NCBI RefSeq assembly: GCF_900215325.1 | Contig: NZ_OCMS01000005.1 | Location: 62,001 to 126,000, forward strand | Direction of reading: 5' to 3' | From: Fibrobacter sp. UWB16 | GTDB taxonomy: Bacteria > Fibrobacterota > Fibrobacteria > Fibrobacterales > Fibrobacteraceae | DNA length: 64,000 nt | Part shown: one piece after another, positions 1 through 64,000 of the stretch | How the letters are laid out: every line of letters begins with the position of its first letter | Position numbering within the stretch: the first letter of the stretch is position 1 | The notes under the pieces: model-generated | What the model was told of the DNA's origin: nothing | Databases searched by the model: none | Seen by the model: only the letters and a program-made list of their open reading frames with translations | Program-made: the position numbers and the translations under genes

Positions 1-1107
1 GATGGCGATTGCGCTTGCGTGTTTTGCGCGATCCAGTAAAGTTGGAATGTGATGCGGTTGCAAAGTTCCGCGATTCTCGTCGCCTGTTCCGTTTGCTCTA
101 TCGTCAAGACTGCAAAAAACGGGTTCTGAAAGTTTCGCCTGGATAATTGGCGTGATTGCTTCCGTCGTCGCTAGCGTGACAAGTCCTGCTCCGCTGCGGA
201 GCGCTGCTTCTGTGCAGAGCGCTGCTGCACCCGGCATGTCCTTGGATCCTGCGATGATAAACGCTGTTCCTTGATGGCGCTTGTCTCCCCATTCGTTTCG
301 CTGGGGCAGAAGTTGCGGAATATAATCTTCTGTGACGAGGTAATTCTTTTCGTCAAATTGCGGAATCAGTTCTGCGGGGTATTTAAGCGGGGCAACTGTG
401 GCTTTCCCGAATGCGGGACCACCTTCTTTTGCGTATGCGTCTAAACGCGGGAACCCGAACAACATTGTTTCTTTGGCATGAATGCAAATGTTGTTGCAAA
501 TATGCATCGATGAATCGTAACCGGTTGGTGCGTCTGCCGCAATGACGGGGAGCCCGCTTTCATTTATGATTCGTACGGTTTCTGCAAATTCGGGGCGGAG
601 TGTTCCCTTGGCGCCGTTTCCCAGCATGCCATCGACGATAAGCTGAAATGATTCGTGCAAAAAGCTAGGTGCTTGATTTGCTTTTTCGGTGATTGCCTTG
701 GAATCGACGAGAGAACCGCCGACCTGTAGAAAATCGTCAAGCGCCAATTTGGCTTCGTTCTTGAATTTGCTTTCTGGCGCGAGACTAAAGACGGAACTCT
801 TGATTCCTGCCTGCAAAAGATGCTTGGCAAGTACAAGCCCGTCACCGCCGTTGTTCCCGCCACCTATGAAAATGGCAACGGGCTTTGTGTAATGACAGAC
901 TGGGGCTTCTGCTATTTTGCATTGAACAAACTTGAATAGCGCAAGCCCAGCCTCTTGCATTAACGTGTATCCGCTTTGGATGATGTCTTTTTCAGAAGGC
1001 TCGCTCGTTGTCTTTTTTGCTAAAAAGATTTTAGACGCGGCATCTAGGCCACGCATGCTTTCGGTAGAAAGTACCGGCTGTAAATTTAAAGACTGGAGCG
1101 AGCGCAT
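1..1107 (-). CDS. nnr: Bifunctional NAD(P)H-hydrate epimerase / ADP-dependent NAD(P)H-hydrate dehydratase, 3' end cut by window
   Basis: Repairs NADH and NADPH damaged by hydration: an N-terminal YjeF_N epimerase interconverts the R and S hydrates, and a C-terminal ribokinase-like domain dehydrates the S form using ADP. The frame is open from the ATG at 1107 to the window edge (369 codons). The N-terminal domain shows the nucleotide-loop motif IGGGNNGGDG and later a DAPTGYD stretch near the expected DxPSG position. The C-terminal domain begins near codon 270 and shows AGSKDMPGAAALCTEAAL followed by RSGAGL, typical of the ADP-dependent dehydratase. The rest of the second domain lies outside the window. 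The next gene (outer-membrane protein) ends 7 bases upstream on the same strand, so the two may share a transcript. Family assignment is firm. Confidence 0.9.
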   Translation of the reverse strand, partial: MRSLQSLNLQPVLSTESMRGLDAASKIFLAKKTTSEPSEKDIIQSGYTLMQEAGLALFKFVQCKIAEAPVCHYTKPVAIFIGGGNNGGDGLVLAKHLLQAGIKSSVFSLAPESKFKNEAKLALDDFLQVGGSLVDSKAITEKANQAPSFLHESFQLIVDGMLGNGAKGTLRPEFAETVRIINESGLPVIAADAPTGYDSSMHICNNICIHAKETMLFGFPRLDAYAKEGGPAFGKATVAPLKYPAELIPQFDEKNYLVTEDYIPQLLPQRNEWGDKRHQGTAFIIAGSKDMPGAAALCTEAALRSGAGLVTLATTEAITPIIQAKLSEPVFCSLDDRANGTGDENRGTLQPHHIPTLLDRAKHASAIAI

Positions 1108-1114
1108 TTTTAAC

Positions 1115-1927
1115 TTAGTTGAACCAATAGGTGACGCCGAACTTGAACATCATCGTGTGGGCGCCGTTTAAATGAATCGTAGACCACTTGATGTTGCCTT
1201 TGACTTCGCCACTTTCTTTGTCGTAATCTTTAGGATCGATATCGTATTTGTACTTAACGTCTGGGAATACTTCGTTGAAGCCCATGTACCAACGGAATCC
1301 AACGCTTAAATTGTCCAAAATGTTGTAGCCTGCACCGATGTTGAGGCCGAATTCAACGGGCGATTGTTCGATTTTGTCAAAATTGGAGTTGCCGTCAATG
1401 GGGTAATCGCCGCTGGTGTTGATGGAAAGCTGCGGACCGACTTCCAAGAAGAATTTGCTCGTGATTGAGCCGCGCATGTAGAACGCGAAGTCAAGGAACA
1501 TCTGGTTATAGCATCTTTCAAAATCTTCATCGTCATGGCTGAGGTTGAAAAAGCGGAAAGCGATTTCTGGAGAGAACTGAAGACCTTCAATCATGTTGAA
1601 GCTTGCTGCGATGCCGAATTCTCCACCAAAGCCGCTCGGGGAATCCAAATCGTCTTCCTTGAGTTCTTTAAATCCCCAAAAATAACCGTAAATGAAGGAG
1701 GCTTTTGCTCCGATGCTGATGGGGTTCTTCTTTTTCAAGGTGGGGGCGGGCTGTTCGTCGATGGGCATGGCTTCGTTGTTTTGGGCTTCGGAAGCTACTG
1801 CCTGCTGGGTGGCTTCTTGAGCCGGGACGGCTTGCTGTGTGTACTCAGTAGCCTGATCTGCCGGCTGTGCGGTTGCGATTGCCGTGGCGCAGAGGGCGGT
1901 CAAGAGACCTGCTGCAAATTTCTTCAT
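1115..1927 (-). CDS. Outer-membrane beta-barrel protein, function unknown
   Basis: A 270-residue secreted protein. Residues 1-20 form a signal peptide (MKKFAAGLLTALCATAIATA then Q). A Gln/Ala-rich low-complexity stretch (about 21-60) follows, then a region of alternating hydrophobic/polar strands with aromatic ends, such as IGAKASFIYGYFWGF and LSVGFRWYMGFNEV, closing with MMFKFGVTYWFN. This fits a small porin-like or OmpA-like eight-strand barrel (OMP_b-brl type). No peptidoglycan-binding domain is present. The start is supported by AAAGGAG seven bases upstream. It reads divergently from the metal-sensor gene; a candidate -10 (TATATT on the minus strand) lies at 1981-1986. Ligand and role cannot be inferred. 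Confidence 0.75.
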   Translation of the reverse strand: MKKFAAGLLTALCATAIATAQPADQATEYTQQAVPAQEATQQAVASEAQNNEAMPIDEQPAPTLKKKNPISIGAKASFIYGYFWGFKELKEDDLDSPSGFGGEFGIAASFNMIEGLQFSPEIAFRFFNLSHDDEDFERCYNQMFLDFAFYMRGSITSKFFLEVGPQLSINTSGDYPIDGNSNFDKIEQSPVEFGLNIGAGYNILDNLSVGFRWYMGFNEVFPDVKYKYDIDPKDYDKESGEVKGNIKWSTIHLNGAHTMMFKFGVTYWFN

Positions 1928-2075
1928 AAAAACTCCTTTGAAATGCGATCCTTTTTAATGGACCCCTAACTTGTAATGAAAATATAATAAAGAAGGCTTG
2001 GCGTTATTGTCGTAATGGTCGCTAATGAGTCTTTTTGGAGGAAATAACCCCTTGCCGTATTTTATGAAAATATGT

Positions 2076-2099
2076 ATATATGAATTGTTGTTCATGTAT
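2076..2099 (+). promoter_or_regulatory. Candidate ArsR/SmtB-type operator
   Basis: An imperfect inverted repeat, ATATATGAA - 6 bases - TTCATGTAT, with one mismatch between arms. It lies 26 bases before the start codon of the SmtB/CzrA-like regulator. Size and AT-rich TGAA/TTCA arms resemble operators bound by ArsR-family metal sensors. Autoregulation of the sensor-permease operon is inferred. Confidence 0.6.
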
Positions 2100-2124
2100 T
2101 TAAACTATTAAAACAGGTATAAAT

Positions 2125-2445
2125 ATGCATAAAGAACCGAATACGCAAAATATTTCGCTCGATACGCTTTTTGAACTGTCTGAATTCTTCAAGTTCTTTG
2201 GCGATACGACGCGCATTCGCGTGATTCATTTGTTGCTTTCGGGCGAGATGTCTGTGAGTGCCATTGCCGAAAAGCTGAACCTTGAACAGTCCGTGGTGAG
2301 CCACCAGTTGCGCATTCTGCGCACGGCGAATCTTGTGAAGCCGACTCGTGACGGTCGCAAGATTTATTACTCGCTCGATGACGAGCATATCGGCGAAATT
2401 TTCAATACGGGTCTTGCTCACATTTTGCATAAGAAGAAGGGCTAA
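2125..2445 (+). CDS. ArsR/SmtB-family metal-sensing repressor with CzrA-type alpha-5 site
   Basis: A 106-residue winged-helix repressor expected to release DNA when it binds metal. The recognition helix region reads LNLEQSVVSHQLRILRTANL. The C-terminal helix carries Asp86, His88, His99 and His102, exactly the D-x-H-x10-H-x2-H spacing of the Zn/Co sensor CzrA (SmtB has Glu in the last position). No cysteine pair of the ArsR/CadC alpha-3 site is present, so Zn or Co sensing is more likely than arsenic, cadmium or lead. The permease starts 2 bases after its stop, so the two are one operon. Metal identity is inferred from ligand spacing. Confidence 0.9.
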   Translation: MHKEPNTQNISLDTLFELSEFFKFFGDTTRIRVIHLLLSGEMSVSAIAEKLNLEQSVVSHQLRILRTANLVKPTRDGRKIYYSLDDEHIGEIFNTGLAHILHKKKG

Positions 2446-2447
2446 AA

Positions 2448-4028
2448 ATGAACTATGTTACTGATTTTGTCTGGGAGTTTATCACGCTTTTTTCGGAGAT
2501 GGCTCCGTTTTTGTTGCTTGGCTTTTTGCTCGCGGGAATTTTGCATGTTTGGGTGCCGAATCATTTGTATGTGCCTAAAATTGCAAAGTCGAATTTTGCA
2601 TCGGTGCTTTGGGCGGCAATTTTTGGCGTTCCGCTTCCGATTTGTAGCTGCGGCGTGATTCCGACTTCGATTGCAATCCGCAAGGAAGGCGCAAGCAAGG
2701 GCGCTAGCGTGAGTTTCTTGATTTCGACTCCTGCGACGGGAGTAGATTCCATCTTGGCGACTTATTCGTTGCTGGGACTCCCGTTCGCTATTTTGCGTCC
2801 GGTGGCAGCGTTTGTAACGGCTTTGTTTGGCGGTGTGCTGACGAATTTTGCAACTCGCGGAGAAATTGATCTCGGCGAATCTGCGGGGAATGCTGCTGTG
2901 GGTGCGCATGGCGATTCGGCAAAACACGAACATCATCATGAACACCATCATGACCACGATGATGACGATCATTGCGAATGTGGCGACCATCATCACGACC
3001 ACGAACATTGCGGTTGTTGCTGTGACGATGACCATGAACACTGTGAATGCGGCGGCCCTTCGGCAGGCTCAGGGACCTTCACGGGAAAGATTAAAGAGAC
3101 GTTCCGCTATGGCCTTGTGAACATGGTGGGCGATGTGAGCAAGTGGCTCATGATTGGCCTTGTGCTTGGTGCGCTGATTTCTGCATTTGTTCCGAATGAA
3201 CTGTTCCTTGCACTGCGTGAATACCCGATTCTTTGCATGGTTTGTGTGTTGCTTTTGGCAATGCCGATGTACACGTGCGCTACGGGATCCATCCCGCTTG
3301 CACTTGCGCTTGTGGCAAAGGGAATTACTCCGGGTGCTGCTCTTGTGCTTTTGATGGCTGGACCTGCAACGAGTATCGCTTCGATGCTTGTGGTCGGTAA
3401 GGCTTTTGGCAAGCGTACGCTCGCTGCTTACTTGTTCTCGATTGCGTTTGGTGCGATGTTCTTTGGCTTTATCGTCGATACGTTCTTTATGGATACGTTC
3501 CTCTCGGCGATGCTCCCGCAAGGTGCTGCGGATTGTCATGGGCACGAGGCTTTAGGCGTGTTCGATTACGTTTGCGCTGGACTCTTGGCTGCATTCATGT
3601 TGTATGCAAAGTTTGCGCACAAGGGCTGTGACGGTCATTGCGGCTGTGGTTGCGGTTGCGGAGATTCTTGCAAGTGCGCTGACTCTTGCGAGGACGATCA
3701 CGATCATGACCATTGCGAATGCGGCGAATCTTGTGGATGCCATGAACACGGCGAACATGACCATCATCACGGCGCTTCGGCAGGCTCAGCGACCTTGGCG
3801 CATTCCGAGCCTGTCTCTAAAACGTATCGCGTGAACGGCATGAATTGCAGCCACTGCAAAGCGTGCGTCGAAAAAGCGGTTCGCCCGCTTGATGGAGTTG
3901 TATTTGCCGAAGCCGATGTCGCGAGCAAGTCGTTGCACGTGGAATGGCACGACGATGATGATATCGACATGGACTCTTTAAAGACCGCCGTCGAAGAAGC
4001 TGGCTTTGAATTTGCCGGCGAGGTTTAA
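2448..4028 (+). CDS. SO_0444/YraQ-type metal efflux permease with His/Cys-rich loops and C-terminal HMA domain
   Basis: A 526-residue inner-membrane permease of the DUF318/ArsP_1 group, several members of which export metals or metalloids. Two hydrophobic halves of about four helices each surround a hydrophilic loop. The motif PICSCGVIP (Cys66, Cys68) marks the family, and [10 protein letters not shown] is its second-half counterpart. Two very His/Asp/Cys-rich segments, at about 150-203 and 393-444, look like metal buffers. A heavy-metal-associated domain with NGMNCSHC (Cys467, Cys470) ends the protein. With the SmtB/CzrA-like regulator 2 bases upstream, efflux of Zn, Co or Cu is the best guess. 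Two copies of a short palindromic repeat are translated in frame here (3056-3079 and 3773-3796). It overlaps the convergent helicase gene by 4 bases. Confidence 0.88.
3056..3079 (+). repeat. Short repeat (TTCGGCAGGCTCAG core) inside permease gene, copy 1
   Basis: The core TTCGGCAGGCTCAGGGACCT is translated as roughly PSAGSGT just after the first His/Cys-rich loop. A near-identical copy lies at 3773-3796, also in frame. Confidence 0.65.
3773..3796 (+). repeat. Short repeat (TTCGGCAGGCTCAG core) inside permease gene, copy 2
   Basis: Differs from copy 1 by a few bases (TTCGGCAGGCTCAGCGACCT) and is translated as ASAGSAT. It sits between the second His/Cys-rich loop and the HMA domain, so both copies fall in non-membrane linkers. 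Confidence 0.65.
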
Positions 4029-6643
4029 ACTTCGCCGATTCTAGCAAGCTTTAACAATGGCATTCCGGCTTCTCGGCTTTCGTCAAGATTGACCGTGAAA
4101 TCAATGCTCCAGTCGTTGAATCCTTCTTCGTCCTGGAGCATTTGCTGTATCTGCATAATGTTCCCTTCGTACGTGACGATGGTATGGCTGAGAGCGCGAC
4201 CTTCCACGTCCATGCGGAACTTGTGATGCTCGGCAGTGTAGGCGGCCATCGTTTCGATGAGCCGTTTTTCTGTCCACGGGGTACCTTCATCATCCGCTAA
4301 AAGTTCGCCTTCGGCAAGGTCGTCGGCGAGGCTGTCCAGAACATCCGAAAAGTCCTGCTTTTGCAAACTCATCATAATCTGGAAAATGCGCTGGCGAACC
4401 ATGTTGAGGAAACGCTTCTTGTCATAAGTGATGTCAGCGGCAGCCTTGTCTGCACCGAAAGCCTTTTCGACTTCGTCTTCGGAAGCGCCTTCGTCCAAGC
4501 GCTTCTGGTAATCTTCCGGGTGCGCCATCTTTTCCCATTCTTCGAGCAAACTGGAGTCCACGCGGCGGATCATTTCGCCGAGGTAGTCCTGCATTTCCAA
4601 GAGTTCTTCGTTCTTGTAGCCGTCAGGCACGGTCTGCGAAAGCACTTTGTAAACGCCGTTTAAATGGCGAAGCAAAATCGCTTCCATGCGCTGCAAGTTG
4701 TACTGCTTCACATAACCGCTAAATGTCGTGAAATTCTCGAACATCTCGCGCACAATGGACTTGGGTTCAATGTTTTCGTCCACCCACGGATGAATGTCGG
4801 CAAAAGCATCGAACGTGTCGTAAATAAAATCACGCAGCGGTTTCGGGTATTCGACTTTTTCAAGCTCTTCGAGGCGCTGGTTGTATTCCATGCCTTGCGC
4901 CTTGAGTTCGTTCATGCGGGCATCGCGAGCCTTGCTCTGCTGGATGCGTAAAATGGCATCGGGATTCTCGAGGATGCTTTCGCACAAGGTAATCACATCG
5001 AGCGCGTATTCCGGCGAATCTTTGTCGAGCTTCGGAAGTGTGTCGAGCAGGTACAGCGAAAGCGGCTGGTTCATGGAAAAGTCATCTTGCAAATCCATGT
5101 TCACGCGCAAGTGGCTGTAACCCGGCGCTACAGCGGGCACGAATTCGATAATCTTTTTTTCGACGAGACTCCTGAACAGCAAAAATGCGCGGTGCTGCAA
5201 TTGCTTCTTGCTGGCAGCACTTTCGTGGCAATCCTTGAGGAGTGCTCGCATAGCGCGGCAACCGTCCGTCGGGCGGCTCAAGATGTTCAAAAGCATTCCG
5301 TGGTTCACCTGGAAGCTTGATGTCAGCGGTTCCGGTGCGGATTCAATCAAACGCTTGAACGTGTTTTCGTCAAACGGAATGTAACCGTGCTCAGGCGGTT
5401 TCCTCTTCTGGAATTTTTTGCCTGTCGTACGCGACTTCGCTTCGAGTTTCAGATTTTCGATGACATGCTCTGGCGCTTGTGCGACCACGTAGCCGACATT
5501 GTCAAAACCTTTACGGCCTGCGCGGCCTGCAATCTGGTGAAAGTCGCGAGCGGTCAAAATGGCGGTCTTGTCGCCGCTGTACTTGCAGAGCTGTGTGAAA
5601 AGGACTGTGCGGATTGGAACGTTCACGCCCACGCCGAGCGTGTCTGTGCCGCAAATGACCTTGAGCAAACCTTGCTGGGCGAGCTTTTCGCAAAGAATGC
5701 GGTACTTCGGCAAAAGCCCTGCGTGGTGGAGTCCGATGCCCTGCTTGAGCCAACGCTTGACATCCGGACCATACGGGCTTGCAAAACGGACTTCCTTAAT
5801 CGCCTCGTTAATCTTGACTTTTTCTTCTTTGGTGCAGAGGTCAAGACTCATAAAGTTTTGCGCATTGCTTGCCGCTGCGGCCTGCGTGAAGTGAACAACG
5901 TAAACAGGAGCCTTTCCCTCGTTCACAAGCTTTTGCACTTCGGTCGAAATTTCGGTGGTGCTGTAGCTAAAGTCGAGCGGCACCGGGCGTTGCGTGGAAC
6001 GGACCGTCACGGACTCGCGGCCCGTGTGCTTGGTCATGTCGCGTTCGAAAAATTCTGTAGCGCCAACGGTAGCACTCATCAAGAGGAATCTCGATTGCGG
6101 GAGTGTCAAAAGCGGAACTTGCCAAGCGACACCGCGTTCCTTGTCGCTGTAATAATGGAACTCGTCCATCACGATGTCTGTGATGGTGAGCGTTTCGCCT
6201 TCGCAGAGCGCCATGTTCGAAAGAATTTCGGCCGTGCAGCAGATGATAGGGGCGTCGCGGTTGACGGTTGCATCACCGGTCGAAAGCCCGACGTTTTCGG
6301 CGCCGAATTCCTTGCAGAGCGCCATCCACTTTTCGTTCACGAGCGCCTTGATGGGGCAGGTATAAACGCTACGGCGGTTGTGTACAAGGCTATCGAAATG
6401 GAGCGCCAATGCGACCATGGACTTACCGCTACCCGTCGGCGTATTGAGGATGACATTCTTGCCGTCCAAAAGTTCCAAAATGGCTTCTTCTTGCGCTGGG
6501 TACAACGTTGTCCCACGGGCTTCTGCCCACGCCATAAATTGTTCCAAAACGTCTTCGGACGAAATGTCGGAACGGTGTCCATTGAACTTTTCAATCAGTT
6601 CATTCAAAAATTCTTTAAGAATCCGCTTGTTTTGCTCTGCCAT
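4025..6643 (-). CDS. Ski2-like DEAD/DEAH-box helicase (DUF3516 type)
   Basis: An 872-residue superfamily 2 helicase. Motif I is TPTGSGKS (about residues 68-75), motif II is DEFH (160-163), motif III is SATVGAT, and motif VI is [10 protein letters not shown] (about 380-390). The second RecA domain includes [11 protein letters not shown] and [13 protein letters not shown], as in Ski2/Mtr4/HelY-like RNA helicases. The remaining half, about 450 residues and mostly helical, fits DUF3516, often found with this helicase core. Probable role is ATP-driven RNA unwinding or processing, but the substrate is unknown. The stop overlaps the convergent permease stop. The start is 63 bases from divergent rfbA. 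Confidence 0.85.
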
Positions 6644-6706
6644 AATGGCTCAAAGATAATATTAATCGTAAGAAGTTTTCTATTTTCGAATGTAAGGAGA
6701 TTTGTT

Positions 6707-7594
6707 ATGAAAGGAATCGTACTTGCTGGGGGATCCGGCACTCGTCTGTATCCGCTTACGATGGTCACATCGAAGCAGCTTTTGCCGGTCTATGACAAGC
6801 CGATGATTTATTACCCGCTCTCGACTTTGATGTTGGCGGGCATTCGTGACATTCTCATTATCTCGACTCCCACGGATTTGCCGAACTTTGAACGTTTGCT
6901 TGGTGACGGCTCTGCGATGGGGCTCAACTTGAGTTACAAGGTGCAGCCAAGCCCAGATGGACTTGCCCAGGCTTTCATTTTGGGCGAAGAATTCATTGGC
7001 GACGATTGCTGCGCGATGGTTCTCGGCGATAACATCTTCTACGGAAACGGCTTTAGCCAGCTTTTGAAGGCTGCCGTTAAAAATGCCGAAGAAAACGGCC
7101 GTGCAAGCGTGTTCGGTTATTACGTCGAAGACCCGGAACGTTTTGGCGTTGTGGAATTTGACGACCAGGGCAAGGTAATTTCTGTCGAAGAAAAGCCGAA
7201 GGAACCGAAGAGCAATTACGCCATTACTGGCCTTTACTTCTATGACAACCGCGTGGCTGGATTTGCCAAGGTGCAAAAACCGAGTGCTCGTGGCGAACTT
7301 GAAATTACTGACCTCAACAAGACGTATCTCGACAAGGGCGAACTCGACGTGAAACTCCTCGGTCGTGGTTTTGCTTGGCTTGATACCGGCACGATGGATA
7401 GCCTCATCGAAGCGGGCGAGTTCGTGAAGATGGTCGAAAACCGCCAGGGTATCCAGATTTCTGCCGTTGAAGAAATTGCATATAAGAACGGCTGGATTAG
7501 CAAAGAAAAACTTTTGGAATCTGCTGCAAAGTACGGCAAGTCGCCTTACGGCCAGCATCTCAAGAAGGTCGCCGAAGGAAAGATTCACTACTAA
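6707..7594 (+). CDS. rfbA: Glucose-1-phosphate thymidylyltransferase
   Basis: Makes dTDP-glucose from dTTP and glucose-1-phosphate, the first step towards dTDP-L-rhamnose. 295 residues, normal for the family. The N-terminus [18 protein letters not shown] contains the nucleotidyltransferase signature; then come [28 protein letters not shown] and [15 protein letters not shown], all typical of RmlA. The open frame extends far upstream on the strand opposite the helicase, but this ATG has a strong ribosome-binding site (AAGGAGA) and gives the correct N-terminus. rfbB and rfbC follow only after a protease remnant and a lipoprotein gene. No rfbD was seen in the window. Confidence 0.95.
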
Positions 7595-8762
7595 TTTGTC
7601 GACATCGTTGTTCTAGTTGCTTTTGAGCTCGGCTTTGCGGCCGGGCGTGACTCAGGCAGTTTGGCCTCACATGGGGCGCTTGCTTGGACCGCTTTGGTCC
7701 GAGGATAGGCGCATCAACTACTACTCTTGCGCGAACGAAATCTCTAGCAATGCGTATGCCTACGACCATTCAACAACCGCCTTGGAAGGTATTGGAGTCT
7801 TTGTCCACGAGTTTAGCCATCTCCTTGGCTTGATGGACTGGTATGATTCAGGTAAAAATAGTGGCCGTGAATCCGCTGGCTATTGGAGCGTTATGGCGTA
7901 TGGGGATAACCTTTGCCCCAGCAATTCCGATCGCGTGACTTGCTGTGCTCCAGTGCTTTATTCGACATTCGAAAAAATGTCGATGGGCTGGCTCACTCCT
8001 GTGGAACTCGGGGAAAGCGGGCCGTTGCGTTTGGATAAGATTGACGAAAATGTGGCTTATAGCGTTACGAATCCGAACAATCCTGATGAGGCGTATTACC
8101 TTGAATATCGTTCGAAAAAAGGGTGGGATGTCGATCTCCCGAATTCAGGAATGTTGATATGGCATATTGATTATGATGCAAGTGTTTGGAGCGACAATGA
8201 AATTAATTCTAATGGCGACCACATGCATGCGGATGTTATTGAGGCCGTTCCCAGAACGAGTGGGTACGGCTCGTCGAGTGACCCTTTCCCGGGTAGTGGC
8301 AAGGTGACGGAATTCAACAAGTTCGTTTTTTGGGATGGAAAGAATGCGAATATCGCACTTTCGAGCATCAAGGAATCCGGAGACCATGAATATGTTCTGT
8401 TTAATGTCTGTATGAACGCCTCGACTTGCCCGACGATTGAATGGTCCAGCTCTTCTGTGAAATCGTCTTCTTCCGAAGAAGTTGAATCTAGCTCCAGTGA
8501 AGCTCTTGTGGGCATTTCGACGAAAATTGTGGCTCAGGGAGTCCGCGTAAGCGCGAAAAACGGGTCCATTTATGTCTATGCCCCGCAAAAAGGCCGGAAA
8601 ATTGTCAGAGTATTCTCGCCGATCGGTAGTCTGTTGCTCGAAAGAGCGATGGATGGCTCCGAAATGGTTGTAAATGACGAAATTCTTGGAAAAATGGGCT
8701 TGATTTTGTCTGTAAGTCAAGGAAATAATGCCTTGTTTACGGGGACTATTGATATGCGCTAG
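7595..8762 (+). pseudogene. M6-family metalloprotease remnant, 5' truncated and probably frameshifted
   Basis: The frame from a TTG at 7617 encodes 381 residues that begin in the middle of an M6 (immune inhibitor A-like) peptidase domain: AVWPHMG near the start, then the zinc site HEFSHLLGLMDWYDSG (HExxHxxGxxD, at 7806-7841). SAGYWSVMAYG and KMSMGWLTPVEL follow, then a Ser-rich linker and a C-terminal beta-module. The upstream half and signal peptide are missing. Directly after the rfbA stop, another frame reads FVDIVVLVAFELGFAAG, which resembles the strand expected just before WPHM. This suggests an in-gene frameshift near 7650-7670 and a deletion joining the fragment to the 3' end of rfbA. 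No ribosome-binding site fits the TTG. Probably nonfunctional, although the 3' frame is intact. Confidence 0.7.
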
Positions 8763-8802
8763 CGATACCACCCTAGAAATAAGTTTTCTGTCATTTGATT
8801 TG

Positions 8803-8833
8803 AAGAACTCGGCTTGCTTGCTGGGTTCTTTTT
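8803..8833 (+). terminator. Rho-independent terminator after the M6 remnant
   Basis: AAGAAC...GC / GC...GTTCTT stem with a small internal mismatch, followed by a T run. Very similar in sequence to the terminator at 9744-9774. Confidence 0.7.
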
Positions 8834-9018
8834 GTTAAAACTATAAAATCTATGAATTTATTGTGATTTTGTTTAGCTTGTATACTCTTTTGTAAGTAAA
8901 AGTTATTTTGTTAAAATAATTTATCTAAAAATTTAGGTGTATTATATAGACTATGTCTTGAAAGTAAAGTAATATTAGTTTATTTTGTATGTGGCTTTTT
9001 TTATGAAAGGAGATAAAT

Positions 9019-9699
9019 ATGAAAAAAGTTACTATATCTGCTGCCGTTTTGGCATTGGCTATGATGGGCTGCTCTGATGCAGGTCTTGATAACTCTGTTG
9101 CTTCTACCAATGAAGTGAAAAAGGAAGCTCAGAATCAGAACTTCTTGGCTAAGAATTATTTCGAGCAGGGACTTTGGCAGGGTATGGTTCGCCATGAATA
9201 CCCTGGCTTTGCGATTGATGTAAATACATATGCAGAAGGTGCTCATGGTGTTGGCGCATACTCGTTGGCTTATGGCCCGGTTCCTACTGTGGCTAATGTT
9301 CTTACAGTAGCTGTTGCTTATTGTGAATTTGATGCTAATGCAACATATGGATATTCTTGCGCTAAACATTCTGCCGACTTCGTAAATGGTATTGGCTTAA
9401 CTCCGATTGACCCCATGAATCCTCATAGTACTGCTAAGGATGTGAAAACGCGTACATCAAATCTGAATAATGTTCCTGTTGGTGGTATTGCTACTGTGAC
9501 GGCCGTTGGCGTTGTTTGGAATCAGGGCGCACCGAATGAAGATGTCTTCGGTGTAACGCATTATTCGGGTCCTCTGAATGATTATACTGCTGGCTTGGTT
9601 TATCAAAAGTATCTCTTGCAGGCTCAAGATAATATTATGAATAATCGCTGCATAGACTGGATGCCTGGTCAGAACCCTTGCTATTATCATTGGCACTAA
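9019..9699 (+). CDS. Small lipoprotein, family not recognised
   Basis: 226 residues. Residues 1-17 are a lipoprotein signal with lipobox AMMGC (Cys18 the lipidated residue). The mature part has no motif I recognise: a region of short hydrophobic strands (for example VANVLTVAVAYCEF and IATVTAVGVVW), and a Cys/aromatic C-terminus with two cysteines seven residues apart ending YYHWH. It has a good ribosome-binding site (AAAGGAGA). The preceding 185 bases are very AT-rich. The gene is flanked by two near-identical terminators, so it is a separate transcription unit set inside the rfb locus. It may have arrived together with, or after, the M6 remnant. Confidence 0.75.
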   Translation: MKKVTISAAVLALAMMGCSDAGLDNSVASTNEVKKEAQNQNFLAKNYFEQGLWQGMVRHEYPGFAIDVNTYAEGAHGVGAYSLAYGPVPTVANVLTVAVAYCEFDANATYGYSCAKHSADFVNGIGLTPIDPMNPHSTAKDVKTRTSNLNNVPVGGIATVTAVGVVWNQGAPNEDVFGVTHYSGPLNDYTAGLVYQKYLLQAQDNIMNNRCIDWMPGQNPCYYHWH

Positions 9700-9743
9700 G
9701 CCCTGCTGTTTCTGGTTTTTGCTAGACTCCTCATTATCACAAG

Positions 9744-9774
9744 GAACTCGGCTTTCTTTGCCGGGTTCTTTTTT
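9744..9774 (+). terminator. Rho-independent terminator after the 9019 lipoprotein gene
   Basis: GAACTCGGC / GCCGGGTTC stem, loop TTTCTTT, then a T6 run. Confidence 0.8.
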
Positions 9775-9794
9775 ATCTCGCATTTGTTCTTTTC

Positions 9795-9800
9795 TATATT
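9795..9800 (+). promoter_or_regulatory. Candidate -10 element of rfbB
   Basis: TTTCTATATTG with the TATATT core 24 bases before the rfbB ATG. One of several copies of this motif ahead of genes in the window. No clear -35 is seen. Confidence 0.4.
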
Positions 9801-9824
9801 GTTCCTGAATAATTGGAGAAATGC

Positions 9825-10961
9825 ATGAAACGTTCAATTGTGATTACGGGCGGTGCAGGCTTTATTGGAAGCCATGTCGTTCGCCTGTTTGTCAACAAGT
9901 ATCCTGAATACAATATTATCAACCTCGACAAGCTCACGTATGCGGGCAACCTCGCAAACTTGAAGGATGTCGAAGGCAAGCCGAACTACAAGTTCGTGAA
10001 GATGGACATTTGCGACTTTGACGCTTTCTACAAGCTCATGCAAGATGAAAAAGTTGATGGCATCATCCATCTCGCAGCTGAAAGCCATGTGGACCGCTCC
10101 ATCAAGGACCCGTTCACTTTTGCCCGCACGAACGTCATGGGAACTCTCTCCCTTCTCCAGGCTGCAAAGCTTTACTGGGAAAGCCTCCCGGAAAAGTACG
10201 AAGGCAAGCGTTTTTATCACATTTCGACCGACGAAGTTTACGGTGCTCTCAAGATGAACCACCCGGAAGGCATCACGCCTCCGTTCACGACTACGGCTTC
10301 TAGTTCGGAACACCATTTGGCCTACGGTGACGACTTCTTCTACGAAACGACGAAGTACACTCCGCACAGCCCGTATTCTGCATCGAAGGCTGGCTCCGAC
10401 CACTTCGTGCGTGCGTTCCACGACACTTACGGCATGCCGACGATCGTCACGAACTGCTCCAACAACTATGGCCCATACCAGTTCCCTGAAAAGCTCATCC
10501 CGCTTTTTATCAACAACATCCGCCACAAGAAACCGCTCCCGGTTTACGGCAAGGGCGAAAACGTTCGCGACTGGCTCTTTGTTGAAGACCATGCCCGTGC
10601 AATTGACGTGATTTTCCACAATGGAAAGATTGCTGAAACTTACAACATCGGTGGCTTCAACGAATGGAAGAACATCGACATCATCAAGGTTGTTATCAAG
10701 ACTGTCGATAAGCTCCTTGGCCGCGCCGAAGGCGAAGACCTGAACCTCATCACGTATGTGACGGACCGCCTGGGCCACGACGCCCGCTACGCCATCGACT
10801 CCACCAAGCTCCAGAAGGAACTCGGCTGGGAACCGTCGTTGCAGTTCGAAGAAGGCATCGAAAAGACTGTACGCTGGTACTTGGACAACCAGGAATGGCT
10901 CGACAACATCACCAGCGGCGACTACGAAAAGTATTACGAAAAAATGTACGGAAATAGATAA
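9825..10961 (+). CDS. rfbB: dTDP-glucose 4,6-dehydratase
   Basis: Second step of dTDP-L-rhamnose synthesis: NAD-dependent dehydration of dTDP-glucose to the 4-keto-6-deoxy sugar. 378 residues. The Rossmann glycine motif is TGGAGFIGSH at about residue 8, the active-site region is STDEVYGAL, and the catalytic Tyr/Lys pair is YSASKAGSDH, as in extended short-chain dehydrogenases. NNYGPYQFPEKLIPLFI is strongly RmlB-like. The start at 9825 gives the canonical N-terminus and has GGAG eight bases upstream. The stop overlaps the rfbC start by one base, so the two are translationally coupled. Confidence 0.95.
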   Translation: MKRSIVITGGAGFIGSHVVRLFVNKYPEYNIINLDKLTYAGNLANLKDVEGKPNYKFVKMDICDFDAFYKLMQDEKVDGIIHLAAESHVDRSIKDPFTFARTNVMGTLSLLQAAKLYWESLPEKYEGKRFYHISTDEVYGALKMNHPEGITPPFTTTASSSEHHLAYGDDFFYETTKYTPHSPYSASKAGSDHFVRAFHDTYGMPTIVTNCSNNYGPYQFPEKLIPLFINNIRHKKPLPVYGKGENVRDWLFVEDHARAIDVIFHNGKIAETYNIGGFNEWKNIDIIKVVIKTVDKLLGRAEGEDLNLITYVTDRLGHDARYAIDSTKLQKELGWEPSLQFEEGIEKTVRWYLDNQEWLDNITSGDYEKYYEKMYGNR

Positions 10962-11524
10962 TGGGAAAGTTTAATTTCATTAATACAGAAATCGAAGGCG
11001 TCAAAATTATTGAACCGACTGTGTTTGGCGACGCTCGCGGTTACTTTATGGAAACCTACAGCAAGCGCGACTTTGCCGAAGGTGGCATTGATGTAGATTT
11101 TGTTCAAGATAACGAATCCCGTTCGCGCAAGGGTGTTCTCCGCGGTCTTCACTTCCAGAAACAGAATCCGCAGGGCAAACTCGTCCGCGTGATTGAAGGT
11201 GAAGTCTTTGACGTGGCCGTGGACCTTCGCAAGAACAGCAAGACTTTTGGCAAGTGGGTGGGCGTCACGCTCTCCGCCGAAAACAAGAAGCAGTTCTACA
11301 TTCCTGAAGGTTTTGCTCATGGTTTCGTGGTGCTTTCTGAAACGGCTGCATTTGTCTACAAGTGCACACGATTCTATGCTCCGAATGACGAAGGTGGTCT
11401 TTTCTGGAATGACCCGGCTGTTGGCATCAAGTGGCCGGTGGGCGATGGCTTTGAACCGCTCCTTTCCGAAAAGGATACCAAGAATCCGCTCCTCAAGGAC
11501 CTTGGATTCGCTTTTGACCTTTAG
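10961..11524 (+). CDS. rfbC: dTDP-4-dehydrorhamnose 3,5-epimerase
   Basis: Third step of dTDP-L-rhamnose synthesis, a cofactor-free double epimerisation in a cupin fold. 187 residues, a normal length. Characteristic segments are FGDARGYFMETY, the substrate-contact region LRGLHFQ, and YIPEGFAHGFVVLSE. The start overlaps the rfbB stop in a TAATG arrangement. The reductase RfbD needed to finish the pathway is not in this window. Confidence 0.95.
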   Translation: MGKFNFINTEIEGVKIIEPTVFGDARGYFMETYSKRDFAEGGIDVDFVQDNESRSRKGVLRGLHFQKQNPQGKLVRVIEGEVFDVAVDLRKNSKTFGKWVGVTLSAENKKQFYIPEGFAHGFVVLSETAAFVYKCTRFYAPNDEGGLFWNDPAVGIKWPVGDGFEPLLSEKDTKNPLLKDLGFAFDL

Positions 11525-11542
11525 AATGTAAACTTATTTTTC

Positions 11543-11548
11543 TATTAT
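11543..11548 (+). promoter_or_regulatory. Candidate -10 element of the phosphatase gene
   Basis: TTTTTCTATTATTT with the TATTAT core only 9 bases before the ATG at 11558. No ribosome-binding site lies between, which suggests a leaderless or near-leaderless transcript. Confidence 0.4.
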
Positions 11549-11557
11549 TTACATATC

Positions 11558-12004
11558 ATGAAGAATATTCTTGTCGTTTGTACTGGAAACATCTGCCGTA
11601 GCCCAACAGGGGAGTATCTTTTGAAGAAAGAACTCGGTCCGGGCTTCAATGTGATGAGTGCCGGTCTCGGTGCTTTGGTCGATAATCCCGCTCACGAAAT
11701 TTCCCAGAAAATTGCGTTGCAACATGGCATAGACATGAGTGCACACCGAGCACGCCAAATCAATTTGGATATCCTCAAATGGGCCGACTTGGTTTTGGTG
11801 ATGGAAAATGGCCATAAAAGAGAACTTTTGCACAAATATCCTTGGCTTGAAGGTAAGGTTTTCCGCTATGGTGAATCTCGCCAGGTCGATATTCCTGACC
11901 CGTACAGAAGGCCTGAAAATGCTTATGTGTTGGCCTGGAATTTTATTTCCAAGTTGACTCCGTATTGGGTTGAAAAGATTAGGCAAAGTGAAGCCGCAAA
12001 ATAA
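11558..12004 (+). CDS. Low-molecular-weight protein-tyrosine phosphatase (Wzb-like)
   Basis: 148 residues. The catalytic P-loop is VCTGNICRSP with nucleophile Cys8 and Arg14. The acidic partner is in DIPDPYRRP towards the C-terminus, as in low-Mr phosphatases. In exopolysaccharide loci such enzymes dephosphorylate the Wzc-type tyrosine kinase that controls chain export. The Wza-like export gene starts 17 bases downstream, which supports that role, although no Wzc kinase is visible here. The ATG has no clear ribosome-binding site (see the -10 element at 11543). Confidence 0.88.
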   Translation: MKNILVVCTGNICRSPTGEYLLKKELGPGFNVMSAGLGALVDNPAHEISQKIALQHGIDMSAHRARQINLDILKWADLVLVMENGHKRELLHKYPWLEGKVFRYGESRQVDIPDPYRRPENAYVLAWNFISKLTPYWVEKIRQSEAAK

Positions 12005-12021
12005 TTCTAAAAAGGTAACGT

Positions 12022-13146
12022 ATGAATAAAATTGGTATAGGTCTTTGTGGAGTAGCCGCTATGGTTTTGAGCGGTTGCTTTGCAGCTCCTCAAATGCGAA
12101 TGGATCTCCCTTCGGATTCCACAACCTATAATGGAATTACTTTCAAGTTGCATTCCATTGAAAAGGGTGATATGGGCGAACCGGTACAGGTCGCTGCAAA
12201 TCCCTCGGAAGGTAAGTTGGAAGAATTGATGGTGGACACTCTTCCTGACTTGGAATACAGGATTGGACCTCTGGATCAGGTGCAAGTGGTTGTCTGGGAA
12301 CATCCGGAATTGACATCTCCGATGGGCCAGTACCAGCCGGCTGGTCAGAAGGTGACTACCGAAGGTACGCTTTTTTATCCGTACGCAGGCGAACTTAAGG
12401 TTGCTGGCCTTACCGCCCAGGAACTCCGTAAGGAAATCACCAAGCGCCTCTCGGACAAGATTCTTAATGACCCGCAGGTCGATGTCCGCGTGACGGGTTA
12501 CCACAGCCGCAAGGCTTTTGTCACGGGTGCTGTGAATAGACCGGGTTATGTGAAGTTTGATGAAAACCCGATGACCCTTCCCGATGTGATTGCAGACGTG
12601 GGCGGTTTTAATGAAAGTGCTGACCCGGCGTTTGTTCAGATTCGTCGTGGTGAAAAGATTTATACCATTGACTACGTTCGTGCATTCAAGGAAAATGTCG
12701 CTATTGACCATATCCTTGTGAAACCGGGTGACCAGGTGTTTGTGCCTTTGAAGGCTGACACGGAACGTGATAGAAAGGTCTATGTGCTTGGTGAAGTGAA
12801 TAGGAGTGGCATTGTCCGTATGGATCACAACCTCTCCTTGGCCGAAGCTCTCGCCGCTTCTGGTGGCATCAATGCCATGAACGCTTCTTCGAAGGATATC
12901 TATGTTATCAGAAACACTTCGGAAAAGCAGATCGATATTTACCAGCTGGATGCTAAGAATGCTATGGCACTTGCAATGGCTGACCGCTTTGATATGAATC
13001 CGCGTGACATTGTTTACGTCGATGCTTCTGGTATTGCAACGTGGAACCGTCTTCTCAGCTTGATTATGCCGACCGTCAATACGGCTAATACTGGTACGAA
13101 TATGTTCTACTATGTCCAGAGAATTCATAACGAAGGCTGGAAATAA
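12022..13146 (+). CDS. Polysaccharide export outer-membrane lipoprotein (Wza-like)
   Basis: 374 residues, with a lipoprotein signal ending LSGC (Cys19). The polysaccharide-export domain begins near residue 80 (YRIGPLDQVQVVVWEHPEL) with the family-typical GTLFYPYAGELKVAGLT. Two SLBB-like segments follow: AFVTGAVNRPGYV and VYVLGEVNRSGIV. By homology it forms the periplasmic/outer-membrane channel for capsule or exopolysaccharide. The C-terminal helix that crosses the outer membrane in Wza is not obvious. It lies in an operon with the phosphatase upstream and manC 16 bases downstream. Confidence 0.9.
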   Translation: MNKIGIGLCGVAAMVLSGCFAAPQMRMDLPSDSTTYNGITFKLHSIEKGDMGEPVQVAANPSEGKLEELMVDTLPDLEYRIGPLDQVQVVVWEHPELTSPMGQYQPAGQKVTTEGTLFYPYAGELKVAGLTAQELRKEITKRLSDKILNDPQVDVRVTGYHSRKAFVTGAVNRPGYVKFDENPMTLPDVIADVGGFNESADPAFVQIRRGEKIYTIDYVRAFKENVAIDHILVKPGDQVFVPLKADTERDRKVYVLGEVNRSGIVRMDHNLSLAEALAASGGINAMNASSKDIYVIRNTSEKQIDIYQLDAKNAMALAMADRFDMNPRDIVYVDASGIATWNRLLSLIMPTVNTANTGTNMFYYVQRIHNEGWK

Positions 13147-13162
13147 TAAATAGGGTAAAGTT

Positions 13163-14542
13163 ATGATCAACCTGATTTTGTGTGGTGGCAGTGGAACGCG
13201 CCTTTGGCCGATTAGCCGCTCCCTCATGCCGAAACAGTTCGCCCGTCTCTTTGACGGTGCGTCCCTGTTCCAGCGTACGGTTAAGACAAATTCTCGTATT
13301 TGCAGCGCACAGTACATCGTGAGCAATGCAGAACAGTATTTTTTGGCTAAAGATCAGCTCGAAGAAGTGGGCGCTAATGATGTTCGCTTCCTTCTCGAAC
13401 CTGTGGGCCGCAATACGGCTCCGGCAATCGCTCTTGCTTGCCTTGGTCTTGACCCGAACGATATTGTTCTTGTATCTCCGTCGGACCATGTGATTCGCAA
13501 GGCTGAAGCGTACGAAGAATGCTTGCGCAAGGCCGAAGAATTTGCAAAGAAAGGCTTTATGGTGACGTTTGGCATTACGCCGACGGGTCCGGAAACCGGT
13601 TACGGTTACATTGAAGCCAATGGTGACGATGTCAAGCGCTTTGTCGAAAAGCCGGATTTGGAAACTGCAAAGAAGTATGTCGCTTCTGGAAGATTCTTCT
13701 GGAATAGCGGTATCTTCTGCTTCAAGGCATCGACTTTCCTTGATGAACTTGCAACGTATTCTCCGGATATCTTGACCGCTGCAAAGATCGCTTTTGCGAA
13801 CGCCAAGAAAGAAAACAAGGATTCGCTCATCCGTGTTGACCACGAAGACATGATGAACATTCCTTCGAATTCGATTGACTACGCCGTGATGGAAAAGTCT
13901 GCCAAGGTGAAGGTTGTGCCGAGTGATATCGGCTGGTCTGACCTCGGCGCTTTCGATTCTCTCTACGGGGAATTCGACCATGACGAAAATGGCAACAACG
14001 TGAACGCAAAGCACTTGGCTATCGGTTCCAAGAATTCTCTCGTGCTCGGCGGCCAGCGCCAGATTTGCACGATTGATTTGGACAACATGCTCATTGTCGA
14101 TACGCCGGATGCTCTTTTGGTCGCTCCTCTTGCTAGCAGCCAGAAGGTCAAGAAAGTCGTGGACGAACTCAAGGCTCGCGGCTCTGACTTGCCGAAGGTC
14201 CCGCAGACGGTTAATCGCCCGTGGGGTACGTACTCCGTACTTGAATCGACGGATCGCTACAAGATGAAACGAATCGTTGTGCGTCCAGGCGAACGCCTCT
14301 CGCTGCAGAAGCATTTGCACCGTTCGGAACATTGGGTCGTTGTGAGCGGTACGGCTACATGCACTGTTGGCGACAAGGTGTTCTACGTGCGTCCGAACGA
14401 ATCGACTTACATTCCTTCTGGAACGGTTCACCGCTTGCAGAACGAAGGTAAGCTCCCGCTCGTGATTGTTGAAGTCCAGGTCGGCGAATACACCGGTGAA
14501 GACGACATCATCCGCATGCAGGACGACTACAAGCGCTCTTAG
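13163..14542 (+). CDS. manC: Mannose-1-phosphate guanylyltransferase with phosphomannose isomerase-type cupin domain
   Basis: 459 residues. The N-terminal nucleotidyltransferase (about 1-280) begins MINLILCGGSGTRLWP and has FVEKPD and FWNSGIFCF. The C-terminal cupin (about 340-455) has RPWGTYSVLE, GERLSLQKH and HRSEHWVVVSG, as in bifunctional ManC/CpsB/AlgA proteins. It makes GDP-mannose for cell-surface polysaccharide and may also interconvert fructose-6-P and mannose-6-P. Last gene of the export operon, followed by a terminator. Confidence 0.93.
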   Translation: MINLILCGGSGTRLWPISRSLMPKQFARLFDGASLFQRTVKTNSRICSAQYIVSNAEQYFLAKDQLEEVGANDVRFLLEPVGRNTAPAIALACLGLDPNDIVLVSPSDHVIRKAEAYEECLRKAEEFAKKGFMVTFGITPTGPETGYGYIEANGDDVKRFVEKPDLETAKKYVASGRFFWNSGIFCFKASTFLDELATYSPDILTAAKIAFANAKKENKDSLIRVDHEDMMNIPSNSIDYAVMEKSAKVKVVPSDIGWSDLGAFDSLYGEFDHDENGNNVNAKHLAIGSKNSLVLGGQRQICTIDLDNMLIVDTPDALLVAPLASSQKVKKVVDELKARGSDLPKVPQTVNRPWGTYSVLESTDRYKMKRIVVRPGERLSLQKHLHRSEHWVVVSGTATCTVGDKVFYVRPNESTYIPSGTVHRLQNEGKLPLVIVEVQVGEYTGEDDIIRMQDDYKRS

Positions 14543-14563
14543 TAGTGGGCTGTAGAATGCTTA

Positions 14564-14594
14564 GAAAGGCGGGCCTTGTGGTCCGCCTTTCTTG
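14564..14594 (+). terminator. Rho-independent terminator after manC
   Basis: Stem GAAAGGCGGGCC / GGTCCGCCTTTC with loop TTGT, then CTT. Confidence 0.75.
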
Positions 14595-14599
14595 CTTTG

Positions 14600-14626
14600 T
14601 CATCCCGGACTCCGTTCCGGGATCAC
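14600..14626. repeat. Short palindromic intergenic repeat (TCATCCCGG type)
   Basis: TCCCGGA - 6 bases - TCCGGGA stem within GTCATCCCGG...GGGATCACC. Related GTCAT[C/T]CC hairpins lie at 52915-52963 and 59988-60026. Confidence 0.65.
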
Positions 14627-14639
14627 CTTTGTAAAAACG

Positions 14640-14670
14640 AAAAAAGCGAACCTCAACGGTTCGCTTTTTT
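14640..14670 (-). terminator. Rho-independent terminator of pheS
   Basis: Perfect stem AAAAAAGCGAACC / GGTTCGCTTTTTT with a 5-base loop. It can work in both directions; it sits just after the pheS stop. Confidence 0.85.
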
Positions 14671-14685
14671 AATCTTTCGTCTAAA

Positions 14686-15708
14686 CTAGAACTGGCTCAG
14701 GAATCTCTGATCGTTGGCGGTCAAGAGGCCGATTTCCGGAATCTCGTGACGGAGCATGGCGATACGGTCGAGACCGAAACCGAATGCAAAGCCAGTGAAC
14801 TTTTCAGAGTCGATGCCGCAGTTCTTGAACACGTTCGGGTCCACAGAGCCGCAACCACCGATTTCCATCCAGCCCGTGCCCTTGCAACGACGGCAGCCCT
14901 TGCCTCCGCAGAACACGCAGCTCACGTCCATTTCTGCAGACGGTTCCGTGAACGGGAAGAAGCTCGGACGGAAGCGAGTCTTGACGCCTGCGCCAAAGAG
15001 TTTGTTCATGAACACCTGGAGCACGCCCTTGAGGTCGGCGAAGCTAATGTTTTCGTCAACGACAAGACCTTCGCACTGCTGGAACATCGGAGCGTGGGTA
15101 GCATCGTTATCGACGCGGAACACGTGGCCCGGAGCAATCATGCGGAAAGGCGGCTTGTGCGTTTCCATGTAGTGAATCTGGGTGCCTGACGTGTGCGTGC
15201 GGAGCATGACCTTGTTGTCCACGTAGAACGTGTCCTGCATGTCGCGGCTCGGATGGTCAGGCGGAGTGTTGAGAGCTTCAAAGTTGTACCAATCCGTTTC
15301 GATGTCGCGACCGAAGTCCACATCAAAACCCATCTGTGCAAAGAAGTCGATGATTTCTTCGCGGACGTCGTACAGCGGATGCGTAGAACCGGCAGCGATG
15401 CCGGTACCCGGGAGCGTGATATCGACAGCGCCGCTAGCGAGCTTCTTCTGGAGAGCGGCTTCGTTTGCGGTTTCGATTGCCTTGTCGATAGCTTCAGAGA
15501 CGGCAACCTTCAGTTCGTTCACGAGCTTGCCGTAAGCCGGGCGTTCTTCGGCGCTGAGCGAACCCATCTGCTTCATGAGGTCCGTGACGGCGCCCTTCTT
15601 GCCGAGGTACTTTACGCGGAGATTATTGACCGCTTCTTGATTGGTGAGGTCCGTTTGTGCAAGTTCTGCATCAAAGGCCTGCTTGACATTGTTAATAGCT
15701 TCACTCAT
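14686..15708 (-). CDS. pheS: Phenylalanyl-tRNA synthetase alpha subunit
   Basis: Charges tRNA-Phe as the catalytic half of an alpha2beta2 enzyme. 340 residues, a normal length. An N-terminal coiled-coil region is followed by LRVKYLGKKGAVTDLMKQM. Class II motif 2 lies around FRMIAPGHVFRVDNDATHAP, and motif 3 is FGFGLDRIAMLRHEIPEI. A CxxC pair in CVFCGGKGCRRCKGTGW replaces the more usual histidine/tryptophan stretch. The ATG at 15708 gives the usual N-terminus; upstream in-frame ATGs are not needed. The beta subunit gene pheT is not adjacent, unlike in many bacteria. Confidence 0.95.
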   Translation of the reverse strand: MSEAINNVKQAFDAELAQTDLTNQEAVNNLRVKYLGKKGAVTDLMKQMGSLSAEERPAYGKLVNELKVAVSEAIDKAIETANEAALQKKLASGAVDITLPGTGIAAGSTHPLYDVREEIIDFFAQMGFDVDFGRDIETDWYNFEALNTPPDHPSRDMQDTFYVDNKVMLRTHTSGTQIHYMETHKPPFRMIAPGHVFRVDNDATHAPMFQQCEGLVVDENISFADLKGVLQVFMNKLFGAGVKTRFRPSFFPFTEPSAEMDVSCVFCGGKGCRRCKGTGWMEIGGCGSVDPNVFKNCGIDSEKFTGFAFGFGLDRIAMLRHEIPEIGLLTANDQRFLSQF

Positions 15709-15718
15709 AGTACGGCGA

Positions 15719-15724
15719 AATTTA
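15719..15724 (-). promoter_or_regulatory. Candidate -10 element of pheS
   Basis: Minus-strand TTTTTCTAAATTTCGCC with the TAAATT core 10 bases before the ATG. The same motif precedes gpmI and cysS. The position predicts a very short leader. Confidence 0.45.
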
Positions 15725-15756
15725 GAAAAATAGTGCATTTCTTGCACGAGTAAATG

Positions 15757-15784
15757 CAAAAAAAGCTCCCCGGCGGGGGAGCTT
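15757..15784 (-). terminator. Rho-independent terminator of the left giant-pilin operon
   Basis: Minus strand: perfect 9-bp stem AAGCTCCCC / GGGGAGCTT with a 4-base loop, then a T run. It separates the giant pseudopilin gene from pheS on the same strand. Confidence 0.88.
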
Positions 15785-15798
15785 GGTGAGAAAAGTCA

Positions 15799-18700
15799 TT
15801 ACCACCAGTTGAAATGGCAGTTCGATGCTGATGCGTTCAGAACCACTGATACCGTGGCGCCCTCCTTGCAGTTATTTAGGTCGATAGAGCCTGATGCACT
15901 CCAGTTTCCTGATAAGTGGTTTGATCCAATGTCGACCGTAAATGAGGATGTTCCTCCATTGTCACAGGCAAATTGACAACCACTAGGATTGCTTAATCCT
16001 GATTTTATTTCAACTGTATTTGTTCCGTTATTCAATTCGAATTTGCTGTCTTTACTTGATACTACGGTTACTGTTTCGCTGCCTCCAGAGCCTCCGCTGC
16101 CTCCAGAGCCTCCGCTGCCACCGGAACCATCGCAGGGGTTAGAACCGGATGTTTGCAGTTCAACCCAAATGCCGTTGCCGTGGAAATAATATCCACCATC
16201 AGCTTTAGTGATGTTTTTTGAGTTTAGGAAGTTTGCACAATTAGTTGAATTGTCCCAACAACCATTATTAGATGGCTCAACATCTTCATGCCATCCGTTG
16301 ATAGTCCATGCGTCGCCTTTGTTGACATTAATTCTTGTTGCAGATGTAAAGAACACACAACCTGTGAAACTACCATTTGAAACATTTCCCGTTGTAACAT
16401 TGCTTTCGCAGCCTGCTCCACAGTATTGTGCGCAATTACAGGTTGCTCCTTCAACGAATGACACACTGCAATACTTTGTTTCTTGACCAACAGAGTTCTT
16501 TAACGTAACCATGTAAATTGCCGTGTCATTTTTTGATTTGCTTTTATTTGTAACTGCTTGCAATGTGCAATTTGAATTTGAACAGCTACTGTGATATGTT
16601 CCATCGGCGCCAGTTCCTGCAATTAAATAATCACAGTCAGAATCATCGCATCCTGTAATTCCTGTGAGCCTAATCTTAACGTTGTTATCGCTATTTACGG
16701 TTGCCTTTATATTGTCTGCGCAACTAAATACAGGCTTGGTCTTTGTCACTTCTAATTGTGTAGAGCAGGATGTGCTTGCGTTATCACAAGTGCAATTGAG
16801 CGAAAGTGTTTTATTTCCTTCACTGCTTGCTGTTTTTTCAATATCGGTATCAGGCTGTGGATTGTATGGAGGAACTTGTTTTTCTCCATCAATTTTAAAC
16901 TCGCAACTCCAGCAGCTGTTTATTGCAGAAGCTTTGGTTGCTCTGAATGTGTAAGTTTGGTCCTTGTTTACTGTCGTCGGGTTCACAGAGCATGAAAGTA
17001 TTGATTCTATAGTCACGTTCCCTGTGCACAAAGTATGTGCACCCCTTGTCACGGAGTAGCTGTAAGTCCCTGGAGTTGTAGGAGCGTTTCTTGTGTTGTT
17101 CCTACAATTATTTTGATTACAGTCTATCGTTTTGCTATCACCGTTTAATGTCCATATGTACTGAGTAATTCCATTGACTCCTGACACGTTCATCGAAATC
17201 ACTTGTCCTTCGTACAAGTTTCCTGATATGTGGCAAGCGCCTGATTCTTCGTTCACTGTAACAGGAGCATCGCAAATCTTTTCGTTATTGTAGTAAAGGC
17301 TGTAAGTGTAGTCTCCGGCGGCAAGCTTTCCCAAATCCTTAATATTCGTTAAGCCAGACCAGTTGCTCAATGTTGCTGTGCCTACTTGTGAATCGCCTCT
17401 TTTCAGCGTAACTGTATATTGCTTATCAACACTTTCGTTGTTTCGAGCAAGGAAATACACGTTGTCCGAAACGGATACCGGATCATAGGTGAAGTCGGTC
17501 GGGCTTGTTGAAATTCCGCACGTTACTATTGGGGGAAGGTCTTCTGCGTTTCTTTGAACTTTGAAACTTGCGCTGCAATCGTCAAAAAGTGCAGGGTTTG
17601 CGGTGCTCTTCACTGTGTAAGTGTGTTCACAACCTTCGGTCGTATTGCAAGATTCGTTTTGGTTTGCGGAATGGCGAGCGGCAGTCTTTTCCGTTCCTGT
17701 TGCAAACGGAGTGTATCCGTTGTCCAAATAAATCTCGTAGCCGCAGCCGTTGCCTGGGCATCCGCTGAAGTTGACGTTAAATGTCGGGAATCTTGCTCCG
17801 CTTGCTACAGCGCTAACGACCGAGCAATCAACGCCGATGAGTCCAATAGGGTCCGGAGAGACCGAGCATTGCTTTGAGAATGTTTGGCCGGATGTTCCTG
17901 TGATTGTTGCGTTAAAGACGTACGATTTCCCCTGATGACTGTAAACGGTTGGATCAGGAATGCTGAGTGTTGCCATGTCGCCATTCCATACAATACCATC
18001 GTTACCTGTGGCATCTTTAGTTTGATTAATGAGGGTAGAGCCGTCGACAGTTGCCGTAATCTGTTGTTTTGAAATTAGGCTCTTGTCCTTGTTTGTCACC
18101 TGTGTTGTCACGTTCCAATTGTCACCATCGTATTCCGCTTTACAGTAGGTTATGCCGATGGCTTTGGCGCAAGTGCTTGTAATCGATGTTACCGTAACAC
18201 TTGTAGAACCGTGATTTTTCAAGACAATCTGTTTTACGTTTTCAGGGTCGAAACCGTTTGAACCTGTAGCAAATTCTTGCATGATGTTGAACGATCCTGT
18301 TGTTCCGCTCATGCTGACAGAATGGCTTTCGTGATCGTATTCGCCCCAGTTATCGCTTTCGCTGACCAACCAGATTTCCACTTCGTTGTTGTCGGTGTTT
18401 TCAAGCGTTACGTGGAGCGTTGCCGCTCTAAGGTTTTGCTTGTTCTCGAAAACGATGGTTTCTTCAAGGCTTCCGATGCTTTTTGAACCACTGAAAAGGT
18501 CTTGGTGCGCTAAGCACTCCGTAAATTCTCCAGTCCAGAAAGCACCGCAATGAGCGCGTTCCTTGTCGGATGTGACCCCCCAGGCCATGGCGGTTTCATC
18601 GACGTTTGTGCAGTTACCGAGCCATGCTTTTGCTGTTTTGTATTCGGTTCCTGCTTCGGTGTAGCCGTGAGCGCCTATTCCACTCTTGTCGAACTTGTAA

Positions 18701-21700
18701 CCGTCATAGCAGGATTCGCCAGAGCAAGTTGTGCTGGCGGCGTTATTGTCATTGCCGTTGTAGTAATAATAGAGCGGTGTACAACCCTTGGAATCGAACC
18801 ATCCAGAATGGCCAACCCAAGGTTTAACGAGCGTATCTATTTTGATGACTCCATCTGTTGCTACTGCTGCAAACGAGCATTTGACGGTGGGGTAGGTATC
18901 ATAGCATTCAGAATTGTAAGTGGCGCTCTTCCAGCCAATGCCGTAAATCTTGAAGTTCGGGTCGCCGAGGCTAAAACCGACGTATTCATGGGCGGCATCG
19001 GCTAGCGGATTGTTGAACTCCGAAAGCTTGAATGAACATTCATATTCTGTCGAGGAATCGCCATAGAAGTCGCCGATATTTGCGCGCACCTCGATGGTCC
19101 CTGAATTTGTAATGGTTATAGTCGCCATGACCATCTTTGACGTGGACACATACGCCTTGTATCCATTGCTATTGGTCAATGTGGATGTCAAACTTGTCGT
19201 GCCTTTCCAGAGCTGAGCTTCGAGAGCGCCACTGCTGTTTTCGTACAGGTTCAACATGAAGTAGTCATTTCCGTAAGTGTTGGCACGGAGCAAGAATCCG
19301 GAATTTTTGATATTGGCAGAAGTGTTGTCATAGCTACTTGTTACACGTGGTACGTTGATTAAGGCTTTGAGCGTGCCTAAGATACCGGCGTTTACCGTGC
19401 TAAGGACCATGACCGGATTCCTAGCGGATTGTTTCTTCTTCTTGACTGCTGATTTGTCGATGTGGATTTCACCACTGGAGCCGACGACAATCTGCGATAA
19501 ATAACCCGAAATCAAGTGCCATTTGGAGTTCGGATACAAGCTGTTCCCGTCAACGGCGCCTGTACATGTAGAATAGATGTCGTTGTCGCTGCATTTGTCA
19601 ATGCAGTATTGCACATCGTCTCCGCATTCTACGCTATTGCGCTTGAACTCGTCAAAGAAACAGTGCTTGTCGTTTTCGCCAAAGTATGCAATCAATTCGG
19701 TGTTGTCATCTGAAAGCGTAAACGCATCGAATTCCTTACTCGTGTTTGTTCCGTCGGTTGTTGGACAACTTCCGCCGCTACATTTCCAATAACTGAACTC
19801 GTTGGCGTCATCATTGTCTTCAAGGGCGGCTTTCACACTTTCGCCTTTGAAAATCGAGAATGTACATGTCTTTGTTGAAGTTTCGTCATTGTTTCTAGCG
19901 TCTTCGTAGCGGCACTGTTCGTTTCGGCTACCGTAATTGCTATCGATATACAAGTTTATTATAGGACTTTTGCTAGACCCCACATTGCCTTTGAAGCCTA
20001 CGGTGAACGTTCTTTTTTTGGCCTTGGCGCTTGCTCGCAAGGTGTAGTTCTTGTTTGCCTGTACGGCGTTTGCCGCAATCGAGTTGTTTGTTTGTGGAAT
20101 AATCGTTTCGCAGTCGTTGCTGCCGGTGGCTGCGAGGGTTACGCTTTGTGTGTTGCCGACGGTAATCACCCAAGTGCTATTGTCCACCAAGTTGATGAAT
20201 GATGTTCCGGAGGGTTCTACCCACACTCCAGAAACATCACAGTCAGGCCAGTAAGTTTCGTAATTAGAGGGGCAGTTGCCAGAATGGTTGTCGCAATATT
20301 CCTTGATGTCTGTTGATGTCGCTTCTTCGCGGTTCAACTGCGCACTTGAAGCGATGTAGAGCTCTGTTGAGGAGGGCGAGCCAGGAATGTAGCCTTCACC
20401 AGGGAGCAACTGGAACAGTAGAGTTCCTTTCACGGCATTGGATGTTTTTATGGTGGCTATCGTCGGTGTGGCGGCCGAAGAGTTGGCGGCTAGTTTAAGA
20501 TTGCATGACATCCCGTTGCGCGTGACGTTTTCGCCCAGAGAAACATAGGACCATGCTTCATTTTCGACGTCAGGGCAATAGAAGTTCACGGTAAGTTCTG
20601 CCGCATGTGCAGGGACGACGAGCTTGACTTCTTTTAAGTCATCGGCGTCCATTTCTTCGGATTCTTTTTCGAATGTGATTGTTGTAGTTCCACGGGTGTC
20701 TTTTCCGACATGGACCCAGAAAGGAATGCTGGGGTAACCGTTTGCGGTCGCGGTGCATGTGTAGAGACCTCTGCTGAGAGCTGTTCCCAAATAGAGGTTC
20801 CCTGTTGTAGATAGTGCTCCTGGCCCGCTACAAGATACGTTTACGTCTGATTTTCTCAAGGCCGTACCGTTGCCGTTGAGCGTTTGAATGTTGTAATAGT
20901 CGCTCAGCTGTCCGTAGGGATCGTTCGGCAGGTAAATGATACGCGGAAGAACGATGAATGATGGAGAAAGCTCTGTTATGTTGGTGCTACTTGCTTGTGG
21001 AGGAGTCTCGGAACTTTTGTTCTGGGTTTCAAGTCTTACGCCCAATTGCGGAGCCATTGAAATATAATAGCTATCGAATAGTTTTTCTGTCGATTCTGAG
21101 GAAGACGATGAGGATCCTGAAGTTCCCGTTGCTGCGCCTCCGCATGAACTTGCGCCTACAGAAGCGTTGCAGATGACGGCATTAGCCGACAAGTCGTTCA
21201 TCATATCTTCATTGAACACTAAGGAACGTGCTTTGAAATCGCCGACCTTCGCGCAGTTGTCTGCGGTTGCATAAACCGAGCCGCTGAAAGTAGAATTGTT
21301 AAACAGTAGCCCGCCAATATCTTTTTTGGTGTAGATGAAGTAATTGTATATGCCATTGTCTTCTGCTGGTAAAAGCGTGGAGCTTGCTCCTTCTGCTAGA
21401 TAGAGGAGTACATAGGAATCGGCCGTGGTCGGGGGCAATTTTTGCATTCCTAAAGCGTCTGTCACGACAATGATAAACTTGCCCTTTAAGGGAGTTTTAG
21501 GATCTTTAATTTCGCCACGATTTACAATTTTAACGACTTGATAACCATTGTAAAGGTTGTTTTTGTATTTGTTTTGATTCTCGGTATTTCTTTTGTAGCA
21601 ATTGTTGAGGTAGCGGCTCATGTTGTCGCCCCAGGTTTTTACGGTGTCGCAGTCTTTGTTTGCGTACGATATAAACTGATTGTAGGCGGTGACGAGAATG

Positions 21701-23379
21701 TCATCGACTTTGTAGCTAGCCCCGTCGCAGCCTTCTTTCTTTTTCCAGAGCTTGTTACAATAGGTTTTGACGGATTCGGCGCATTCAAAAGGTTGGCTTG
21801 CCGGCATTTCGCTCGATACGGTTCCCTGGGATTTAAACCACGGGGTAACTCGGCATTCGGGGCGCCACTTATCTGGAGTCGCTTTGCAGTATGGCGAGCC
21901 TGTCGGTGTGCCGTTCTGATAATTCAAGAAGTTATTTTTTTCTGCAGTGTAGCCATACGATCCCCAATAACCGATTTGAGGCGTGTAAAAAACTTTGTTC
22001 CCGGCATAATAGTTGGCGTAATACGCTTGTGCGCCCCAGCCCCAGCCGCCAGCGTTTGAGACGATGTAGTCGACATCTTGACCTTTACCGTTGTAGTAGT
22101 AAAGGTAGTAGGCGTCGTTTTTGTTCTTCATGTGGGGCTTTAAATCTGGGTATGGGCGGGTTGTCTTGTTGTCCCATTTGGCTTGAGAACCGTAAGTATT
22201 GGATCCTTTATAATAGGTGTTCTTTTCGATAAACGTTCTGTTGTTTCTGAGTGTCACGTAATCTGCAATGGGGTGGGCACTTTTGATGTAAACTTTGGAA
22301 TCTTTTTTGTTTCCTAGAATAATCTTGTTGTATTCGCCTTCGTTGTCTTCACCGTTTGTAATCCATATGGGGTATGTCGATTCGGCCCAAAGATTTCCAC
22401 CGACGAGGAAATCTCGTGCGGGATTTTTTTCGCTAATGAGAACCTGGCCGTGTTCCCCAAGGCACATGTTCCCTGCGACACGGGAATCGTGTGCTGAAAA
22501 GTTTGTATACCATGTGCCGTTGACTGTCAGATTCTTCTGGAATTTTTGATCGCCTGTGGTTGGTGCTTCAAGGTTACCTTCAATGTAAACGTTACCTGTG
22601 ACGTTTGCGTTATAGAGGCCTGCTGCTTCAGATGTTGTCGGGAATGTGAAGTGGGCTGCGTTGCCGCCGACGTAGAAGTCGTTACCAAGGACGCCGTTGT
22701 TTGCAAGGAGATTGCCTCCGATGCATGCCGTAGTGCCTGCACCGATTGAACTTCCTGATACATTGGCGTTTCCTGTAATAATGAGATCGTTTTCCGTATA
22801 TGCAGGGTTGCTGCCGTTGTCGAGATTGCCGTTAACAAGCAAAGAGTATGCCTTCATATGGCCTTGTGTTTGAGTTGTTCCACCAAAGTAATTGTACCTG
22901 AACGGAATGGCGCTGTATTCTTCTTCTTCAAAAAGCCTGACTCGATACAAACCGTCTACGTTAAAGATGGCCGCTTCATTCCATTGCGTGTTGTCCCCTG
23001 ATTCGCCAGATGAAAGAATTTTTAATTTGAACGTGGTCTTTTCAGTATTCACGCCCGTAAGCCATACATGGTAATTTTGCCCAGCGCGTTGCAACGGGCG
23101 TAACCTTGCGTCAAGGTTTATAGGCTTATTTCCGCCATCAATGAAAGCCTTTATCAATGCGCCGACATCGTTCGCGTGGAAGGTCATCCACATTCGGGCG
23201 CTTTCGATGCCTGCTTGCGAACTTTGATAAGCCTCTTGTTGCCGCATTCTACTGACGCTAGAACGCCCTTGGCTTGTGAGCAACTTATAGGTGGCCGTTG
23301 CTGCAATTGTTGCAATAAGCATAAACATCAGCACGGTGATAAGAGATACACCGGATTTCATATTCTTTTGCTTAAACAT
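15799..23379 (-). CDS. Giant PilX-like pseudopilin with multidomain adhesin-like ectodomain (copy A)
   Basis: 2,526 residues. The N-terminus MFKQKNMKSGVSLITVLM is a prepilin-like leader and hydrophobic helix of PilX/GspK character: cleavage is predicted after Gly10 and position +5 is Thr, not Glu. Rough architecture: helix 1-60; beta-helix-like repeats rich in VGGN/VNGNL/IGGNL at about 150-340; a block with LPRIIYLPNDPYG and LSDYYN near 810; an InlB-repeat-like segment ending DKHCFFDEF near 1238; a lectin-like block to about 1480; LVKPWVGHSG near 1510; a further beta-sandwich with GFDPENV near 1700; and tandem Cys-paired Ig-like repeats at about 1848-2300 (SGCPGNGCGY, TGCDDSDCDY). A Gly-Gly-Ser linker and a final Cys-containing module end NCHFNWW. 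Ordinary PilX is about 200 residues. GGAGG overlapping the stop of the PilW-like gene supports the start. Homologous along its length to copy B. A pilus-tip adhesin is inferred; ligand unknown. Confidence 0.82.
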   Translation of the reverse strand: MFKQKNMKSGVSLITVLMFMLIATIAATATYKLLTSQGRSSVSRMRQQEAYQSSQAGIESARMWMTFHANDVGALIKAFIDGGNKPINLDARLRPLQRAGQNYHVWLTGVNTEKTTFKLKILSSGESGDNTQWNEAAIFNVDGLYRVRLFEEEEYSAIPFRYNYFGGTTQTQGHMKAYSLLVNGNLDNGSNPAYTENDLIITGNANVSGSSIGAGTTACIGGNLLANNGVLGNDFYVGGNAAHFTFPTTSEAAGLYNANVTGNVYIEGNLEAPTTGDQKFQKNLTVNGTWYTNFSAHDSRVAGNMCLGEHGQVLISEKNPARDFLVGGNLWAESTYPIWITNGEDNEGEYNKIILGNKKDSKVYIKSAHPIADYVTLRNNRTFIEKNTYYKGSNTYGSQAKWDNKTTRPYPDLKPHMKNKNDAYYLYYYNGKGQDVDYIVSNAGGWGWGAQAYYANYYAGNKVFYTPQIGYWGSYGYTAEKNNFLNYQNGTPTGSPYCKATPDKWRPECRVTPWFKSQGTVSSEMPASQPFECAESVKTYCNKLWKKKEGCDGASYKVDDILVTAYNQFISYANKDCDTVKTWGDNMSRYLNNCYKRNTENQNKYKNNLYNGYQVVKIVNRGEIKDPKTPLKGKFIIVVTDALGMQKLPPTTADSYVLLYLAEGASSTLLPAEDNGIYNYFIYTKKDIGGLLFNNSTFSGSVYATADNCAKVGDFKARSLVFNEDMMNDLSANAVICNASVGASSCGGAATGTSGSSSSSSESTEKLFDSYYISMAPQLGVRLETQNKSSETPPQASSTNITELSPSFIVLPRIIYLPNDPYGQLSDYYNIQTLNGNGTALRKSDVNVSCSGPGALSTTGNLYLGTALSRGLYTCTATANGYPSIPFWVHVGKDTRGTTTITFEKESEEMDADDLKEVKLVVPAHAAELTVNFYCPDVENEAWSYVSLGENVTRNGMSCNLKLAANSSAATPTIATIKTSNAVKGTLLFQLLPGEGYIPGSPSSTELYIASSAQLNREEATSTDIKEYCDNHSGNCPSNYETYWPDCDVSGVWVEPSGTSFINLVDNSTWVITVGNTQSVTLAATGSNDCETIIPQTNNSIAANAVQANKNYTLRASAKAKKRTFTVGFKGNVGSSKSPIINLYIDSNYGSRNEQCRYEDARNNDETSTKTCTFSIFKGESVKAALEDNDDANEFSYWKCSGGSCPTTDGTNTSKEFDAFTLSDDNTELIAYFGENDKHCFFDEFKRNSVECGDDVQYCIDKCSDNDIYSTCTGAVDGNSLYPNSKWHLISGYLSQIVVGSSGEIHIDKSAVKKKKQSARNPVMVLSTVNAGILGTLKALINVPRVTSSYDNTSANIKNSGFLLRANTYGNDYFMLNLYENSSGALEAQLWKGTTSLTSTLTNSNGYKAYVSTSKMVMATITITNSGTIEVRANIGDFYGDSSTEYECSFKLSEFNNPLADAAHEYVGFSLGDPNFKIYGIGWKSATYNSECYDTYPTVKCSFAAVATDGVIKIDTLVKPWVGHSGWFDSKGCTPLYYYYNGNDNNAASTTCSGESCYDGYKFDKSGIGAHGYTEAGTEYKTAKAWLGNCTNVDETAMAWGVTSDKERAHCGAFWTGEFTECLAHQDLFSGSKSIGSLEETIVFENKQNLRAATLHVTLENTDNNEVEIWLVSESDNWGEYDHESHSVSMSGTTGSFNIMQEFATGSNGFDPENVKQIVLKNHGSTSVTVTSITSTCAKAIGITYCKAEYDGDNWNVTTQVTNKDKSLISKQQITATVDGSTLINQTKDATGNDGIVWNGDMATLSIPDPTVYSHQGKSYVFNATITGTSGQTFSKQCSVSPDPIGLIGVDCSVVSAVASGARFPTFNVNFSGCPGNGCGYEIYLDNGYTPFATGTEKTAARHSANQNESCNTTEGCEHTYTVKSTANPALFDDCSASFKVQRNAEDLPPIVTCGISTSPTDFTYDPVSVSDNVYFLARNNESVDKQYTVTLKRGDSQVGTATLSNWSGLTNIKDLGKLAAGDYTYSLYYNNEKICDAPVTVNEESGACHISGNLYEGQVISMNVSGVNGITQYIWTLNGDSKTIDCNQNNCRNNTRNAPTTPGTYSYSVTRGAHTLCTGNVTIESILSCSVNPTTVNKDQTYTFRATKASAINSCWSCEFKIDGEKQVPPYNPQPDTDIEKTASSEGNKTLSLNCTCDNASTSCSTQLEVTKTKPVFSCADNIKATVNSDNNVKIRLTGITGCDDSDCDYLIAGTGADGTYHSSCSNSNCTLQAVTNKSKSKNDTAIYMVTLKNSVGQETKYCSVSFVEGATCNCAQYCGAGCESNVTTGNVSNGSFTGCVFFTSATRINVNKGDAWTINGWHEDVEPSNNGCWDNSTNCANFLNSKNITKADGGYYFHGNGIWVELQTSGSNPCDGSGGSGGSGGSGGSGGSETVTVVSSKDSKFELNNGTNTVEIKSGLSNPSGCQFACDNGGTSSFTVDIGSNHLSGNWSASGSIDLNNCKEGATVSVVLNASASNCHFNWW
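16077..16125 (-). repeat. Gly-Gly-Ser-coding short tandem repeat
   Basis: About two and a half copies of an 18-base unit (plus strand TGCCTCCAGAGCCTCCGC) encoding the GGSGGSGGS linker before the last domain of giant pseudopilin A. Such a repeat could change copy number without breaking frame. Confidence 0.7.
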
Positions 23380-23387
23380 AAACCCTC

Positions 23388-24809
23388 CTAATCGCGTGGA
23401 CCGTTGCTCGGTGCAGGAACGACCATTTCAACATGTCCGGACTCTCCTCTGTTTTTGATATCCAGACTCAGCAGAAATGCCTTTACGTTCTGCTTGTCGC
23501 TTTTGTTGGCTTCGAAATCGTAATTTTCGAATTTGTAGTTTGCACTGGGTATCTTTAGGACTTTCAATTTCGAGATGGATATTTTCCCTTGTGAAACGAG
23601 AGGAGAATAGCAAGCGAACGTGAATGCGAGACATGCTTTTGTAATCTTAATGGGGACTGAAAAACGCATGGTGCGTTCTCCGCTTCCTTCGCTCTTGACG
23701 CCCAAAGGCGGGAAAAATGCGAAATCTCCAAATTTTATAGCGGGGTCGCCATACGTAATGGGGTTGCCTGTCTCGAGACTCCTCAAACCGACGGCCATGT
23801 GGTCTTCGCCAGGGACAAATAACTTGCTTTTATCTGCATTTTCGTCTGTGGGCAGAATTTCGAATGAAATTTCATACTCGTTGTCCGGTTCAAATGTGAG
23901 GTTGCTGCCTTCACTGGCGCAAAGGGTCTGCCACGAAAAATCCGGGTACGTCTCGTTGCGGACGGCGATAACTTCGTTGATCTTACGGGCGCCTTCGCTT
24001 TTTATGGTTTGCATGCTTTGGTCATAGTTTTGGAAGAACCCGGATATGGTCTGCGTATTTCCGCCTTTGTGCGTTTCTCCTGCTTCATTGGTCACAATAG
24101 GCATTTCGCGGTCTCCGTCGTTTCTACCGACAAACCTGAATTCGGATTCACCAACGCCAGGGAACAGCTGGACGTTGTCCCCTACAACGCCGGGTTTTCC
24201 CGGTGTGACTTTGAACTTGCTTACATCTGATGCCATTTCGATATTGTTGGGTTCAGATGTTGCTCCGTCGGTACAAGGGTCGTCTTCTGGGAGATTCGAT
24301 TTTTTTTCGAGGATTCTGCAGTTGCGCCAAAGCGATCCGTCACGGACAAACCAGGCGATTTGTTCGACGGCGGAGTAATGGCCGGATTCGTCGTAACGTA
24401 AACGGCGGATGGTAAGGCTGTCGAACCCGTTTTTGGTCACTACAGAAAAAGATGACGAATCTTTATTTTCGCTGTTTGGGTCCATGTAAACGTTCGTGTA
24501 GATGTTGCTGAACTTGTTGCCGTATTCAGCCCCAGATTCCGAGGCCCCTGCTTCCATGGCGGTCTTTGCCCCTGTCTGTGCGACATCGGCTTTGAATATG
24601 GCGGCCACTTTCTCTGCGGTTTCTGAAGCTTGCAACATGCTCTGCGTGCGCATGCGCATCTTGGTGCTGTCGCTGAAAGCCTGGCCCGCGATAAGGACTA
24701 TGCCTCCAAGAAGGGCTATGTAGACCATCAGCTCGATGAGGGTAAAACCGGATGCTCGTTGCATCTGTACATTCGTACCTTTATTTGTCAAACGACTAAA
24801 AAACTCCAT
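23388..24809 (-). CDS. PilW-like prepilin with beta-sandwich-like insert (copy A)
   Basis: 473 residues. The type IV prepilin signal is RASG then FTLIELMVYIALLGG: cleavage after Gly21, Phe +1, Glu +5. The pilin-like part (to about 220) has CRILEKKSNLPEDDPC. A PilW-type FRFVGRNDG strand leads into an unusual long domain (about 260-450) with YEISFEI, GEDHMAVGLRS and AFTFACYSP, resembling a carbohydrate-binding-like beta-sandwich by its strand pattern only. It ends in VPAPSNGPRD. The start at 24809 has GAGGG upstream; an ATG at 24764 is a shorter alternative and a TTG at 24848 is less likely. The giant PilX-like gene follows after 8 bases. Paralogue of the gene at 25123. Confidence 0.85.
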   Translation of the reverse strand: MEFFSRLTNKGTNVQMQRASGFTLIELMVYIALLGGIVLIAGQAFSDSTKMRMRTQSMLQASETAEKVAAIFKADVAQTGAKTAMEAGASESGAEYGNKFSNIYTNVYMDPNSENKDSSSFSVVTKNGFDSLTIRRLRYDESGHYSAVEQIAWFVRDGSLWRNCRILEKKSNLPEDDPCTDGATSEPNNIEMASDVSKFKVTPGKPGVVGDNVQLFPGVGESEFRFVGRNDGDREMPIVTNEAGETHKGGNTQTISGFFQNYDQSMQTIKSEGARKINEVIAVRNETYPDFSWQTLCASEGSNLTFEPDNEYEISFEILPTDENADKSKLFVPGEDHMAVGLRSLETGNPITYGDPAIKFGDFAFFPPLGVKSEGSGERTMRFSVPIKITKACLAFTFACYSPLVSQGKISISKLKVLKIPSANYKFENYDFEANKSDKQNVKAFLLSLDIKNRGESGHVEMVVPAPSNGPRD

Positions 24810-25074
24810 TCTCGACCCTCGCGACACCTTTTTTAACAATTGCAACAATATTGTGCAATTATGATGATATTTTCTAATCTAAAAGATAAGTTTTGTGTAT
24901 GCAAAAGTGTTAAAAAATTCTTTTTTATTGTCTGATTTTGCTAAAAATTTGACGAAAATCAACGTTTTTTCGTGTCTTGACTTGATTCTTTTAAAGAAGT
25001 GTTGATTTTATGTTTTTTTACATATATCCCGCAGGCGTAAACTTTTAGCAATTTTTTGAATTTATCTTTTCACA

Positions 25075-25080
25075 TATAAT
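25075..25080 (+). promoter_or_regulatory. Candidate -10 element of the right-hand pilin operon
   Basis: Perfect TATAAT 42 bases before the ATG at 25123. A consensus -35 is not apparent. Confidence 0.5.
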
Positions 25081-25093
25081 ATAAAGAGTTGGA

Positions 25094-25115
25094 TTATTCC
25101 ACTTTCGTGGGATAA
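25094..25115 (+). other. 5'-UTR hairpin before the right-hand PilW-like gene
   Basis: TTATTCCAC - TTTC - GTGGGATAA, nine pairs including one G-U. It ends 7 bases before the start codon, so it lies at or next to the ribosome-binding site. No T run follows, so it is not a terminator. Translational control is speculative. Confidence 0.5.
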
Positions 25116-25122
25116 AGTTGGA

Positions 25123-26466
25123 ATGTGTATGATATTTAACTATGTGGGTGATTTGTGCCCGAAATATAGCCGTAAGGCAGGCTTTACCTTGGTGGAATTG
25201 CTTGTCTATATGGCAATCCTTGGCGTTGTTGTCCTTGTTGCAGGGCAAGCTATTACCGATAGCACTAAAATTCGCGTTCGCACACAAAATATGCTGGCCT
25301 CAAGCCAGAATGCCGAGAACGTGGCAAGTTTGTTAAAAGACGATATCGCACAAATGGGTGCTAAGGAATACGAAACTGAAAAATATTCAGGCATTTTCAA
25401 TGTTGTCCAAAATGCATTTATGGACCCAAATAATGCAGATGCTTCTTTAATAGACAAGTCTTCGTATTTTTTGCAAAAGGGAACGGGCGAATTTGACAGT
25501 TTGTACTTTAGAAAAATCCGCTATGACGATGATGGTAAATATGTAGGGCTCGAGGCTGTCTCGTGGTACGTGCACGATGGCGTGCTTTATCGCCGCTGCA
25601 AACGCCTTGAAAGTGCTGCGGGTGCAATTGACGATGCAACGTGCCCTGCGGATGGCAATACAGAAGTGGCGATTGCAAATGACATGTCGCGCTTCAAGGT
25701 TGTGCCGGCGAAGCCCAAATTGCTAGAAGCAAGTACGGGCAAGGTGATGTTCCCGCCGGCTGGGGATGTGTCGGAATTTCGCTTGATTTCCCGTTATGAC
25801 GGCACAAAAATGCTTCGCTTGAATTTGACTCCCGAACTTGGGGGCAATCCGGTCAAGCTTTCTGGATTTGTTACAAATTACGATGTCGATGCAGAAGCTT
25901 ATTCGACCGTGAATAGAATCAACCAGCTTTATGCCGCTCAGGCAAATAGCGGTTCTGGCAGCTGGTCGGAACTGTGTTCCGAAATGACTTTTACGCCAGG
26001 GGCGGAGTACGAGATATCCTTTAAGTTGCCGATTCTCTCGTCTACGGATGCTTCCCAAACGATTGTCCCGGGGCGTGACCATTTGGCGGTTGGATTGCGT
26101 ACAAAATCAGGTGAAAAGATAGAACGCTTTGACGATTTTATGTTCGCTCCTCCAAATGATGAAACATCGGCGAATATTACTCGAAATTTCCGCTTTTCTG
26201 TAAATCAGGAAGTGAAGGCGTGTCTTGCATTTACGTTTGTGTTCTTCTCTCCGCTTGCAGAACAGGGAACACTGAATATTTCCAATTTGACGGTGAAAAA
26301 AGTTCAGGATATCAATTACGAATTCGATGCGGACTATACTCCCGAAATTGCAGACAAGAAAAATGTCCGTGCGTTCTATGTGGACTTGAGAATAAACAAG
26401 CACGGCGAACAGGGTGGATCGAGTTACGTTTTTGCAACGCCGAGCAATGGCTCCGCTGTAGAATAA
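25123..26466 (+). CDS. PilW-like prepilin with beta-sandwich-like insert (copy B)
   Basis: 447 residues and paralogous to the gene at 23388-24809. The prepilin signal is SRKAG then FTLVELLVYMAILGV: cleavage after Gly20, Glu at +5. Shared segments include GQAITDSTKIRVRTQ, the FRLISRYDG strand, TPGAEYEISFKLP, GRDHLAVGLRT, KACLAFTFVFFSPL and the end ATPSNGSAVE. The domain after about residue 260 is not part of ordinary PilW or GspJ and by strand pattern resembles a CBM-like beta-sandwich. ATG at 25123 or 25129 could be used; GGA precedes both. The giant PilX-like gene follows after 15 bases. Minor pilins of this class normally prime pilus assembly at the tip. Confidence 0.85.
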   Translation: MCMIFNYVGDLCPKYSRKAGFTLVELLVYMAILGVVVLVAGQAITDSTKIRVRTQNMLASSQNAENVASLLKDDIAQMGAKEYETEKYSGIFNVVQNAFMDPNNADASLIDKSSYFLQKGTGEFDSLYFRKIRYDDDGKYVGLEAVSWYVHDGVLYRRCKRLESAAGAIDDATCPADGNTEVAIANDMSRFKVVPAKPKLLEASTGKVMFPPAGDVSEFRLISRYDGTKMLRLNLTPELGGNPVKLSGFVTNYDVDAEAYSTVNRINQLYAAQANSGSGSWSELCSEMTFTPGAEYEISFKLPILSSTDASQTIVPGRDHLAVGLRTKSGEKIERFDDFMFAPPNDETSANITRNFRFSVNQEVKACLAFTFVFFSPLAEQGTLNISNLTVKKVQDINYEFDADYTPEIADKKNVRAFYVDLRINKHGEQGGSSYVFATPSNGSAVE

Positions 26467-26481
26467 TTATAGGGGTGTGAT

Positions 26482-29400
26482 ATGATGTGTGGTAAGAAGG
26501 GTGTATCCCTTATAACGGTTTTGATGTTTATGCTCGTTGCGACAATTGCTGCAACGGCTACGTTCAAATGGCTTAATTCCGAAGGTCATTCAAGTGCGGC
26601 CCGCATGATGCGTAATGAAGCGCGCCAGGCGGCGGTGGCGGGGATTACTGCCGCTCGTTCGTGGATGACGTATCACGGAAACGAGACGGGTGCCATTATT
26701 CGCCAGTTCAAGGGCAATGGCAATAAGCCTATCCACTTGAATAATGTGCTCGGCAATAATATCGAAAGTGCAAATCAAAATTTTGACGTGTGGCTTGTCG
26801 GTGCCGAAACGGAAAGCTCGCCGTATGTGGTGAAAATCCTTTCGACAGGTGAATCGAGGAATGGCTCCAAACATAGTGAAGTCGCGATTATGAAAATTTC
26901 GGGGCTTTACCAAGTCAAGGTTCCCGAGAAAAAAGTGAGTATTTCGTTTGACCGAGCGTTCTTTGGCAAGACCACGGGTATTACGGGCGATGACTCGCTG
27001 GAATCGGCTATTATCAATGGCGATTTTGGACATCAGAACAACGTTCCTGTAATTTCGAAACCGCTCCTGGTGACGGGTAATTTCTCGTTTCAGGGAACAA
27101 CGAACATGGGAGGGGACCTGTATGTCGGTGGAAACTTTGAAAATAGGGGAGGGCTTTTTTTCGGAAATCTTGAAATGGACCCGCATTCCAACGATTACGC
27201 CAATTGCAAAACGCCTGATGCCGATACGCTTGTCGTCTATATCGGTGGCTCTATAACCACGTGCGAAGGTAACGTCATTGCAGTATGTGGCGACCTTTAT
27301 GTAGGTGGAAGTGTGCCGGTGAATTGTGATATAAAGGTCGGGGGAAACTTTACCGTCAATGGGCACATGGAACGCGGTACTGGCGATATTTCAAAAGGTA
27401 TTGGTGTAAAAAAGAACATGGTCTTTACGGATAATGCCAGTTGGACAAAGAACGAACTCAACTATTTTAACAGTACTGGTGGCGGAACAGTATCAACGTT
27501 TAAGGTTACAAATAATTTGGTTCTTCCGCCGACGATGGATGGTCGAAAAGATGAAAATGGTGGCTATGCGATTGACTTGACGGGTAAAGTCATGAGCTAT
27601 ACGACTGCCAATACTATTTTGAGGGAGCAGGGGAATAACAACAACCCGAAGAAATATGGTGTCTTTGTTGAAGGTACGACCGCTGAACAGGCAAAAGCGA
27701 GGGACCGTGGGAACAGACGCTATTTCTCGTTTAACGCGGCCAAAGGTATAGAAAATCGCAAGGTGTCTAGGTGGAGTGAATCAGACCCGCTATTGAGAAA
27801 TATTGGCGATAATTATTGGAACAAGTTGAGAAAGATGTATGAATATCAAGGGCTTATTGGCTCTGATGGCGAAGTCCCTGTGCCGATTTTGTTGAATAAT
27901 GAAGATACGTGGACGACAAAAACGCAAAATGCTTTTTGTCATTTGGGCACAACGTTTAACTTGAATAATGAAAATATCGAAAAGATAAACAAGTGCTATA
28001 AAGATGCGGGTGAAAATGAACTATATAATGGTTTCTTGATTTTGGAATGGCATTCCTCCGAAAAGGTGGACCCGACGATTGCTTTAGACGGAAAGTTTGT
28101 TTTTTACGCTCCTCAAAAATTGGCTAATGGCCATGAATTGATTTTGCCCTCGACAACTGATAATTCCGTGGTGTTGCTGTATTTGAAAGAAGGTTCAGGA
28201 ATGCTTCGCGGTATGGAAGGTTTTAAACAGAACTTCTTTATTTATTCTAGAGGTGACATTGAAGAAATGAAGGAGTTGAAGCTCGAGGGCTGTGTCATTA
28301 TGGACAACGGCTCTACTCTGCGAAAATACCAAGGCAAGAACCACTTGAAGTATAAGGCGGAAGTTGTTCAGGCTGTGCAGGCTGCAGGGCTCATTATCGG
28401 TAACGAAGAATTTGAAAGGCTTGCGAATAAGTCCAGTGGCGCTACTTCGACATCGGGAAGTTCTGATGTGAGCGATACGGTGTATGTCTCTGTGGCATCT
28501 CAGTTGAAGATTACGATGGAATCTGAATATAAAAACAATGAATCGTACGGGAATGGTGATGAAAACGTAAAACCGTCTATTCTTATTTTGCCGCGAATCA
28601 TCTATTTGCCCAAAGATGCTAAAGGTCGCCTTTCGGACTATTACAATGTGGTGAACTTGAATGGCGCCAATGAACGCAAGAATCCGAACAATGTCACGTG
28701 TAGCCCGATGGGACTCCCGGCGGTCGAAAAATTCAAGCTGTACGCTTCGGTTCTCCCGCAAGATGTCTATAGTTGCCAATACACAAGTAACAACTATGAA
28801 AAAATGGGATTTTATGTTGTCGTTAGCGGCTCTTCTGGTGATGAACCTGTTGTGAAGTTTGAAAAGAAATCGATTGAAATTACTAAGGGTGGTACAGTCC
28901 ATGTAAATCTGAAGGCTTCGAAAGCGAAGCCTGCGACTGTTGATGTTTTCCAATCGAAGGCTCCTGATGAATGGGTGGTTACTGGTGGAACGTTAAAGAA
29001 AGAGAATACCGATGGTTCCAAGGTTTACTCAATGCCCTTCAATGGCGATAAACTGGCTTTTGATGTAACGATGAAAGAAACGGCGTCGGGAACGGGCTCT
29101 GTTTATTTCCAGTTGGTTGATCCTTGTGAAAACTGCGTCATCAATGCGGATTCCAATTCTACGACTGTGACGGCTGAAGGTTCGTTTACGCTTATCCGTA
29201 AAGATGTCCGTGAATATTGCGAACTGGCTGAGCATAAGGACGATGAATCTTGCAAGCAGGGCGGAGACTTGTACAAGAAAATTCAGACTCCGGAATGCGG
29301 ATCTTTGACAAAAGAAGGTACGCAGTGGGTCACCGCTGATGGCGTTGGCTGTAAGATGGATGAGCTCAATAACAAGTGGTTCTGCAGTATTTATATCACG

Positions 29401-32400
29401 ACTCCTGTAGTCTTGAAAAAAGCGGATAACTTTAATGACAACTTCTGCGAAGTCGTGATTCCGCCGAATACGAGCATTTCTTCTGCCAAGAGCGAAACGG
29501 AATACCTCTATGCGTCTGTACAGCGCCGTACGTATAATTTGCACATTGAATTTAAAGGTGCCGAGGAATCTAGCGATGTGATTGAAGTGTATAACAAGGC
29601 GAAGGATTCGGATGAATATGTCAAGAAGTACACTTGTAAAAATGGCGAAATTTGCGATTACCCGATTTATGCCGGTTATTATTATCAGCTAAGGGCGATT
29701 GCGAAGGGCTCTGACCGCTTCTCTCGTTTCACTTCGGAACCGAGCGTTGCTGCCGCCCAGGATTCCTTGCTGACGATTCTTGCATCGAGTGATTATTCTG
29801 TTGTGGCGTATTTCAATGACCGTGATGAACACTGCTTCTACGAAGATTTTGCGCCGGATGCAAACAACAAGGGCTTTGTTGCTTTCTGTAGTGAAAGTGA
29901 GGATTTCCCGCGCTGCATTGATGTGTGCTATACCAACCCTCAGCCGGGTATGTCTTGCAAAATTTCGGAATCCATGCACTGGGTGGGGGCTGATGCGGCT
30001 TCGAATCCGGACTGGGTGATGGTTTACGATAACAGAAATGCCACTTCGAATTGCCAATGGGATTATTCCTCTTGCCATTGCTCTTCGGATGACAATGCGT
30101 GCCGCCTGCAATGCAGAAAGCGCGTATGCACGACAACTAAATCGGGCGAACGCTTGGTCCCTTCGATTTCGAACAATTACATCACCGCCAATGCAGCAGC
30201 TGAAACGTCTTCGGATGTGCCGAACGGTTCTCAGAGCGTGATTCTCAATACTAAAGATAACGGTAGCAACGGTACGCTTACCTCTATTTTCTCGACGGAG
30301 ATTATTGATGTGAATACGACTGTGAAAAACATGGCTAACTCGGGATTTATCTTTAGGGCGAATGAGGACGCTTCGGAATACTATTCCTTGAGCGTTTACG
30401 GAAAGCATGCGGGCGGTGCATACTCGCCGTATGTCTATGTGATGCTTTGCTATGTGAATGGGCAGACGGCTTCTGATGATGCCTGTGTTGAAAAATTCCT
30501 CTCCACGACGGATTGGGATGTCTCGGAATCGGGTGGCTTTACCAACCTCTCAAAGATTGGCCTTGTGATGAATATTCAGGGCAATATCGTTTCGGTGAAT
30601 TTGCAGTTGAACGGCAATTCAGCAAATGCTTCTTCATCGGGATACTCGTTTGATTTGAATGAATTGTTTGGATCGAACCTTCTGTTGAATGATATCCACC
30701 ATGGTCATGCCGGTTTCAAGCTTTCGAATAAGGACTTTAAGCTTTACGATATTTCGTGGTCGAGTACGGCTTATGGCGATAATGCTTGCTGGGACCGCCC
30801 GAGACTTGTCTGCTCGTTTAAGACAAATTACCTCGGTGGAATTGTTCCGCAAGATGAAAATGTGAAACCTTGGGTCGGCTTCAGTTCATTTACGATGAAC
30901 AAGTACAAAAAATGCCACGTCAAGTATTATTACAATGGCTGTGACAACGCTGTCACCTCGATGCCGTCTCCGACAAACCCGCTTTATAACTGGGAAAAAC
31001 TGTATCAGCTCTATGCTTGTGCGGGCGGAGAACGACTCGGCATGTATTGGGATAAGGGCACCGAGGTGAACGATCCTTATTACCGCTTTAAAACCGAAGG
31101 CAAGCATGGCTATTATTTTGAAGACCCGGAATCGAGTTGGGGTGGCTTTGCCATGGATGCTAAGGTGGCGCTAGAGTGCCCGCCCGATGTCAAAGTGAAT
31201 GTCGCTTCTTCGTTGCTCCAGACGCAATCTTGCGGCGAGTTCTACGTTGGCGATATTTTGATGTGCTCGAAAAACTTTGATTTCCTGAATAGCGAAGAAC
31301 CTGTATTCTGCACGGATAGCTGTAGTTTTGAGGTCTCTGGCAACGAGGGCGTGAATGTCCGTAAATCCAAACTTTTGGTGGGGCTTAACAACCCCAATAG
31401 CCATAACTTGCGCATCTCCTTTACGGATAAGAATAAAATCCAGTCTTCGTTCTATACAACCGCTATGGATGGAACTTTGTCTATAGATGTGAACTCCATT
31501 TCTAACGAGGATGGCTTTGACCCGCAGCATGTCATGAGTGTAAATGTAAAGGTGGTTGACGGAAGTTCTATCGAAATCAACCAGCTGAAGAGCAGTTGCC
31601 CGAATTCGCTGAGCATTGGATCTTGCAAGGTGCAGTACGACAATAAGCATTGGGAAATTACTGCGGATGTGAAAAATGCAGATCGTTGCTCCGTTGAAAA
31701 GCCTCTCGTATCTGACGCGGAAGCTGTCGGGCCGGCCGAAGGTTGCCCCAAGACGTTCCGTTTCAAGGAAGAAGGGCTGTATTCTAAAGAAGATGTGCTG
31801 AGTTATGAATTTACGGTCAAGGCTTACAAAGGTTCTGGCGCCGATGAAGAAATGGAAACGCTGAAGTGCGATCCGTACAAAATCATACCGATTGAAGTGG
31901 GTTGCGATATTGCCGAAAGTAAGAAAACGGTCAAGCAGGGCGCTGGTGTTCCGTCTTTGAATCTTTCATTTACCAATTGTCCCGAAGATGGCTGTGATTA
32001 CACTATCAGTTTTGAAGGGAGTGTCATTGCTCGCGGGAATACGCAAAAAGAGGGCGACAAGACGGAAACGTACACCTTTACCGATTTGAATACGCCGTTA
32101 AATATGTTGAATGCAAAAGAGTATTCGTTTACCGTTGTTGCGGGTGGTAAAGAAAACCGTGATTGCAAATTTACGGTAGAAGAAACGGCTAGCAAGGCGA
32201 AAGCCTCATGTGATTTTAATCCGGATACCAAGATGTTTACAGCCAAGGTGGATATTCTCCAGGGGCTTACATGGTCGGGTGAAATTGATTTGCTGGATTA
32301 TAACGGTAACCGCTATAGGACGGTCCAGTCGTTTGTTGATGAAACGTCCTCTGAAATCAGTGTGGATTTGTCTGCGGTTCCGTTCTCGAATGGTCAAAAT

Positions 32401-33642
32401 ACAATCTCGCTTACTTTGAATGGTGGCGCTACAGGGAACGGTAGATGCCTTGTGACTTATATGCAATCTACGCCGCAAAGTGAACTTGAATTGACCTGCC
32501 CCTCGATTGTCTCGGTGAATGGCTATGATAAGACTTTTGAAATGACGCCGACGGTTACGGGGTGCGAAAATGGTGGCTGCTCGTGGAGTGTCTCTGGCGG
32601 GGCTTCTGTTTCTCCGGCAAGTAATTATACATCGGGAACCCTTACGGTAACGGAATCTTATGTGAGCAGCAGTAAGGAATACACGTTTACCTTAAGCCAT
32701 GAAGGTCTTGATAGCAAGACTTGCGATGTGACTGTTGAAAGGGCGTCTCAGTTTGAACTGGATTGTGAAATTGCCAAGCAGACGGATGTCGAGCCTGGAG
32801 AAACGATTACGATTCAGCCGCATTCCGTGACAGGGTGCAATTCGGATTGCTCGTACAGTGTCGAAATGCAGAATTCGACATCTGGCGCGGATTACATCAG
32901 CGTTGTGAATGGTACGGGATCCAATTATGATGGTGGCGCTATTTCGTTTAAGGGCGCTAGCTCTGGCGGCACAAAGCAATATCGTTTGACGGTGACGGAT
33001 GCCATGAATTCCTCGAAGTCATGCTTGTTCGAAGTCGGCTATGCAAATTCTGGATGCCGCTCGGTAGTGCGTAAAATGCCTTTCAGCAACAGTAATATTA
33101 GCATAAGTGATAGATTTGTTGCTGGTTGCAATGAAATTAAAACGGTTAAGCAATGTAGCAAGGCTCAAATCCAGTCTCAGGCATGTTCTTGCTCGGATGG
33201 CTTGTCGCATACGTTTACGATTAACGGAAAGACGCTTGATTGTGGCGTGTACTTCGATGATGTCATTCCGGCACGTTCTACTGTAACTTTGGATGTTCCT
33301 GAAAACTGCACGATTAATGGCAATATCTACCTTTCGGAATGTTATTATGACCCGAATTATGTAGGTGTTGGTACAAAGCTAACTGGGAACTTCCAAAGCT
33401 TTGAACCAGGTTCAAATAGTGTGTATGTGGCTGCTTTTGATAACGGAAATCGGTTGAACTGCTCTGTTTCTCAAACGGCATCATATGCAAGAACCGTGGC
33501 ATCGGTAAATGGTTGTAATATCACGATTAATGGAAACAATGATCGAAGCTATAGCAACTGTGAGCTTGAAGGCAATGCTGATTACACGCTCATTGTTAAG
33601 GATGATGCTCCGAGCGATTTGAAATGTGGTATTAGTTGGTAA
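26482..33642 (+). CDS. Giant PilX-like pseudopilin with multidomain adhesin-like ectodomain (copy B)
   Basis: 2,386 residues. The N-terminus KKGVSLITVLMFMLVATIAA matches copy A almost exactly and also lacks Glu at +5. Domain order parallels copy A: beta-helix-like repeats (VTGNFSFQG, LYVGGNFEN, IKVGGNFTVNG) at about 190-300; LPRIIYLPKDAKG and LSDYYN near 700; DEHCFYEDF near 1115 opening a lectin-like block; VKPWVGFSSF near 1455; CGEFYVGDI near 1582; and GFDPQHV. Tandem Cys-paired Ig-like repeats run from about 1807 to 2190 (TNCPEDGCDY, TGCENGGCSW, TGCNSDCSY). A distinct C-terminus with more cysteines ends KCGISW; it lacks the Gly-Ser linker of copy A. AGGGG precedes the start. The likely site is the tip of a surface pilus. 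Confidence 0.82.
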   Translation: MMCGKKGVSLITVLMFMLVATIAATATFKWLNSEGHSSAARMMRNEARQAAVAGITAARSWMTYHGNETGAIIRQFKGNGNKPIHLNNVLGNNIESANQNFDVWLVGAETESSPYVVKILSTGESRNGSKHSEVAIMKISGLYQVKVPEKKVSISFDRAFFGKTTGITGDDSLESAIINGDFGHQNNVPVISKPLLVTGNFSFQGTTNMGGDLYVGGNFENRGGLFFGNLEMDPHSNDYANCKTPDADTLVVYIGGSITTCEGNVIAVCGDLYVGGSVPVNCDIKVGGNFTVNGHMERGTGDISKGIGVKKNMVFTDNASWTKNELNYFNSTGGGTVSTFKVTNNLVLPPTMDGRKDENGGYAIDLTGKVMSYTTANTILREQGNNNNPKKYGVFVEGTTAEQAKARDRGNRRYFSFNAAKGIENRKVSRWSESDPLLRNIGDNYWNKLRKMYEYQGLIGSDGEVPVPILLNNEDTWTTKTQNAFCHLGTTFNLNNENIEKINKCYKDAGENELYNGFLILEWHSSEKVDPTIALDGKFVFYAPQKLANGHELILPSTTDNSVVLLYLKEGSGMLRGMEGFKQNFFIYSRGDIEEMKELKLEGCVIMDNGSTLRKYQGKNHLKYKAEVVQAVQAAGLIIGNEEFERLANKSSGATSTSGSSDVSDTVYVSVASQLKITMESEYKNNESYGNGDENVKPSILILPRIIYLPKDAKGRLSDYYNVVNLNGANERKNPNNVTCSPMGLPAVEKFKLYASVLPQDVYSCQYTSNNYEKMGFYVVVSGSSGDEPVVKFEKKSIEITKGGTVHVNLKASKAKPATVDVFQSKAPDEWVVTGGTLKKENTDGSKVYSMPFNGDKLAFDVTMKETASGTGSVYFQLVDPCENCVINADSNSTTVTAEGSFTLIRKDVREYCELAEHKDDESCKQGGDLYKKIQTPECGSLTKEGTQWVTADGVGCKMDELNNKWFCSIYITTPVVLKKADNFNDNFCEVVIPPNTSISSAKSETEYLYASVQRRTYNLHIEFKGAEESSDVIEVYNKAKDSDEYVKKYTCKNGEICDYPIYAGYYYQLRAIAKGSDRFSRFTSEPSVAAAQDSLLTILASSDYSVVAYFNDRDEHCFYEDFAPDANNKGFVAFCSESEDFPRCIDVCYTNPQPGMSCKISESMHWVGADAASNPDWVMVYDNRNATSNCQWDYSSCHCSSDDNACRLQCRKRVCTTTKSGERLVPSISNNYITANAAAETSSDVPNGSQSVILNTKDNGSNGTLTSIFSTEIIDVNTTVKNMANSGFIFRANEDASEYYSLSVYGKHAGGAYSPYVYVMLCYVNGQTASDDACVEKFLSTTDWDVSESGGFTNLSKIGLVMNIQGNIVSVNLQLNGNSANASSSGYSFDLNELFGSNLLLNDIHHGHAGFKLSNKDFKLYDISWSSTAYGDNACWDRPRLVCSFKTNYLGGIVPQDENVKPWVGFSSFTMNKYKKCHVKYYYNGCDNAVTSMPSPTNPLYNWEKLYQLYACAGGERLGMYWDKGTEVNDPYYRFKTEGKHGYYFEDPESSWGGFAMDAKVALECPPDVKVNVASSLLQTQSCGEFYVGDILMCSKNFDFLNSEEPVFCTDSCSFEVSGNEGVNVRKSKLLVGLNNPNSHNLRISFTDKNKIQSSFYTTAMDGTLSIDVNSISNEDGFDPQHVMSVNVKVVDGSSIEINQLKSSCPNSLSIGSCKVQYDNKHWEITADVKNADRCSVEKPLVSDAEAVGPAEGCPKTFRFKEEGLYSKEDVLSYEFTVKAYKGSGADEEMETLKCDPYKIIPIEVGCDIAESKKTVKQGAGVPSLNLSFTNCPEDGCDYTISFEGSVIARGNTQKEGDKTETYTFTDLNTPLNMLNAKEYSFTVVAGGKENRDCKFTVEETASKAKASCDFNPDTKMFTAKVDILQGLTWSGEIDLLDYNGNRYRTVQSFVDETSSEISVDLSAVPFSNGQNTISLTLNGGATGNGRCLVTYMQSTPQSELELTCPSIVSVNGYDKTFEMTPTVTGCENGGCSWSVSGGASVSPASNYTSGTLTVTESYVSSSKEYTFTLSHEGLDSKTCDVTVERASQFELDCEIAKQTDVEPGETITIQPHSVTGCNSDCSYSVEMQNSTSGADYISVVNGTGSNYDGGAISFKGASSGGTKQYRLTVTDAMNSSKSCLFEVGYANSGCRSVVRKMPFSNSNISISDRFVAGCNEIKTVKQCSKAQIQSQACSCSDGLSHTFTINGKTLDCGVYFDDVIPARSTVTLDVPENCTINGNIYLSECYYDPNYVGVGTKLTGNFQSFEPGSNSVYVAAFDNGNRLNCSVSQTASYARTVASVNGCNITINGNNDRSYSNCELEGNADYTLIVKDDAPSDLKCGISW

Positions 33643-33662
33643 GTTAGCGAATAGAACAATGC

Positions 33663-33692
33663 AAAAAAGGAACCCCAAAGGGTTCCTTTTTT
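33663..33692. terminator. Bidirectional terminator between giant pilin B and gpmI
   Basis: AAAAAAGGAACCC / GGGTTCCTTTTTT perfect stem with a short loop, placed between two convergent stops. Confidence 0.9.
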
Positions 33693-33722
33693 AATGGTTC
33701 GCGGCGCTTGTCCGCAAGCTCA

Positions 33723-35357
33723 TTACTTGATAATCAACATGGAATCGTCCCAAGCTTCGTGCTTTTCGAGGCCGAGGAGGTTGGCCGTCGTTGCTGCGAT
33801 GTTGGAAAGACCCCAGTCGCCTTCCTTGAGGCCGAGCTTGCCGCCAGTGACGTTATCGTAAAGGATGCACGGCACCTTGTTGAGCGTGTGGCTCGTCTTG
33901 GCCTTGAAGGAACCATCCTTGTTGACCTTCGGCATGCCGGTCTTCTTGTCGATTTCGTACATTTCGTCGGCGTTACCGTGGTCAGCCGTGATGATTGCAA
34001 CACCACCGAGGGCGTCAATCACCGGGAGCAAACGGGCGAGGCCGATATCCACAGCTTCGATAGCCATCGTAGCAGCGCGGAAGGAACCGGTGTGGCCCAC
34101 CATGTCGCCGTTCGGGAAGTTGCAGCGGAGAGTCTGGTACTTGCCGCTCTTCAAAGCTTCGATCATGGCGTCGGTGATTTCGGCAGCCTTCATCCACGGG
34201 CGCTGTTCGAACGGAACAACGTCAGATTCGATTTCGAGGTAGGTTTCGCCGTCGAACTTGCTGGAACGGTTACCATTCCAGAAGTAAGTGACGTGGCCGT
34301 ACTTCTGTGTTTCGGAGCAAGCGAACTGCTTGACGCCCGTTTCGGAAAGCCATTCGCCGCTGGTTTCCTTGATTGCCGGAGGCGGAACGAGGAAGCGGTT
34401 CGGGAGCTTGAGGTCGCCGTCGTACTGGAGCATGCCAGCGTAGCAGACGTGCGGGAAGCGCTTGCGGTCAAATTCGTTGAAGGATTCTTCTTCGAAGGCG
34501 CGCGTGATTTCGATAGCGCGGTCGCCACGGAAGTTGAAGAACACCACGGAGTCGCCATCGTTGATGGTGCCAACCGGAGCGCCGTCCTTAGCGATCACGA
34601 ACGGCGGGAGGTCCTGGTCAATAGCCTTGGTTTCGCCACGGAGGGTTTCGATAGCCTGCGTAGCGTTGTCGAAGTAGCGGCCTTCGCCGAGCACGTGGGT
34701 CTTCCAGCCGAGTTCCACCATCTTCCAGTTAGCGTTGTAACGGTCCATGGTGATCTGCATACGGCCACCGCCGCTAGCAATGCAGACGTCGAATTCCGGA
34801 GAGCGGAGTTCGTCGAGGAACTTTTCGAACGGGCCAACGTAATCGAGAGCGGAAGTTTCCGGAACGTCACGACCGTCGAGGAGGATGTGAACGCGAACCT
34901 TCTTGACGCCTTCCTTCTTGGCCTGGGCAACCATGGCCTTGAGGTGAGCGATATTGGAGTGAACGTTACCGTCGCTGAAGAGGCCGATGAAGTGAAGAAC
35001 CGTGTTCTTTTCACGAACGTTGCCGGAGATTTCCTTCCAAGCGTCGCGGCCGAAGATGTCGCCGCTGTTGATGGCGTCTGCAACGAGGGCTGCACCCTGG
35101 TTGTAAACCTGGCCAGCACCGATAGCGTTGTGGCCAACTTCGGAGTTACCCATGTCTTCGTTGGTCGGCATACCGACGGCGCGACCGTGGGCCTTCAAGA
35201 GGACGTTCGGGTACATCTTGAAGAGGTTGTCGAGAGTCGGGGTGCGGGCGGCCTTGATGGCGTTGCCTTCGACCTTATCGGTGATACCAAAACCGTCCAT
35301 CACGATCGTGACAACGGGTCCCTTGATGCCAGGGAAGTTGGAAAGTTTCTTGAGCAT
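33723..35357 (-). CDS. gpmI: 2,3-bisphosphoglycerate-independent phosphoglycerate mutase
   Basis: Interconverts 3- and 2-phosphoglycerate in glycolysis through a phosphoserine intermediate and two metal ions, without the 2,3-BPG cofactor. 544 residues, slightly longer than the usual 510-520. It begins VVTIVMDGFGI. The catalytic serine is in MGNSEVGHNAIGAG. FIGLFSDGNVHSN, HILLDGRDVPE and the metal site ITADHGNADEM are all in the expected order. The start has GGAG before ATG. A TTTCTAAATTT promoter-like element lies upstream at 35387. The large open frame on the opposite strand over this gene is a codon-bias shadow. Confidence 0.95.
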   Translation of the reverse strand: MLKKLSNFPGIKGPVVTIVMDGFGITDKVEGNAIKAARTPTLDNLFKMYPNVLLKAHGRAVGMPTNEDMGNSEVGHNAIGAGQVYNQGAALVADAINSGDIFGRDAWKEISGNVREKNTVLHFIGLFSDGNVHSNIAHLKAMVAQAKKEGVKKVRVHILLDGRDVPETSALDYVGPFEKFLDELRSPEFDVCIASGGGRMQITMDRYNANWKMVELGWKTHVLGEGRYFDNATQAIETLRGETKAIDQDLPPFVIAKDGAPVGTINDGDSVVFFNFRGDRAIEITRAFEEESFNEFDRKRFPHVCYAGMLQYDGDLKLPNRFLVPPPAIKETSGEWLSETGVKQFACSETQKYGHVTYFWNGNRSSKFDGETYLEIESDVVPFEQRPWMKAAEITDAMIEALKSGKYQTLRCNFPNGDMVGHTGSFRAATMAIEAVDIGLARLLPVIDALGGVAIITADHGNADEMYEIDKKTGMPKVNKDGSFKAKTSHTLNKVPCILYDNVTGGKLGLKEGDWGLSNIAATTANLLGLEKHEAWDDSMLIIK

Positions 35358-35386
35358 ATTTACTCCATTTAAATGTTACGGAGGCA

Positions 35387-35392
35387 AATTTA
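35387..35392 (-). promoter_or_regulatory. Candidate -10 element of gpmI
   Basis: Minus-strand TTTTTTCTAAATTTGCC with a TAAATT core 29 bases before the ATG. It overlaps the tail of the upstream gene's terminator. Confidence 0.45.
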
Positions 35393-35393
35393 G

Positions 35394-35421
35394 AAAAAAA
35401 AGACCTCCACAGGGGAGGTCC
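35394..35421 (-). terminator. Rho-independent terminator of the 35448 lipoprotein gene
   Basis: Minus strand: GGACCTCCCC TGTG GAGGTC followed by a run of Ts. Confidence 0.8.
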
Positions 35422-35447
35422 TTTTAAAGAGTTTCTGTTTTAGAAGA

Positions 35448-36479
35448 CTACTTAGCTCTGTAAATGAGCAACGTGAAGGTTACATCGTTGCCATCCGGGC
35501 TCGGCGTGTCATTGACGATGAACGCATAGAAGCCTGCTGCAGAACCCGTGTTAGACTTGTAAACATTCGGGTTGATAGCGACAAAGAACACGTCGCTTTC
35601 GTACAGAATGTCCGGATAGGTTTCTACGAGGGTAGATTCCACATACTGGAAGTCATCCGTTGTCGGGTTTGTCGGGTACCAGTCACGCATCCAGTCGTTC
35701 TTCTTTTCAGCGTCGTTTTGGTTGTCGTACTTGGTGAACAAGAGGCCAGTTGTACTGGAGACAGAAACCTTGCCTGCGGCGATTCTGTTGAAGCAGATGT
35801 CACCCGTGGGGCTGCTAGAAGCAATGCCTGTTGCAATGTCCAAGCACTTATCGGTCTTTGTGCTGACCTTAACAGAGACGGTGTCGAGGGCGCCGCCCGG
35901 AATCTTCGGAGCGCTGGAAGAAGAGCTTTCCGGTTCCTTGCAGAATTCTTCGCTACGTGTGAACGGAATGGTGTAGTTGGATACCGACTTCAAGATTCCA
36001 TCGGAAGCGGTTGCCGTAATCATGAGAGAGAAATTGCCGCATTCCGTGTAGCCTTCAGTGAGGTTCGAGTAGAGGTCAGCTTCCTGGAAGTTGATTGCTG
36101 TCACGCGATTGGCGTTGAAATCAATCGGGTTACCGAAGGTGTAGTTGCCGGTCGGAACATTCTGGCTGTTGACAATAGTGACCTGGAGATCGGTGAAGCG
36201 AACCAAGCTAGGATCATCAATAGCGGTAGAGTCAAACAAGTCGAGGGTGATGTCACCCTTGAACTTAACCTTGTTGGAAACGACGCTTGCCGCCATGTTT
36301 GCAAAATGAATGGATGTTTGCGGTGTCGGCTCTGGCGGAACATAAGCGCTAGAAGGTGTCGGGTTTTCTGGCTTTGTCGAAAAATCGCTGCCCTCATCGC
36401 CTCCGCAGGCGACAAAACTTAAAGCTCCAATAGCGAGAGCGGAAGTGAAAATAAGAGGTGTGACGAACTTTGAATTCAT
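35448..36479 (-). CDS. Lipoprotein, function unknown
   Basis: 343 residues from the ATG at 36479, which has AAAGGG upstream. The lipoprotein signal ends LSFVAC (Cys25), followed by a Pro/Ser-rich linker to about residue 55. A beta-rich region follows (SSVSNYTIPF-like strands around an internal cysteine), then a second Ser-rich linker (SSSSAPKIPG), then a domain with DICFNRIAAGKV, DNQNDAEKKNDWMRDW and FFVAINPN. The two-domain layout separated by a Ser linker is common in secreted Fibrobacter proteins, but I recognise no catalytic family. It has its own terminator and promoter region. Probably surface-exposed. Confidence 0.75.
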   Translation of the reverse strand: MNSKFVTPLIFTSALAIGALSFVACGGDEGSDFSTKPENPTPSSAYVPPEPTPQTSIHFANMAASVVSNKVKFKGDITLDLFDSTAIDDPSLVRFTDLQVTIVNSQNVPTGNYTFGNPIDFNANRVTAINFQEADLYSNLTEGYTECGNFSLMITATASDGILKSVSNYTIPFTRSEEFCKEPESSSSSAPKIPGGALDTVSVKVSTKTDKCLDIATGIASSSPTGDICFNRIAAGKVSVSSTTGLLFTKYDNQNDAEKKNDWMRDWYPTNPTTDDFQYVESTLVETYPDILYESDVFFVAINPNVYKSNTGSAAGFYAFIVNDTPSPDGNDVTFTLLIYRAK

Positions 36480-36646
36480 TTTAATACCCTTTCTATGTAA
36501 TCTTAAAGTGAAAATAAACAAAATTTGGGCAAAAAGCACCAAGTATTTAACTTTTTATAATAATACAAAAATAAAATTACATGGCGTAATAAGCGCGGTA
36601 TAGAGTGTGACGAATATTATAATAAATCTGTAAACAAAATTATACA

Positions 36647-38878
36647 CTAAGCGTCGAGAGAGCGTATAATATCGCGGATTCGGGCGGCTTCTTCGAAGTC
36701 GAGGCGGGCTGCCGCTTCTTTCATTTGACGTTCCAGGTCGGCGAGCTTGGACTGGACTTTACTGGATCCTTCGCGTTGCTCAGGATGACGGTTACCGGCG
36801 GCTGCCTTCTTGGAGGCTGTCTTCCTGAAGCGTGAAGGCTGCAACGGTTTCATCGGACGTATGCCCGGGGTGAAGTCTTCGCTGGAATTGTTACTGGAAT
36901 CGTAACTGGATCCTTCGCTTTGCTCAGGATGACGCTCGTCCACTTCTTCGTTGATGCCCAGCGGGTCGATGATTCGCAGGTCTTCTTCAATCTTGCGGGT
37001 CACGGACTTTGGCGTGATTCCGTGTTCCTTGTTGAATTCTTCCTGGAGACCGCGGCGGCGGTTCGTCTCGTCGATAGCCTTTTGCAGACTTTCAGTCATA
37101 TTGTCTGCGAACAGAAGCACTGTGCCGTTCACGTTGCGGCTTGCACGGCCCATCGTTTGAATGAGGCTTCTGTAGTTGCGGAGGAACCCTTCCTTGTCGG
37201 CGTCGAGAATCGCGACCATGCTCACTTCGGGGAGGTCGAGGCCTTCGCGCAGGAGGTTGATGCCCACGAGCACGTCGTATTCGCCGCTACGCAGTCCGCG
37301 GATGAGCTCGTGGCGTTCGAGCGTCTTGATGTCGCTATGGAGGTACTTCGCGCGGACGCCTGCTTCGATGAAAAATTCCGTGAGGTCCTGTGCCATCTTC
37401 TTGGTGAGCGTCGTGACGAGCACGCGGTCGCCGTTTTTGACGACTTCTTCGATGCGGTACAGGAGCACGTCCATTTGGCCCTGGATCGGGAACAGTTCGA
37501 TTTTCGGGTCCAAAAGCCCGGTCGGACGGTTGATCTGTTCCGTGACAACGCCGTTCGTCTTTTTGAGTTCGTAGTCACCGGGGGTGGCGCTCACAAAAAG
37601 CACTTGCTTCGGGTACATGTACTCGAATTCGGCGAAGTTCATCGGGCGGTTGTCGAGAGCGCAGGGGAGGCGGAAACCGTATTGCACGAGCGTGGTCTTG
37701 CGGGACTTGTCGCCTTCGGCCATACCGCCCACTTGCGGGATGCTCACGTGCGATTCGTCAATCATCAAAAGCCAGTCATCGCCAAAGTAGTCGATGAGTG
37801 TGAATGGGCGTGTGCCCGGAGCACGGTCTTCGATGATGCGCGAGTAGTTTTCGATGCCGTTGCACATGCCGGTTTCTCGGAGCATTTCCATATCGTAGCG
37901 GGTGCGGCTCGAAAGGCGAGCTGATTCAAGAACTTTGCCTTCTTTGTCGAGTTCGGCAAGTCGGTCGGTGAGTTCCATCTGGATGCGCTGCAACATACCC
38001 GCGCGGTTTTCTTCTTTGGTGACAAAGTGCTTCGCGGGGGCGATGGTGAGTTCTTCGACTTCCTTGATAACTTCGCCCGTGACGATGTTAAAGCGGTAAA
38101 GGCGGTCGACTTCGTCACCGAAAAGTTCGATGCGTAGTCCATCTTCGTCGTAGCTCGGGTGGACTTCGATCACGTCACCGCGGACGCGGAATGTGCCGCG
38201 GTCGAGGCTAAAGTCGTTGCGTGAATACTGGATGTGGACAAGGTCACGCAGAATCTTGTCGCGGTCGTAAATGTCGCCCTTCTTGATACGGACCATCAAG
38301 TCGAAGTATTCGCTAGGGCTGCCGAGGCCGTAAATGCAGCTCACGGAAGCGACGATGATGACGTCGCGGCGGGTGAGGAGATTGGCTGTGGCGCGCAGGC
38401 GGAGCTTGTCGATTTCGTCGTTGATGCTTGCGTCTTTTTCAATGAACGTGTCCGTGTGCGGGATGTAAGCTTCGGGCTGGAAGTAATCGTAATAGCTGAC
38501 GAAGTATTCCACCGCGTTGTTCGGGAAGAACGACTTGAATTCTTGATAGAGCTGGGCGGCGAGTGTCTTGTTATGCGTGAGGATGAGCGTCGGCTTTCCG
38601 ACATTCTTGATGACATTGGCCATCGTGAACGTCTTGCCGGAACCGGTCACGCCGAGAAGCGTCTGGAACTGTTCGCCGTTCTTGAAACCCTCGGTCAATT
38701 CTTCAATGGCTTTGGGCTGGTCACCTGCGGCGCCGTAAGGACTTACGAGGTCGAAATCCGCACGCGTGGGCGCCTGGAACTGCTTGAGTTTTCCGGGCAA
38801 GCTCTTGGAAGGCGGTAGCGGTTTCGCTATCGGTTTTGCATACGGATCAGGAGTAATAGTCTTACGTGCGCGAGCCAT
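36647..38878 (-). CDS. uvrB: Excinuclease ABC subunit B, with in-frame palindromic repeats
   Basis: Damage-verifying helicase of nucleotide excision repair. 743 residues against a usual 660-680. The extra length is an N-terminal extension of about 35 residues before FDLVSPYGAAGDQPKA, and a C-terminal linker carrying two translated repeats. The core has LGVTGSGKTFTMANV (Walker A), the beta-hairpin region YYDYFQPEAYIP, DESHVSIPQVGGM, and RASRNVNG (motif VI). The UVR/UvrC-contact domain KLADLERQMKEAAARLDFEE closes the protein. The start at 38878 is chosen over upstream codons because the sequence ahead of it is a palindromic repeat. The linker contains HPEQSEGSS and HPEQREGSS encoded by DNA repeats at 36905 and 36761. 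Confidence 0.95.
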   Translation of the reverse strand: MARARKTITPDPYAKPIAKPLPPSKSLPGKLKQFQAPTRADFDLVSPYGAAGDQPKAIEELTEGFKNGEQFQTLLGVTGSGKTFTMANVIKNVGKPTLILTHNKTLAAQLYQEFKSFFPNNAVEYFVSYYDYFQPEAYIPHTDTFIEKDASINDEIDKLRLRATANLLTRRDVIIVASVSCIYGLGSPSEYFDLMVRIKKGDIYDRDKILRDLVHIQYSRNDFSLDRGTFRVRGDVIEVHPSYDEDGLRIELFGDEVDRLYRFNIVTGEVIKEVEELTIAPAKHFVTKEENRAGMLQRIQMELTDRLAELDKEGKVLESARLSSRTRYDMEMLRETGMCNGIENYSRIIEDRAPGTRPFTLIDYFGDDWLLMIDESHVSIPQVGGMAEGDKSRKTTLVQYGFRLPCALDNRPMNFAEFEYMYPKQVLFVSATPGDYELKKTNGVVTEQINRPTGLLDPKIELFPIQGQMDVLLYRIEEVVKNGDRVLVTTLTKKMAQDLTEFFIEAGVRAKYLHSDIKTLERHELIRGLRSGEYDVLVGINLLREGLDLPEVSMVAILDADKEGFLRNYRSLIQTMGRASRNVNGTVLLFADNMTESLQKAIDETNRRRGLQEEFNKEHGITPKSVTRKIEEDLRIIDPLGINEEVDERHPEQSEGSSYDSSNNSSEDFTPGIRPMKPLQPSRFRKTASKKAAAGNRHPEQREGSSKVQSKLADLERQMKEAAARLDFEEAARIRDIIRSLDA
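36761..36791 (-). repeat. Palindromic repeat inserted in frame in uvrB, copy 1
   Basis: Minus strand GTCATCCTGAGCAACGCGAA followed by GGATCCAGT, translated as HPEQREGSS. Short version of the repeat at 38915-38955. Confidence 0.8.
36905..36934 (-). repeat. Palindromic repeat inserted in frame in uvrB, copy 2
   Basis: Minus strand GTCATCCTGAGCAAAGCGAA followed by GGATCCAGT, translated as HPEQSEGSS. It differs from copy 1 at two bases. Confidence 0.8.
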
Positions 38879-38914
38879 GATATCAGACGAAAAATAGTAA
38901 GTAAAATTGAGGTT

Positions 38915-38955
38915 GTCATCCTGAGCGAAGGGCATAGCCCGAAGTCGAAGGATCC
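38915..38955. repeat. Palindromic repeat upstream of uvrB (full-length form)
   Basis: GTCATCCTGAGCGAAGGGCA continues to CGAAGTCGAAGGATCCAGT; the ends pair (TCCT/AGGA). Its ends match the two copies within uvrB, with an additional middle part. Confidence 0.75.
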
Positions 38956-38979
38956 AGTGAAGTCTTGCTTCGAAATTTC

Positions 38980-38985
38980 TATATT
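38980..38985 (+). promoter_or_regulatory. Candidate -10 element of the 38993 gene
   Basis: AAATTTCTATATTTCGG with a TATATT core 7 bases before the ATG. No ribosome-binding site is visible; a leaderless transcript is possible. Confidence 0.4.
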
Positions 38986-38992
38986 TCGGTTC

Positions 38993-39259
38993 ATGCTTTG
39001 CAATCGAATTCTTGGTACGACTCATCACGGCACTTACAAGAAGGTCGTTGACGTTCCTCTTTTGCGCGAGGAACTGACGGCGCGTTCAATCCGCTGCATC
39101 GCACGCGATGGCGTCGAAATTGAAATCGATGTATACGAAGACTTGCAAGAAGGCGATATTTTGGCGGAGACGGACTTTAACGTGTACGCCGTAAAAATCT
39201 ACGTGCCCAAGAAAAAGCCCGCCGAAGCACCTGCGCCGAAGTTCAAGAGCTATTTGTAG
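38993..39259 (+). CDS. Small protein with UreE N-terminal-like fold (tentative)
   Basis: 88 residues from the ATG at 38993 (an upstream GTG at 38957 lies in a palindromic repeat and is unlikely). The middle reads ARDGVEIEIDVYEDLQEGDI then LAETDFNVYAVKIY. This resembles the R-x-x-x-x-DGxEvxidlprG-x-x-L-x-x-GD-x-L pattern of the UreE N-terminal domain. The C-terminus is a Pro/Lys/Ala-rich tail. The nickel-binding His-rich C-terminal half of UreE is missing and no urease genes are nearby, so a urease role is not supported. The allophanate hydrolase gene ends 4 bases beyond on the other strand. Existence as a gene is likely; function is uncertain. Confidence 0.6.
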   Translation: MLCNRILGTTHHGTYKKVVDVPLLREELTARSIRCIARDGVEIEIDVYEDLQEGDILAETDFNVYAVKIYVPKKKPAEAPAPKFKSYL

Positions 39260-39263
39260 AAAT

Positions 39264-41021
39264 CTAAAGAGAATTTCTGTATTTTCTCCAATCTCCGTAT
39301 TCCGAGATGTCTTTCGCCTTGCCCGCTCGGTACAGTTCGAGGACGGAACTGTCGGCTACGAATCCCGAAATAAATCTTCCGTCAATGGTTTTTACTTTCC
39401 CTATCGAGAGCGGTGCAGGAACTCGCTTGACGAACTTGCCAAAATCTTCTGCAGAAAGTCCGTAGATTTCAATGTAGAAGCTTTTGCCTTCGCCATTGGA
39501 TGCTGCAATAAGGGTTGGCTTTGGAATCGGGCCGTTCAAGGCGAGCATCTTGTACTCGGGTGCAGTTTCGGTGGCTTCGATGAAAACGGCGCGGGAAAGT
39601 TCTTCGTGAAGAGGACATCCTTTGAGGTGCGCTCCGCAAACGGCCAACGGAATTTTTGAGGCGAGATAACCTTCTACTTTCTTAGCGGCGTCGAGCAGTT
39701 TGTAGTCGTCGAATGCTTTGCCGACAAGGGTGACGCCAAATGGGAGACTTGGTGCGTTCCCGCTTTCGTTGTCGGCGTCTTCGGAGGGAATTGCCAATGC
39801 GGAATAATCCAGCAAATTCATGTAGTTGGTGTAGTACCCTAAATTCGAGTTCAGCTCGATAGGATTCTTTTCGACATCGGCGGTCTTGTAAATTGTCCCT
39901 GCGGTGGGCGTGAGCAAAAAGTCTACGGATGAAATAAGCTTGTCTGCAATTTTCTTGTAGGCTTGCAGCGAGTGGAACCCTTCGAAAACTTCAGAAGGGT
40001 GCGGGGTACGCTTGGGCGTGATAATTGATTTTGTGACCGGATGAATTTCGTCCGAGTGTTCTTCGATGAATTTCCCTACGGCGTTGTAGCGCTCGAATAC
40101 CCACGGGCCTTCGTAAAGGAGCTTCGCTGCCTTGAGGAATGGTTCGAATGGAATAATGACCTTGGTGCCGCCTGCATTTTCGAATGCTTGTACAGTCTTT
40201 TCGAAAGCTTTGCGGTAACCTTCGTTTCCAAAAAATTCCAATTTGTCCGGAACACCGAAAGTCCATTTTTCAGGGAGGCGTGCGCGATTGGCTTCGGCGT
40301 GAACCCAAGGTGCTTCGCGGGAATATGGGTCTTCGCTATCTTCGCCTTGTGCAATGTTCAATACTGTTTGAGCGTCTTTTGTGTCGAGTGCAAAAATGCT
40401 TACGCAATCAAGGCTTCGGCAGGCCGGAATGACTCCGCTTGTGCTGAGCAAGCCTCGAGTCGGCTTTACGCCAACCAGTTTGTTGAAGGCGGCGGGAACG
40501 CGCCCAGAGCCTGCGGTATCTGTACCGAGAGAAAAACTGCATAATCCGTAAGCGAGCGCTGCGGCAGAACCGCTGCTGCTTCCGCCAGAGATGTATTCGG
40601 GTGCGAACTTGTTCGGGATGGAACCGTAAGGACTGCGTACGCCGACAAGCCCTGTAGCGAACTGGTCCATGTTCGTTTTACCAAGCGGTATGGCGCCTGC
40701 TGCGATGAGGCGGTTTACGACGAACGAAGATTTTTGCGGCTTGTAAGCGTAAGCGGGGCAGGCTGAGGTGCTTTCTAGACCTTCGAAATCAATGTTGTCC
40801 TTGATGGCGAAAGGGATGCCGAATAAAGGCTTGTCCGCAGGAATGGTTTTGCAGTTTTCGAGCGGTTCCAAGTATTTTTCGAGAGATTCTCGAGAAAGTC
40901 GGCTGATCCAAATCTGCGATGGCGCTTTGTCCATTTCTTTAAGGATGTTCTCGATGACCGTGCGCGGAGTTGTTGTTCCGTTACGGTAAGCGTTTAGCAG
41001 AGTTGAAATTCTAAGTTCCAT
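39264..41021 (-). CDS. atzF: Allophanate hydrolase
   Basis: Hydrolyses allophanate, the product of urea carboxylation or carboxyguanidine deimination, finally giving ammonia and CO2. 585 residues, matching two-domain AtzF. The amidase-signature domain (about 1-440) contains the catalytic Lys in GIPFAIKDNI, the Ser cluster GGSSSGSAAALA and the nucleophile region GTDTAGSGRVPAAF. The C-terminal decarboxylase-type domain (about 465-585) includes EIYGLSAEDFGKFVKRVPAP and GKVKTIDGRFISGFV. AAGGAGG precedes the start, 11 bases after the ROK gene stop, so repressor and hydrolase form one operon divergent from the transport/carboxylase operon. Confidence 0.93.
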   Translation of the reverse strand: MELRISTLLNAYRNGTTTPRTVIENILKEMDKAPSQIWISRLSRESLEKYLEPLENCKTIPADKPLFGIPFAIKDNIDFEGLESTSACPAYAYKPQKSSFVVNRLIAAGAIPLGKTNMDQFATGLVGVRSPYGSIPNKFAPEYISGGSSSGSAAALAYGLCSFSLGTDTAGSGRVPAAFNKLVGVKPTRGLLSTSGVIPACRSLDCVSIFALDTKDAQTVLNIAQGEDSEDPYSREAPWVHAEANRARLPEKWTFGVPDKLEFFGNEGYRKAFEKTVQAFENAGGTKVIIPFEPFLKAAKLLYEGPWVFERYNAVGKFIEEHSDEIHPVTKSIITPKRTPHPSEVFEGFHSLQAYKKIADKLISSVDFLLTPTAGTIYKTADVEKNPIELNSNLGYYTNYMNLLDYSALAIPSEDADNESGNAPSLPFGVTLVGKAFDDYKLLDAAKKVEGYLASKIPLAVCGAHLKGCPLHEELSRAVFIEATETAPEYKMLALNGPIPKPTLIAASNGEGKSFYIEIYGLSAEDFGKFVKRVPAPLSIGKVKTIDGRFISGFVADSSVLELYRAGKAKDISEYGDWRKYRNSL

Positions 41022-41032
41022 AAAACCTCCTT

Positions 41033-42031
41033 TTAGGATTCCAGTAGGCGATCCATTGCAAGGCTGTAGAGTCCTGCGAAATATTCGTTTTCGGTATTGG
41101 GCTTGATGATGATTCGTGGCAACTGCAAACGATTCAAATGTTTCCGCAGATGTTGAAGGATGGCTTGTTCGCTTATTTCGTTGGCGAGTCCGCCGGTAAT
41201 GACAATCTGCGCGGGGTCCAAAAATACGGTGGCGGCGACAACCAGTTGGTTGACAATGGGAGAAGCGTATTCAATGTCGCTGAATGCGGCGTTTTGACTG
41301 TTCTTGTTGAAATTGAACGGGTAGTACGAAAGTTCTCCAGCCAAATTTGAAGTCCCTCGCAAAATTTTACCATCGACGATAAAGCCTCCGGCAGGCGTGT
41401 TTCCCTTGGGGAAGAACAGCAGGGCGACATTCTTCTCGTCGCTGTTTGCTTTGGAGTAGCCTAGCGCAATCGTGTTCATGTCGTTTTCTACGATGGTCGG
41501 AATTTTGACGGCCTCTTCGATTCTTTCGGCGAGGTTGATTCCGCGAAGTTCCTTGATATCGCAGAATTCAATTATTCCGTTGTTGACGCAACCTTGCACT
41601 CCGATGACGAGGACGCCTATGCCTGATTCCTTTTTCAAGATTTTTCGGATGTTTGCAATGATGACTTCTGCTGACAGATTCTTTTCCCTAAAGGCTCCGT
41701 TTTGCTTGATGTTCCCGGCGGTATCTTGAACGCGGTAACGCAAGAATTTTCCTTCGTGGTCGGCGTGGGCGAATAGGCAAAGGGTTTTCCCTTTTTCGTG
41801 GTTGTACTGGTAGGCCATTGCGGGGCGGCCACCGCTAGAAATTCTTTGTTCGTCTTCGGCGATTTCGCCGGATACTATTAATTCGTTTAAAATGGTGCCG
41901 CATGTGACAACGCTCAATCCAGTTTCTTGAGCGAGCTCAGCCTTGGTTGCGGAGCCCAAAGTAAATAGTGCCTTTTTTATGGCTTGCTTGTTATGTTGCT
42001 TTAAATCGGCTGTCGTGTTAGTTTGTTTCAT
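41033..42031 (-). CDS. ROK-family transcriptional regulator of the guanidine/urea locus
   Basis: 332 residues. The N-terminal winged helix-turn-helix (about 10-70) reads ATKAELAQETGLSVVTCGTI. The ROK domain has ISSGGRPAMAYQYN, the phosphate-loop-like GVLVIGVQGCVNNGI, and NLAGELSYYPFNF. The zinc motif CxCGxxGC normally found after NLAGE in sugar-responsive ROK proteins is absent, so it probably senses something other than a sugar. It sits between atzF, with which it is cotranscribed, and the divergent transporter operon. The ATG at 42031 has no strong ribosome-binding site, but upstream codons give no better N-terminus. Local repression of one or both operons is inferred from position. Confidence 0.82.
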   Translation of the reverse strand: MKQTNTTADLKQHNKQAIKKALFTLGSATKAELAQETGLSVVTCGTILNELIVSGEIAEDEQRISSGGRPAMAYQYNHEKGKTLCLFAHADHEGKFLRYRVQDTAGNIKQNGAFREKNLSAEVIIANIRKILKKESGIGVLVIGVQGCVNNGIIEFCDIKELRGINLAERIEEAVKIPTIVENDMNTIALGYSKANSDEKNVALLFFPKGNTPAGGFIVDGKILRGTSNLAGELSYYPFNFNKNSQNAAFSDIEYASPIVNQLVVAATVFLDPAQIVITGGLANEISEQAILQHLRKHLNRLQLPRIIIKPNTENEYFAGLYSLAMDRLLES

Positions 42032-42135
42032 GGTTAAAAATATAATGACGGTTTGGTACTTTTGTAAAGACATTAAAAAAGTTTTTTTGAAAAATTTTTT
42101 GAATAGGTTAAAAATTTGTTTATTTGCATAAAAAT

Positions 42136-42162
42136 GGGGTTTTACATTCTGTGAAATACCCC
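42136..42162. other. Imperfect hairpin in the ROK/ABC intergenic region
   Basis: GGGGT-TTTACA / TGTGAAA-TACCCC with small bulges around TTC. No T run follows. Candidate operator for the ROK regulator, or a leader structure. The spacer has no ykkC guanidine-riboswitch motif that I can see. Confidence 0.45.
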
Positions 42163-42270
42163 TATACTTTTTAAAAGTCTTTTACAAAGTGTGGTGCTAC
42201 AGAACTGTTACAAAAACCATAAGTTCCTGAAAAATGGCGATTTTGATGAAAAAACGGCAGTTTGAAAGTT

Positions 42271-42287
42271 TTGGCACACCGTTTGCT
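42271..42287 (+). promoter_or_regulatory. Sigma-54 (-24/-12) promoter of the guanidine/urea operon
   Basis: TTGGCACACCGTTTGCT matches the sigma-54 consensus YTGGCACGrNNNTTGCW at all positions except the two after CAC; the GG and GC elements are exactly 10 bases apart. It predicts transcription starting near 42298, leaving a 29-base leader with GTGAGGA before the ATG at 42327. Confidence 0.75.
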
Positions 42288-42326
42288 ATTGGTGTTGTGA
42301 AAAGAAATCCAAAAAGTGAGGAAAAC

Positions 42327-43307
42327 ATGAATTTGAAAAAGATTCTTCTGACATGCATTGCCGTTGCTGCCGCTTCTGTATATGCTCAAAAGCCTGTGCT
42401 GAAAATCGCCTACAGTGATTGGCCGGGTTGGACGGCTTGGGAAATTGCCGACAAGAAAGGTTTCTTTAAAAAGCATGATGCCAATGTTAAACTGGAATGG
42501 TTTGATTATGGCCCGTCTATGGACGCGTTTGCTGCTAAGCAGGTCGATGCCGTTGGTGTGGCTAATGGCGATGCGATGATGATGAACGCTACGGGCGCCC
42601 GTAACTCGATTATCTTGATTAACGATTACAGTAATGGTAACGACAAGATTATTGGTGCTCCGGGAATCAACTCTGTTAAGGATCTCAAGGGCAAAAAAGT
42701 CGGTGTCGAAATTGGGTGCCTTTCTCATGCGCTTTTGATTAATGCGTTGACGAAAAATGGACTCAAGGAATCTGATATTACTTTAGTCAACATGCCGACG
42801 CATCAAGCCGTGCAGACTCTTGAAAGTGGCGAAGTTTCCGCTGTTGTTGCCTGGGTTCCGCATTCTGTAAATGCTCTCGAAGTCGTTAAAGGATCTAAAG
42901 AGATTTATACCAGCGCAAATGAACCCGGAATCATCTACGATGTCCTCGCAGTCTCTCAGGAATCGCTGATGAAAAACAAGGCTGAATGGCAGAAGGTTGT
43001 TGCCGCTTGGTACGATGTCATTGACTTCTTGAACGACCCGAAAAATAAGGATGAAGCGGTCAAGATCCTTGCGGCCCGAGTAGGTATTTCTGAAAAGAAA
43101 TATGCCACATTTATGGGCGGAACTCGATTCTTAACGGCAGAAGAAGCGTCCGCACGATTCAAGAAGGGTAGTGGCTACAGCTCCATTTATGGCTCCAGCA
43201 AAAATGTCGACGCCTTCTTTGTCAAGAACAAGGTCTACGACAAAAGCGTGAATGTCGACCGCTATATCATCCCTTCGTTTACGGAAACCTTCCTCAAGAC
43301 GAAATAA
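42327..43307 (+). CDS. ABC transporter substrate-binding protein (NMT1/TauA type), guanidine/urea-linked
   Basis: 326 residues from the ATG at 42327 (ribosome-binding site GTGAGGA). The signal peptide runs to about residue 21 (VAAASVYAQ). The mature part has the NMT1/SsuA/TauA pattern: LKIAYSDWPGWTAWEIADKK near the N-terminus, GKKVGVEIGCLSHALL, and YDVLAVSQESL. SBPs of this subfamily with a DWPGW motif are those found beside urea-carboxylase/guanidine genes. Captures the substrate in the periplasm for the permease and ATPase downstream. First gene of the operon controlled by the sigma-54 promoter. Confidence 0.88.
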   Translation: MNLKKILLTCIAVAAASVYAQKPVLKIAYSDWPGWTAWEIADKKGFFKKHDANVKLEWFDYGPSMDAFAAKQVDAVGVANGDAMMMNATGARNSIILINDYSNGNDKIIGAPGINSVKDLKGKKVGVEIGCLSHALLINALTKNGLKESDITLVNMPTHQAVQTLESGEVSAVVAWVPHSVNALEVVKGSKEIYTSANEPGIIYDVLAVSQESLMKNKAEWQKVVAAWYDVIDFLNDPKNKDEAVKILAARVGISEKKYATFMGGTRFLTAEEASARFKKGSGYSSIYGSSKNVDAFFVKNKVYDKSVNVDRYIIPSFTETFLKTK

Positions 43308-43331
43308 CGAACCTTTAAAAGTGGAATAATC

Positions 43332-44396
43332 ATGGTAAACCCGATTGGAATTCAAAAGCATGTTGGGAAAAAGTGGACGACTGTGCTGACTGTGCTCTCG
43401 TTCATCATTCCCCTTGCCATCTGGAGCGTGGTGAGTTACGTCCCCTTTGTATACCACCCGCTCGTCAAGGTCGTCGATGCCGGCGGAAGCATGTTTTGCC
43501 AACCGGGTGACGAAATTGAACGCAGTAACTTTGAAGAAGAGAACCGGAATCTCCTTGAGGCTAATGAAAGGCCCATGACGGGAATCCGCGTGAACCCCGC
43601 TTACCTTCCGGCACCGCACAAGGTCGCAAAAGCACTTATCACGGCTTTTATGACCGAGCCGAAGCGCGATGGTGATGTCTGGTTTTACGAAAGTATTCTG
43701 CATTCAATCAAGATTGTGTTCCTTGCGTTTTTGCTTTCGAGCTTGATTGGCGTACCTCTAGGTGTTGCGTGTGGCGCTGTCCCGTTCTTTGAAAAGCTGA
43801 CAGGTCCGTTTATCGAATTTTTCCGGTATTTCCCGGCGCCTGTGTTTGGAGCTTTGGCGGTTGCCATCCTCGGCATCAATGATGCTCCTAAGATTGCGAT
43901 TATCATCATCGGTACATTCTTTCAGCAAGTTCCGATGCTGTGCGCCACGACACGTCGCGTAGATTCGACTCTCATCGAAGCGGCCCGTACTTTGGGAACA
44001 TCGCCGATGCGTATTATGTTCAAGGTTGTATTGCCCGATATCGCTCCGAAGATGTACAAGGATATGCGCATTCTTTTGGGTTGGGCTTGGACTTACCTCA
44101 TTGTCGCAGAAGTGGTGGGAACAAGTTCTGGCATTACCTGGTTTATCAATCAGCAGGCGAAGTACCGTAACTTTGACAATGTCTATGCCGCCATCATTAT
44201 CTTGGGCGTCATTGGTCTTGGTTGCGATATGATCCTCAACTTCCTCGGCCGAGATTTCTTTGCCTGGGAAGGTGGCCGTGTGGGTGTCAGCTCCAAGATC
44301 AAGAGAGAAATTCTTGCTCCAAAGGATAATGTTTTCACGTTCTGCCTCACACCTGAAGAAAAGGCGCTCAAGGAGAAGTATCATGGAAGGCCGTAA
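43332..44396 (+). CDS. ABC transporter permease (TauC/SsuC type), guanidine/urea-linked
   Basis: 354 residues. One N-terminal helix is followed by a periplasmic segment of about 70 residues, unusually long for the family, and then the core of five or six helices. The coupling (EAA) loop is [40 protein letters not shown] is typical of nitrate/taurine-class permeases. A cytoplasmic tail of about 45 residues overlaps the ATPase gene by 14 bases, indicating coupled translation. Confidence 0.88.
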
Positions 44397-45231
44397 GGAT
44401 TGTTTCGAAGATTACATTTTGGAAGCCTGCCATATTGTCAAGGATTTCGAAAAGACTTCTGGAAAAGGGATGCATCGTGTTTTGGATGATATTTCTTTTG
44501 GCGTGCGTCGTCGCGAGTTCCTTTCGATCATTGGCCCTTCTGGTTGTGGAAAGTCAACGCTTATCCGCATTGCGGCAGGGCTCGAAACAGCAACTCGTGG
44601 AGAGTTCAGGCTTGATGGAAAGATTGTTCGTGGTACTGGTGCCGAAAGAGGAATGGTCTTTCAGAAGTATTCGCTTTTCCCGTGGCTTTCCGTAAAGAAG
44701 AATGTCATGTTCGGGCTGGAATCTACAGGGCACGATAGCGATGATGCCGAAGAGATTGCTGCACAGTGGCTTGAAATTGTTGGACTTGAAAAGTATGGCG
44801 AATATTTCCCGAAGCAACTTTCTGGCGGTATGCAGCAGCGAGTTGCCATTGCAAGAGCTTTGGCCCCGCAGCCGCGCGTTCTCTTGATGGACGAACCGTT
44901 CGGAGCGCTTGATGCACAGACGAGAGCGCAGATGCAAAAGTATCTGCTTGAAGTTTGGAAGAATATCGATATCACCATCATTTTCGTGACGCACGATCTT
45001 GATGAAGCCGTATTCCTTTCGGACCGCATTTTGACTTTGCAAGCTAATCCCGGAAAGGTCAAGGAATTGGTCGAAGTCAACATTCCTCGCCCGAGAAACA
45101 AGGAAACCCTTACTTTGCCTGAGTTCGTCGAAACACGCAAATACATCGAAGAACTCATTCGCCCGCCCAAGGTAAACGAAATCGCTGAAGAAGAATTCAA
45201 CATCGTGAACATGGTCGGGAAACAACTTTAA
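44383..45231 (+). CDS. ABC transporter ATP-binding protein (TauB/SsuB type), guanidine/urea-linked
   Basis: 282 residues from the ATG at 44383. Walker A is GPSGCGKST, the Q-loop is FQKYSLFPW, the signature is [17 protein letters not shown], and Walker B is [14 protein letters not shown]. The H-loop is [10 protein letters not shown]. It powers the preceding permease. The chosen start overlaps the permease stop by 14 bases and has AAGGAG upstream; the longer upstream open frame is shadow sequence. The first DUF1989 gene starts 15 bases downstream. Confidence 0.92.
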
Positions 45232-45246
45232 AAAACAGGAGCTAAT

Positions 45247-45963
45247 ATGTCTGAATCTAAAGTCCTTTGCAAACAAGTGATTGCCGGTGGCTGGAACTAC
45301 TCTCGAATCGTCAAGTGCGGCCAGAAAATCCGACTCACTGACATTGAAGGTGGTGCAAATGCCTCTTTGATGTGCTATAACGCTCACAATTTTACGGAAC
45401 GCTTTAACTTGGGCGATACCCTGAAAATCCAGCACATTTGCAGAATTGCAAAGAACTGCTGCCTTTATGGCGACATGGGCCGTATCTTGCTGAGCGTTGT
45501 CGAAGATACTGTGGGCTGGCACGATCCGCTTTGCGGCTGTACGCATGCCTCGCTGATCAAGGAACGCTTTGGCGAAAAGGATTATCAGAGCGCCCACAAC
45601 GATTTTTACCGCAATGGTTACGACTCTTTGCTTGTTGAAATTGGCAAGCACGGCATGACCAAGAGAGACTTTACGGAACTCGTCAACTTTTTCAGCAAGG
45701 TCGTGGTGACTTCTGACGGAAAAATGACTTTTGTAGAGAATAACTCTAAGCCGGGTGACTATGTGGAACTGCGTGCCGAGATGGATACTTTGATCGTTAT
45801 CGATACGGGTATGCATCCGCTGAATCCGAGCAAGGAATACTTGCGTAAGCCTGTGAAGGTTGAACTTATCACTTGCGATATCGCCGGTGCCGAAGATCCT
45901 TGCTTTACCTGGTGCCCGGAAAACGGTCGCGGCTTTATCAACACGGCAAACTACAACTTGTAA
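45247..45963 (+). CDS. DUF1989 urea carboxylase-associated protein 1 (carboxyguanidine deiminase subunit-like)
   Basis: 238 residues. DUF1989 proteins encoded beside such carboxylases include the two subunits of carboxyguanidine deiminase, which convert carboxyguanidine to allophanate. Shared family segments are KIRLTDIEGGANASLMCYN, RFNLGDTLKIQ, GDYVELRAEMDTLIVIDTGM and PLNPSKEY. Its metal-site loop (DTVGWHDPLCGC) is shorter and different from the DTCGxHDTLGSxCS of the next two genes, so it probably represents the second subunit type. RBS CAGGAG. Function by family and context. Confidence 0.85.
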   Translation: MSESKVLCKQVIAGGWNYSRIVKCGQKIRLTDIEGGANASLMCYNAHNFTERFNLGDTLKIQHICRIAKNCCLYGDMGRILLSVVEDTVGWHDPLCGCTHASLIKERFGEKDYQSAHNDFYRNGYDSLLVEIGKHGMTKRDFTELVNFFSKVVVTSDGKMTFVENNSKPGDYVELRAEMDTLIVIDTGMHPLNPSKEYLRKPVKVELITCDIAGAEDPCFTWCPENGRGFINTANYNL

Positions 45964-45973
45964 GAGGTCTATC

Positions 45974-46630
45974 ATGTTTACGAAGTATTTGGAAAGTACG
46001 CTCAAGGAAGAAGACGCTTGTTATGTTGAAGATGTGGCTGCCGGAAAGGGGTGGTTGCATTTGATTAAGAAAGGTCAGATTTTCCGCATTTTGGACCTTA
46101 AAGGGAACCAGGCTGTTGATACGCTGTTCATCAATGCGAACGACCCGTCGGAACGCTACAGTGTTCAGCAGACGGTGCAAAGACAAGCGAACTGCTTGGT
46201 CGGTGTTGGCACGAAGCTTTATTCCAACGATGATAACGCTATGCTTACGGTTGTTGCGGATACTTGTGGCGACCACGATACGCTTGGGAGTGCCTGCTCT
46301 TGCGAAAGTAATACTTGCCGTTATTCGCTCGACAAGCGTTATATGCATGCCTGCCGTGAATCGTTTTTGAAGGTGTTGCTCGAAACACCGAATCTGGATA
46401 AGCGCGATCAGGTGAACAACTTGAACTTTTTCATGTATGTTCCGTTTGACGAAAAGGGAAACCTCAACTTTGCTGATGGTATTTCTTCGCCGGGAAAGTA
46501 TGTGGAAATGCGTGCCGAAATGGATGTGCTCGCGGTTGTGAGCAACTGCCCGCAGCTGAACAACCCCTGCAACGCTTACGATCCGACGCCGGTAAGGATG
46601 ATTATTTGGGATTCAAAGGAGTCCGTATGA
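45974..46630 (+). CDS. DUF1989 urea carboxylase-associated protein 2 (carboxyguanidine deiminase subunit-like)
   Basis: 218 residues from the ATG at 45974 (AGAGG upstream). It has GQIFRILDLKGNQAVDTLFI, NANDPSERYS, the metal-loop motif ADTCGDHDTLGSACS, KRDQVNNLNFFMYV and SPGKYVEMRAEMDVLAVVSN. It is close in sequence to the following gene, whose start codon overlaps its stop (ATGA). Probable partner of the 45247 product in deiminating a carboxylated guanidino compound. Confidence 0.87.
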   Translation: MFTKYLESTLKEEDACYVEDVAAGKGWLHLIKKGQIFRILDLKGNQAVDTLFINANDPSERYSVQQTVQRQANCLVGVGTKLYSNDDNAMLTVVADTCGDHDTLGSACSCESNTCRYSLDKRYMHACRESFLKVLLETPNLDKRDQVNNLNFFMYVPFDEKGNLNFADGISSPGKYVEMRAEMDVLAVVSNCPQLNNPCNAYDPTPVRMIIWDSKESV

Positions 46631-47268
46631 ATTCGAAGCTTCTTGAAAGCCCGCGTTGCGTAGAAGATGCGGTATCGGATGTGACCGTCCTTGCCGGGGA
46701 CGGTTACATGCTGCCCCTCAAAAAGGGACAGATCCTCCGCTTGGTTGACGTAGAAGGCAATCAGTCTGGCGATGTGCAGATTTATAACGCGAATGACCCG
46801 ACAGAACGCTACAATGCGAACAACACCATTACGGCTCAGGCGAATACGATGATTGAGCTTGGTACGGTTATCCGTAGCAACTGCGGAAACGCTATGCTTA
46901 CAGTGATTGCGGATACTTGCGGAGAACACGATACGCTTGGAAGCGGATGCTCTGCGGAAGGTAATGTTGTGCGTTATACGAATAAGACTCGTTATATGCA
47001 CAGCTGTCGTGATACTTTTGTGCGTACGCTTGAAAACTATGGCTTGAGCAAGCGCGATCAGACTTGCAACTTGAACTTTTTCACGAAGGTCATCTTGGAT
47101 GACAAGGGACGCCTTGAATTTGCCGATGGTATTTCGGGCCCCGGAAAATACATTGAACTTCGCGCCGATATGGATGTTCTGTTCTTGCTTTCGGATTGCT
47201 CGCAGTTGAACAATCCTTGTAACGATTACAATCCGACTCCAATTCGACTTTTGGTTTTTGACAAATAA
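46627..47268 (+). CDS. DUF1989 urea carboxylase-associated protein, third copy
   Basis: 213 residues from the ATG at 46627, overlapping the previous stop by 4 bases, with AAGGAG upstream. It parallels its neighbour throughout: GQILRLVDVEGNQSGDVQIY, NANDPTERYN, ADTCGEHDTLGSGCS, KRDQTCNLNFFTKV, GPGKYIELRADMDVLF. A tandem duplication followed by divergence is the simplest origin. Known guanidine loci usually have two DUF1989 genes, so the third may widen substrate range or form an alternative complex. Confidence 0.87.
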   Translation: MNSKLLESPRCVEDAVSDVTVLAGDGYMLPLKKGQILRLVDVEGNQSGDVQIYNANDPTERYNANNTITAQANTMIELGTVIRSNCGNAMLTVIADTCGEHDTLGSGCSAEGNVVRYTNKTRYMHSCRDTFVRTLENYGLSKRDQTCNLNFFTKVILDDKGRLEFADGISGPGKYIELRADMDVLFLLSDCSQLNNPCNDYNPTPIRLLVFDK

Positions 47269-47282
47269 TTTGGGATACCGCT

Positions 47283-48113
47283 ATGGACAACTACGTTTAT
47301 CGAAACTTCACTAGGGAATCGCTTGGTAAAGCCTACGACAACACCAGTGCTGTTAAGAATAGTTCTGAAATTTTGGAAGGCTTCAATGCTCGTAGCGCAG
47401 AAATTTCAAAGCAGTTCCAGGATACCATGAATTTGCATTATGGCATGGATTCTAGGGAACGTATCGATTACTTTAGTTGTGGTAAGAAAGATGCTCCGCT
47501 TTTTATCTTTATTCATGGCGGGTATTGGCAAATGCGCTGCAAGGATACTTTCCGCTTTTTAGCGAAGGGGCCTATTGCTCAAGGATTCGATGTGGCTAGT
47601 GTCGGATACCCGCTTGCTCCGAGCGCAAGTATTGGTGAGATTGTTGCCAGTATCCGTAATGCCCTCTATTTTTTGCGCTGTCATAGTGATGTCCTTGGCT
47701 TTGACAATTCTCGTATTTATGTGTCGGGCTGGTCGGCTGGGGCTCATCTTGCCGTAAGCGTACTTGATGAACCCGGCGTATGCGGGGCGCTTGCCATCAG
47801 CGGTATTTATGACTTGAAACCTATTTCGCAATGCTTTTTGAACGATAAACTTCAGCTTACCGAGAATGAGATTCTCTTGTACAGTCCGCTCCGTAGGCCG
47901 TTTGTCAAAAAGCCGATTGCCGTAGTTGTTGGTGCAAATGAACTTCCGGAACTTCGTAGGCAAAGTGCCGAATTTGCGATGCACCGCGCCGAAGAAGATA
48001 TTCCTGGTTCGTTCAATTTGCTTTCGAACCATAACCATTTTACGATCCTCGAGGAACTTGAAAATCCCGAAGGATCCCTGACGCAACTTCTTGTACAATT
48101 GATTAAATACTAA
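47283..48113 (+). CDS. Alpha/beta hydrolase, kynurenine-formamidase-like
   Basis: 276 residues. The oxyanion-hole motif FIHGGYWQ matches the HGGxW signature of arylformamidases and related esterases. The nucleophile elbow is VSGWSAGAHLA (GxSxG form GWSAG). The catalytic Asp/His region lies near VVVGANELPE and SNHNHFTILEEL. It lies between the DUF1989 genes and the carboxylase, with short spacings, so it is part of the operon. It is not a standard member of guanidine or urea carboxylase clusters. It may hydrolyse an amide or formamide-type intermediate or a substituted substrate; the exact reaction is unknown. Confidence 0.8.
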   Translation: MDNYVYRNFTRESLGKAYDNTSAVKNSSEILEGFNARSAEISKQFQDTMNLHYGMDSRERIDYFSCGKKDAPLFIFIHGGYWQMRCKDTFRFLAKGPIAQGFDVASVGYPLAPSASIGEIVASIRNALYFLRCHSDVLGFDNSRIYVSGWSAGAHLAVSVLDEPGVCGALAISGIYDLKPISQCFLNDKLQLTENEILLYSPLRRPFVKKPIAVVVGANELPELRRQSAEFAMHRAEEDIPGSFNLLSNHNHFTILEELENPEGSLTQLLVQLIKY

Positions 48114-48124
48114 AGGAGATAGCC

Positions 48125-51100
48125 ATGTTCAACAAAGTGCTTGTAGCAAACCGTGGCGAAATCGCTTGTCGCATTATTCGTACCCTGAAAGAGATGGGAG
48201 TAAAATCTGTTGCCGTTTATTCTGATCCGGATGAAACCGCAGCTCATGTATTGATGGCTGATGAAGCTGTTCGTATTGGCCCTGCTCCTGCCAAGGACAG
48301 TTACCTCAATGTCCCGGCCATTTTGGAAGCCATTAAGTCGACTGGTGCCGAAGCGGTCCACCCTGGTTACGGTTTCTTGAGCGAAAACGCAGATTTTGCA
48401 AAGACTCTAGAAGATAATGGAATTGCTTTTATCGGGCCGACTCCGAAGCACCTCATTGAATTTGGCCTGAAACACCGTAGCAAGGAACTTGCACAGGAAT
48501 TTGATGTTCCGCTTGTTCCCGGTTCAGGTCTTTTGGAAAGCTTGGATGATGCTATTGCGCATTCCAAGGAAATCGGCTATCCGGTAATGCTCAAGAGTAC
48601 CGCAGGCGGTGGTGGTATTGGCATGAGCATTTGCCACAGCGAAAAGGAACTCGTTGAAAGCTTTGACCGCATCAAGAGACTGAGTGAAAACAACTTCAAG
48701 AATGCGGGCCTCTTTGTCGAAAAGTATGTAGAACGTGGTCGTCATGTCGAAGTACAGGTCTTTGGCGATGGCGAAGGGAATGCTGTTGTGCTTGGTGAAC
48801 GTGATTGCTCTGTGCAACGCCGTAACCAGAAGGTCATTGAAGAAACGCCTGCGCCTTGCTTGCCCGAAAAGACTCGCGAAGCGCTGCATGAGGCTGCTTT
48901 GCGACTTGCGCAGGGTGTTGCTTACCGTTCTGCCGGTACGGTCGAATTTATATACGACGCACCGAGCGACCGATTCTATTTCCTCGAAGTCAATACGCGT
49001 TTGCAAGTTGAACACGGTGTCACCGAAACGGTTTATGATGTTGATTTGGTGCGCTGGATGATTGAACTTGCGGCTGGAAATCGTCCCTTTGAAATTGGCG
49101 CAAAGTTTGTGCCGCATGGGCATGCCATGGAATTCCGCGTTTACGCCGAAGATCCGGGAAAGAATTTCCGCCCGAGCAGTGGTCTTTTGACGGAAGTAAA
49201 CTTCCCGGAAGGCATCCGCGTTGATACATGGGTTTCTCGTGGCACGGAGGTCAGCGCATTTTACGATCCGCTTTTGGCAAAGGTCATTGTCGCGGGCAGT
49301 GACCGTGAAGATAATATCGAAAAGGCAAAGAAGGCTCTCGCCGAAGTCAAACTTTATGGCTTTGAAACGAACATCAAGCTTTTGCGCGATGTGCTTGAAA
49401 TGCCGGATTTTGTATCGGGAAAGGTTTCGACTTGGATCTTGAACGATTACAAATATCGTGACAGGATTTTTGAAGTTCTCGCTCCGGGCTTGCAGACGAC
49501 AATTCAGGATTATCCGGGTCGCTTAAAGTATTGGGATGTGGGCATTCCTCCTAGCGGTCCTATGGATAATTACAGCTTTAGGCTTGCGAACAAGATTGTC
49601 GGTAATGCCGAAAATGCGGCGGGAATCGAAATGACTCATTCGGGATGTACGCTTGCGTTCCATACGGATGCCGTGATTGCATTTACGGGTGGTGATTTCC
49701 CGGCGACTGTAAACAATATGCCGTGCCTGAAGAATACGCCTGTCGAAGTTCACGATGGGGATGTTCTCAAGTTCGGAGTTTCTAAGGCTGGACAACGCTG
49801 CTATTTGGCGATTCGCGGTGGTATTGATGTTCCTGATTATTTAGGTAGTAAGTCGACATTTACACTGGGCGGCTTTGGTGGCCACGGTGGACGTGCTTTG
49901 ACTGCAGGAGATATCCTCCACATTGGAAACGATGCTTCTGGTGAAACGGTTATTCCGGCGGCAACGGCGCTTCCGTCGATTGGGACCGAATGGGAAATTG
50001 GTGTGATGTATGGCCCGCATGGCGCTCCGGATTACTTGACTGCCGAAGACATTCAAGAATTCTTTGCAGCAACGTGGGAAGTGCATTACAACTCTTCTAG
50101 AACGGGTATTCGCTTGATCGGTCCGCAGCCCAAGTGGGCAAGACCCGATGGTGGCGAAGCGGGACTCCATCCCTCGAATTTGCACGATAATGCGTATGCC
50201 GTAGGAACTGTGGACTTTACGGGTGATATGCCGATTATCTTGGGCGTTGATGGCCCGAGCCTTGGTGGTTTTGCTTGCCCGGTGACGATTGTTTCTGCAG
50301 AACTATGGAAAATGGGACAGTTGCGCAGTGGCGACAAGGTTCGCTTTATTCCGCTTTCTGTAGAAGATGCTGAAAAGATTCGAATTGCACGCGAAGAAAT
50401 GCTTGCTGCTCCAGATAAGGTATCGAAACCGGTTCCGGCGCTTGTCTCCGCTCCAGTAACGTCTCCAATTATTTCGGAATACAACACTGATTCTGAAATG
50501 GAACATATTGTTGTTCGTGCCGACGGCGATGATAACGTGCTTGTCGAATTTGGCCCGGCGATTATCGATTTGCGTCTCCGCTTTACGGCTCACGCATGGA
50601 TGCTCGCTGTTAAGGAACGTTTTGCGGATGTCCTCATTGATGTTACTCCGGGTATTCGCTCTATACAAATTCACTACGATATCAAAAAGATTCGTCAGAA
50701 GGATGTTTTGGAACGCCTCTGGGATTTGGCAGAACACCTGAGAAAGAACAAGCTGACGAAGGTCCCGACAAGAACCATTTATCTCCCGCTTTCGTGGGAT
50801 GACCCGCAGACTCGTGTTGCCATCGAAAAGTATGTGACGACGGTTAGACCGGGCGCTCCTTGGTGCTGCCCCAACAATATTGAATTCATTCGCCGAGTCA
50901 ATGGCCTTGATTCCATTGATGATGTCAAGCGGATTGTGTTTGATGCGGACTATCTCGTGATGGGTCTTGGGGATGTTTACCTTGGTGCTCCTGTGGCAAC
51001 TCCGCTCGATCCGAGGCATCGTCTGGTTACGACCAAGTACAACCCGGCTCGTACATGGACGCCTGAAAATGCGGTGGGCATTGGTGGCGCTTACATGTGC

Positions 51101-51715
51101 GTTTATGGAATGGAAGGTCCGGGCGGTTATCAATTTGTCGGCCGTACGGTGCAAATGTGGAACCGCTTTAAAAAGACGAGTGATTTCCCGTTGCCGTATC
51201 TGTTGCGGTTCTTCGACCAGATTCGCTATTATGAAGTGAATGCGGATACGCTTTTGCAAATGCGAAAGGACTTTATCGCAGGCAAATTCCATGTCACTGT
51301 AGAGAACAGTTCCTTCGATATCGAGGAATACGAAAAGTTCTTGAAGGACAATGCGACATCTATTTCTGCATTCGAAGAAAAGCGAACCAAGGCTTTCGAA
51401 GAAGAAAAGGAACGCTGGATTGCAAATGGCCAGTTCACATTTGAAAGTCACAGCGCAGAGTCTGCTCCTGAAGCCGAAATTACGCTAGCCGAAGGAGAAG
51501 ATGGCGTTTACAGCCCTGTTGCTGGCTCTCTTTGGAAGCTGATTGTCGCAAAGCCGGGAACATCGGTAAAGGAAGGTGATACTCTCGCCATCATTGAAAG
51601 TATGAAGACCGAAATTCCTGTGATTGCAACATGCGGAGGCATTGTGTCGCAGATTTTTGTGAAGGAATCCTCTGAAGTTAGAGCTGGGCAGTGCCTAGCA
51701 TCCGTGAAATCATAA
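48125..51715 (+). CDS. Biotin-dependent urea/guanidine carboxylase
   Basis: 1,196 residues, the full length of bacterial urea-carboxylase-type enzymes. The biotin carboxylase (about 1-450) has KVLVANRGEIACRIIRT, MLKSTAGGGGIGMS (ATP-grasp loop) and EVNTRLQVEHGVTE. A carboxyltransferase related to KipA/KipI follows: LQTTIQDYPGRLKYWDVGIP, GPMDNYSFRLAN and GGIDVPDYLGS, and after about 785 an AHS1-like part with VEFGPAIIDLRLRF. A C-terminal biotin carrier carries ESMKTEI (Lys1161 biotinylated). Uses ATP and bicarbonate. The DUF1989 genes make guanidine the more likely substrate than urea, since many such enzymes are guanidine carboxylases; not proven here. RBS AAAGGAGA. Confidence 0.92.
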   Translation: MFNKVLVANRGEIACRIIRTLKEMGVKSVAVYSDPDETAAHVLMADEAVRIGPAPAKDSYLNVPAILEAIKSTGAEAVHPGYGFLSENADFAKTLEDNGIAFIGPTPKHLIEFGLKHRSKELAQEFDVPLVPGSGLLESLDDAIAHSKEIGYPVMLKSTAGGGGIGMSICHSEKELVESFDRIKRLSENNFKNAGLFVEKYVERGRHVEVQVFGDGEGNAVVLGERDCSVQRRNQKVIEETPAPCLPEKTREALHEAALRLAQGVAYRSAGTVEFIYDAPSDRFYFLEVNTRLQVEHGVTETVYDVDLVRWMIELAAGNRPFEIGAKFVPHGHAMEFRVYAEDPGKNFRPSSGLLTEVNFPEGIRVDTWVSRGTEVSAFYDPLLAKVIVAGSDREDNIEKAKKALAEVKLYGFETNIKLLRDVLEMPDFVSGKVSTWILNDYKYRDRIFEVLAPGLQTTIQDYPGRLKYWDVGIPPSGPMDNYSFRLANKIVGNAENAAGIEMTHSGCTLAFHTDAVIAFTGGDFPATVNNMPCLKNTPVEVHDGDVLKFGVSKAGQRCYLAIRGGIDVPDYLGSKSTFTLGGFGGHGGRALTAGDILHIGNDASGETVIPAATALPSIGTEWEIGVMYGPHGAPDYLTAEDIQEFFAATWEVHYNSSRTGIRLIGPQPKWARPDGGEAGLHPSNLHDNAYAVGTVDFTGDMPIILGVDGPSLGGFACPVTIVSAELWKMGQLRSGDKVRFIPLSVEDAEKIRIAREEMLAAPDKVSKPVPALVSAPVTSPIISEYNTDSEMEHIVVRADGDDNVLVEFGPAIIDLRLRFTAHAWMLAVKERFADVLIDVTPGIRSIQIHYDIKKIRQKDVLERLWDLAEHLRKNKLTKVPTRTIYLPLSWDDPQTRVAIEKYVTTVRPGAPWCCPNNIEFIRRVNGLDSIDDVKRIVFDADYLVMGLGDVYLGAPVATPLDPRHRLVTTKYNPARTWTPENAVGIGGAYMCVYGMEGPGGYQFVGRTVQMWNRFKKTSDFPLPYLLRFFDQIRYYEVNADTLLQMRKDFIAGKFHVTVENSSFDIEEYEKFLKDNATSISAFEEKRTKAFEEEKERWIANGQFTFESHSAESAPEAEITLAEGEDGVYSPVAGSLWKLIVAKPGTSVKEGDTLAIIESMKTEIPVIATCGGIVSQIFVKESSEVRAGQCLASVKS

Positions 51716-51738
51716 AAACAAACTCCTAATTCACGATC

Positions 51739-51772
51739 AAGCCTTTGCATTATTCCCTAATGCAGAGGCTTT
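51739..51772. terminator. Bidirectional terminator overlapping the acyltransferase 3' end
   Basis: AAGCCTTTGCATTA / TAATGCAGAGGCTT with one mismatch, flanked by A- and T-rich ends. It ends the carboxylase operon, and its right arm encodes the last codons of the convergent acyltransferase gene. Confidence 0.8.
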
Positions 51773-52901
51773 CTTTTACGCTGATTTTTTCTTTGCCGAG
51801 TAGGCGGTGGAGTTTGCATCGGAAAAGCGGAATGGCGGCGATGGTGCCCGACGCGACAATCGGGATGGCGATGTAGGCGATTCCCGGTTGGTTGATTTGC
51901 GGTCTGAAAAAGAGTCGCAATATCAGGACAATCCACCAGTGAACTGCAAGAATTACGAGCGCATTGCGGGAAATATTGCGGAGGATTCCCTTGAAAATGC
52001 GGATGGGGGCAATGTTTGGAATCTTGCTCGCAAGCAGGAACGTGGCGATAAGGCCGATAATGCCTGTGATGGAACTTGCGACAAATTTCGGGAGGCTCTT
52101 GCCCAAATCGTTATTCATGATGCTGAAATTCGGGCTCGGCGATTCCAAAAATCCGTAGGCGACAAAACTTGCAATTCCGATGGCGACAACGATAGCTGTG
52201 TTTTTTGCGGCGTGAGCGGCGCTCGCAGAAATGGCGTTGTGGATTTTTTTGATGGGTTCCTTGCAAAGATATCCGCAGCCGAAGAAGAATAAAATCGTGA
52301 GGTCGCGTTCAATGCCTAGCGGCAAGTGAATGTGATTCTCGTTCAGGAGCCAACCGCCAAGGAGCCCTTCTATTGCCATAACGGCGAAAAACAGTTTGGG
52401 GTTGACTTGCTTTTTGGACATCTCATGAAGCAGGTAAAATAGCAAGCTGACGGAATAAAGAGTGAACACAAACCACAGCGGGCCCGCTCCGACCGAGGAC
52501 TTCCCGGCGATGAAAATTTTAGCAATGTTCCAATAGATGTATTGCCATGTGTTGTTGATGTCGGGAATGGTATTCACGACCATCATTGTGGGGGCTTTTG
52601 GGTAGAGCGCGAAGTTGTAAACGACCGGGTCAATGGCTAAAAATAGGAACGAAAGGTAAAGGTAGGGTACTAACAGAACGCGCGTTTTATGGGTAAAGTA
52701 ACTTTTGAAATTGGTAAAGCGTTTTGTGCTAAAAAGAAATCCCGAAATAAAGAAAAATGCCGACATGCGCAGTGCGCTTAAATGCCACATTCCAAGGTGC
52801 GCGTTCGGGAAATTCTGCTCAATGTGGAACAGGCAAACGAGCAAAAGAACGAATCCCTTGAATTCGTCAATCCACCCGATTCTTACCTGCCCGTTGTTCA
52901 T
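51750..52901 (-). CDS. Acyltransferase 3 family membrane protein
   Basis: 383 residues with about ten hydrophobic helices. The N-terminus IGWIDEFKGFVLLLVCLFHI has the acyltransferase-3 (OafA/NodX-like) helix pattern with the catalytic-type histidine in FHI. RMSAFFFISGFLFS is the second conserved block. Such proteins O-acetylate surface polysaccharides or peptidoglycan. The substrate is unknown; the EPS genes at 9.8-14.5 kb are too far to link. Its last codons lie in a terminator hairpin. The start has no strong ribosome-binding site, but the N-terminus fits. Confidence 0.8.
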   Translation of the reverse strand: MNNGQVRIGWIDEFKGFVLLLVCLFHIEQNFPNAHLGMWHLSALRMSAFFFISGFLFSTKRFTNFKSYFTHKTRVLLVPYLYLSFLFLAIDPVVYNFALYPKAPTMMVVNTIPDINNTWQYIYWNIAKIFIAGKSSVGAGPLWFVFTLYSVSLLFYLLHEMSKKQVNPKLFFAVMAIEGLLGGWLLNENHIHLPLGIERDLTILFFFGCGYLCKEPIKKIHNAISASAAHAAKNTAIVVAIGIASFVAYGFLESPSPNFSIMNNDLGKSLPKFVASSITGIIGLIATFLLASKIPNIAPIRIFKGILRNISRNALVILAVHWWIVLILRLFFRPQINQPGIAYIAIPIVASGTIAAIPLFRCKLHRLLGKEKISVKESLCIRE

Positions 52902-52914
52902 TTGTTACTTCACT

Positions 52915-52963
52915 GTCATTCCCGTCCCGGAACAAGTCCGGGATGACTATCGGGAATCACCTT
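52915..52963. repeat. Short palindromic intergenic repeat (GTCATTCCCG type)
   Basis: TCCCGG...CCGGGA hairpin with outer TTCCCG/CGGGAA pairing. It fills the gap between the MBL-fold and acyltransferase genes. Related to 14600-14626 and 59988-60026. Confidence 0.65.
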
Positions 52964-52973
52964 CTGGCTTAAA

Positions 52974-53630
52974 TTAGTACCATCCCTTTTCGTTGCCAAT
53001 GGTTGTGCTTGGTCCGTGGCCGGGAAATACGATGGTTTCTGCCGGGAGCGTAAGGAGCTTCGACTTGATGCCGCTCACGAGGGCGAATTCGTCACCGCCG
53101 TAGAGGTCGCTGCGACCGCGGCTTCCCGCGAAAATGATGTCGCCCGGGAAAAGGAGTGGTGGGACGTTATCTTGTCCGTTGACTTTGCCCGGATTTTCGC
53201 AGAAGAAGGCGAGACCGCCCGGGGAATGCCCAGCGACGTGAATCACTTGCAGACGGATTTCTGCAATTTCGACGATGTCGCCATCGCTCAGATAATTGCC
53301 CAACGCGGGGGCTAAATCGTTGCACGGGAGGCCGAACATTTGGCTCTGTTCTTTTTGCGCATCGAGAAGGAAAGTGTCGTCTTTGTGCGCTTCGGCCTTG
53401 ATGCCAAAAGTGCGCTCTGCAAATGCGTTCCCGAGAACATGATCCAAGTGCAAATGCGTATTCAAAACGCGTACGACTTTGAGATTTTCACTCTTGAGGT
53501 AATCGGTGAGTGCCGCTTGTTCGCGGGCATTGCTCACGCTTGGGTCAATTAAAATGGCTTCGCCCTTGCTGTTGCTCAGGATGTAGCAGTTCACTCCGAA
53601 CGGATTGAATACAAATTGCTTTATTTCCAT
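52974..53630 (-). CDS. Metallo-beta-lactamase-fold hydrolase (glyoxalase II-like)
   Basis: 218 residues. The metal-binding motif is NTHLHLDHVLGN (HxHxDH), with the second-site His in VIHVAGHSPGG and the third in FPGHGPSTTIGNE. SDLYGGDEF-type residues and the short length fit the glyoxalase II-like YcbL group of thiolesterases. VNCYILSNSKGEAILIDPS is typical of the N-terminal strands. Cytosolic; probably hydrolyses a glutathione- or CoA-like thioester, but the substrate is unknown. It lies 9 bases downstream of the MFS gene and could be cotranscribed with cysS and that transporter. Confidence 0.87.
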   Translation of the reverse strand: MEIKQFVFNPFGVNCYILSNSKGEAILIDPSVSNAREQAALTDYLKSENLKVVRVLNTHLHLDHVLGNAFAERTFGIKAEAHKDDTFLLDAQKEQSQMFGLPCNDLAPALGNYLSDGDIVEIAEIRLQVIHVAGHSPGGLAFFCENPGKVNGQDNVPPLLFPGDIIFAGSRGRSDLYGGDEFALVSGIKSKLLTLPAETIVFPGHGPSTTIGNEKGWY

Positions 53631-53639
53631 AATAAACCC

Positions 53640-55001
53640 TTAACGTTTCTTTTGGCGATTGCGTAAACGACGTTGTATGCGACGTTCCCGTTTGAGAGTT
53701 TCCATCGAAACCGTGTGGAGAATGTCAATGACGCGTTCGCGGGCGTAAGACTTGTTCAGTTTTTTGTGCGTTACGTAGTCCAGCAAACACACGCATAAAA
53801 GTAACAATCCGACAAAAATCGAGAGTGAAATCGGCCAAAGATGGACGGTGAATTTAGCTGCAACGAGACCAAATGCGGGCGGCATCAAGATTGAACCGAT
53901 GTAGGAACCGGCGAGCTGGATGCTAATCGCTTGACTCGAAAGCGATTCGCCGAAACGCGCAGGGGTTGCATGGATTAGTGACGGGTACACGGGTGCGCAA
54001 CCGAGGCCGAGCAGGCAAATGCAGGCGGGCTGCAAGTTCAGCGGGAGCGGGATTGAAAGGATGAGGCAACCCACAGAGACGATGGCGATTCCAGCGTAAA
54101 TCAGGCGATGGTCGGTAAACTTGATTGCAAAAAATCCGCTTGCAATGCGGCCAATCATCACGGATGCAAACATGAGCGAAACGATGAATGCTCCGATTTC
54201 GGGTTTGAATCCGCAAGCGATGAGGTAGGTGCCGCACCAAAGACTAGTCGAAATTTCGAGTGCCGAATAAAAGAAGAACGTGAGGAACGAAAGCTTCATT
54301 CCCGGGACGCGGAGCGCCTCGCGAATGCTGATGTGCGGCGCATTATTTGCGTTGTTGTCGGAGGGCGCGGCAGTTCTCGGCGCGTTTCCTGGGCTCGCGA
54401 CTTTCACATTTTCAGAACTCGCCGGGATGGTGACGTTTTCTGAGAGCCCTCCACGCGCTTCTGTTTTTTTCCACAGCGGGAGCGAAATAAGAATCAACAC
54501 GAAAATTGCGGTGAGGCTTGCGGCGACATATTCGTATGCTCCACGCCAACCGCTGCCGATCATAATCGAGAACGAAAGAAGCGATGGCCCAAGCGTTGCT
54601 CCGATGCCCCAGCTTGCATGCAACCAGTTCGTGTGCTTGGATTCCAGATAAATGGCGGCGAAGTTGTTCATCGCTACATCGACGGCGCCTGCGCCAATGC
54701 CCATCGGGATCGCCCAAAGGCAAAGGACGTTGAACGAATCCGCATTTCCGTAACCGACAGAGGCGATTGCGGTCAGCGCAATGCTGTAGGCGACAAGCTT
54801 TCCTGTGCCTAAAATGCGAAGAAATTTTGGTGTGCAGAGGCTAGAGACGATTGTCCCGAGCGATGCGATAATGGAAAGGATGCCCGCCGCAGAAATCGGC
54901 GTTTTAAGGTCTAAATGCATTAAGGGCCAAGCCGCCCCAAGAATGGTGTCGGGGAGACCTAGCCCAATAAATGCAACGTATATGACAACGAGGAGGAAAA
55001 T
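53640..55001 (-). CDS. Major facilitator superfamily transporter, apparent ATT start
   Basis: About 453 residues in 12 helices with a basic C-terminal tail. From the first ATG in frame (54920) the protein would lack helix 1. The same frame continues back without a stop to just after the cysS stop codon and encodes a textbook first helix: AIFLLVVIYVAFIGLGLPDT, then ILGAAWPLM. No ATG, GTG or TTG is available there; the first plausible start is ATT at 55001, with AAGGA (the end of cysS) seven bases ahead. PMGIGAGAVDVAMNNF and LGLGCAPVYPSLIH resemble the FucP-like sugar-permease group. The substrate is unknown. Translation is probably coupled to cysS. Confidence 0.75.
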   Translation of the reverse strand: MFLLVVIYVAFIGLGLPDTILGAAWPLMHLDLKTPISAAGILSIIASLGTIVSSLCTPKFLRILGTGKLVAYSIALTAIASVGYGNADSFNVLCLWAIPMGIGAGAVDVAMNNFAAIYLESKHTNWLHASWGIGATLGPSLLSFSIMIGSGWRGAYEYVAASLTAIFVLILISLPLWKKTEARGGLSENVTIPASSENVKVASPGNAPRTAAPSDNNANNAPHISIREALRVPGMKLSFLTFFFYSALEISTSLWCGTYLIACGFKPEIGAFIVSLMFASVMIGRIASGFFAIKFTDHRLIYAGIAIVSVGCLILSIPLPLNLQPACICLLGLGCAPVYPSLIHATPARFGESLSSQAISIQLAGSYIGSILMPPAFGLVAAKFTVHLWPISLSIFVGLLLLCVCLLDYVTHKKLNKSYARERVIDILHTVSMETLKRERRIQRRLRNRQKKR

Positions 55002-55004
55002 GGC

Positions 55005-56459
55005 TTATTCCTTCACGCTCCAGGTCGTGCCTTCCTTAGAGTCCTTGATCACGATGTTCATCGCGGCAAGTTCATCGCGGATGCGGTCGCTTTCGGCCCA
55101 GTTCTTGTTGGCGCGTGCTTCCTTGCGGGCTGCGATCAAAGCTTCGATCTTAGCGGTATCGATGTTGTCGTTTGCGCCCTTCTTGGCGTATTCTTCACGC
55201 GGCTGGTCGAGCTTGAGACCAAAGATCTTGTCGAAGTCAGCCACGAGTGCAGCCTTTTCACCGTCATCGATGTCGCTCTTGAGCATCGTGTTCATGATGC
55301 CGAGTGCGCGCGGCATGTTGAGGTCGTCACCGATAGCGTCCTTGAATTCCTGCTGGAATGCCTTGGCAGCTTCGCTGGTAATAGCGGTTGCCTTGCCAAT
55401 CAGCGGGTCCGTCTTCTTGTGCAAGCTCTTGAAGGCTTCCTTGGCGCCGGTGAGGGCTTCCCAAGTGAAGTTCAGGTAGTTGCGGTAGTGGCTGCCGAGT
55501 GCAAAGTAGCGGTAGTCGAGCGGGTTGAATCCGCGTTCCATGAGGAGCGTGACGGTCAAGAATTCGCCCGAGGACTTACTCATCTTGCCGAACTTCTGTT
55601 CGGTCGTGCCGTCTTCAAGCTTTTCTTCGCTTGCAGTGCGGAGGAATTCACCGTGCATCCAGAAGCGGCTGAACTGAACGCCGTTGGCGCATTCGCTCTG
55701 GGCGATTTCGTTCGTGTGGTGCACGCGGATGTGGTCTGTACCACCGCAGTGGATGTCGAGCGTCGGGCCGTTGTACTTCATGGCCATGGCAGAGCATTCG
55801 ATGTGCCAACCCGGGAAACCAACGCCCCACGGGCTGTCCCATTCCATGGCGCGCTTCTTGTCCTTCGGACTGAACTTCCAAAGGGCAAAGTCCGTGGCGT
55901 TGTGCTTTTCGCCCATGTCGATGCGGCTACCCTTGCGGAGGTTTTCCACGTCGAGGCGTGCAAAGTCGGCATAGCGCGGGAACTTGAGGCTGTCGAAGTA
56001 GATGCCGTCCGAAGTGCGGTAGGTGAAACCCTTTTCTTCGAGCGTCTTCACCAAGTCAATCTGTTCCTGGATGTGGTCTGTGGCGCGCGTCCAGCGGGTC
56101 GGTTCCTGGATGTTGAGGCGGTGCCAGTCGGCCATGAATGCGTCGGTGTAGAACTTTGCGATGTCCCAGACGGACTTGCCTTCGCGGGCTGCGCCCTTTT
56201 CCATTTTATCGTCGCCGGTGTCGCCATCGCTAGTGAGGTGGCCCACGTCGGTGATATTCACGATGTGGTTGACCTTGTAGCCGTAGTAGTTGAGCGTGCG
56301 GACGAGGAAATCTTCAAAAATGTAAGTGCGGAGGTTGCCGATGTGGGCAAAGTGGTACACCGTTGGACCACAACAGTACATACGCACGGCGGGAACGCCT
56401 TCGGGAAGAGTGAACAGTTCTTTCTTGCGTGATGCGGTGTTGTAGAATTGAAGTGCCAT
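55005..56459 (-). CDS. cysS: Cysteinyl-tRNA synthetase
   Basis: 484 residues, a class I synthetase. The zinc ligand/start region is MYCCGPTVYHFAHIGNLR (HIGH-equivalent HIGN at 39-42), and GWHIECSAM carries further Zn ligands. The KMSKS loop is KMSKSSGEF. FMHGEFLR-type segments appear as WMHGEFL. The ATG at 56459 with GGAGG upstream gives the normal N-terminus; the longer frame upstream is not needed. A TTTCTAAATT element lies 55 bases upstream. The MFS gene follows immediately after the stop. Confidence 0.95.
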   Translation of the reverse strand: MALQFYNTASRKKELFTLPEGVPAVRMYCCGPTVYHFAHIGNLRTYIFEDFLVRTLNYYGYKVNHIVNITDVGHLTSDGDTGDDKMEKGAAREGKSVWDIAKFYTDAFMADWHRLNIQEPTRWTRATDHIQEQIDLVKTLEEKGFTYRTSDGIYFDSLKFPRYADFARLDVENLRKGSRIDMGEKHNATDFALWKFSPKDKKRAMEWDSPWGVGFPGWHIECSAMAMKYNGPTLDIHCGGTDHIRVHHTNEIAQSECANGVQFSRFWMHGEFLRTASEEKLEDGTTEQKFGKMSKSSGEFLTVTLLMERGFNPLDYRYFALGSHYRNYLNFTWEALTGAKEAFKSLHKKTDPLIGKATAITSEAAKAFQQEFKDAIGDDLNMPRALGIMNTMLKSDIDDGEKAALVADFDKIFGLKLDQPREEYAKKGANDNIDTAKIEALIAARKEARANKNWAESDRIRDELAAMNIVIKDSKEGTTWSVKE

Positions 56460-56513
56460 AAAGCCTCCGGTTAATGCGGCGCAACATGCGCCAAACATGC
56501 TAATGCGCGAGGC

Positions 56514-56519
56514 AATTTA
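56514..56519 (-). promoter_or_regulatory. Candidate -10 element of cysS
   Basis: Minus-strand AAATTTCTAAATTGCC with a TAAATT core, 54 bases before the ATG; same motif as at pheS and gpmI. Confidence 0.45.
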
Positions 56520-56677
56520 GAAATTTTTACAAGGGACGGCAATTGTGCGGAGACAATAACTGGCTATAGGATTTGGCTAATTCCGTCAATGTCGCGGCCA
56601 TTGTAATCGTTAAACCCTGTTGTATTGACTTCAACGGAAATTGGGCGGCGGAATGGTCCGTTTTGGAGCATGGAATT

Positions 56678-56683
56678 TATATT
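56678..56683 (+). promoter_or_regulatory. Candidate -10 element of the carbohydrate-binding lipoprotein gene
   Basis: AATTTATATTAAG with a TATATT core, 20 bases before the ATG at 56704. Confidence 0.4.
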
Positions 56684-56703
56684 AAGAAAAAATGGAGTGT
56701 TCA

Positions 56704-58710
56704 ATGATGTTAAAAAAGTTGCCTGTGATTGCTGCATCTGCAGCTTTGAGCTTTTGGGCATGTGGTGAAGACGGTTCTATTATGAATCCTAATGGCGGGG
56801 CGTATGCTCCCGCAGGAACCTCTTCTAGCAGTGATGCTTTTGGAATTGAATCTAGCTCTGGCATTTTAGATATTGATGTTGAAATTTGGAGCTCTAGCAA
56901 CGGCGCTTTGCCTGGCAACGTAGTTTCTAGTTCAAGCAATGCATTGCCGGGCAATATCGTTTCGAGTTCTAGCGTTGTGCCGAACGTCGGCGCCTCTAGC
57001 TCTAGCAATGTTATTCCTGTCGTGTCGTCTAGTTCTAACAATGCAGTCCCTGGCAGCTCGGAATCTGGCGACAATGAGAACGATAACGAAGATGCTAGAA
57101 CTTTGGATGGTACACAGATTCTCCTGAAACTTGCTGGAACTTCGGCGACTGTCGAAAACAACAATGGCTGCGTTGAAATTGCAGACAAAAGCGCAACGAT
57201 TACTTGCCCGGGCGCTTACTACGTCACCGGCGAATCGTCCGATTTCCAGGTGGTCGTGAATACTCCGGGTGCCGAAAACGAAGGCAACACGGGCGTCTAT
57301 CTTCACAATGCGACGATTAAGAGCTCCAATGCTCCGATTCTCGTGAAAAATGCTGACAAGACGGTTCTCCATTTGGTCAAGGGTACGAGCAACGTGGTTG
57401 AAGACGGTAATGGTAATCACTTGTTCGTAAAGGTCAATGGTGCTCAGGATACGGCAAAGGCTGCTATTTATTCGAGAGACGATTTGAATATCAAGGGTGC
57501 CGGTACTTTGACCGTCAAGGGAAAGTTCAAAAACGGCATCCAGTGCAGTAACGATCTTAAAATCAAGAACGGCAACATTACTGTTGAAGCCGAAGAAAAC
57601 GCCATCAAGGGCAAGGGTAGCCTCCAGATTTCTGGCGGTACGCTGAATCTCACGGCCAAGAAGGGTGACGCCCTTGAAAGTGACGAATGCGAAGAAGGTG
57701 ACGATGGCAAGTGCAAGTCCTTTATCGACGGCAAGGGCATTGTCGATATCCGCGGTGGCAACATCACCATTAAAGCGGGTGATGATGGCATCCAGGCTGC
57801 TCATTATGTCATGGTGAGCGATTCTACGGAGCCGTCAACGGTCAAGGTGACTTCTACAGGCAAGGGCTTGGTGGCTGAAAAGTTCATCTATGTGAACGGC
57901 GGTAACATCAATGTGACTGCCGATGACGATGCTCTGCATACAAAATACAAAGTCTTCATGAATGCTGGTGATGTGACCATTTCTACGAAAGACGATGGTA
58001 TCCATGCGGACTCCGCCTTGCATTTGAGCGGTTCTACGATTAATGTGGTCACTGCTTATGAAGGTCTTGAAGCGTATAAGATTTTCGCAGAAGGTGGCGT
58101 CACGGCTACATTTGCCACAAATGATGGCTGGAACGCTGCGGGTGGCGCTAAGGAAAATGCCGGTGGTTATTCCATGTTCAGCGAATCTAGTGGTCATGCT
58201 GTGATTAGTGGCGGTCACCACTACATCGCATCGAAGGGCAACATGATTGACGTGCTTGACGCCAATGGTTCTGCAAAGATGACGGGTGGTGTGTTGATTC
58301 TTGAAATTACCGGTCAAAGCTATGAAAATGGCGGTATGGGCGGTGGCTTCCCTGGTGGTGGCGGCTGGGGAGGCGGCTTTGGCGGTTTCCCGGGTATGGG
58401 TGGCCAACAGGGTGGTGGCAATGGATGCCCCTCCAATATGGCGGGCGGTCTCATCGATACGGACACGGGCTTTGAAATTACGGGTGGTGTGCTCCTCGCA
58501 TTCGGTGACTACTCGACCGACACACCGAATTGCGCTTCTGTCAGCTTCACGAGTGATAATTACTACGGTACAGAAAATGCAGCTTTCAAGCCGGAATACC
58601 ATGGCAACACGATTTTCTACGGTGGCGATGTGAAGTCCGTAAGTCAGGTGAATACCGCTGGAATGAAGGAATTCAAGTTCCCCAATGGCAAGATTTACAT
58701 GTACAAGTAA
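56704..58710 (+). CDS. Carbohydrate-binding beta-helix lipoprotein (Cthe_2159/PF14262 type)
   Basis: 668 residues from the ATG at 56704, chosen over 56692 because GGAG lies six bases before it. The lipoprotein signal ends SFWAC (Cys20). Residues about 35-125 are Ser-rich linkers with repeated SSSNALPGN-type units. From about 140 the sequence is a repetitive parallel beta-helix: IYSRDDLNIKGAGTLTVKG, KNGIQCSNDLKIKNG, ISGGTLNLTAKKGDALES, DDGIQAAHYVMV, DDALHTKYKVFM, KDDGIHADSALHLSG, AYEGLEAYKIF. These D-G-I/L turns match Cthe_2159, a calcium-containing cellulose/polygalacturonate binder. A Gly-rich stretch near 545 precedes the last domain. Probable surface role in fibre binding; the ligand is inferred. 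Confidence 0.87.
   Translation: MMLKKLPVIAASAALSFWACGEDGSIMNPNGGAYAPAGTSSSSDAFGIESSSGILDIDVEIWSSSNGALPGNVVSSSSNALPGNIVSSSSVVPNVGASSSSNVIPVVSSSSNNAVPGSSESGDNENDNEDARTLDGTQILLKLAGTSATVENNNGCVEIADKSATITCPGAYYVTGESSDFQVVVNTPGAENEGNTGVYLHNATIKSSNAPILVKNADKTVLHLVKGTSNVVEDGNGNHLFVKVNGAQDTAKAAIYSRDDLNIKGAGTLTVKGKFKNGIQCSNDLKIKNGNITVEAEENAIKGKGSLQISGGTLNLTAKKGDALESDECEEGDDGKCKSFIDGKGIVDIRGGNITIKAGDDGIQAAHYVMVSDSTEPSTVKVTSTGKGLVAEKFIYVNGGNINVTADDDALHTKYKVFMNAGDVTISTKDDGIHADSALHLSGSTINVVTAYEGLEAYKIFAEGGVTATFATNDGWNAAGGAKENAGGYSMFSESSGHAVISGGHHYIASKGNMIDVLDANGSAKMTGGVLILEITGQSYENGGMGGGFPGGGGWGGGFGGFPGMGGQQGGGNGCPSNMAGGLIDTDTGFEITGGVLLAFGDYSTDTPNCASVSFTSDNYYGTENAAFKPEYHGNTIFYGGDVKSVSQVNTAGMKEFKFPNGKIYMYK
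56886..57060 (+). repeat. Imperfect Ser-rich linker repeats
   Basis: Three to four degenerate units of about 50-60 bases coding SSSN-[A/V]-[L/I]-P-G-N/V-type linkers in the carbohydrate-binding lipoprotein. Confidence 0.6.
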
Positions 58711-58741
58711 GTCAAGTTTTTGAATAAATAGGTACAAAAAT

Positions 58742-58766
58742 GGCTGCGAGAAATCGCAGCCTTTTT
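58742..58766 (+). terminator. Rho-independent terminator of the carbohydrate-binding lipoprotein gene
   Basis: Perfect GGCTGCGA / TCGCAGCC stem, GAAA tetraloop, T5. Confidence 0.9.
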
Positions 58767-58785
58767 GCTATGAAATTTTGCGATT

Positions 58786-59454
58786 CTATAGCAGCCTTTT
58801 TAATCCCTCGATATTGCGGAGCACGATTGCTCCGCGTTTGATTTCAACAAGCCCTTTGGTGGCGAATTCCTTGAGCATGCGGGCGACCACTTCTCGGGCG
58901 GAATTCACGTCTCGCGCGATTTCTTCTTGTGTCTTTTTGACTTCGGGCTTGTCGCTACTTTCGTATGAATTAATCAAGTAATTGGCAAGGCGTTGGTCGA
59001 AACGCTTGAATAGCATCTGCTGAATGGCCCAAATCGTCTGTGAATAGCGTTCCGTTTCACGTTCAAAAACGAATGAACGCACGTGAATGTTCAAGTCCAT
59101 GAGCTTAGCGCAAACAGAGGAGGGAATGACGAGTACGGTTGTATCTTCTTCGGCGGTGACGATTGTTTCGAATGTCAACTGGTGGATCACGCATGAGGCT
59201 GTCGAAATACAAAATTCGTTCGCGTGCGCACGGTACAGTGTGACTTCGCGACCTTCATCCGAGATAAGGCTCACGCGGATGCCTCCGCTCAAAATGAGGA
59301 TAATCCCGAGACAGGCGGAACTGTTGCTGCTGACAATCTGGTCTTTATTAAAGTGCTTGATCATCGCGCGTTGCGAAACTAACGCTTTTTCTTCAAGCGA
59401 AAGATTTCCCCAAAACGGAATTTTCTTGACAATTTGACTAATCGGTTCGACCAT
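58786..59454 (-). CDS. Crp/Fnr-family transcriptional regulator
   Basis: 222 residues. The N-terminal cyclic-nucleotide-binding-like beta-roll (about 15-130) reads ISLISDEGREVTLYRAHANE. The C-terminal winged helix reads TQEEIARDVNSAREVVARML then KEFATKGLVEIKRGAIVL. There is no N-terminal Fnr cysteine cluster; single cysteines in SSACLGIIL and FCISTASCV could be redox-active. The dimer helix contains YSQTIWAIQQML. This resembles the anaerobe Crp/Fnr subgroup that senses unknown small molecules. A perfect 14-bp palindrome sits just upstream of its own start. Confidence 0.87.
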   Translation of the reverse strand: MVEPISQIVKKIPFWGNLSLEEKALVSQRAMIKHFNKDQIVSSNSSACLGIILILSGGIRVSLISDEGREVTLYRAHANEFCISTASCVIHQLTFETIVTAEEDTTVLVIPSSVCAKLMDLNIHVRSFVFERETERYSQTIWAIQQMLFKRFDQRLANYLINSYESSDKPEVKKTQEEIARDVNSAREVVARMLKEFATKGLVEIKRGAIVLRNIEGLKRLL

Positions 59455-59461
59455 AGCGAGC

Positions 59462-59475
59462 TCCCTCTAGAGGGA
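59462..59475. promoter_or_regulatory. Perfect palindrome at the crp/fnr-like promoter
   Basis: TCCCTCTAGAGGGA, 7 bases before the start codon and directly after a minus-strand TATATT (59475-59480). Candidate autoregulatory operator. It does not resemble the TGTGA-N6-TCACA Crp site. Confidence 0.5.
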
Positions 59476-59480
59476 ATATA

Positions 59481-59503
59481 TAAAAATCTCCCCTTTCGGG
59501 GAG
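59481..59503 (-). terminator. Rho-independent terminator of trxA
   Basis: Minus strand: CTCCCC GAAA GGGGAG then ATTTTTA. Confidence 0.75.
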
Positions 59504-59511
59504 CGTAGAAA

Positions 59512-59820
59512 TTATATCATCTTCACGATTTGGTCTTTTGGGCGGACGCCAACTGCGGAATTTGTGACTTTGCCGTCTTTCATGACCACGAGCAGCGGGA
59601 TGCTGGACACGCGGAACATGGCGGCGAGATCACCTTCTTCATCGACGTTGACCTTGCAGACTTTGACTTTGTCCTTGTACTCCTCGGCGATTTCCGAGAT
59701 GGTGGGCGAGAGCATACGGCACGGGCCGCACCATGGTGCCCAGAAATCAATCAGAACGGGTTTGTCGGATTTAAGGACTTCTTGTTCAAAGTTTGCGCTA
59801 GTGATTTTTAATTCAGCCAT
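59512..59820 (-). CDS. trxA: Thioredoxin
   Basis: 102 residues. The active site is FWAPWCGPCRM (Cys31, Cys34) and the cis-proline loop is VSSIPLLVV. Reduces protein disulfides in the cytoplasm. Length and motifs are standard for a housekeeping thioredoxin; no signal peptide. AAGGAAAGG lies upstream. It has its own terminator and is therefore monocistronic. No thioredoxin reductase gene is nearby. Confidence 0.95.
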   Translation of the reverse strand: MAELKITSANFEQEVLKSDKPVLIDFWAPWCGPCRMLSPTISEIAEEYKDKVKVCKVNVDEEGDLAAMFRVSSIPLLVVMKDGKVTNSAVGVRPKDQIVKMI

Positions 59821-59947
59821 TGTTTTACCTTTCCTTTTTTTGTTTTATTTTAAACTCTTTTCTTTTACACCTATATTTTAGATAATCACAAGGCTTTAGA
59901 CTGTGACTAGGTCACATTAACGAAAAATCTTTTTTTGGGGGGGGATG

Positions 59948-59978
59948 AAAAAGGCCGCGATATTGTGTCGCGACCTTT
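59948..59978 (-). terminator. Rho-independent terminator of the left xylanase gene
   Basis: AAAGGCCGCGA / TCGCGACCTTT stem with one mismatch; T run on the minus strand. Confidence 0.7.
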
Positions 59979-59987
59979 ATCAGAGTT

Positions 59988-60026
59988 GTCATCCCCGTCG
60001 CCAGTCCTCGTTTGACGGGGATCTCC
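59988..60026. repeat. Short palindromic intergenic repeat (GTCATCCCCG type)
   Basis: ATCCCCGTC / GACGGGGAT stem, adjoining the xylanase stop at 60028. Third member of the GTCAT[C/T]CC hairpin family in the window. Confidence 0.65.
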
Positions 60027-60027
60027 A

Positions 60028-61434
60028 TTACTTAATGGCGATTTGTTTGGTAAGTCTTGTTACGCCTTGACGGATTTGAACAACGTATAATCCTTCGGAA
60101 ATTGAAGAAAGTTCAATGTAGCCTTTAACACACTTTGTACTGAACACGGGGCGGCCCTGCATGTCGAATATGTCGACCTTTGTAGCTGCCTTCGAAGCCA
60201 AATCTGTTATGAATAGCGCGCGTCCGGCAAGGTGCATGGAAACGTTGCTTGGCTTAGTGAATGTTTTGATATCAATGGGATCGCCGCAATTCCCTGTTCC
60301 GCAATCTTTGGGCGGGTTGAGAACGGATTCTGGGTACGGAGTTTTAACTTCAGAAGCAGGGTGTGCCTTAAGGCTTGCCATGACGCTATCGTATGCGGGC
60401 TTAGGGTTGTATTGCTTGTCGTAAAGGAGCCCTTCGGTCTTGCCTTGCTGTTCATCAAGCCAGCTGTGAGCATCGGTCAATCCCCAAATCACGAATTCGC
60501 CCATATTCGGCTCTTCGAGGAATACGTCCATGAATTGGCGGTACAAGTGCCCTTGCTTGGCGTAGTCCGCTTCGGTGAGCTTGCCTGCTGAACCCTTCGG
60601 GAATCCAATGTCGAGCTCGGTAATGTTCAACGTCACGTTGAGTTCTGCAAGTGCTTTGGCGAGTGCGCGCACGTTTTGCGGAGTTGTTTCGTGTGCAATT
60701 TCGATGTGGGTTTGCGTGCCTACGCAGGTGATAGGAATGTTGTTTGCTTTCCAACGCTTGACCTGTTCCACGACAAAGCTTGCCTTGGAACCTTCGCGGA
60801 GGCCCCATTCGATGGAATAATCGTTGTAGCAGAGCTCTGCATCCGGGTCGGCTTCGTGCGCCCAGACAAATGCGGAATCCAAAAATTCGGCACCGATGCC
60901 TTCGTACCACACGGAGTTAGTCGAACGCCAGTCGGCATTGTAATCGTCATTGACGGCTTCGTTCACTACGTCCCATTCGGCGATTTGACCTTTCCAGTGG
61001 CTGACAACTTTGGTGATGTGGTTCTTGAGGATGGCTAGCAACTTTTCTTTTTGGCCCTTATAGTCATTTACCCAGTTTGCAACTTGGCTGTGCCAGGCGA
61101 GAGCGTGTCCGCGAACGCGGAGTCCGTTGGCCTGTGCGTATTTGACCATCTTGTCGCCCTTTTCGAAGTTGAATTCGTCTTCTTTGGGCTCGGTGGCGTC
61201 GAACTTCATTTCGTTTTCGGCGACGACCACGTTGAATTGCGTCTTGTGAATTTCTTCGAATTCCGGTTCAATCGCATCGTTGAACCATTCGCTGTTCAAA
61301 ATGGTGCCGATAAAGCGGCCGCGTTCCTTGGCGAGTTGTCGTATGGTTTCGTCAGCGGCTTGGGCGTTCATGAAGCCTGCGCCTATAATTGCGGCACCGA
61401 GTGCAATGTGCGATAAAGAATGAATCTTTTTCAT
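60028..61434 (-). CDS. GH10 endo-1,4-beta-xylanase with T9SS-like C-terminal module (copy 1)
   Basis: 468 residues from the ATG at 61434 (GAGGG upstream). Signal peptide to about residue 26 (NAQA). The GH10 barrel shows ENEMKFDATEP, RVRGHALAWHSQ, acid/base Glu159 in WDVVNEAV and nucleophile Glu273 in ITELDIGF, plus the substrate-site FVIWGLTDAHSWL. A Pro-rich linker with a CGTGNCG pair leads to a C-terminal module (about 395-468) with VDIFDMQGRPVF, SEGLYVVQI and TKQIAIK. This is the pattern of type IX secretion type A sorting domains. No CBM. Secreted or cell-surface xylan degradation is firmly expected; the export route is inferred. Confidence 0.93.
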   Translation of the reverse strand: MKKIHSLSHIALGAAIIGAGFMNAQAADETIRQLAKERGRFIGTILNSEWFNDAIEPEFEEIHKTQFNVVVAENEMKFDATEPKEDEFNFEKGDKMVKYAQANGLRVRGHALAWHSQVANWVNDYKGQKEKLLAILKNHITKVVSHWKGQIAEWDVVNEAVNDDYNADWRSTNSVWYEGIGAEFLDSAFVWAHEADPDAELCYNDYSIEWGLREGSKASFVVEQVKRWKANNIPITCVGTQTHIEIAHETTPQNVRALAKALAELNVTLNITELDIGFPKGSAGKLTEADYAKQGHLYRQFMDVFLEEPNMGEFVIWGLTDAHSWLDEQQGKTEGLLYDKQYNPKPAYDSVMASLKAHPASEVKTPYPESVLNPPKDCGTGNCGDPIDIKTFTKPSNVSMHLAGRALFITDLASKAATKVDIFDMQGRPVFSTKCVKGYIELSSISEGLYVVQIRQGVTRLTKQIAIK

Positions 61435-61502
61435 TTTATATCCCTCTATCAACCCATTTGCACCAACCCGAAAGATACATAAAACGTTCGAGAAAGTCAA
61501 AT

Positions 61503-61532
61503 AAAAAAGGGACCAGGAAAATCCTAGTCCCT
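61503..61532 (-). terminator. Rho-independent terminator of the right xylanase gene
   Basis: Minus strand: GGGACTAGGA TTT TCCTGGTCCC with one mismatch, then T6. Confidence 0.8.
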
Positions 61533-61551
61533 AGTAATTAAGAGGTGAAAT

Positions 61552-62955
61552 CTATTTTATGGAAATCCGTTTGGTTAAATTCGTGGATCCGTTTTGCACT
61601 CGTACCACGTAAAGGCCTTCGGCAATGTTACTTAGATCGACTGTTCCGTTAATGCAATTTGTGCTGTACACGGGACGACCTTGCAAATCGAGCAAGTCGA
61701 CCTTTGCGGCGTTTTTCGAAGCCAATCCCGTCACGAACAGCGTGCGTCCGGCGACATGCAAAGAAAGACTATTGGGTGCATTGAACTGCTTGATGGATTG
61801 TCCCGGATCCAGTGCGGTTGAATCTTTTGCCGTGGAGTCCTTGACTGTAGAATCTGCTTTTGCTGAATCCTTCGGCGGTTCGTAAGTCTGGAGTCTTACC
61901 AAGATGCTGTCAAATGCCGGCTTCGGTTTCAAATTGTCATCGTAGATAAGGCCTTTTTGTCGGTTGAGCCCGCCAAGCCAGCTCCATTTGTCAGATACGC
62001 CCCAAATCAAGTATGTGTCCGCATTCGGTTCTTCGAGAATGATGTCGAGGTATTGACGGAAAGTTTGTCCCTGACGTTCAAGATCGCTCTTGCTGACGTT
62101 GATTCCGCTCTTGAATCCGATATCGAGCTCGGTGATTTTCAGCTTGACGTTGAGTTTTGCAAGTTCCTTGGCGAGGGAGCGGAGACTATCCGGCGAACCG
62201 ATAAAGTGCTTGTCGGTGGTGGTGTCTTCCACGTGTGTTTGGGAACCCACGCAATGGATAGGAATGCCGTTTTTGACCCAGCGCTTCACCTGTTCTAGCA
62301 AAAATCCTGCCTTGGCTTTCGGATTGACGCCCTGTTCGAGGTTGTAGTCGTTATAGCAGAGTTCTGCATCCGGGTCTACAGCGTGAGCCCATACGAATGC
62401 GGAATCGATGAATTCCGGACCGATACCCTGGTACCACACGGAACCGGTGCGCCACTGGGGCTCGTTGTTGCTGATTGCTTCGTTCACCACGTCCCATTCG
62501 GCGACCTGACCTTTCCAGTGGCTGACAACCTTTTCGATGTGGTTCTTGAGAACGGCGAGCAATTTCTTTTTATCGTTCTTGTAGTTGTTTACCCAGCCCG
62601 GAACTTGGCTGTGCCAGGCGAGGGCGTGGCCACGGACGCGCATGCCGTTTTGCTGTGCGTAACGGACCATCTTGTCGCCATTGTTGTAATTGAATCTCCC
62701 TTCTTGCGGTTCGGTGGCGTCGAACTTCATCTCGTTTTCGGCAACGACGATGTTGAATTGGGATTTGTGGATCTGTTCGTAATTGCCAGGAAGGCCTCCG
62801 CCGAACCATTGCGAGTTCAAAATCGCGCCGATGTAGATTCCGTTTTTATCGGCAAGGGATCTAAGGGTTTCATCTGCGGCGAAGGCGTTTGTTAATCCTG
62901 CACCGAATAGGGCCATGCTAAGCATAAGACCCGCGAATGCGTGAGTCTTTTTCAT
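61552..62955 (-). CDS. GH10 endo-1,4-beta-xylanase with T9SS-like C-terminal module (copy 2)
   Basis: 467 residues from the ATG at 62955 (AAAGGAG upstream), signal peptide to about residue 27. Paralogue of copy 1 along its whole length: WDVVNEAI with acid/base Glu159, ITELDIGF with nucleophile Glu276, and YLIWGVSDKWSWLGG in the +1 site region. Its linker differs: three charged KDST-type repeats instead of the Cys-pair linker. It ends in a near-identical C-terminal module, VDLLDLQGRPVY, AEGLYVVRV, TKRISIK. A terminator stands between the two genes, so each is expressed on its own. Tandem duplication followed by divergence is inferred. Confidence 0.93.
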   Translation of the reverse strand: MKKTHAFAGLMLSMALFGAGLTNAFAADETLRSLADKNGIYIGAILNSQWFGGGLPGNYEQIHKSQFNIVVAENEMKFDATEPQEGRFNYNNGDKMVRYAQQNGMRVRGHALAWHSQVPGWVNNYKNDKKKLLAVLKNHIEKVVSHWKGQVAEWDVVNEAISNNEPQWRTGSVWYQGIGPEFIDSAFVWAHAVDPDAELCYNDYNLEQGVNPKAKAGFLLEQVKRWVKNGIPIHCVGSQTHVEDTTTDKHFIGSPDSLRSLAKELAKLNVKLKITELDIGFKSGINVSKSDLERQGQTFRQYLDIILEEPNADTYLIWGVSDKWSWLGGLNRQKGLIYDDNLKPKPAFDSILVRLQTYEPPKDSAKADSTVKDSTAKDSTALDPGQSIKQFNAPNSLSLHVAGRTLFVTGLASKNAAKVDLLDLQGRPVYSTNCINGTVDLSNIAEGLYVVRVQNGSTNLTKRISIK

Positions 62956-63146
62956 CTTTTGTACTCCTTTTAACCCTAATCCTAATGAGTACCCAATATT
63001 ATTTAAGATAAACAAAAAGTAAGCTAAAAGATGTAAAGAAAAATATGCAAAGTTCCACGATAACCAAAATAATGGTAACGCTATTGAACACCTCCCTTTT
63101 AAAATTGAATATCTTTTTATCAGTAAAGTTTAAGTTGGAGGTTCTC

Positions 63147-64000
63147 GTGTCTCGTTCCTTGAAGTTTTCGCTTGCTTTGTCGGCTGCGGTTGCCGCATCT
63201 GCAATGCTTTCGGCCTGTGAAAAACAGGACGCTCAGCAGTCTAAGACCCAACCCGCGCCTGCTGCCGAAGTGACTCCGCAACAGTCCAAGTCCGTCGTGG
63301 TTTATTTCTCTCAGACGGGTGCCACCAAAAAGTTGGCTCAGGTTTTCAAGGAAGCCCGCAATGCAGACGAATTTGAACTCCAGCTTGTAAAGCCGTTCCC
63401 TTCGACTTACGACAGCACGATTGCCGAAGTCCGTGCCGAACGCGAAAGCAAGCGGTGGCCTGCTCTTGTGAATGCAAAAGTGGAACTCGCCAAGTACGAT
63501 ACCGTGTTCCTCGGTTACCCGATTATGTTCGGAACTTTCACTCCGCCGATTTACACATTCCTTGACGCAAACGACTTGAGCGGCAAGGTCGTAGTGCCGT
63601 TCTGCACTTACGGTAGCGGCGGTCGCAAGGCGAGCGCCGATGAACTCAAGACTCTTGAACCGAAAGCCAACGTGACGATCGCTTATGGAATTTCTAACAA
63701 GCGAATTACTGCTGAAGGCGGTGTCGAAAAGGCTAAGGAAGAAGTCGCGACATTCTTTGCTAATCTTGAAACGGGCAAGACTGAAGAAATGCTTGCTGGT
63801 GGCTTCTCGGAACAGCGCCCGCTCACGGCCGAAGATTCTGCCGTGTTTGCCGCAGCTACCAAGGATTACGCCTATTTGGGCTTAAAACCACTCAGCGTCT
63901 CGACGCAGGTTGTCGCTGGAATGAACTACCTCTTCGTTTGCGAAATGAAGGCTTTCGGTGGACCGGCAACGCAGACGAATGTCAAGATTTTCAAGCCGCT
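63147..64000 (+). CDS. Flavodoxin-cystatin-like fusion lipoprotein, 3' end cut by window
   Basis: 284 codons visible from a GTG at 63147, which has GGAGG six bases upstream; the frame was read directly to the window end. Residues 1-23 are a lipoprotein signal with lipobox MLSAC (Cys24). After an Ala/Gln/Pro-rich linker, residues about 50-205 form a flavodoxin-like domain: VVVYFSQTGATKKLAQ (FMN phosphate loop), FLGYPIMFGTFTPPIYTFL and VPFCTYGSGGRK. After about residue 215 a second domain reads SVSTQVVAGMNYLFVCEMKA, with the QxVxG cystatin motif at 254-258. Its end lies outside the window. A membrane-anchored periplasmic flavodoxin is unusual. The function is unknown. Confidence 0.8.
   Translation, partial: MSRSLKFSLALSAAVAASAMLSACEKQDAQQSKTQPAPAAEVTPQQSKSVVVYFSQTGATKKLAQVFKEARNADEFELQLVKPFPSTYDSTIAEVRAERESKRWPALVNAKVELAKYDTVFLGYPIMFGTFTPPIYTFLDANDLSGKVVVPFCTYGSGGRKASADELKTLEPKANVTIAYGISNKRITAEGGVEKAKEEVATFFANLETGKTEEMLAGGFSEQRPLTAEDSAVFAAATKDYAYLGLKPLSVSTQVVAGMNYLFVCEMKAFGGPATQTNVKIFKP

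Follow-up and report, generated by a model that had tools for sequence, protein, structure and literature searches.

What kind of system is encoded by two giant proteins that each follow a PilW-like prepilin, and what might they do at the cell surface? The question is raised by a 64,000-nucleotide stretch of the Fibrobacter sp. UWB16 genome (3.56 Mb, Fibrobacteraceae), referred to here as the window, in which two divergent gene pairs lie between pheS and gpmI (Table 1). The open reading frames and coordinates are as the initial annotation described them, with a 313-base spacer between the pairs and gaps of 8 and 15 bases between prepilin and giant. The spacer is presumed to be a promoter region; in a promoter pattern scan of it, promoter-like matches were not in excess over shuffles. 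Elsewhere in the window a gene for a Wza-like polysaccharide export protein is followed by one for a mannose-1-phosphate guanylyltransferase-like protein (12022-14539, + strand), which suggests an exopolysaccharide locus near the pilin genes, and an allophanate hydrolase-like amidase (39267-41021, - strand) and a urea carboxylase-like protein of 1,196 residues (48125-51712, + strand) perhaps represent a urea amidolyase system.

Table 1. Features of the prepilin-giant pairs, in window coordinates
Feature	Position	Strand	Basis and remarks
Giant 1	15799..23379	-	ORF, 2526 aa, 77 Cys
Giant 1 pilin module, about residues 1-152	22924..23379	-	Similarity to giant 2, alignment
PilW/GspJ-like prepilin 1 (PilW 1)	23388..24809	-	473 aa from ATG; 486 aa from upstream TTG (24848)
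Spacer between divergent pairs	24810..25122	.	313 bases ATG to ATG, A+T-rich
PilW/GspJ-like prepilin 2 (PilW 2)	25123..26466	+	ORF, 447 aa
Giant 2	26482..33642	+	ORF, 2386 aa, 74 Cys
Giant 2 pilin module, residues 1-150 (predicted)	26482..26931	+	AlphaFold: helix 10-64 and four-strand sheet 100-149
Giant 2 tapirin-like beta-solenoid region, residues 154-654 (predicted)	26941..28443	+	AlphaFold, VIA-align
Giant 2 beta-sandwich domains (predicted)	28837..29826	+	Calx-beta/cohesin-like 786-905, pilin-backbone-like 906-1115; VIA-align Z 7-11
Giant 2 C-terminal all-beta part, residues 1225-2386 (predicted)	30154..33639	+	AlphaFold; Ig-like domain string, variable end

Comparison with related loci places the pairs in a larger gene set. 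Two small prepilin genes usually precede the PilW-giant pair in relatives, one resembling GspH/FimT (KAGFTLVEVLVV) and the other resembling GspI/PilV (KRGFGIVEVLVA). The full set in most Fibrobacteraceae is FimU/GspH-PilV/GspI-PilW/GspJ-giant PilX/GspK (H, I, J and K below), of which the window pairs are the J-K half. The two-gene system proposed in the initial annotation is ruled out, since H and I adjoin J in most relatives and are present once in the window genome. There the single H-I pair is intact (curated models: GspH 5.5e-7, GspI 3e-3) and lies as an orphan on contig C3 (G000:C3), with no J gene after it, while the J-K pair is duplicated on another contig. I and H are present in each of the 84 Fibrobacter genomes that carry J. 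Of the 122 J genes in these genomes, 69 follow H-I, 16 follow I alone and 36 have neither, and 25 orphan H-I pairs occur alongside them; two or three J genes are found in 29 genomes, 19 of which have a single H. Among relatives the pairs may be divergent, tandem or dispersed, and so divergence itself is not conserved. In one sister genus (L067, L069) the gene order is J-H-I-K and the giants are shorter (about 850-1,500 residues). At one locus (L040; 1528-2010, - strand) a PilA-like gene, whose product resembles a major pilin, adjoins the H-I-J-K set, the sole such place among the loci seen. H, I and J also weakly match the pseudopilin-like proteins D, B and C of the Verru_Chthon cassette (TIGR02596, TIGR02598, TIGR02599), although at about 17-21 bits against cut-offs of 51-257, and the giants show no match to further proteins of that cassette.

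The N-terminal signals indicate the position of each protein within the set. Pfam recognises the N_methyl prepilin motif in PilW 1 (4.3e-5) and PilW 2 (2.9e-8), that of PilW 1 reading G/FTLIEL with Glu5. The PilX/GspK-like start that had been read in the giants is borne out by PilX_N on giant 1 (6.6e-5; 23.3 bits, slightly below the curated cut-off of 25.5) and by a match of the GspK N-terminus to both giants at about 7e-3. Giant 2 is not listed in the PilX_N search; among 39 giant relatives the domain is found in 19 at E <= 0.01, with a best value of 1.2e-8. Against the GspK equivalog model the giants reach 16 bits, where the cut-off is 130. In profile searches against solved structures H and J match solved pilins only across the N-terminal helix, and I and the pilin module of the giants give no significant match. 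Among sequences with a readable motif, Glu5 is retained throughout in H (28/28), I (36/36) and J (49/49). It is present in none of 52 giants, which carry T, A or V instead. A missing Glu5 is characteristic of PilX and GspK (PMC7541494), and giants without this residue beside H, I and J proteins that have it are as expected for the topmost subunit. That the giants are minor pilins bearing a huge ectodomain and occupying the PilX/GspK slot, as the initial annotation had suggested, is well supported.

Giants are found only in Fibrobacteraceae. Of 168 genomes from the phylum, 95 contain relatives of giant 2, every one of them a member of this family, and relatives of PilW 2 occur in 98 of 111 Fibrobacteraceae genomes (53 of the 56 good ones). 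Scanning GTDB r220 for the pilin module gave 72 loci, all but two in Fibrobacter-type records; carriers include F. intestinalis ATCC 43854 as well as many rumen and horse-faeces genomes of F. succinogenes and Fibrobacter sp. The two exceptions (L118, L136) are Fibrobacter-type giants on contigs labelled Bacteroidales, which are probably mis-binned metagenome contigs. Every one of the 72 giants found through the pilin module has a PilW gene directly upstream, which answers the call for conserved pairing made in the initial annotation, and at 47 of these loci H and I are present too, in the order H-I-J-K. The 63 untruncated giants in this sample range from 747 to 3,197 residues, all but one exceeding 1,900. 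At one locus (L063; 4113-11013, + strand) the giant appears as two overlapping frames of 1,562 and 796 residues, which is a frameshift or assembly error. Starting instead from J, a giant adjoins PilW in 50 of 54 cases; of the four exceptions, three show the J-H-I-K order of that sister genus and the fourth is truncated where the stretch ends. The prepilin-giant pairing is not due to chance and is kept family-wide.

These counts bear on whether the giants act in a pilus at all. It is conceivable that they are membrane-anchored or shed surface proteins with a borrowed prepilin N-terminus, and their size and 74-77 cysteines would fit any surface protein. We consider this hardly credible, given the strict coupling to PilW, the fact that no Fibrobacter genome with J lacks H or I, and the correlated divergence of J and K, whose N-terminal distances give a Mantel r of 0.71 (0/999 permutations), a value to which shared genome ancestry contributes.

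The initial annotation had made its reading depend on pilus machinery elsewhere in the genome, and both a prepilin peptidase and core genes of the type IV pilus are indeed present, the complement comprising PilD, PilB with MshEN, PilT, PilC, PilM, PilO, secretins and PilA-like pilins. The PilM-PilO-secretin locus stands apart from another secretin cluster (G000:C1:674-691 kb), which has three prepilin-like genes of its own, one encoding a 328-residue GspK-like protein. This cluster (L096, G000:C1:674000-691000) also encodes, besides two small prepilins, a 421-residue protein without a family, and the 328-residue protein gives a weak FapA-type beta-solenoid match; it is possibly a minimal type II secretion system. 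That it has its own prepilins of ordinary size speaks against assigning the giants to it. A role for the giants in capping a type II secretion pseudopilus, and presenting or pushing out secreted enzymes, would accord with the GspH, GspI and GspK family matches and with type II secretion genes that are reportedly higher on cellulose in F. succinogenes (PMC4668043). Since these matches all fall far below equivalog cut-offs, and a separate PilM-PilO-secretin locus exists besides the cluster with its three prepilin-like genes, we regard such a role as very improbable. Assembly of the giants into a surface type IV pilus is the reading that we follow below.

We modelled giant 2 with AlphaFold in two halves, using 39 natural homologues (mean pLDDT 78 and 76). 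The prediction, which the initial annotation had suggested as a check, gives a pilin module followed by a long beta-solenoid from about residue 160 to about 430, with low confidence at residues about 320-440, then more strands to 650 and beta-sandwich domains beyond. When the model was compared by VIA-align with Foldseek's top 1000 chains, to which the comparison was confined, tapirins took ranks 1-3 as matches of the solenoid region (4wa0, Z 16.7; 6n2b, Z 16.6; 6n2c, Z 15.7), in alignments of 292-316 residues with rmsd 3.7-4.3 and 12-13% identity. The next match is a small Calx-beta domain (Z 10.7) that aligns to another part of giant 2. Tapirins are not listed in Foldseek's own top 50, and in sequence comparison of the giants no tapirin chain was matched at E <= 1 (profile) or 5 (single sequence). 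The tapirin likeness is one of predicted fold, which may reflect remote homology or convergence. For microcrystalline cellulose, tapirins have an affinity in the micromolar range (PMC7142884).

The remainder of the ectodomain is less distinctive. The second half of giant 2 gives only generic Ig-type chain matches, and a profile of the C-terminal part of the giants finds one S-layer Ig-type match (Sap, 4e-4). Profile and sequence searches of the giants against solved structures gave nothing convincing, and a Pfam search of the 39 giants for known carbohydrate-binding or adhesion domains produced single weak matches, with no carbohydrate-binding module recognised. A laminin-G-like reading of giant 2 residues about 1240-1430, for which there was only a loose PAPP-A match, is not claimed.

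Conservation follows the predicted domain plan. The two pairs had been described as paralogous along their whole lengths, which holds for the PilW proteins (41% identity over the full length) but not for the giants, which are paralogous only over residues 8-1923 of giant 1 and 5-1885 of giant 2, about three quarters of their length. Identity is 39% in the first 290 residues and 25% in 591-1923/502-1885, and over the final 500-600 residues the two are not significantly similar. By domain, identity between the two giants is 45-75% in the pilin module versus 13-27% in the solenoid region, a contrast that would fit a common assembly role with different surfaces. In an alignment of 39 giants the N-terminal 150 residues are likewise the most conserved part, and the solenoid loops and the C-terminal end are the least conserved, identity falling to 0.10-0.15 at the end.

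The solenoid matches also bear on what the ectodomain might be for. A tip minor pilin could use it for a task other than fibre binding, such as contact with other cells or a host, DNA uptake, or priming combined with extension of a stalk. ComZ, the Thermus competence pilin with a beta-solenoid, is itself among the matches (Z 9.8 over 352 residues, rmsd 18.4), and beta-solenoids and Ig strings are generic surface folds. The tapirins nevertheless score well above both ComZ and an ice-binding solenoid (Z 9.4), and the carriers found all belong to a fibre-degrading family, so that a non-fibre task appears unlikely. We think it probable that the giants are pilus-tip minor pilins that carry their own adhesin, likely for plant polysaccharide, and that their J-K tips are perhaps exchangeable. 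The earlier proposal of a minor pilin fused to an adhesin stands to the extent that the predicted ectodomain fold matches a cellulose adhesin. Its identification with PilY1 does not, as Pfam finds no PilY1 domain in the giants. Separate PilY1 genes were found in 0 of 168 genomes of the phylum, in a search to which no positive-control genome responded either; a giant whose own ectodomain serves as tip adhesin would leave no need for a separate PilY1.

In known pili, assembly is primed by the H-I-J-K minor pilins, which finish at the tip with K topmost, and variable domains of tip pilins give binding specificity (PMC7541494, PMC8179133, PMC12075869). By analogy, the giant would take the PilX/GspK place atop the priming complex, over PilW/GspJ and with FimU/GspH and PilV/GspI beneath. 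Its N-terminal helix would enter the pilus, and the 2,000-residue ectodomain would be carried outward as the tip, where the tapirin-like beta-solenoid, followed by Ig-like and other beta domains, would act as an adhesin, its ligand most likely being cellulose or another plant cell-wall polysaccharide. As no modular pilin of such size was found in the literature, export of the giant through the secretin has to be assumed. The two J-K pairs would use one H-I pair, such that alternative tips could be mounted on a common base; the switching of targets between two versions, as raised in the initial annotation, is possible.

Several known systems share parts of this design. The FimU-PilV-PilW-PilX and PilY1 complexes of P. 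aeruginosa and M. xanthus have the same four pilin types in the order known from type IVa pili, with a K position lacking Glu5; each M. xanthus cluster also brings PilY1, and several clusters can coexist, three in this species (PMC7541494). In those complexes the adhesin is the separate PilY1, whereas in Fibrobacteraceae the PilX-type subunit itself mostly has 1,900-3,200 residues. An ordinary PilX has about 200. In modular pilins (PilB and PilC of Streptococcus sanguinis, CofB and ComZ) a pilin module likewise bears an added functional module that the pilus carries, and ComZ shares a beta-solenoid with the predicted giant (PMC8179133). In the AlphaFold prediction giant 2 shows the defining features of this class, an N-terminal pilin fold and then a distinct non-pilin module. 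The extreme multi-domain example named in a survey has 860 residues (PMC8179133), whereas the giants have about 2,400, occupy the PilX/GspK slot and carry a predicted tapirin-like solenoid. Modular pilins are a recognised class, which the giants extend with solid comparative support and with a function that we infer. The C-terminal domains of Caldicellulosiruptor tapirins provide the top three solved matches of the predicted solenoid, and both kinds of protein occur in cellulolytic bacteria; tapirin genes also adjoin a type IV pilus locus. Tapirins, in contrast, are discrete proteins of ordinary size without detected sequence similarity to the giants, and to our knowledge they are not PilX-type pilins. 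Finally, the single Kil pilus of M. xanthus draws on several paralogous tip sets whose domains vary (PMC12075869), although Kil is a Tad pilus with KilLMN trimers, and in Fibrobacter only the J-K half is multiplied, with H-I often single. More tentatively, Fibrobacteraceae may have fused tip pilin and adhesin in a single giant polypeptide, a subunit of PilX type whose tapirin-like solenoid would bind cellulose and which would replace a separate PilX and PilY1, and several J-K pairs may share one H-I base to provide alternative fibre-binding tips on one retractable pilus.

Pilins have been linked to cellulose adhesion in Fibrobacter (PMC3079729, PMC4704652, PMC4668043), and published accounts disagree on whether a complete pilus gene set is lacking or present (PMC3079729, PMC4704652). 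In the open-access Fibrobacter literature searched we found no description of minor pilins or of the giants, and no named tip adhesin. Fibrobacter is a major non-cellulosomal degrader of fibre in the rumen, and how it grips cellulose is a long-open question. The giants are a conserved and nearly universal Fibrobacter candidate for this hold on fibre, a subunit roughly tenfold larger than usual that has a clear domain plan and, in the predicted structure, a fold link to a cellulose adhesin of an unrelated bacterium. With the giants, modular pilins reach a greater size than previously known, and the locus provides a case of J-K tip duplication on what would be a shared base.

Follow-up and report, generated by a model that had tools for sequence, protein, structure and literature searches.

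What a guanidine carboxylase operon does with two additional enzymes and a regulator of its own is the question raised by positions 39264–51715 of the window, the 64,000-nucleotide stretch of Fibrobacter sp. UWB16 DNA analysed here. The natural origin of guanidine and its derivatives is described as an open question in the available text of a recent study (PMC12186494). An earlier note had recognised the guanidine-assimilation set and inferred a modified pathway, and every gene it named was found in its place. The region is a complete guanidine carboxylase pathway with an allophanate hydrolase and a divergent ROK regulator, arranged as follows.

39264–41021, minus strand: allophanate hydrolase (AtzF); TIGR02713 at 664.6 bits against a cut-off of 511, with Amidase and AH_C domains
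41033–42073, minus strand: ROK-family protein, candidate local regulator; PF00480 at 48.2 bits, winged-helix-like N terminus, no zinc motif
42166–42190, no strand: palindrome, candidate ROK operator or enhancer site; present in 12/12 loci
42271–42287, plus strand: sigma-54-type -24/-12 promoter element TTGGCAC-N4-TTTGCT; conserved in 12/12 loci
about 42327–43307, plus strand: ABC transporter substrate-binding protein (NMT1/SsuA type); below cut-off for both TIGR01728 (157 bits against 163.5) and TIGR03427 (147.8 bits against 333.9)
43332–44396, plus strand: ABC transporter permease; PF00528
44383–45231, plus strand: ABC transporter ATPase; PF00005
45247–45963, plus strand: CgdA-type DUF1989 subunit (UAAP1); TIGR03425 at 298.6 bits against a cut-off of 205.95
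45974–46630, plus strand: CgdB-type DUF1989 subunit (UAAP2); TIGR03424 at 305.5 bits against a cut-off of 284.7
46627–47268, plus strand: third DUF1989 gene, a diverged CgdB duplicate termed CgdC here; TIGR03424 at 261.7 bits, below 284.7
47283–48113, plus strand: alpha/beta serine hydrolase (HGGYW, GWSAG); BD-FAE and Abhydrolase_3
48125–51715, plus strand: biotin-dependent guanidine carboxylase with D697 and D950; TIGR02712 at 1799.1 bits against a cut-off of 1303.85

The core of the operon is consistent with guanidine assimilation. TIGR02712, TIGR03424, TIGR03425 and TIGR02713 are each matched above their own cut-offs, and the carboxyguanidine deiminase set is present as one CgdA-type (45247) and one CgdB-type gene (45974), both above cut-off. 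In the carboxylase, D697 and D950 fall in the alignment at K. lactis positions 1330 and 1584, where aspartate distinguishes guanidine from urea carboxylases by a rule stated in the available text of PMC11410670. The first signature site is an aspartate in all 13 Fibrobacteraceae carboxylase loci; asparagine occurs there only in L039, a locus in which no DUF1989 gene was found. Because the signature residues agree with the CgdA, CgdB and AtzF family matches, the assimilation set named in the earlier note holds, and the sequence supports assignment of the enzyme as a guanidine carboxylase. That the locus serves urea instead is very improbable. The NCBIfam name of the enzyme is urea carboxylase and no urease was found in the UWB16 genome. 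Both would suit such a role, and the lack of a urease is in keeping with the guanidine reading as well. The deiminase genes, however, would be unneeded for urea breakdown, and urea was rejected as the main substrate because both guanidine-type aspartates are present. In a nitrogen-scavenging operon of this kind, the TauABC-type transporter would import guanidine, the carboxylase would use ATP and bicarbonate to turn it into carboxyguanidine, the CgdA/CgdB deiminase would convert this product to allophanate, and AtzF would release ammonia and CO2 from allophanate in the last step.

The third DUF1989 gene and the hydrolase are present, in the same order, in 13/13 Fibrobacteraceae carboxylase loci. 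Neither was found in the six loci of the class outside this family, each of which has an intact CgdA-CgdB-carboxylase run, nor in 39 pseudomonadotan loci. These counts come from 167 Fibrobacterota and 398 pseudomonadotan genomes; neighbourhoods were taken from 40 of the 42 CgdB-bearing pseudomonadotan genomes (all except G278 and G556), and one of the 40, L111, carries a lone DUF1989 gene without a carboxylase and was set aside. Exactly 13 of the 167 Fibrobacterota genomes have three TIGR03424 matches, and they are the same 13 that carry the operon. The contig of L054 ends just before the carboxylase, so this locus says nothing about the extra genes; the genome it comes from yielded a single partial match to DUF1989 at E up to 1e-20 and lacks the hydrolase. 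Since all 13 related loci carry both genes, a sequencing error or local oddity was ruled out, although the loci are related to each other and are therefore not 13 independent tests. Absence of both genes from all related loci, which the earlier note would have counted against its reading, does not hold within the Fibrobacteraceae, although the genes are missing outside the family. Retention of two extra genes across a whole family supports the view that the pathway is modified.

All DUF1989 genes of the UWB16 genome, exactly three, lie at this locus, and two are close paralogues, as previously claimed: the second and third are 55% identical, compared with 30% for the first and third. In a DUF1989 tree that included every third pseudomonadotan row and L111 and omitted L043, whose third DUF1989 gene is broken, CgdC is sister to Fibrobacteraceae CgdB (support 100/99) with a stem of 0.59 against 0.26 for CgdB. 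The tree thus places CgdC as a CgdB duplicate arisen in the Fibrobacteraceae; this sister position and the sub-cut-off TIGR03424 score are why it was not filed as CgdB. Such long stems are not confined to the deiminase: 0.59 is also the value for the carboxylase in a quick tree of 8/13 Fibrobacteraceae loci and every third pseudomonadotan locus. Because the stem of the carboxylase is of similar length, the faster change of CgdA was rejected as evidence for a new partner.

Residue comparison, from which L043 and L111 were excluded, showed that, of 61 canonical CgdB columns, 47 are retained in CgdC and 57 in Fibrobacteraceae CgdB. The predicted metal ligands D49, C108, H125, C127 and C191, assigned by alignment to TMAO demethylase (the CgdC structure model is poor, with a mean pLDDT of 51.9), are all fixed in 12/12 CgdC sequences, and fixed or nearly fixed changes lie beside them at 47, 107, 190 and 192. 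The CgdB-type subunit also keeps the predicted ligands, and the CgdA-type subunit is without them. The dN/dS of CgdC is 0.02–0.04 (the UWB16 window against L047, L049 and L052); this comparison and that of the promoters used 12/13 loci, omitting L042, which lacks the transporter end. CgdC is thus probably a second, catalytic B-type subunit under strong constraint, though it could be a structural one. The CgdB gene thus duplicated in the Fibrobacteraceae, and the CgdC copy kept the predicted metal site while changing residues beside it. CgdC would then most likely pair with metal-free CgdA as a second deiminase acting on a substituted carboxyguanidine; alternatively, it may act on this substrate as the third subunit of one complex.

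An HGGYW alpha/beta hydrolase does lie inside the operon, at 47283–48113. Its full-length form was found in only 13 of the 167 Fibrobacterota genomes, those with the Fibrobacteraceae operon. The protein combines the HGGxW motif with an alpha/beta fold, as kynurenine formamidases do, and to that extent its description as formamidase-like is loosely apt. However, its predicted fold is nearest to 9n8r (Lipase 1 of Pseudomonas chlororaphis PA23; Z 33.1, 39% identity) and next to an uncharacterised Silicibacter esterase (2pbl), with kynurenine formamidase third (Z 25.8 to 4e15, 23% identity). The Fibrobacteraceae hydrolases form one clade (100/100). Relatives elsewhere lie in many unrelated contexts. 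Across 398 pseudomonadotan genomes none was found close to CgdB, those on eight plasmids have mixed surroundings, and the other neighbours of the closest relatives are equally mixed: L114 has a polysaccharide-deacetylase-like protein (25.2 bits), and the corresponding stretch of L116 gave no Pfam match. The hydrolase, with a dN/dS of about 0.12 (the UWB16 window against L047 and L049), changes faster than the rest of the operon, and its role could therefore be loosely fixed. It would most likely cleave an acyl-type moiety hydrolytically from a masked guanidine and thereby supply the carboxylase by a route that needs no oxygen.

The ROK gene is divergent to the operon in 12/12 Fibrobacteraceae loci whose contig extends that far. 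Its product has a ROK domain and a winged-helix-like N terminus, as expected of a ROK repressor; NagC and Mlc models match from residue 22–24 on, far below their cut-offs, and the true start is perhaps an internal ATG near 42031. A cysteine-rich zinc motif is a usual feature of ROK repressors, and its reported lack was confirmed in 10/10 ROK sequences readable in full. Between the ROK gene and the transporter lie two elements that the earlier note did not mention. The sequence TTGGCAC-N4-TTTGCT, which we take from its consensus to be a sigma-54-type -24/-12 element, stands 44–58 bp before the substrate-binding protein gene in 12/12 loci and is matched once in the window against 0.05 expected; an RpoN gene is present in the UWB16 genome. 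The palindrome lies 103–105 bp upstream of this element in 11/12 loci and is the sole site in the UWB16 genome at one mismatch or fewer, with a reversed control pattern also matching once per strand. The candidate promoter motif is thus shared across the loci. At gathering score, Rfam gave no hit in the window; around the operon no guanidine-type riboswitch appeared at E up to 5, and Guanidine-I was not found in the UWB16 genome. On these searches, control by a guanidine riboswitch was rejected. Expression would instead be sigma-54 dependent and gated by ROK at the palindrome.

Taken together, we favour, at a probability of about 0.5, a nitrogen-scavenging guanidine operon under sigma-54/ROK control in which CgdC acts on a substituted carboxyguanidine and the hydrolase unmasks guanidine. 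The duplication, the intact predicted metal site, the fixed gene set and the common promoter motif are seen directly in the sequences. From these we infer a broadening of the pathway, independent of oxygen, to guanidines that are masked or substituted; the substrate may be a guanidine bearing a substituent or an amide-containing precursor. The pairing and substrate of CgdC, the substrate of the hydrolase and a ligand of ROK belong to this inferred part. A fuller version, offered tentatively, is a two-branch system in which the CgdA scaffold serves either CgdB, for carboxyguanidine, or CgdC, for its substituted form, with the hydrolase unmasking the precursor in an anaerobe barred from the oxygenase route.

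A less favoured but quite conceivable explanation is that the operon assimilates plain guanidine, with CgdC in a structural or regulatory role as the third subunit of one CgdABC complex; the hydrolase would then be an esterase for housekeeping or detoxification that accompanied the operon. The start of CgdC overlaps the CgdB stop, as expected of a subunit, and the normal reaction seems intact since Fibrobacteraceae CgdB retains nearly all canonical columns. However, all the predicted metal ligands persist in CgdC, although a structural subunit could do without them and CgdA has lost them, and in 167 genomes the full-length hydrolase never occurs without the pathway. It is unlikely that the hydrolase takes a pathway intermediate (carboxylated or carbamoyl, allophanate-like) rather than an incoming precursor. 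Related hydrolases do adjoin allophanate hydrolase in L035 (transporter, hydrolase, AtzF and AtzH, without a carboxylase) and L114, but the canonical loci, six at class level and 39 pseudomonadotan, run without a hydrolase, and a full AtzF was present in only one of the best 20 of 45 pseudomonadotan hydrolase neighbourhoods.

The conserved operon of these fibre-degrading gut bacteria, extended by two enzymes and a switch of its own, provides defined genes for assay. Should a substituted guanidine prove to be what the extra enzymes use, a natural substrate would be named along with an oxygen-free release of guanidine; the two-branch version, if true, would suggest that conjugated guanidines have a natural source in the gut. 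No description of the Fibrobacter variant was found in a literature search made mostly outside subscription papers, the original CgdAB paper among them.

The guanidine carboxylase pathway of carboxylase, CgdAB, AtzF and ABC importer is described for Pseudomonas syringae and Vreelandella boliviensis in the available text of PMC11410670, PMC12186494 and PMC12508155. As far as those accounts go, the Fibrobacter locus shares its enzymes, signature aspartates and gene neighbours, but adds the third DUF1989 gene, the alpha/beta hydrolase and the ROK gene, and has a sigma-54-type promoter with no Rfam guanidine riboswitch found. The V. boliviensis operon is itself extended by MgdH/MgdL to methylguanidine demethylation, and there a widened substrate range was shown (PMC12508155, available text). 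Both operons thus carry two extra genes, but by annotation the families differ: an oxygen-dependent dioxygenase and a lyase in V. boliviensis, and in Fibrobacter a serine hydrolase plus a deiminase subunit that arose by duplication. Lipase 1 (9n8r) and kynurenine formamidase (4e11/4e15) are among the closest solved folds to the hydrolase, although fold does not give function; to our knowledge, neither comes from a guanidine operon. The TMAO demethylase Tdm, as described in the available text of PMC12560246, differs in catalysing another reaction and in having its domains, a GcvT domain among them, fused in one polypeptide. Like CgdA with CgdB or CgdC, however, it pairs a metal-free DUF1989-like domain with a zinc-bearing DUF1989 domain, whose three cysteine ligands, aspartate and histidine align with those of CgdB and CgdC.

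The core of the operon is predicted to be a pathway of guanidine assimilation. The carboxylase scores 1799 bits against TIGR02712 (cut-off 1304), and alignment to the Kluyveromyces lactis (K. lactis) chain identifies its D697 and D950 as the equivalents of positions 1330 and 1584, where Asp is the rule for a guanidine carboxylase according to excerpts of PMC11410670. The first specificity site is D in all 13 Fibrobacteraceae loci, and among the 20 sequences covering this site only one, from locus L039, has N. Among the DUF1989 genes, the first scores above cut-off for the CgdA-type model and the second for the CgdB-type model (the two subunits of carboxyguanidine deiminase), the allophanate hydrolase AtzF exceeds the cut-off of TIGR02713, and no urease was found in the window's own genome. 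The Asn-bearing carboxylase (L039:2471-6082) is a class-level enzyme, from outside Fibrobacteraceae, that adjoins AtzF; no DUF1989 gene was found at its locus, and this enzyme from within the phylum is probably a genuine urea carboxylase.

The operon is arranged in two arms that diverge from a short intergenic region:

42100-42330 (approximate), intergenic region, divergence point of the two arms
42166-42287, palindrome and sigma-54-type element
minus strand, outward from 42100-42330, ROK gene, then AtzF
plus strand, substrate-binding protein, permease, ATPase, three DUF1989 genes, alpha/beta hydrolase, carboxylase
46627-47268, plus strand, third DUF1989 gene
47283-48113, plus strand, alpha/beta hydrolase

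CgdB shares 4 bases with the third DUF1989 gene, and elsewhere between the first DUF1989 gene and the carboxylase neighbouring genes are separated by 10 to 14 bases, as in one operon. The genome holding the window is 3.56 Mb. The hydrolase shares 93% identity with its counterpart in a Fibrobacter succinogenes MAG (L034), and the flanks of the window recur at L046, where the same operon is found at the same identities; the source organism is therefore judged to be a close relative of that MAG. The window also encodes two very long proteins, one of 2526 aa with a weak PilX-like N terminus (15799-23379) and one of 2386 aa with no Pfam match (26482-33642).

The earlier note had proposed a modified guanidine pathway, perhaps for a substituted guanidine or an amide-containing precursor. 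Conservation supports the modification, and the locus is a genuine variant of the guanidine carboxylase operon, conserved and specific to its lineage. TIGR02712 is matched above cut-off in 20 of 167 Fibrobacterota genomes, and a 21st locus (L058) has a carboxylase interrupted where its contig ends. Thirteen carboxylase loci belong to Fibrobacteraceae (seven in the window's genus, six in a second genus); all 13 keep the order CgdA, CgdB, third DUF1989 gene, hydrolase, carboxylase, the third DUF1989 gene being frameshifted in L043, and the divergent ROK gene is present in all 12 whose contig reaches that far. Of eight class-level loci, L039 and L054 are uninformative on this point; at the other six, the transporter, CgdA, CgdB, and carboxylase are consecutive and accompanied by AtzF, and all six lack ROK as well as both extra genes. 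The CgdB model is matched at E up to 1e-40 in 42 of 398 pseudomonadotan genomes, none of the 398 having two CgdB-type genes, and 39 of the 40 pseudomonadotan neighbourhoods examined contain CgdA, CgdB, and the carboxylase, with the third DUF1989 gene, this hydrolase, and ROK found in none. Exactly 13 of the 167 Fibrobacterota genomes hold three CgdB-model matches, and these are the same 13 Fibrobacteraceae that carry the operon; the full-length hydrolase occurs in those 13, with weak partial matches (30–35% identity) in 5 others. Both extra genes are, judged by this sequence survey, a family trait of Fibrobacteraceae. Since the operon is patchy within the window's genus (7 of 80 genomes listed) and the window's flanks are common to L046 only among the 12 other loci, it has moved or been rearranged. 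A lone CgdB-like DUF1989 gene (257 bits) with no carboxylase nearby was seen at L111 (G501:C1, a genome and contig handle; match at 951877-952461).

No Rfam family matched across the window, and a search around the operon with the E threshold relaxed to 5 found no guanidine riboswitch. Guanidine-I had no match in the window's own genome, nor did a riboswitch match in eight further loci (six class-level with intact runs). In the aligned upstream regions, 12 of 12 Fibrobacteraceae loci have a sigma-54-type element, judged by the sigma-54 consensus, 44–58 bp upstream of the transporter gene; a palindrome lies upstream of it in all 12, at 103–105 bp in 11. The search pattern has one match in the window versus 0.05 expected, and because it was written after the alignment was seen, the evidence is the conservation and not this ratio. 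The strict element is absent from the six class-level loci, five of which have a similar string, GGTA-N5-ATTGC. RpoN is encoded in the window's own genome. Genome-wide the palindrome occurs once at no more than one mismatch, as does a reversed control pattern on each strand; it may be a ROK operator or an enhancer site. To our knowledge, pairing sigma-54 with ROK on a nitrogen-source operon is unusual.

The hydrolase carries HGGYW and GWSAG motifs, and its likely catalytic triad consists of Ser151, His252, and an acidic residue (220 or 223), all invariant in six aligned sequences. By predicted structure (mean pLDDT 78.5), its closest match in fold is Lipase 1 of Pseudomonas chlororaphis (39% identity, Z 33.1), followed by a Silicibacter esterase (Z 29.0) and kynurenine formamidase (Z 25.8). 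It evolves faster than the neighbouring genes (dN/dS about 0.12 against loci L047 and L049). Of 398 pseudomonadotan genomes, 40 encode relatives with 31–48% identity, none near CgdB. Among the best 20 of 45 hydrolase places, four have the same type of transporter next door, one of them together with a full AtzF; this pseudomonadotan locus (L114:424-6587) also encodes a polysaccharide-deacetylase-like protein. A Dankookia rubra locus (L035:6933-13022) holds the transporter, the same kind of hydrolase, AtzF, and AtzH without a carboxylase, possibly a separate nitrogen pathway. Three further places have an amidase-like neighbour with 31–32% identity to part of AtzF, whereas contexts on the eight plasmids examined are mixed; taken together, these neighbourhoods give the subfamily some independent link to the allophanate pathway, though no fixed one. 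Fibrobacter are strict anaerobes and hence unable to use an oxygenase route. Such a route is known from Vreelandella, according to excerpts of PMC12508155. On chemical grounds, the hydrolase may unmask an acylated guanidine.

The third DUF1989 gene is best described as a remodelled CgdB. Its protein is sister to Fibrobacteraceae CgdB in the tree (support 100/99); its stem measures 0.59 changes per column, that of CgdB 0.26, and the branches beyond the stem are short. Of 61 columns nearly fixed among 45 canonical CgdB proteins, Fibrobacteraceae CgdB retains 57 and the third protein 47; the latter is not called CgdB because it falls below the cut-off (261.7 versus 284.7 bits). Its fixed or nearly fixed changes include 47, 107, 190, and 192, at or near predicted ligands, and dN/dS is 0.02 to 0.04 (window versus L047, L049, and L052). 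A second catalytic partner would fit the overall pattern better than a decaying copy. In TMAO demethylase, according to excerpts of PMC12560246, zinc is bound by C263, C279, and C343, and H276 and D198 are tied to the metal centre by mutagenesis or modelling. By alignment, with derived numbering, their counterparts in the third protein are C108, C127, C191, H125, and D49. All five are fixed in both CgdB and the third protein, whereas in CgdA they are replaced or variable.

Follow-up and report, generated by a model that had tools for sequence, protein, structure and literature searches.

Nitrogen regulation of the NifA or NtrC type combines -24/-12 promoters with upstream activator sites and a GAF-AAA-Fis activator, the NifA site being TGT-N10-ACA. 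DUF1989 is a family that we take to be the same as COG3665. In the parts of PMC12316311 drawn on here, sigma-54 control is predicted for COG3665 genes in Proteobacteria, 59% of 102 being named urea carboxylase, and sigma-54 control of chaperones is likewise predicted in Planctomycetota and Bacteroidota. The parts of PMC12186494 used here describe operons under the control of a guanidine riboswitch, with genes for an ABC importer, carboxyguanidine deiminase, guanidine carboxylase and allophanate hydrolase. The Fibrobacter locus analysed here resembles the latter in all four components but differs in having no riboswitch and in having a sigma-54 promoter, a divergent ROK regulator, a third DUF1989 gene and an alpha/beta hydrolase. 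With the former, it shares sigma-54 promoters at urea carboxylase-associated genes, although Fibrobacter belongs to another phylum, and our proposal for it extends to an upstream site, an activator resembling NifA and a broader regulon; the main text of PMC12316311 never names Fibrobacter or guanidine.

The window, i.e., the whole 64-kb stretch of DNA that was analysed, spans positions 62001-126000 of contig C5 in the 3.56-Mb, 9-contig assembly of Fibrobacter sp. UWB16 (G000). An earlier sequence-only reading had placed a near-consensus sigma-54 promoter in front of a guanidine/urea operon, and this part stands; it had missed an activator-type site and an inverted repeat further upstream, which are included in the following list of features.

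39264-41021, minus strand: allophanate hydrolase (TIGR02713, 664.6 bits, cut-off 511.05)
41033-42031, minus strand: ROK-family regulator, divergent (PF00480)
42142-42156, no strand assigned: putative UAS (activator-binding site) TTACATTCTGTGAAA, some 130 bases before the -24 element
42166-42190, no strand assigned: 25-bp inverted repeat ACTTTTTAAAAGTCTTTTACAAAGT, putative operator, aligned in 13/13 family orthologues
42272-42287, plus strand: sigma-54 -24/-12 promoter TGGCACACCGTTTGCT, predicted transcription start 42298
42327-43307, plus strand: ABC transporter substrate-binding protein (SBP), operon gene 1, SsuA/uca-like but under both curated cut-offs, start taken from orthologues
43332-44396, plus strand: ABC transporter permease (BPD_transp_1)
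44260-45231, plus strand: ABC transporter ATPase (ORF limits, real start probably near 44380)
45247-45963, plus strand: DUF1989 protein UAAP1, candidate carboxyguanidine deiminase subunit (TIGR03425, 298.6 bits, cut-off 205.95)
45974-46630, plus strand: DUF1989 protein UAAP2, candidate carboxyguanidine deiminase subunit (TIGR03424, 305.5 bits, cut-off 284.7)
46627-47268, plus strand: third DUF1989 paralogue, UAAP2-like (TIGR03424, 261.7 bits, below the cut-off of 284.7)
47283-48113, plus strand: alpha/beta hydrolase
48125-51715, plus strand: urea carboxylase family protein, predicted guanidine carboxylase, with Asp697 (K. lactis 1330) and Asp950 (K. lactis 1584)

According to the parts of PMC11410670 consulted, guanidine carboxylases are marked by Asp at K. 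lactis positions 1330 and 1584. When the window carboxylase was aligned to the K. lactis-type chain 5i8i, whose numbering was taken as K. lactis numbering, Asp was found at both diagnostic positions (residues 697 and 950), and the enzyme is therefore predicted to act on guanidine. The gene content expected of the guanidine carboxylase pathway, two DUF1989 subunits with an allophanate hydrolase nearby, is also found. The operon is thus predicted to encode a guanidine carboxylase by published sequence criteria, with guanidine as the probable substrate. Since orthologues of gene 1 occur in just 13 of the 111 family genomes, the operon is accessory. Its first gene is carried at 99% identity by a Fibrobacter succinogenes MAG, and F. 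intestinalis ATCC 43854 (L052) is a cultured strain that has the operon. The SBP is 69-74% identical between Fibrobacter and four Victivallales loci (L053-L056), with similar gene order, which makes transfer between gut phyla probable. The third DUF1989 paralogue is also present in these Victivallales loci and was not seen in more distant ones.

The gap between the ROK and SBP genes (42032-42326, 29.8% GC) has the 295 bases first reported for it and is only partly conserved in the orthologue alignment, the conserved blocks being the -24/-12 element, the inverted repeat and the ribosome-binding region. The longest ORF of gene 1 starts at 42234, which would put the promoter inside the gene; this start was rejected because the conserved start in the alignment of the orthologues falls at 42327.

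Positions 42271-42287 read TTGGCACACCGTTTGCT, in which GG (42273-42274) and GC (42285-42286) are separated by exactly 10 bases, as the sequence-only reading had it. TGGCACACCGTTTGCT is the sole exact match to TGGCAC-N5-TTGCW within the window, and its fit was equalled by none of 500 dinucleotide shuffles of the 350 bases upstream of gene 1. Genome-wide, there are 23 exact matches to this pattern and a single match to the reversed control, showing that the sigma-54 motif is strongly enriched in the genome. The genome also has one copy of rpoN, whose presence had been proposed as a check. The 39-base spacer between the element and the ATG at 42327 agrees with the distance originally given, and taking C42286 as -12 predicts a start at 42298 and a 29-nt leader. 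On these sequence grounds, we consider 42272-42287 confirmed as a predicted sigma-54 promoter. Its conservation points the same way. All 13 Fibrobacteraceae orthologues have the -24/-12 element at the corresponding position, 44-80 bases before the matched coding stretch. We also compared 24 named loci, of which 6 are from Fibrobacter and 18 from other groups. A site with at most three mismatches was found within 350 bases upstream in 15 of the 18 non-Fibrobacter loci, not all of which are full guanidine operons, several being cut contigs or the importer alone. Five of the 18 have sites equalled by at most 5/500 shuffles, while no site within three mismatches occurs in these 350 bases in two Armatimonadetes loci and one Leptospirales locus.

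Six of the 23 exact promoters precede genes concerned with nitrogen, glutamine or amino acids, namely purF and the genes for P-II, type III glutamine synthetase, a protein like glutamate synthase (gltB-like), CTP synthase (pyrG) and an acetolactate synthase. All six promoters are preceded, at a distance of 46-165 bases, by TTACA-N5-TGTAA with no more than one mismatch, a site that differs from the TGT-N10-ACA of NifA. Two exact copies of this dyad, together with the -24/-12 element TGGCACGATTTTTGCC, precede an operon of dapF, dapL, a NifA-like activator gene and nadE. Exact dyads occur at 14 places in the genome, compared with 5 for the control, and dyads of the form TGTAA-N5-8-TTACA revealed no common pattern. 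With a weight matrix built from eleven sites, the guanidine promoter being left out, the best site upstream of that promoter is TTACATTCTGTGAAA, whose score of 13.3 was reached by 4/500 shuffles and is below that of the weakest training site (13.6). The same site lies at -129 to -133 in six of seven same-genus orthologues (L035, L036, L037, L039, L040 and L041, the second half being imperfect in L041); in the seventh (L038) the spacer is one base longer, and the matrix does not score it. The resemblance of this putative UAS to those of P-II, glutamine synthetase III, glutamate synthase, CTP synthase, purF and the NifA-like operon favours the initial proposal that control by nitrogen limitation is likely.

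We then extended the analysis to the family by searching for TTACA-N5-TG(T/A)AA followed, after 85-115 bases, by TGGCA(C/T)-N5-TTGC. This pattern was found in 71/111 family genomes, compared with 0/111 for the reversed control. The guanidine site itself matches by construction, since the gap limit and the T/A option were set after it had been seen; the match of an orthologue with a diverged promoter region (G059) is not by construction. When genomes were tallied by eye for the pattern and for an orthologue of the NifA-like activator (at least 81% identity, or a fragment at 87-89%), 69 had both, one the activator only (G015), two the pattern only (G064 and G067) and 39 neither. This co-occurrence, to which a Fisher test was applied, is subject to confounding by kinship, genome incompleteness and the presence of the pattern before the activator's own operon. 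Of the first 30 activator orthologues listed, 25 have, as judged by eye, a pattern match on the same strand within about 4 kb upstream.

The genome encodes seven strong sigma-54 activators, three of them NifA-like. The activator had been expected to be of the NtrC type, an expectation that was not borne out: none of the seven exceeds the NCBIfam NtrC equivalog cut-off of 558.6, the best score being 347.3 bits (L003) and that of candidate L004 304.3, and an NtrC orthologue was rejected as the activator. Nor is the NifA equivalog TIGR01817 reached (466 bits, cut-off 528.85), hence "NifA-like" only; the lack of any activator over either cut-off sets Fibrobacter apart from the NtrC and NifA systems. 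We favour a NifA-like protein of the GAF type (C2:1002761-1004272), the best placed of the candidates, because of its location among nitrogen genes and its signature of self-regulation. A nifH copy lies about 18 kb away from a short NifA-like protein encoded at C4:35951, which may serve nif instead. Two nifH genes exceed the curated cut-off (G000:C4:642-1457 and C4:17396-18211), and the idea that this genome is non-diazotrophic was accordingly dropped; at least one nifH over the cut-off is present in 37/111 family genomes.

Taken together, we consider it likely that the sigma-54 promoter drives the operon as part of a nitrogen-limitation regulon, through a NifA-like activator, with the ROK regulator adding local input. 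The promoter, rpoN, the site pattern, its conservation, the absence of riboswitch matches (see below) and the diagnostic residues are read from the sequence; from these we infer which activator binds, that nitrogen is the signal, what ROK does and that guanidine is the substrate. Under nitrogen limitation, the NifA-like activator (G000:C2:1002761-1004272) would bind 42142-42156 and loop to the sigma-54 polymerase, so that transcription would start near 42298. The promoter at 42272-42287 would thereby drive the genes for the ABC transporter, the DUF1989 proteins, the hydrolase and the guanidine carboxylase. The same activator would also drive the P-II, type III glutamine synthetase, glutamate synthase, CTP synthase and purF genes and its own operon, and the ROK regulator would probably supply local input via the inverted repeat at 42166-42190.

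The same promoter could instead answer to another of the seven activators, three of which are NifA-like, with guanidine or a different stress, and not nitrogen limitation, as the signal. We regard this as unlikely, although two observations besides the number of activators speak for it. The first is that exact sigma-54 sites also precede groES, htpG, clpB, dnaK and a gene for an RpoD/RpoS-like sigma factor (L012, L013, L017, L027 and L015), and the sites before the four chaperone genes indicate that sigma-54 is not used here for nitrogen only. Heat-shock genes also seem to be driven by it, for the most part with no nitrogen-type site: groES, dnaK and clpB have UAS matrix scores of at most 3.5, and the heat-shock gene htpG has a moderate score of 9.6 that was reached by 0/300 shuffles. 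The second is that the weight matrix did not find the UAS in six loci of a second genus (L042-L047), where 21 to 425/500 shuffles were as good, even though these loci retain the -24/-12 element. What argues against it is that the guanidine promoter does have a nitrogen-type site (4/500 shuffles), whereas groES, dnaK and clpB score so low. The lack of such a site in the second genus fits its lack of a close activator orthologue: the family-wide pattern is found in 0/6 of these genomes, and their best activator relative is only 48-49% identical. GTTTCA/TGAAAC words are present upstream of groES, clpB, dnaK and the sigma factor gene, and not of htpG.

Control could also be mainly local, with the ROK regulator repressing or activating through the inverted repeat and the -24/-12 element being minor or silent. 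The repeat is aligned in all 13 orthologues and is unique, being the sole match in the genome with fewer than three mismatches, and a divergent ROK gene is present in 6/6 Fibrobacter loci and 0/18 others. This conservation, uniqueness and distribution make the repeat most likely the ROK operator, as far as can be predicted, and are in line with a presumed role of ROK in local control. Mainly local control is nevertheless very improbable, since the -24/-12 element is at least equally conserved (13/13) and is also present in loci without ROK. With a single occurrence in the genome, the repeat is unlikely to be a general nitrogen activator site. As for a chance match, loose matches to TGGCAC-N5-TTGCW (two mismatches or fewer) are about as frequent in the window as chance predicts (39 versus 35), but coincidence is scarcely credible for an exact site that no shuffle equals, that is enriched 23 to 1 genome-wide and that is conserved in 13/13 orthologues.

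We found no sign of the RNA sensor of similar operons. The window has no Rfam gathering-level match, and only five unrelated chance-level Rfam matches (E 2.8-7.7) fall within 41950-42400. A guanidine riboswitch in the spacer was therefore rejected, and the earlier statement that the spacer holds no ykkC-like motif survives the model search proposed for it. With strict filters, guanidine-I and -II were found in 0/111 family genomes, and the predicted 29-nt leader is shorter than the 48-position guanidine-II model. A sensor of an undescribed kind in the 5' leader or in the gap would escape Rfam, which holds described families only, and 42032-42326 is AT-rich and partly conserved, but so short a leader, with conserved blocks that correspond to the promoter, the inverted repeat and the ribosome-binding region, leaves this with almost no likelihood.

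Sigma-54 control with a nitrogen-type site is the reading that we retain for Fibrobacter, and among its relatives such control may accompany riboswitches. Of the 24 named loci, 23 were scanned (L051 was left out), and four have a guanidine riboswitch: 1) guanidine-I in a Porticoccaceae locus (L060), and 2) guanidine-II on both strands in L062, L065 and L066, which come from one "bacterium" MAG and two Planctomycetota. The three guanidine-II regions (L062 1415-1888, L065 9572-9852 and L066 2835-3120) are divergent promoters in which each strand has a riboswitch and a sigma-54-like element. Each of the four loci has a -24/-12-like element on the upstream side of the aptamer, and its predicted start and the aptamer are 34-61 bases apart. 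The element in L060 is perfect (0/500 shuffles as good); those in L062, L065 and L066 are weaker (8, 11 and 70/500, respectively), and the near-palindromic nature of two of them (L062 and L066), together with their poorer fit, means that they could be operators. The arrangement in 4/4 loci suggests, and does no more than suggest, that sigma-54 and riboswitch are additive. It goes against the view that sigma-54 acts "instead of" a riboswitch as a general alternative, even with the weaker elements in some loci.

No earlier report of these findings was among the titles listed in our search, which covered papers outside subscription. As far as the literature searched shows, two things are new: the nitrogen site of Fibrobacter with the activator proposed for it, and the apparent stacking of sigma-54 control upon guanidine riboswitches. 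A broader scenario, which we find possible but on balance doubtful, is that in the ancestral operon two inputs gated a single transcript: the sigma-54 promoter read a shortage of nitrogen, and a guanidine riboswitch within the leader read the substrate. Fibrobacter would have kept the nitrogen input and lost the RNA sensor, with ROK in its place, and for general nitrogen regulation it would rely on a NifA-like protein, working via TTACA-N5-TGTAA, rather than on NtrC.

These findings suggest that sigma-54 control and a guanidine riboswitch can stack on one transcript, in which case guanidine genes may need both nitrogen hunger and the substrate. They also define a testable nitrogen regulon for Fibrobacter, with a predicted activator, binding site and targets, and would tie guanidine use to the nitrogen economy of a cellulose-digesting gut bacterium.
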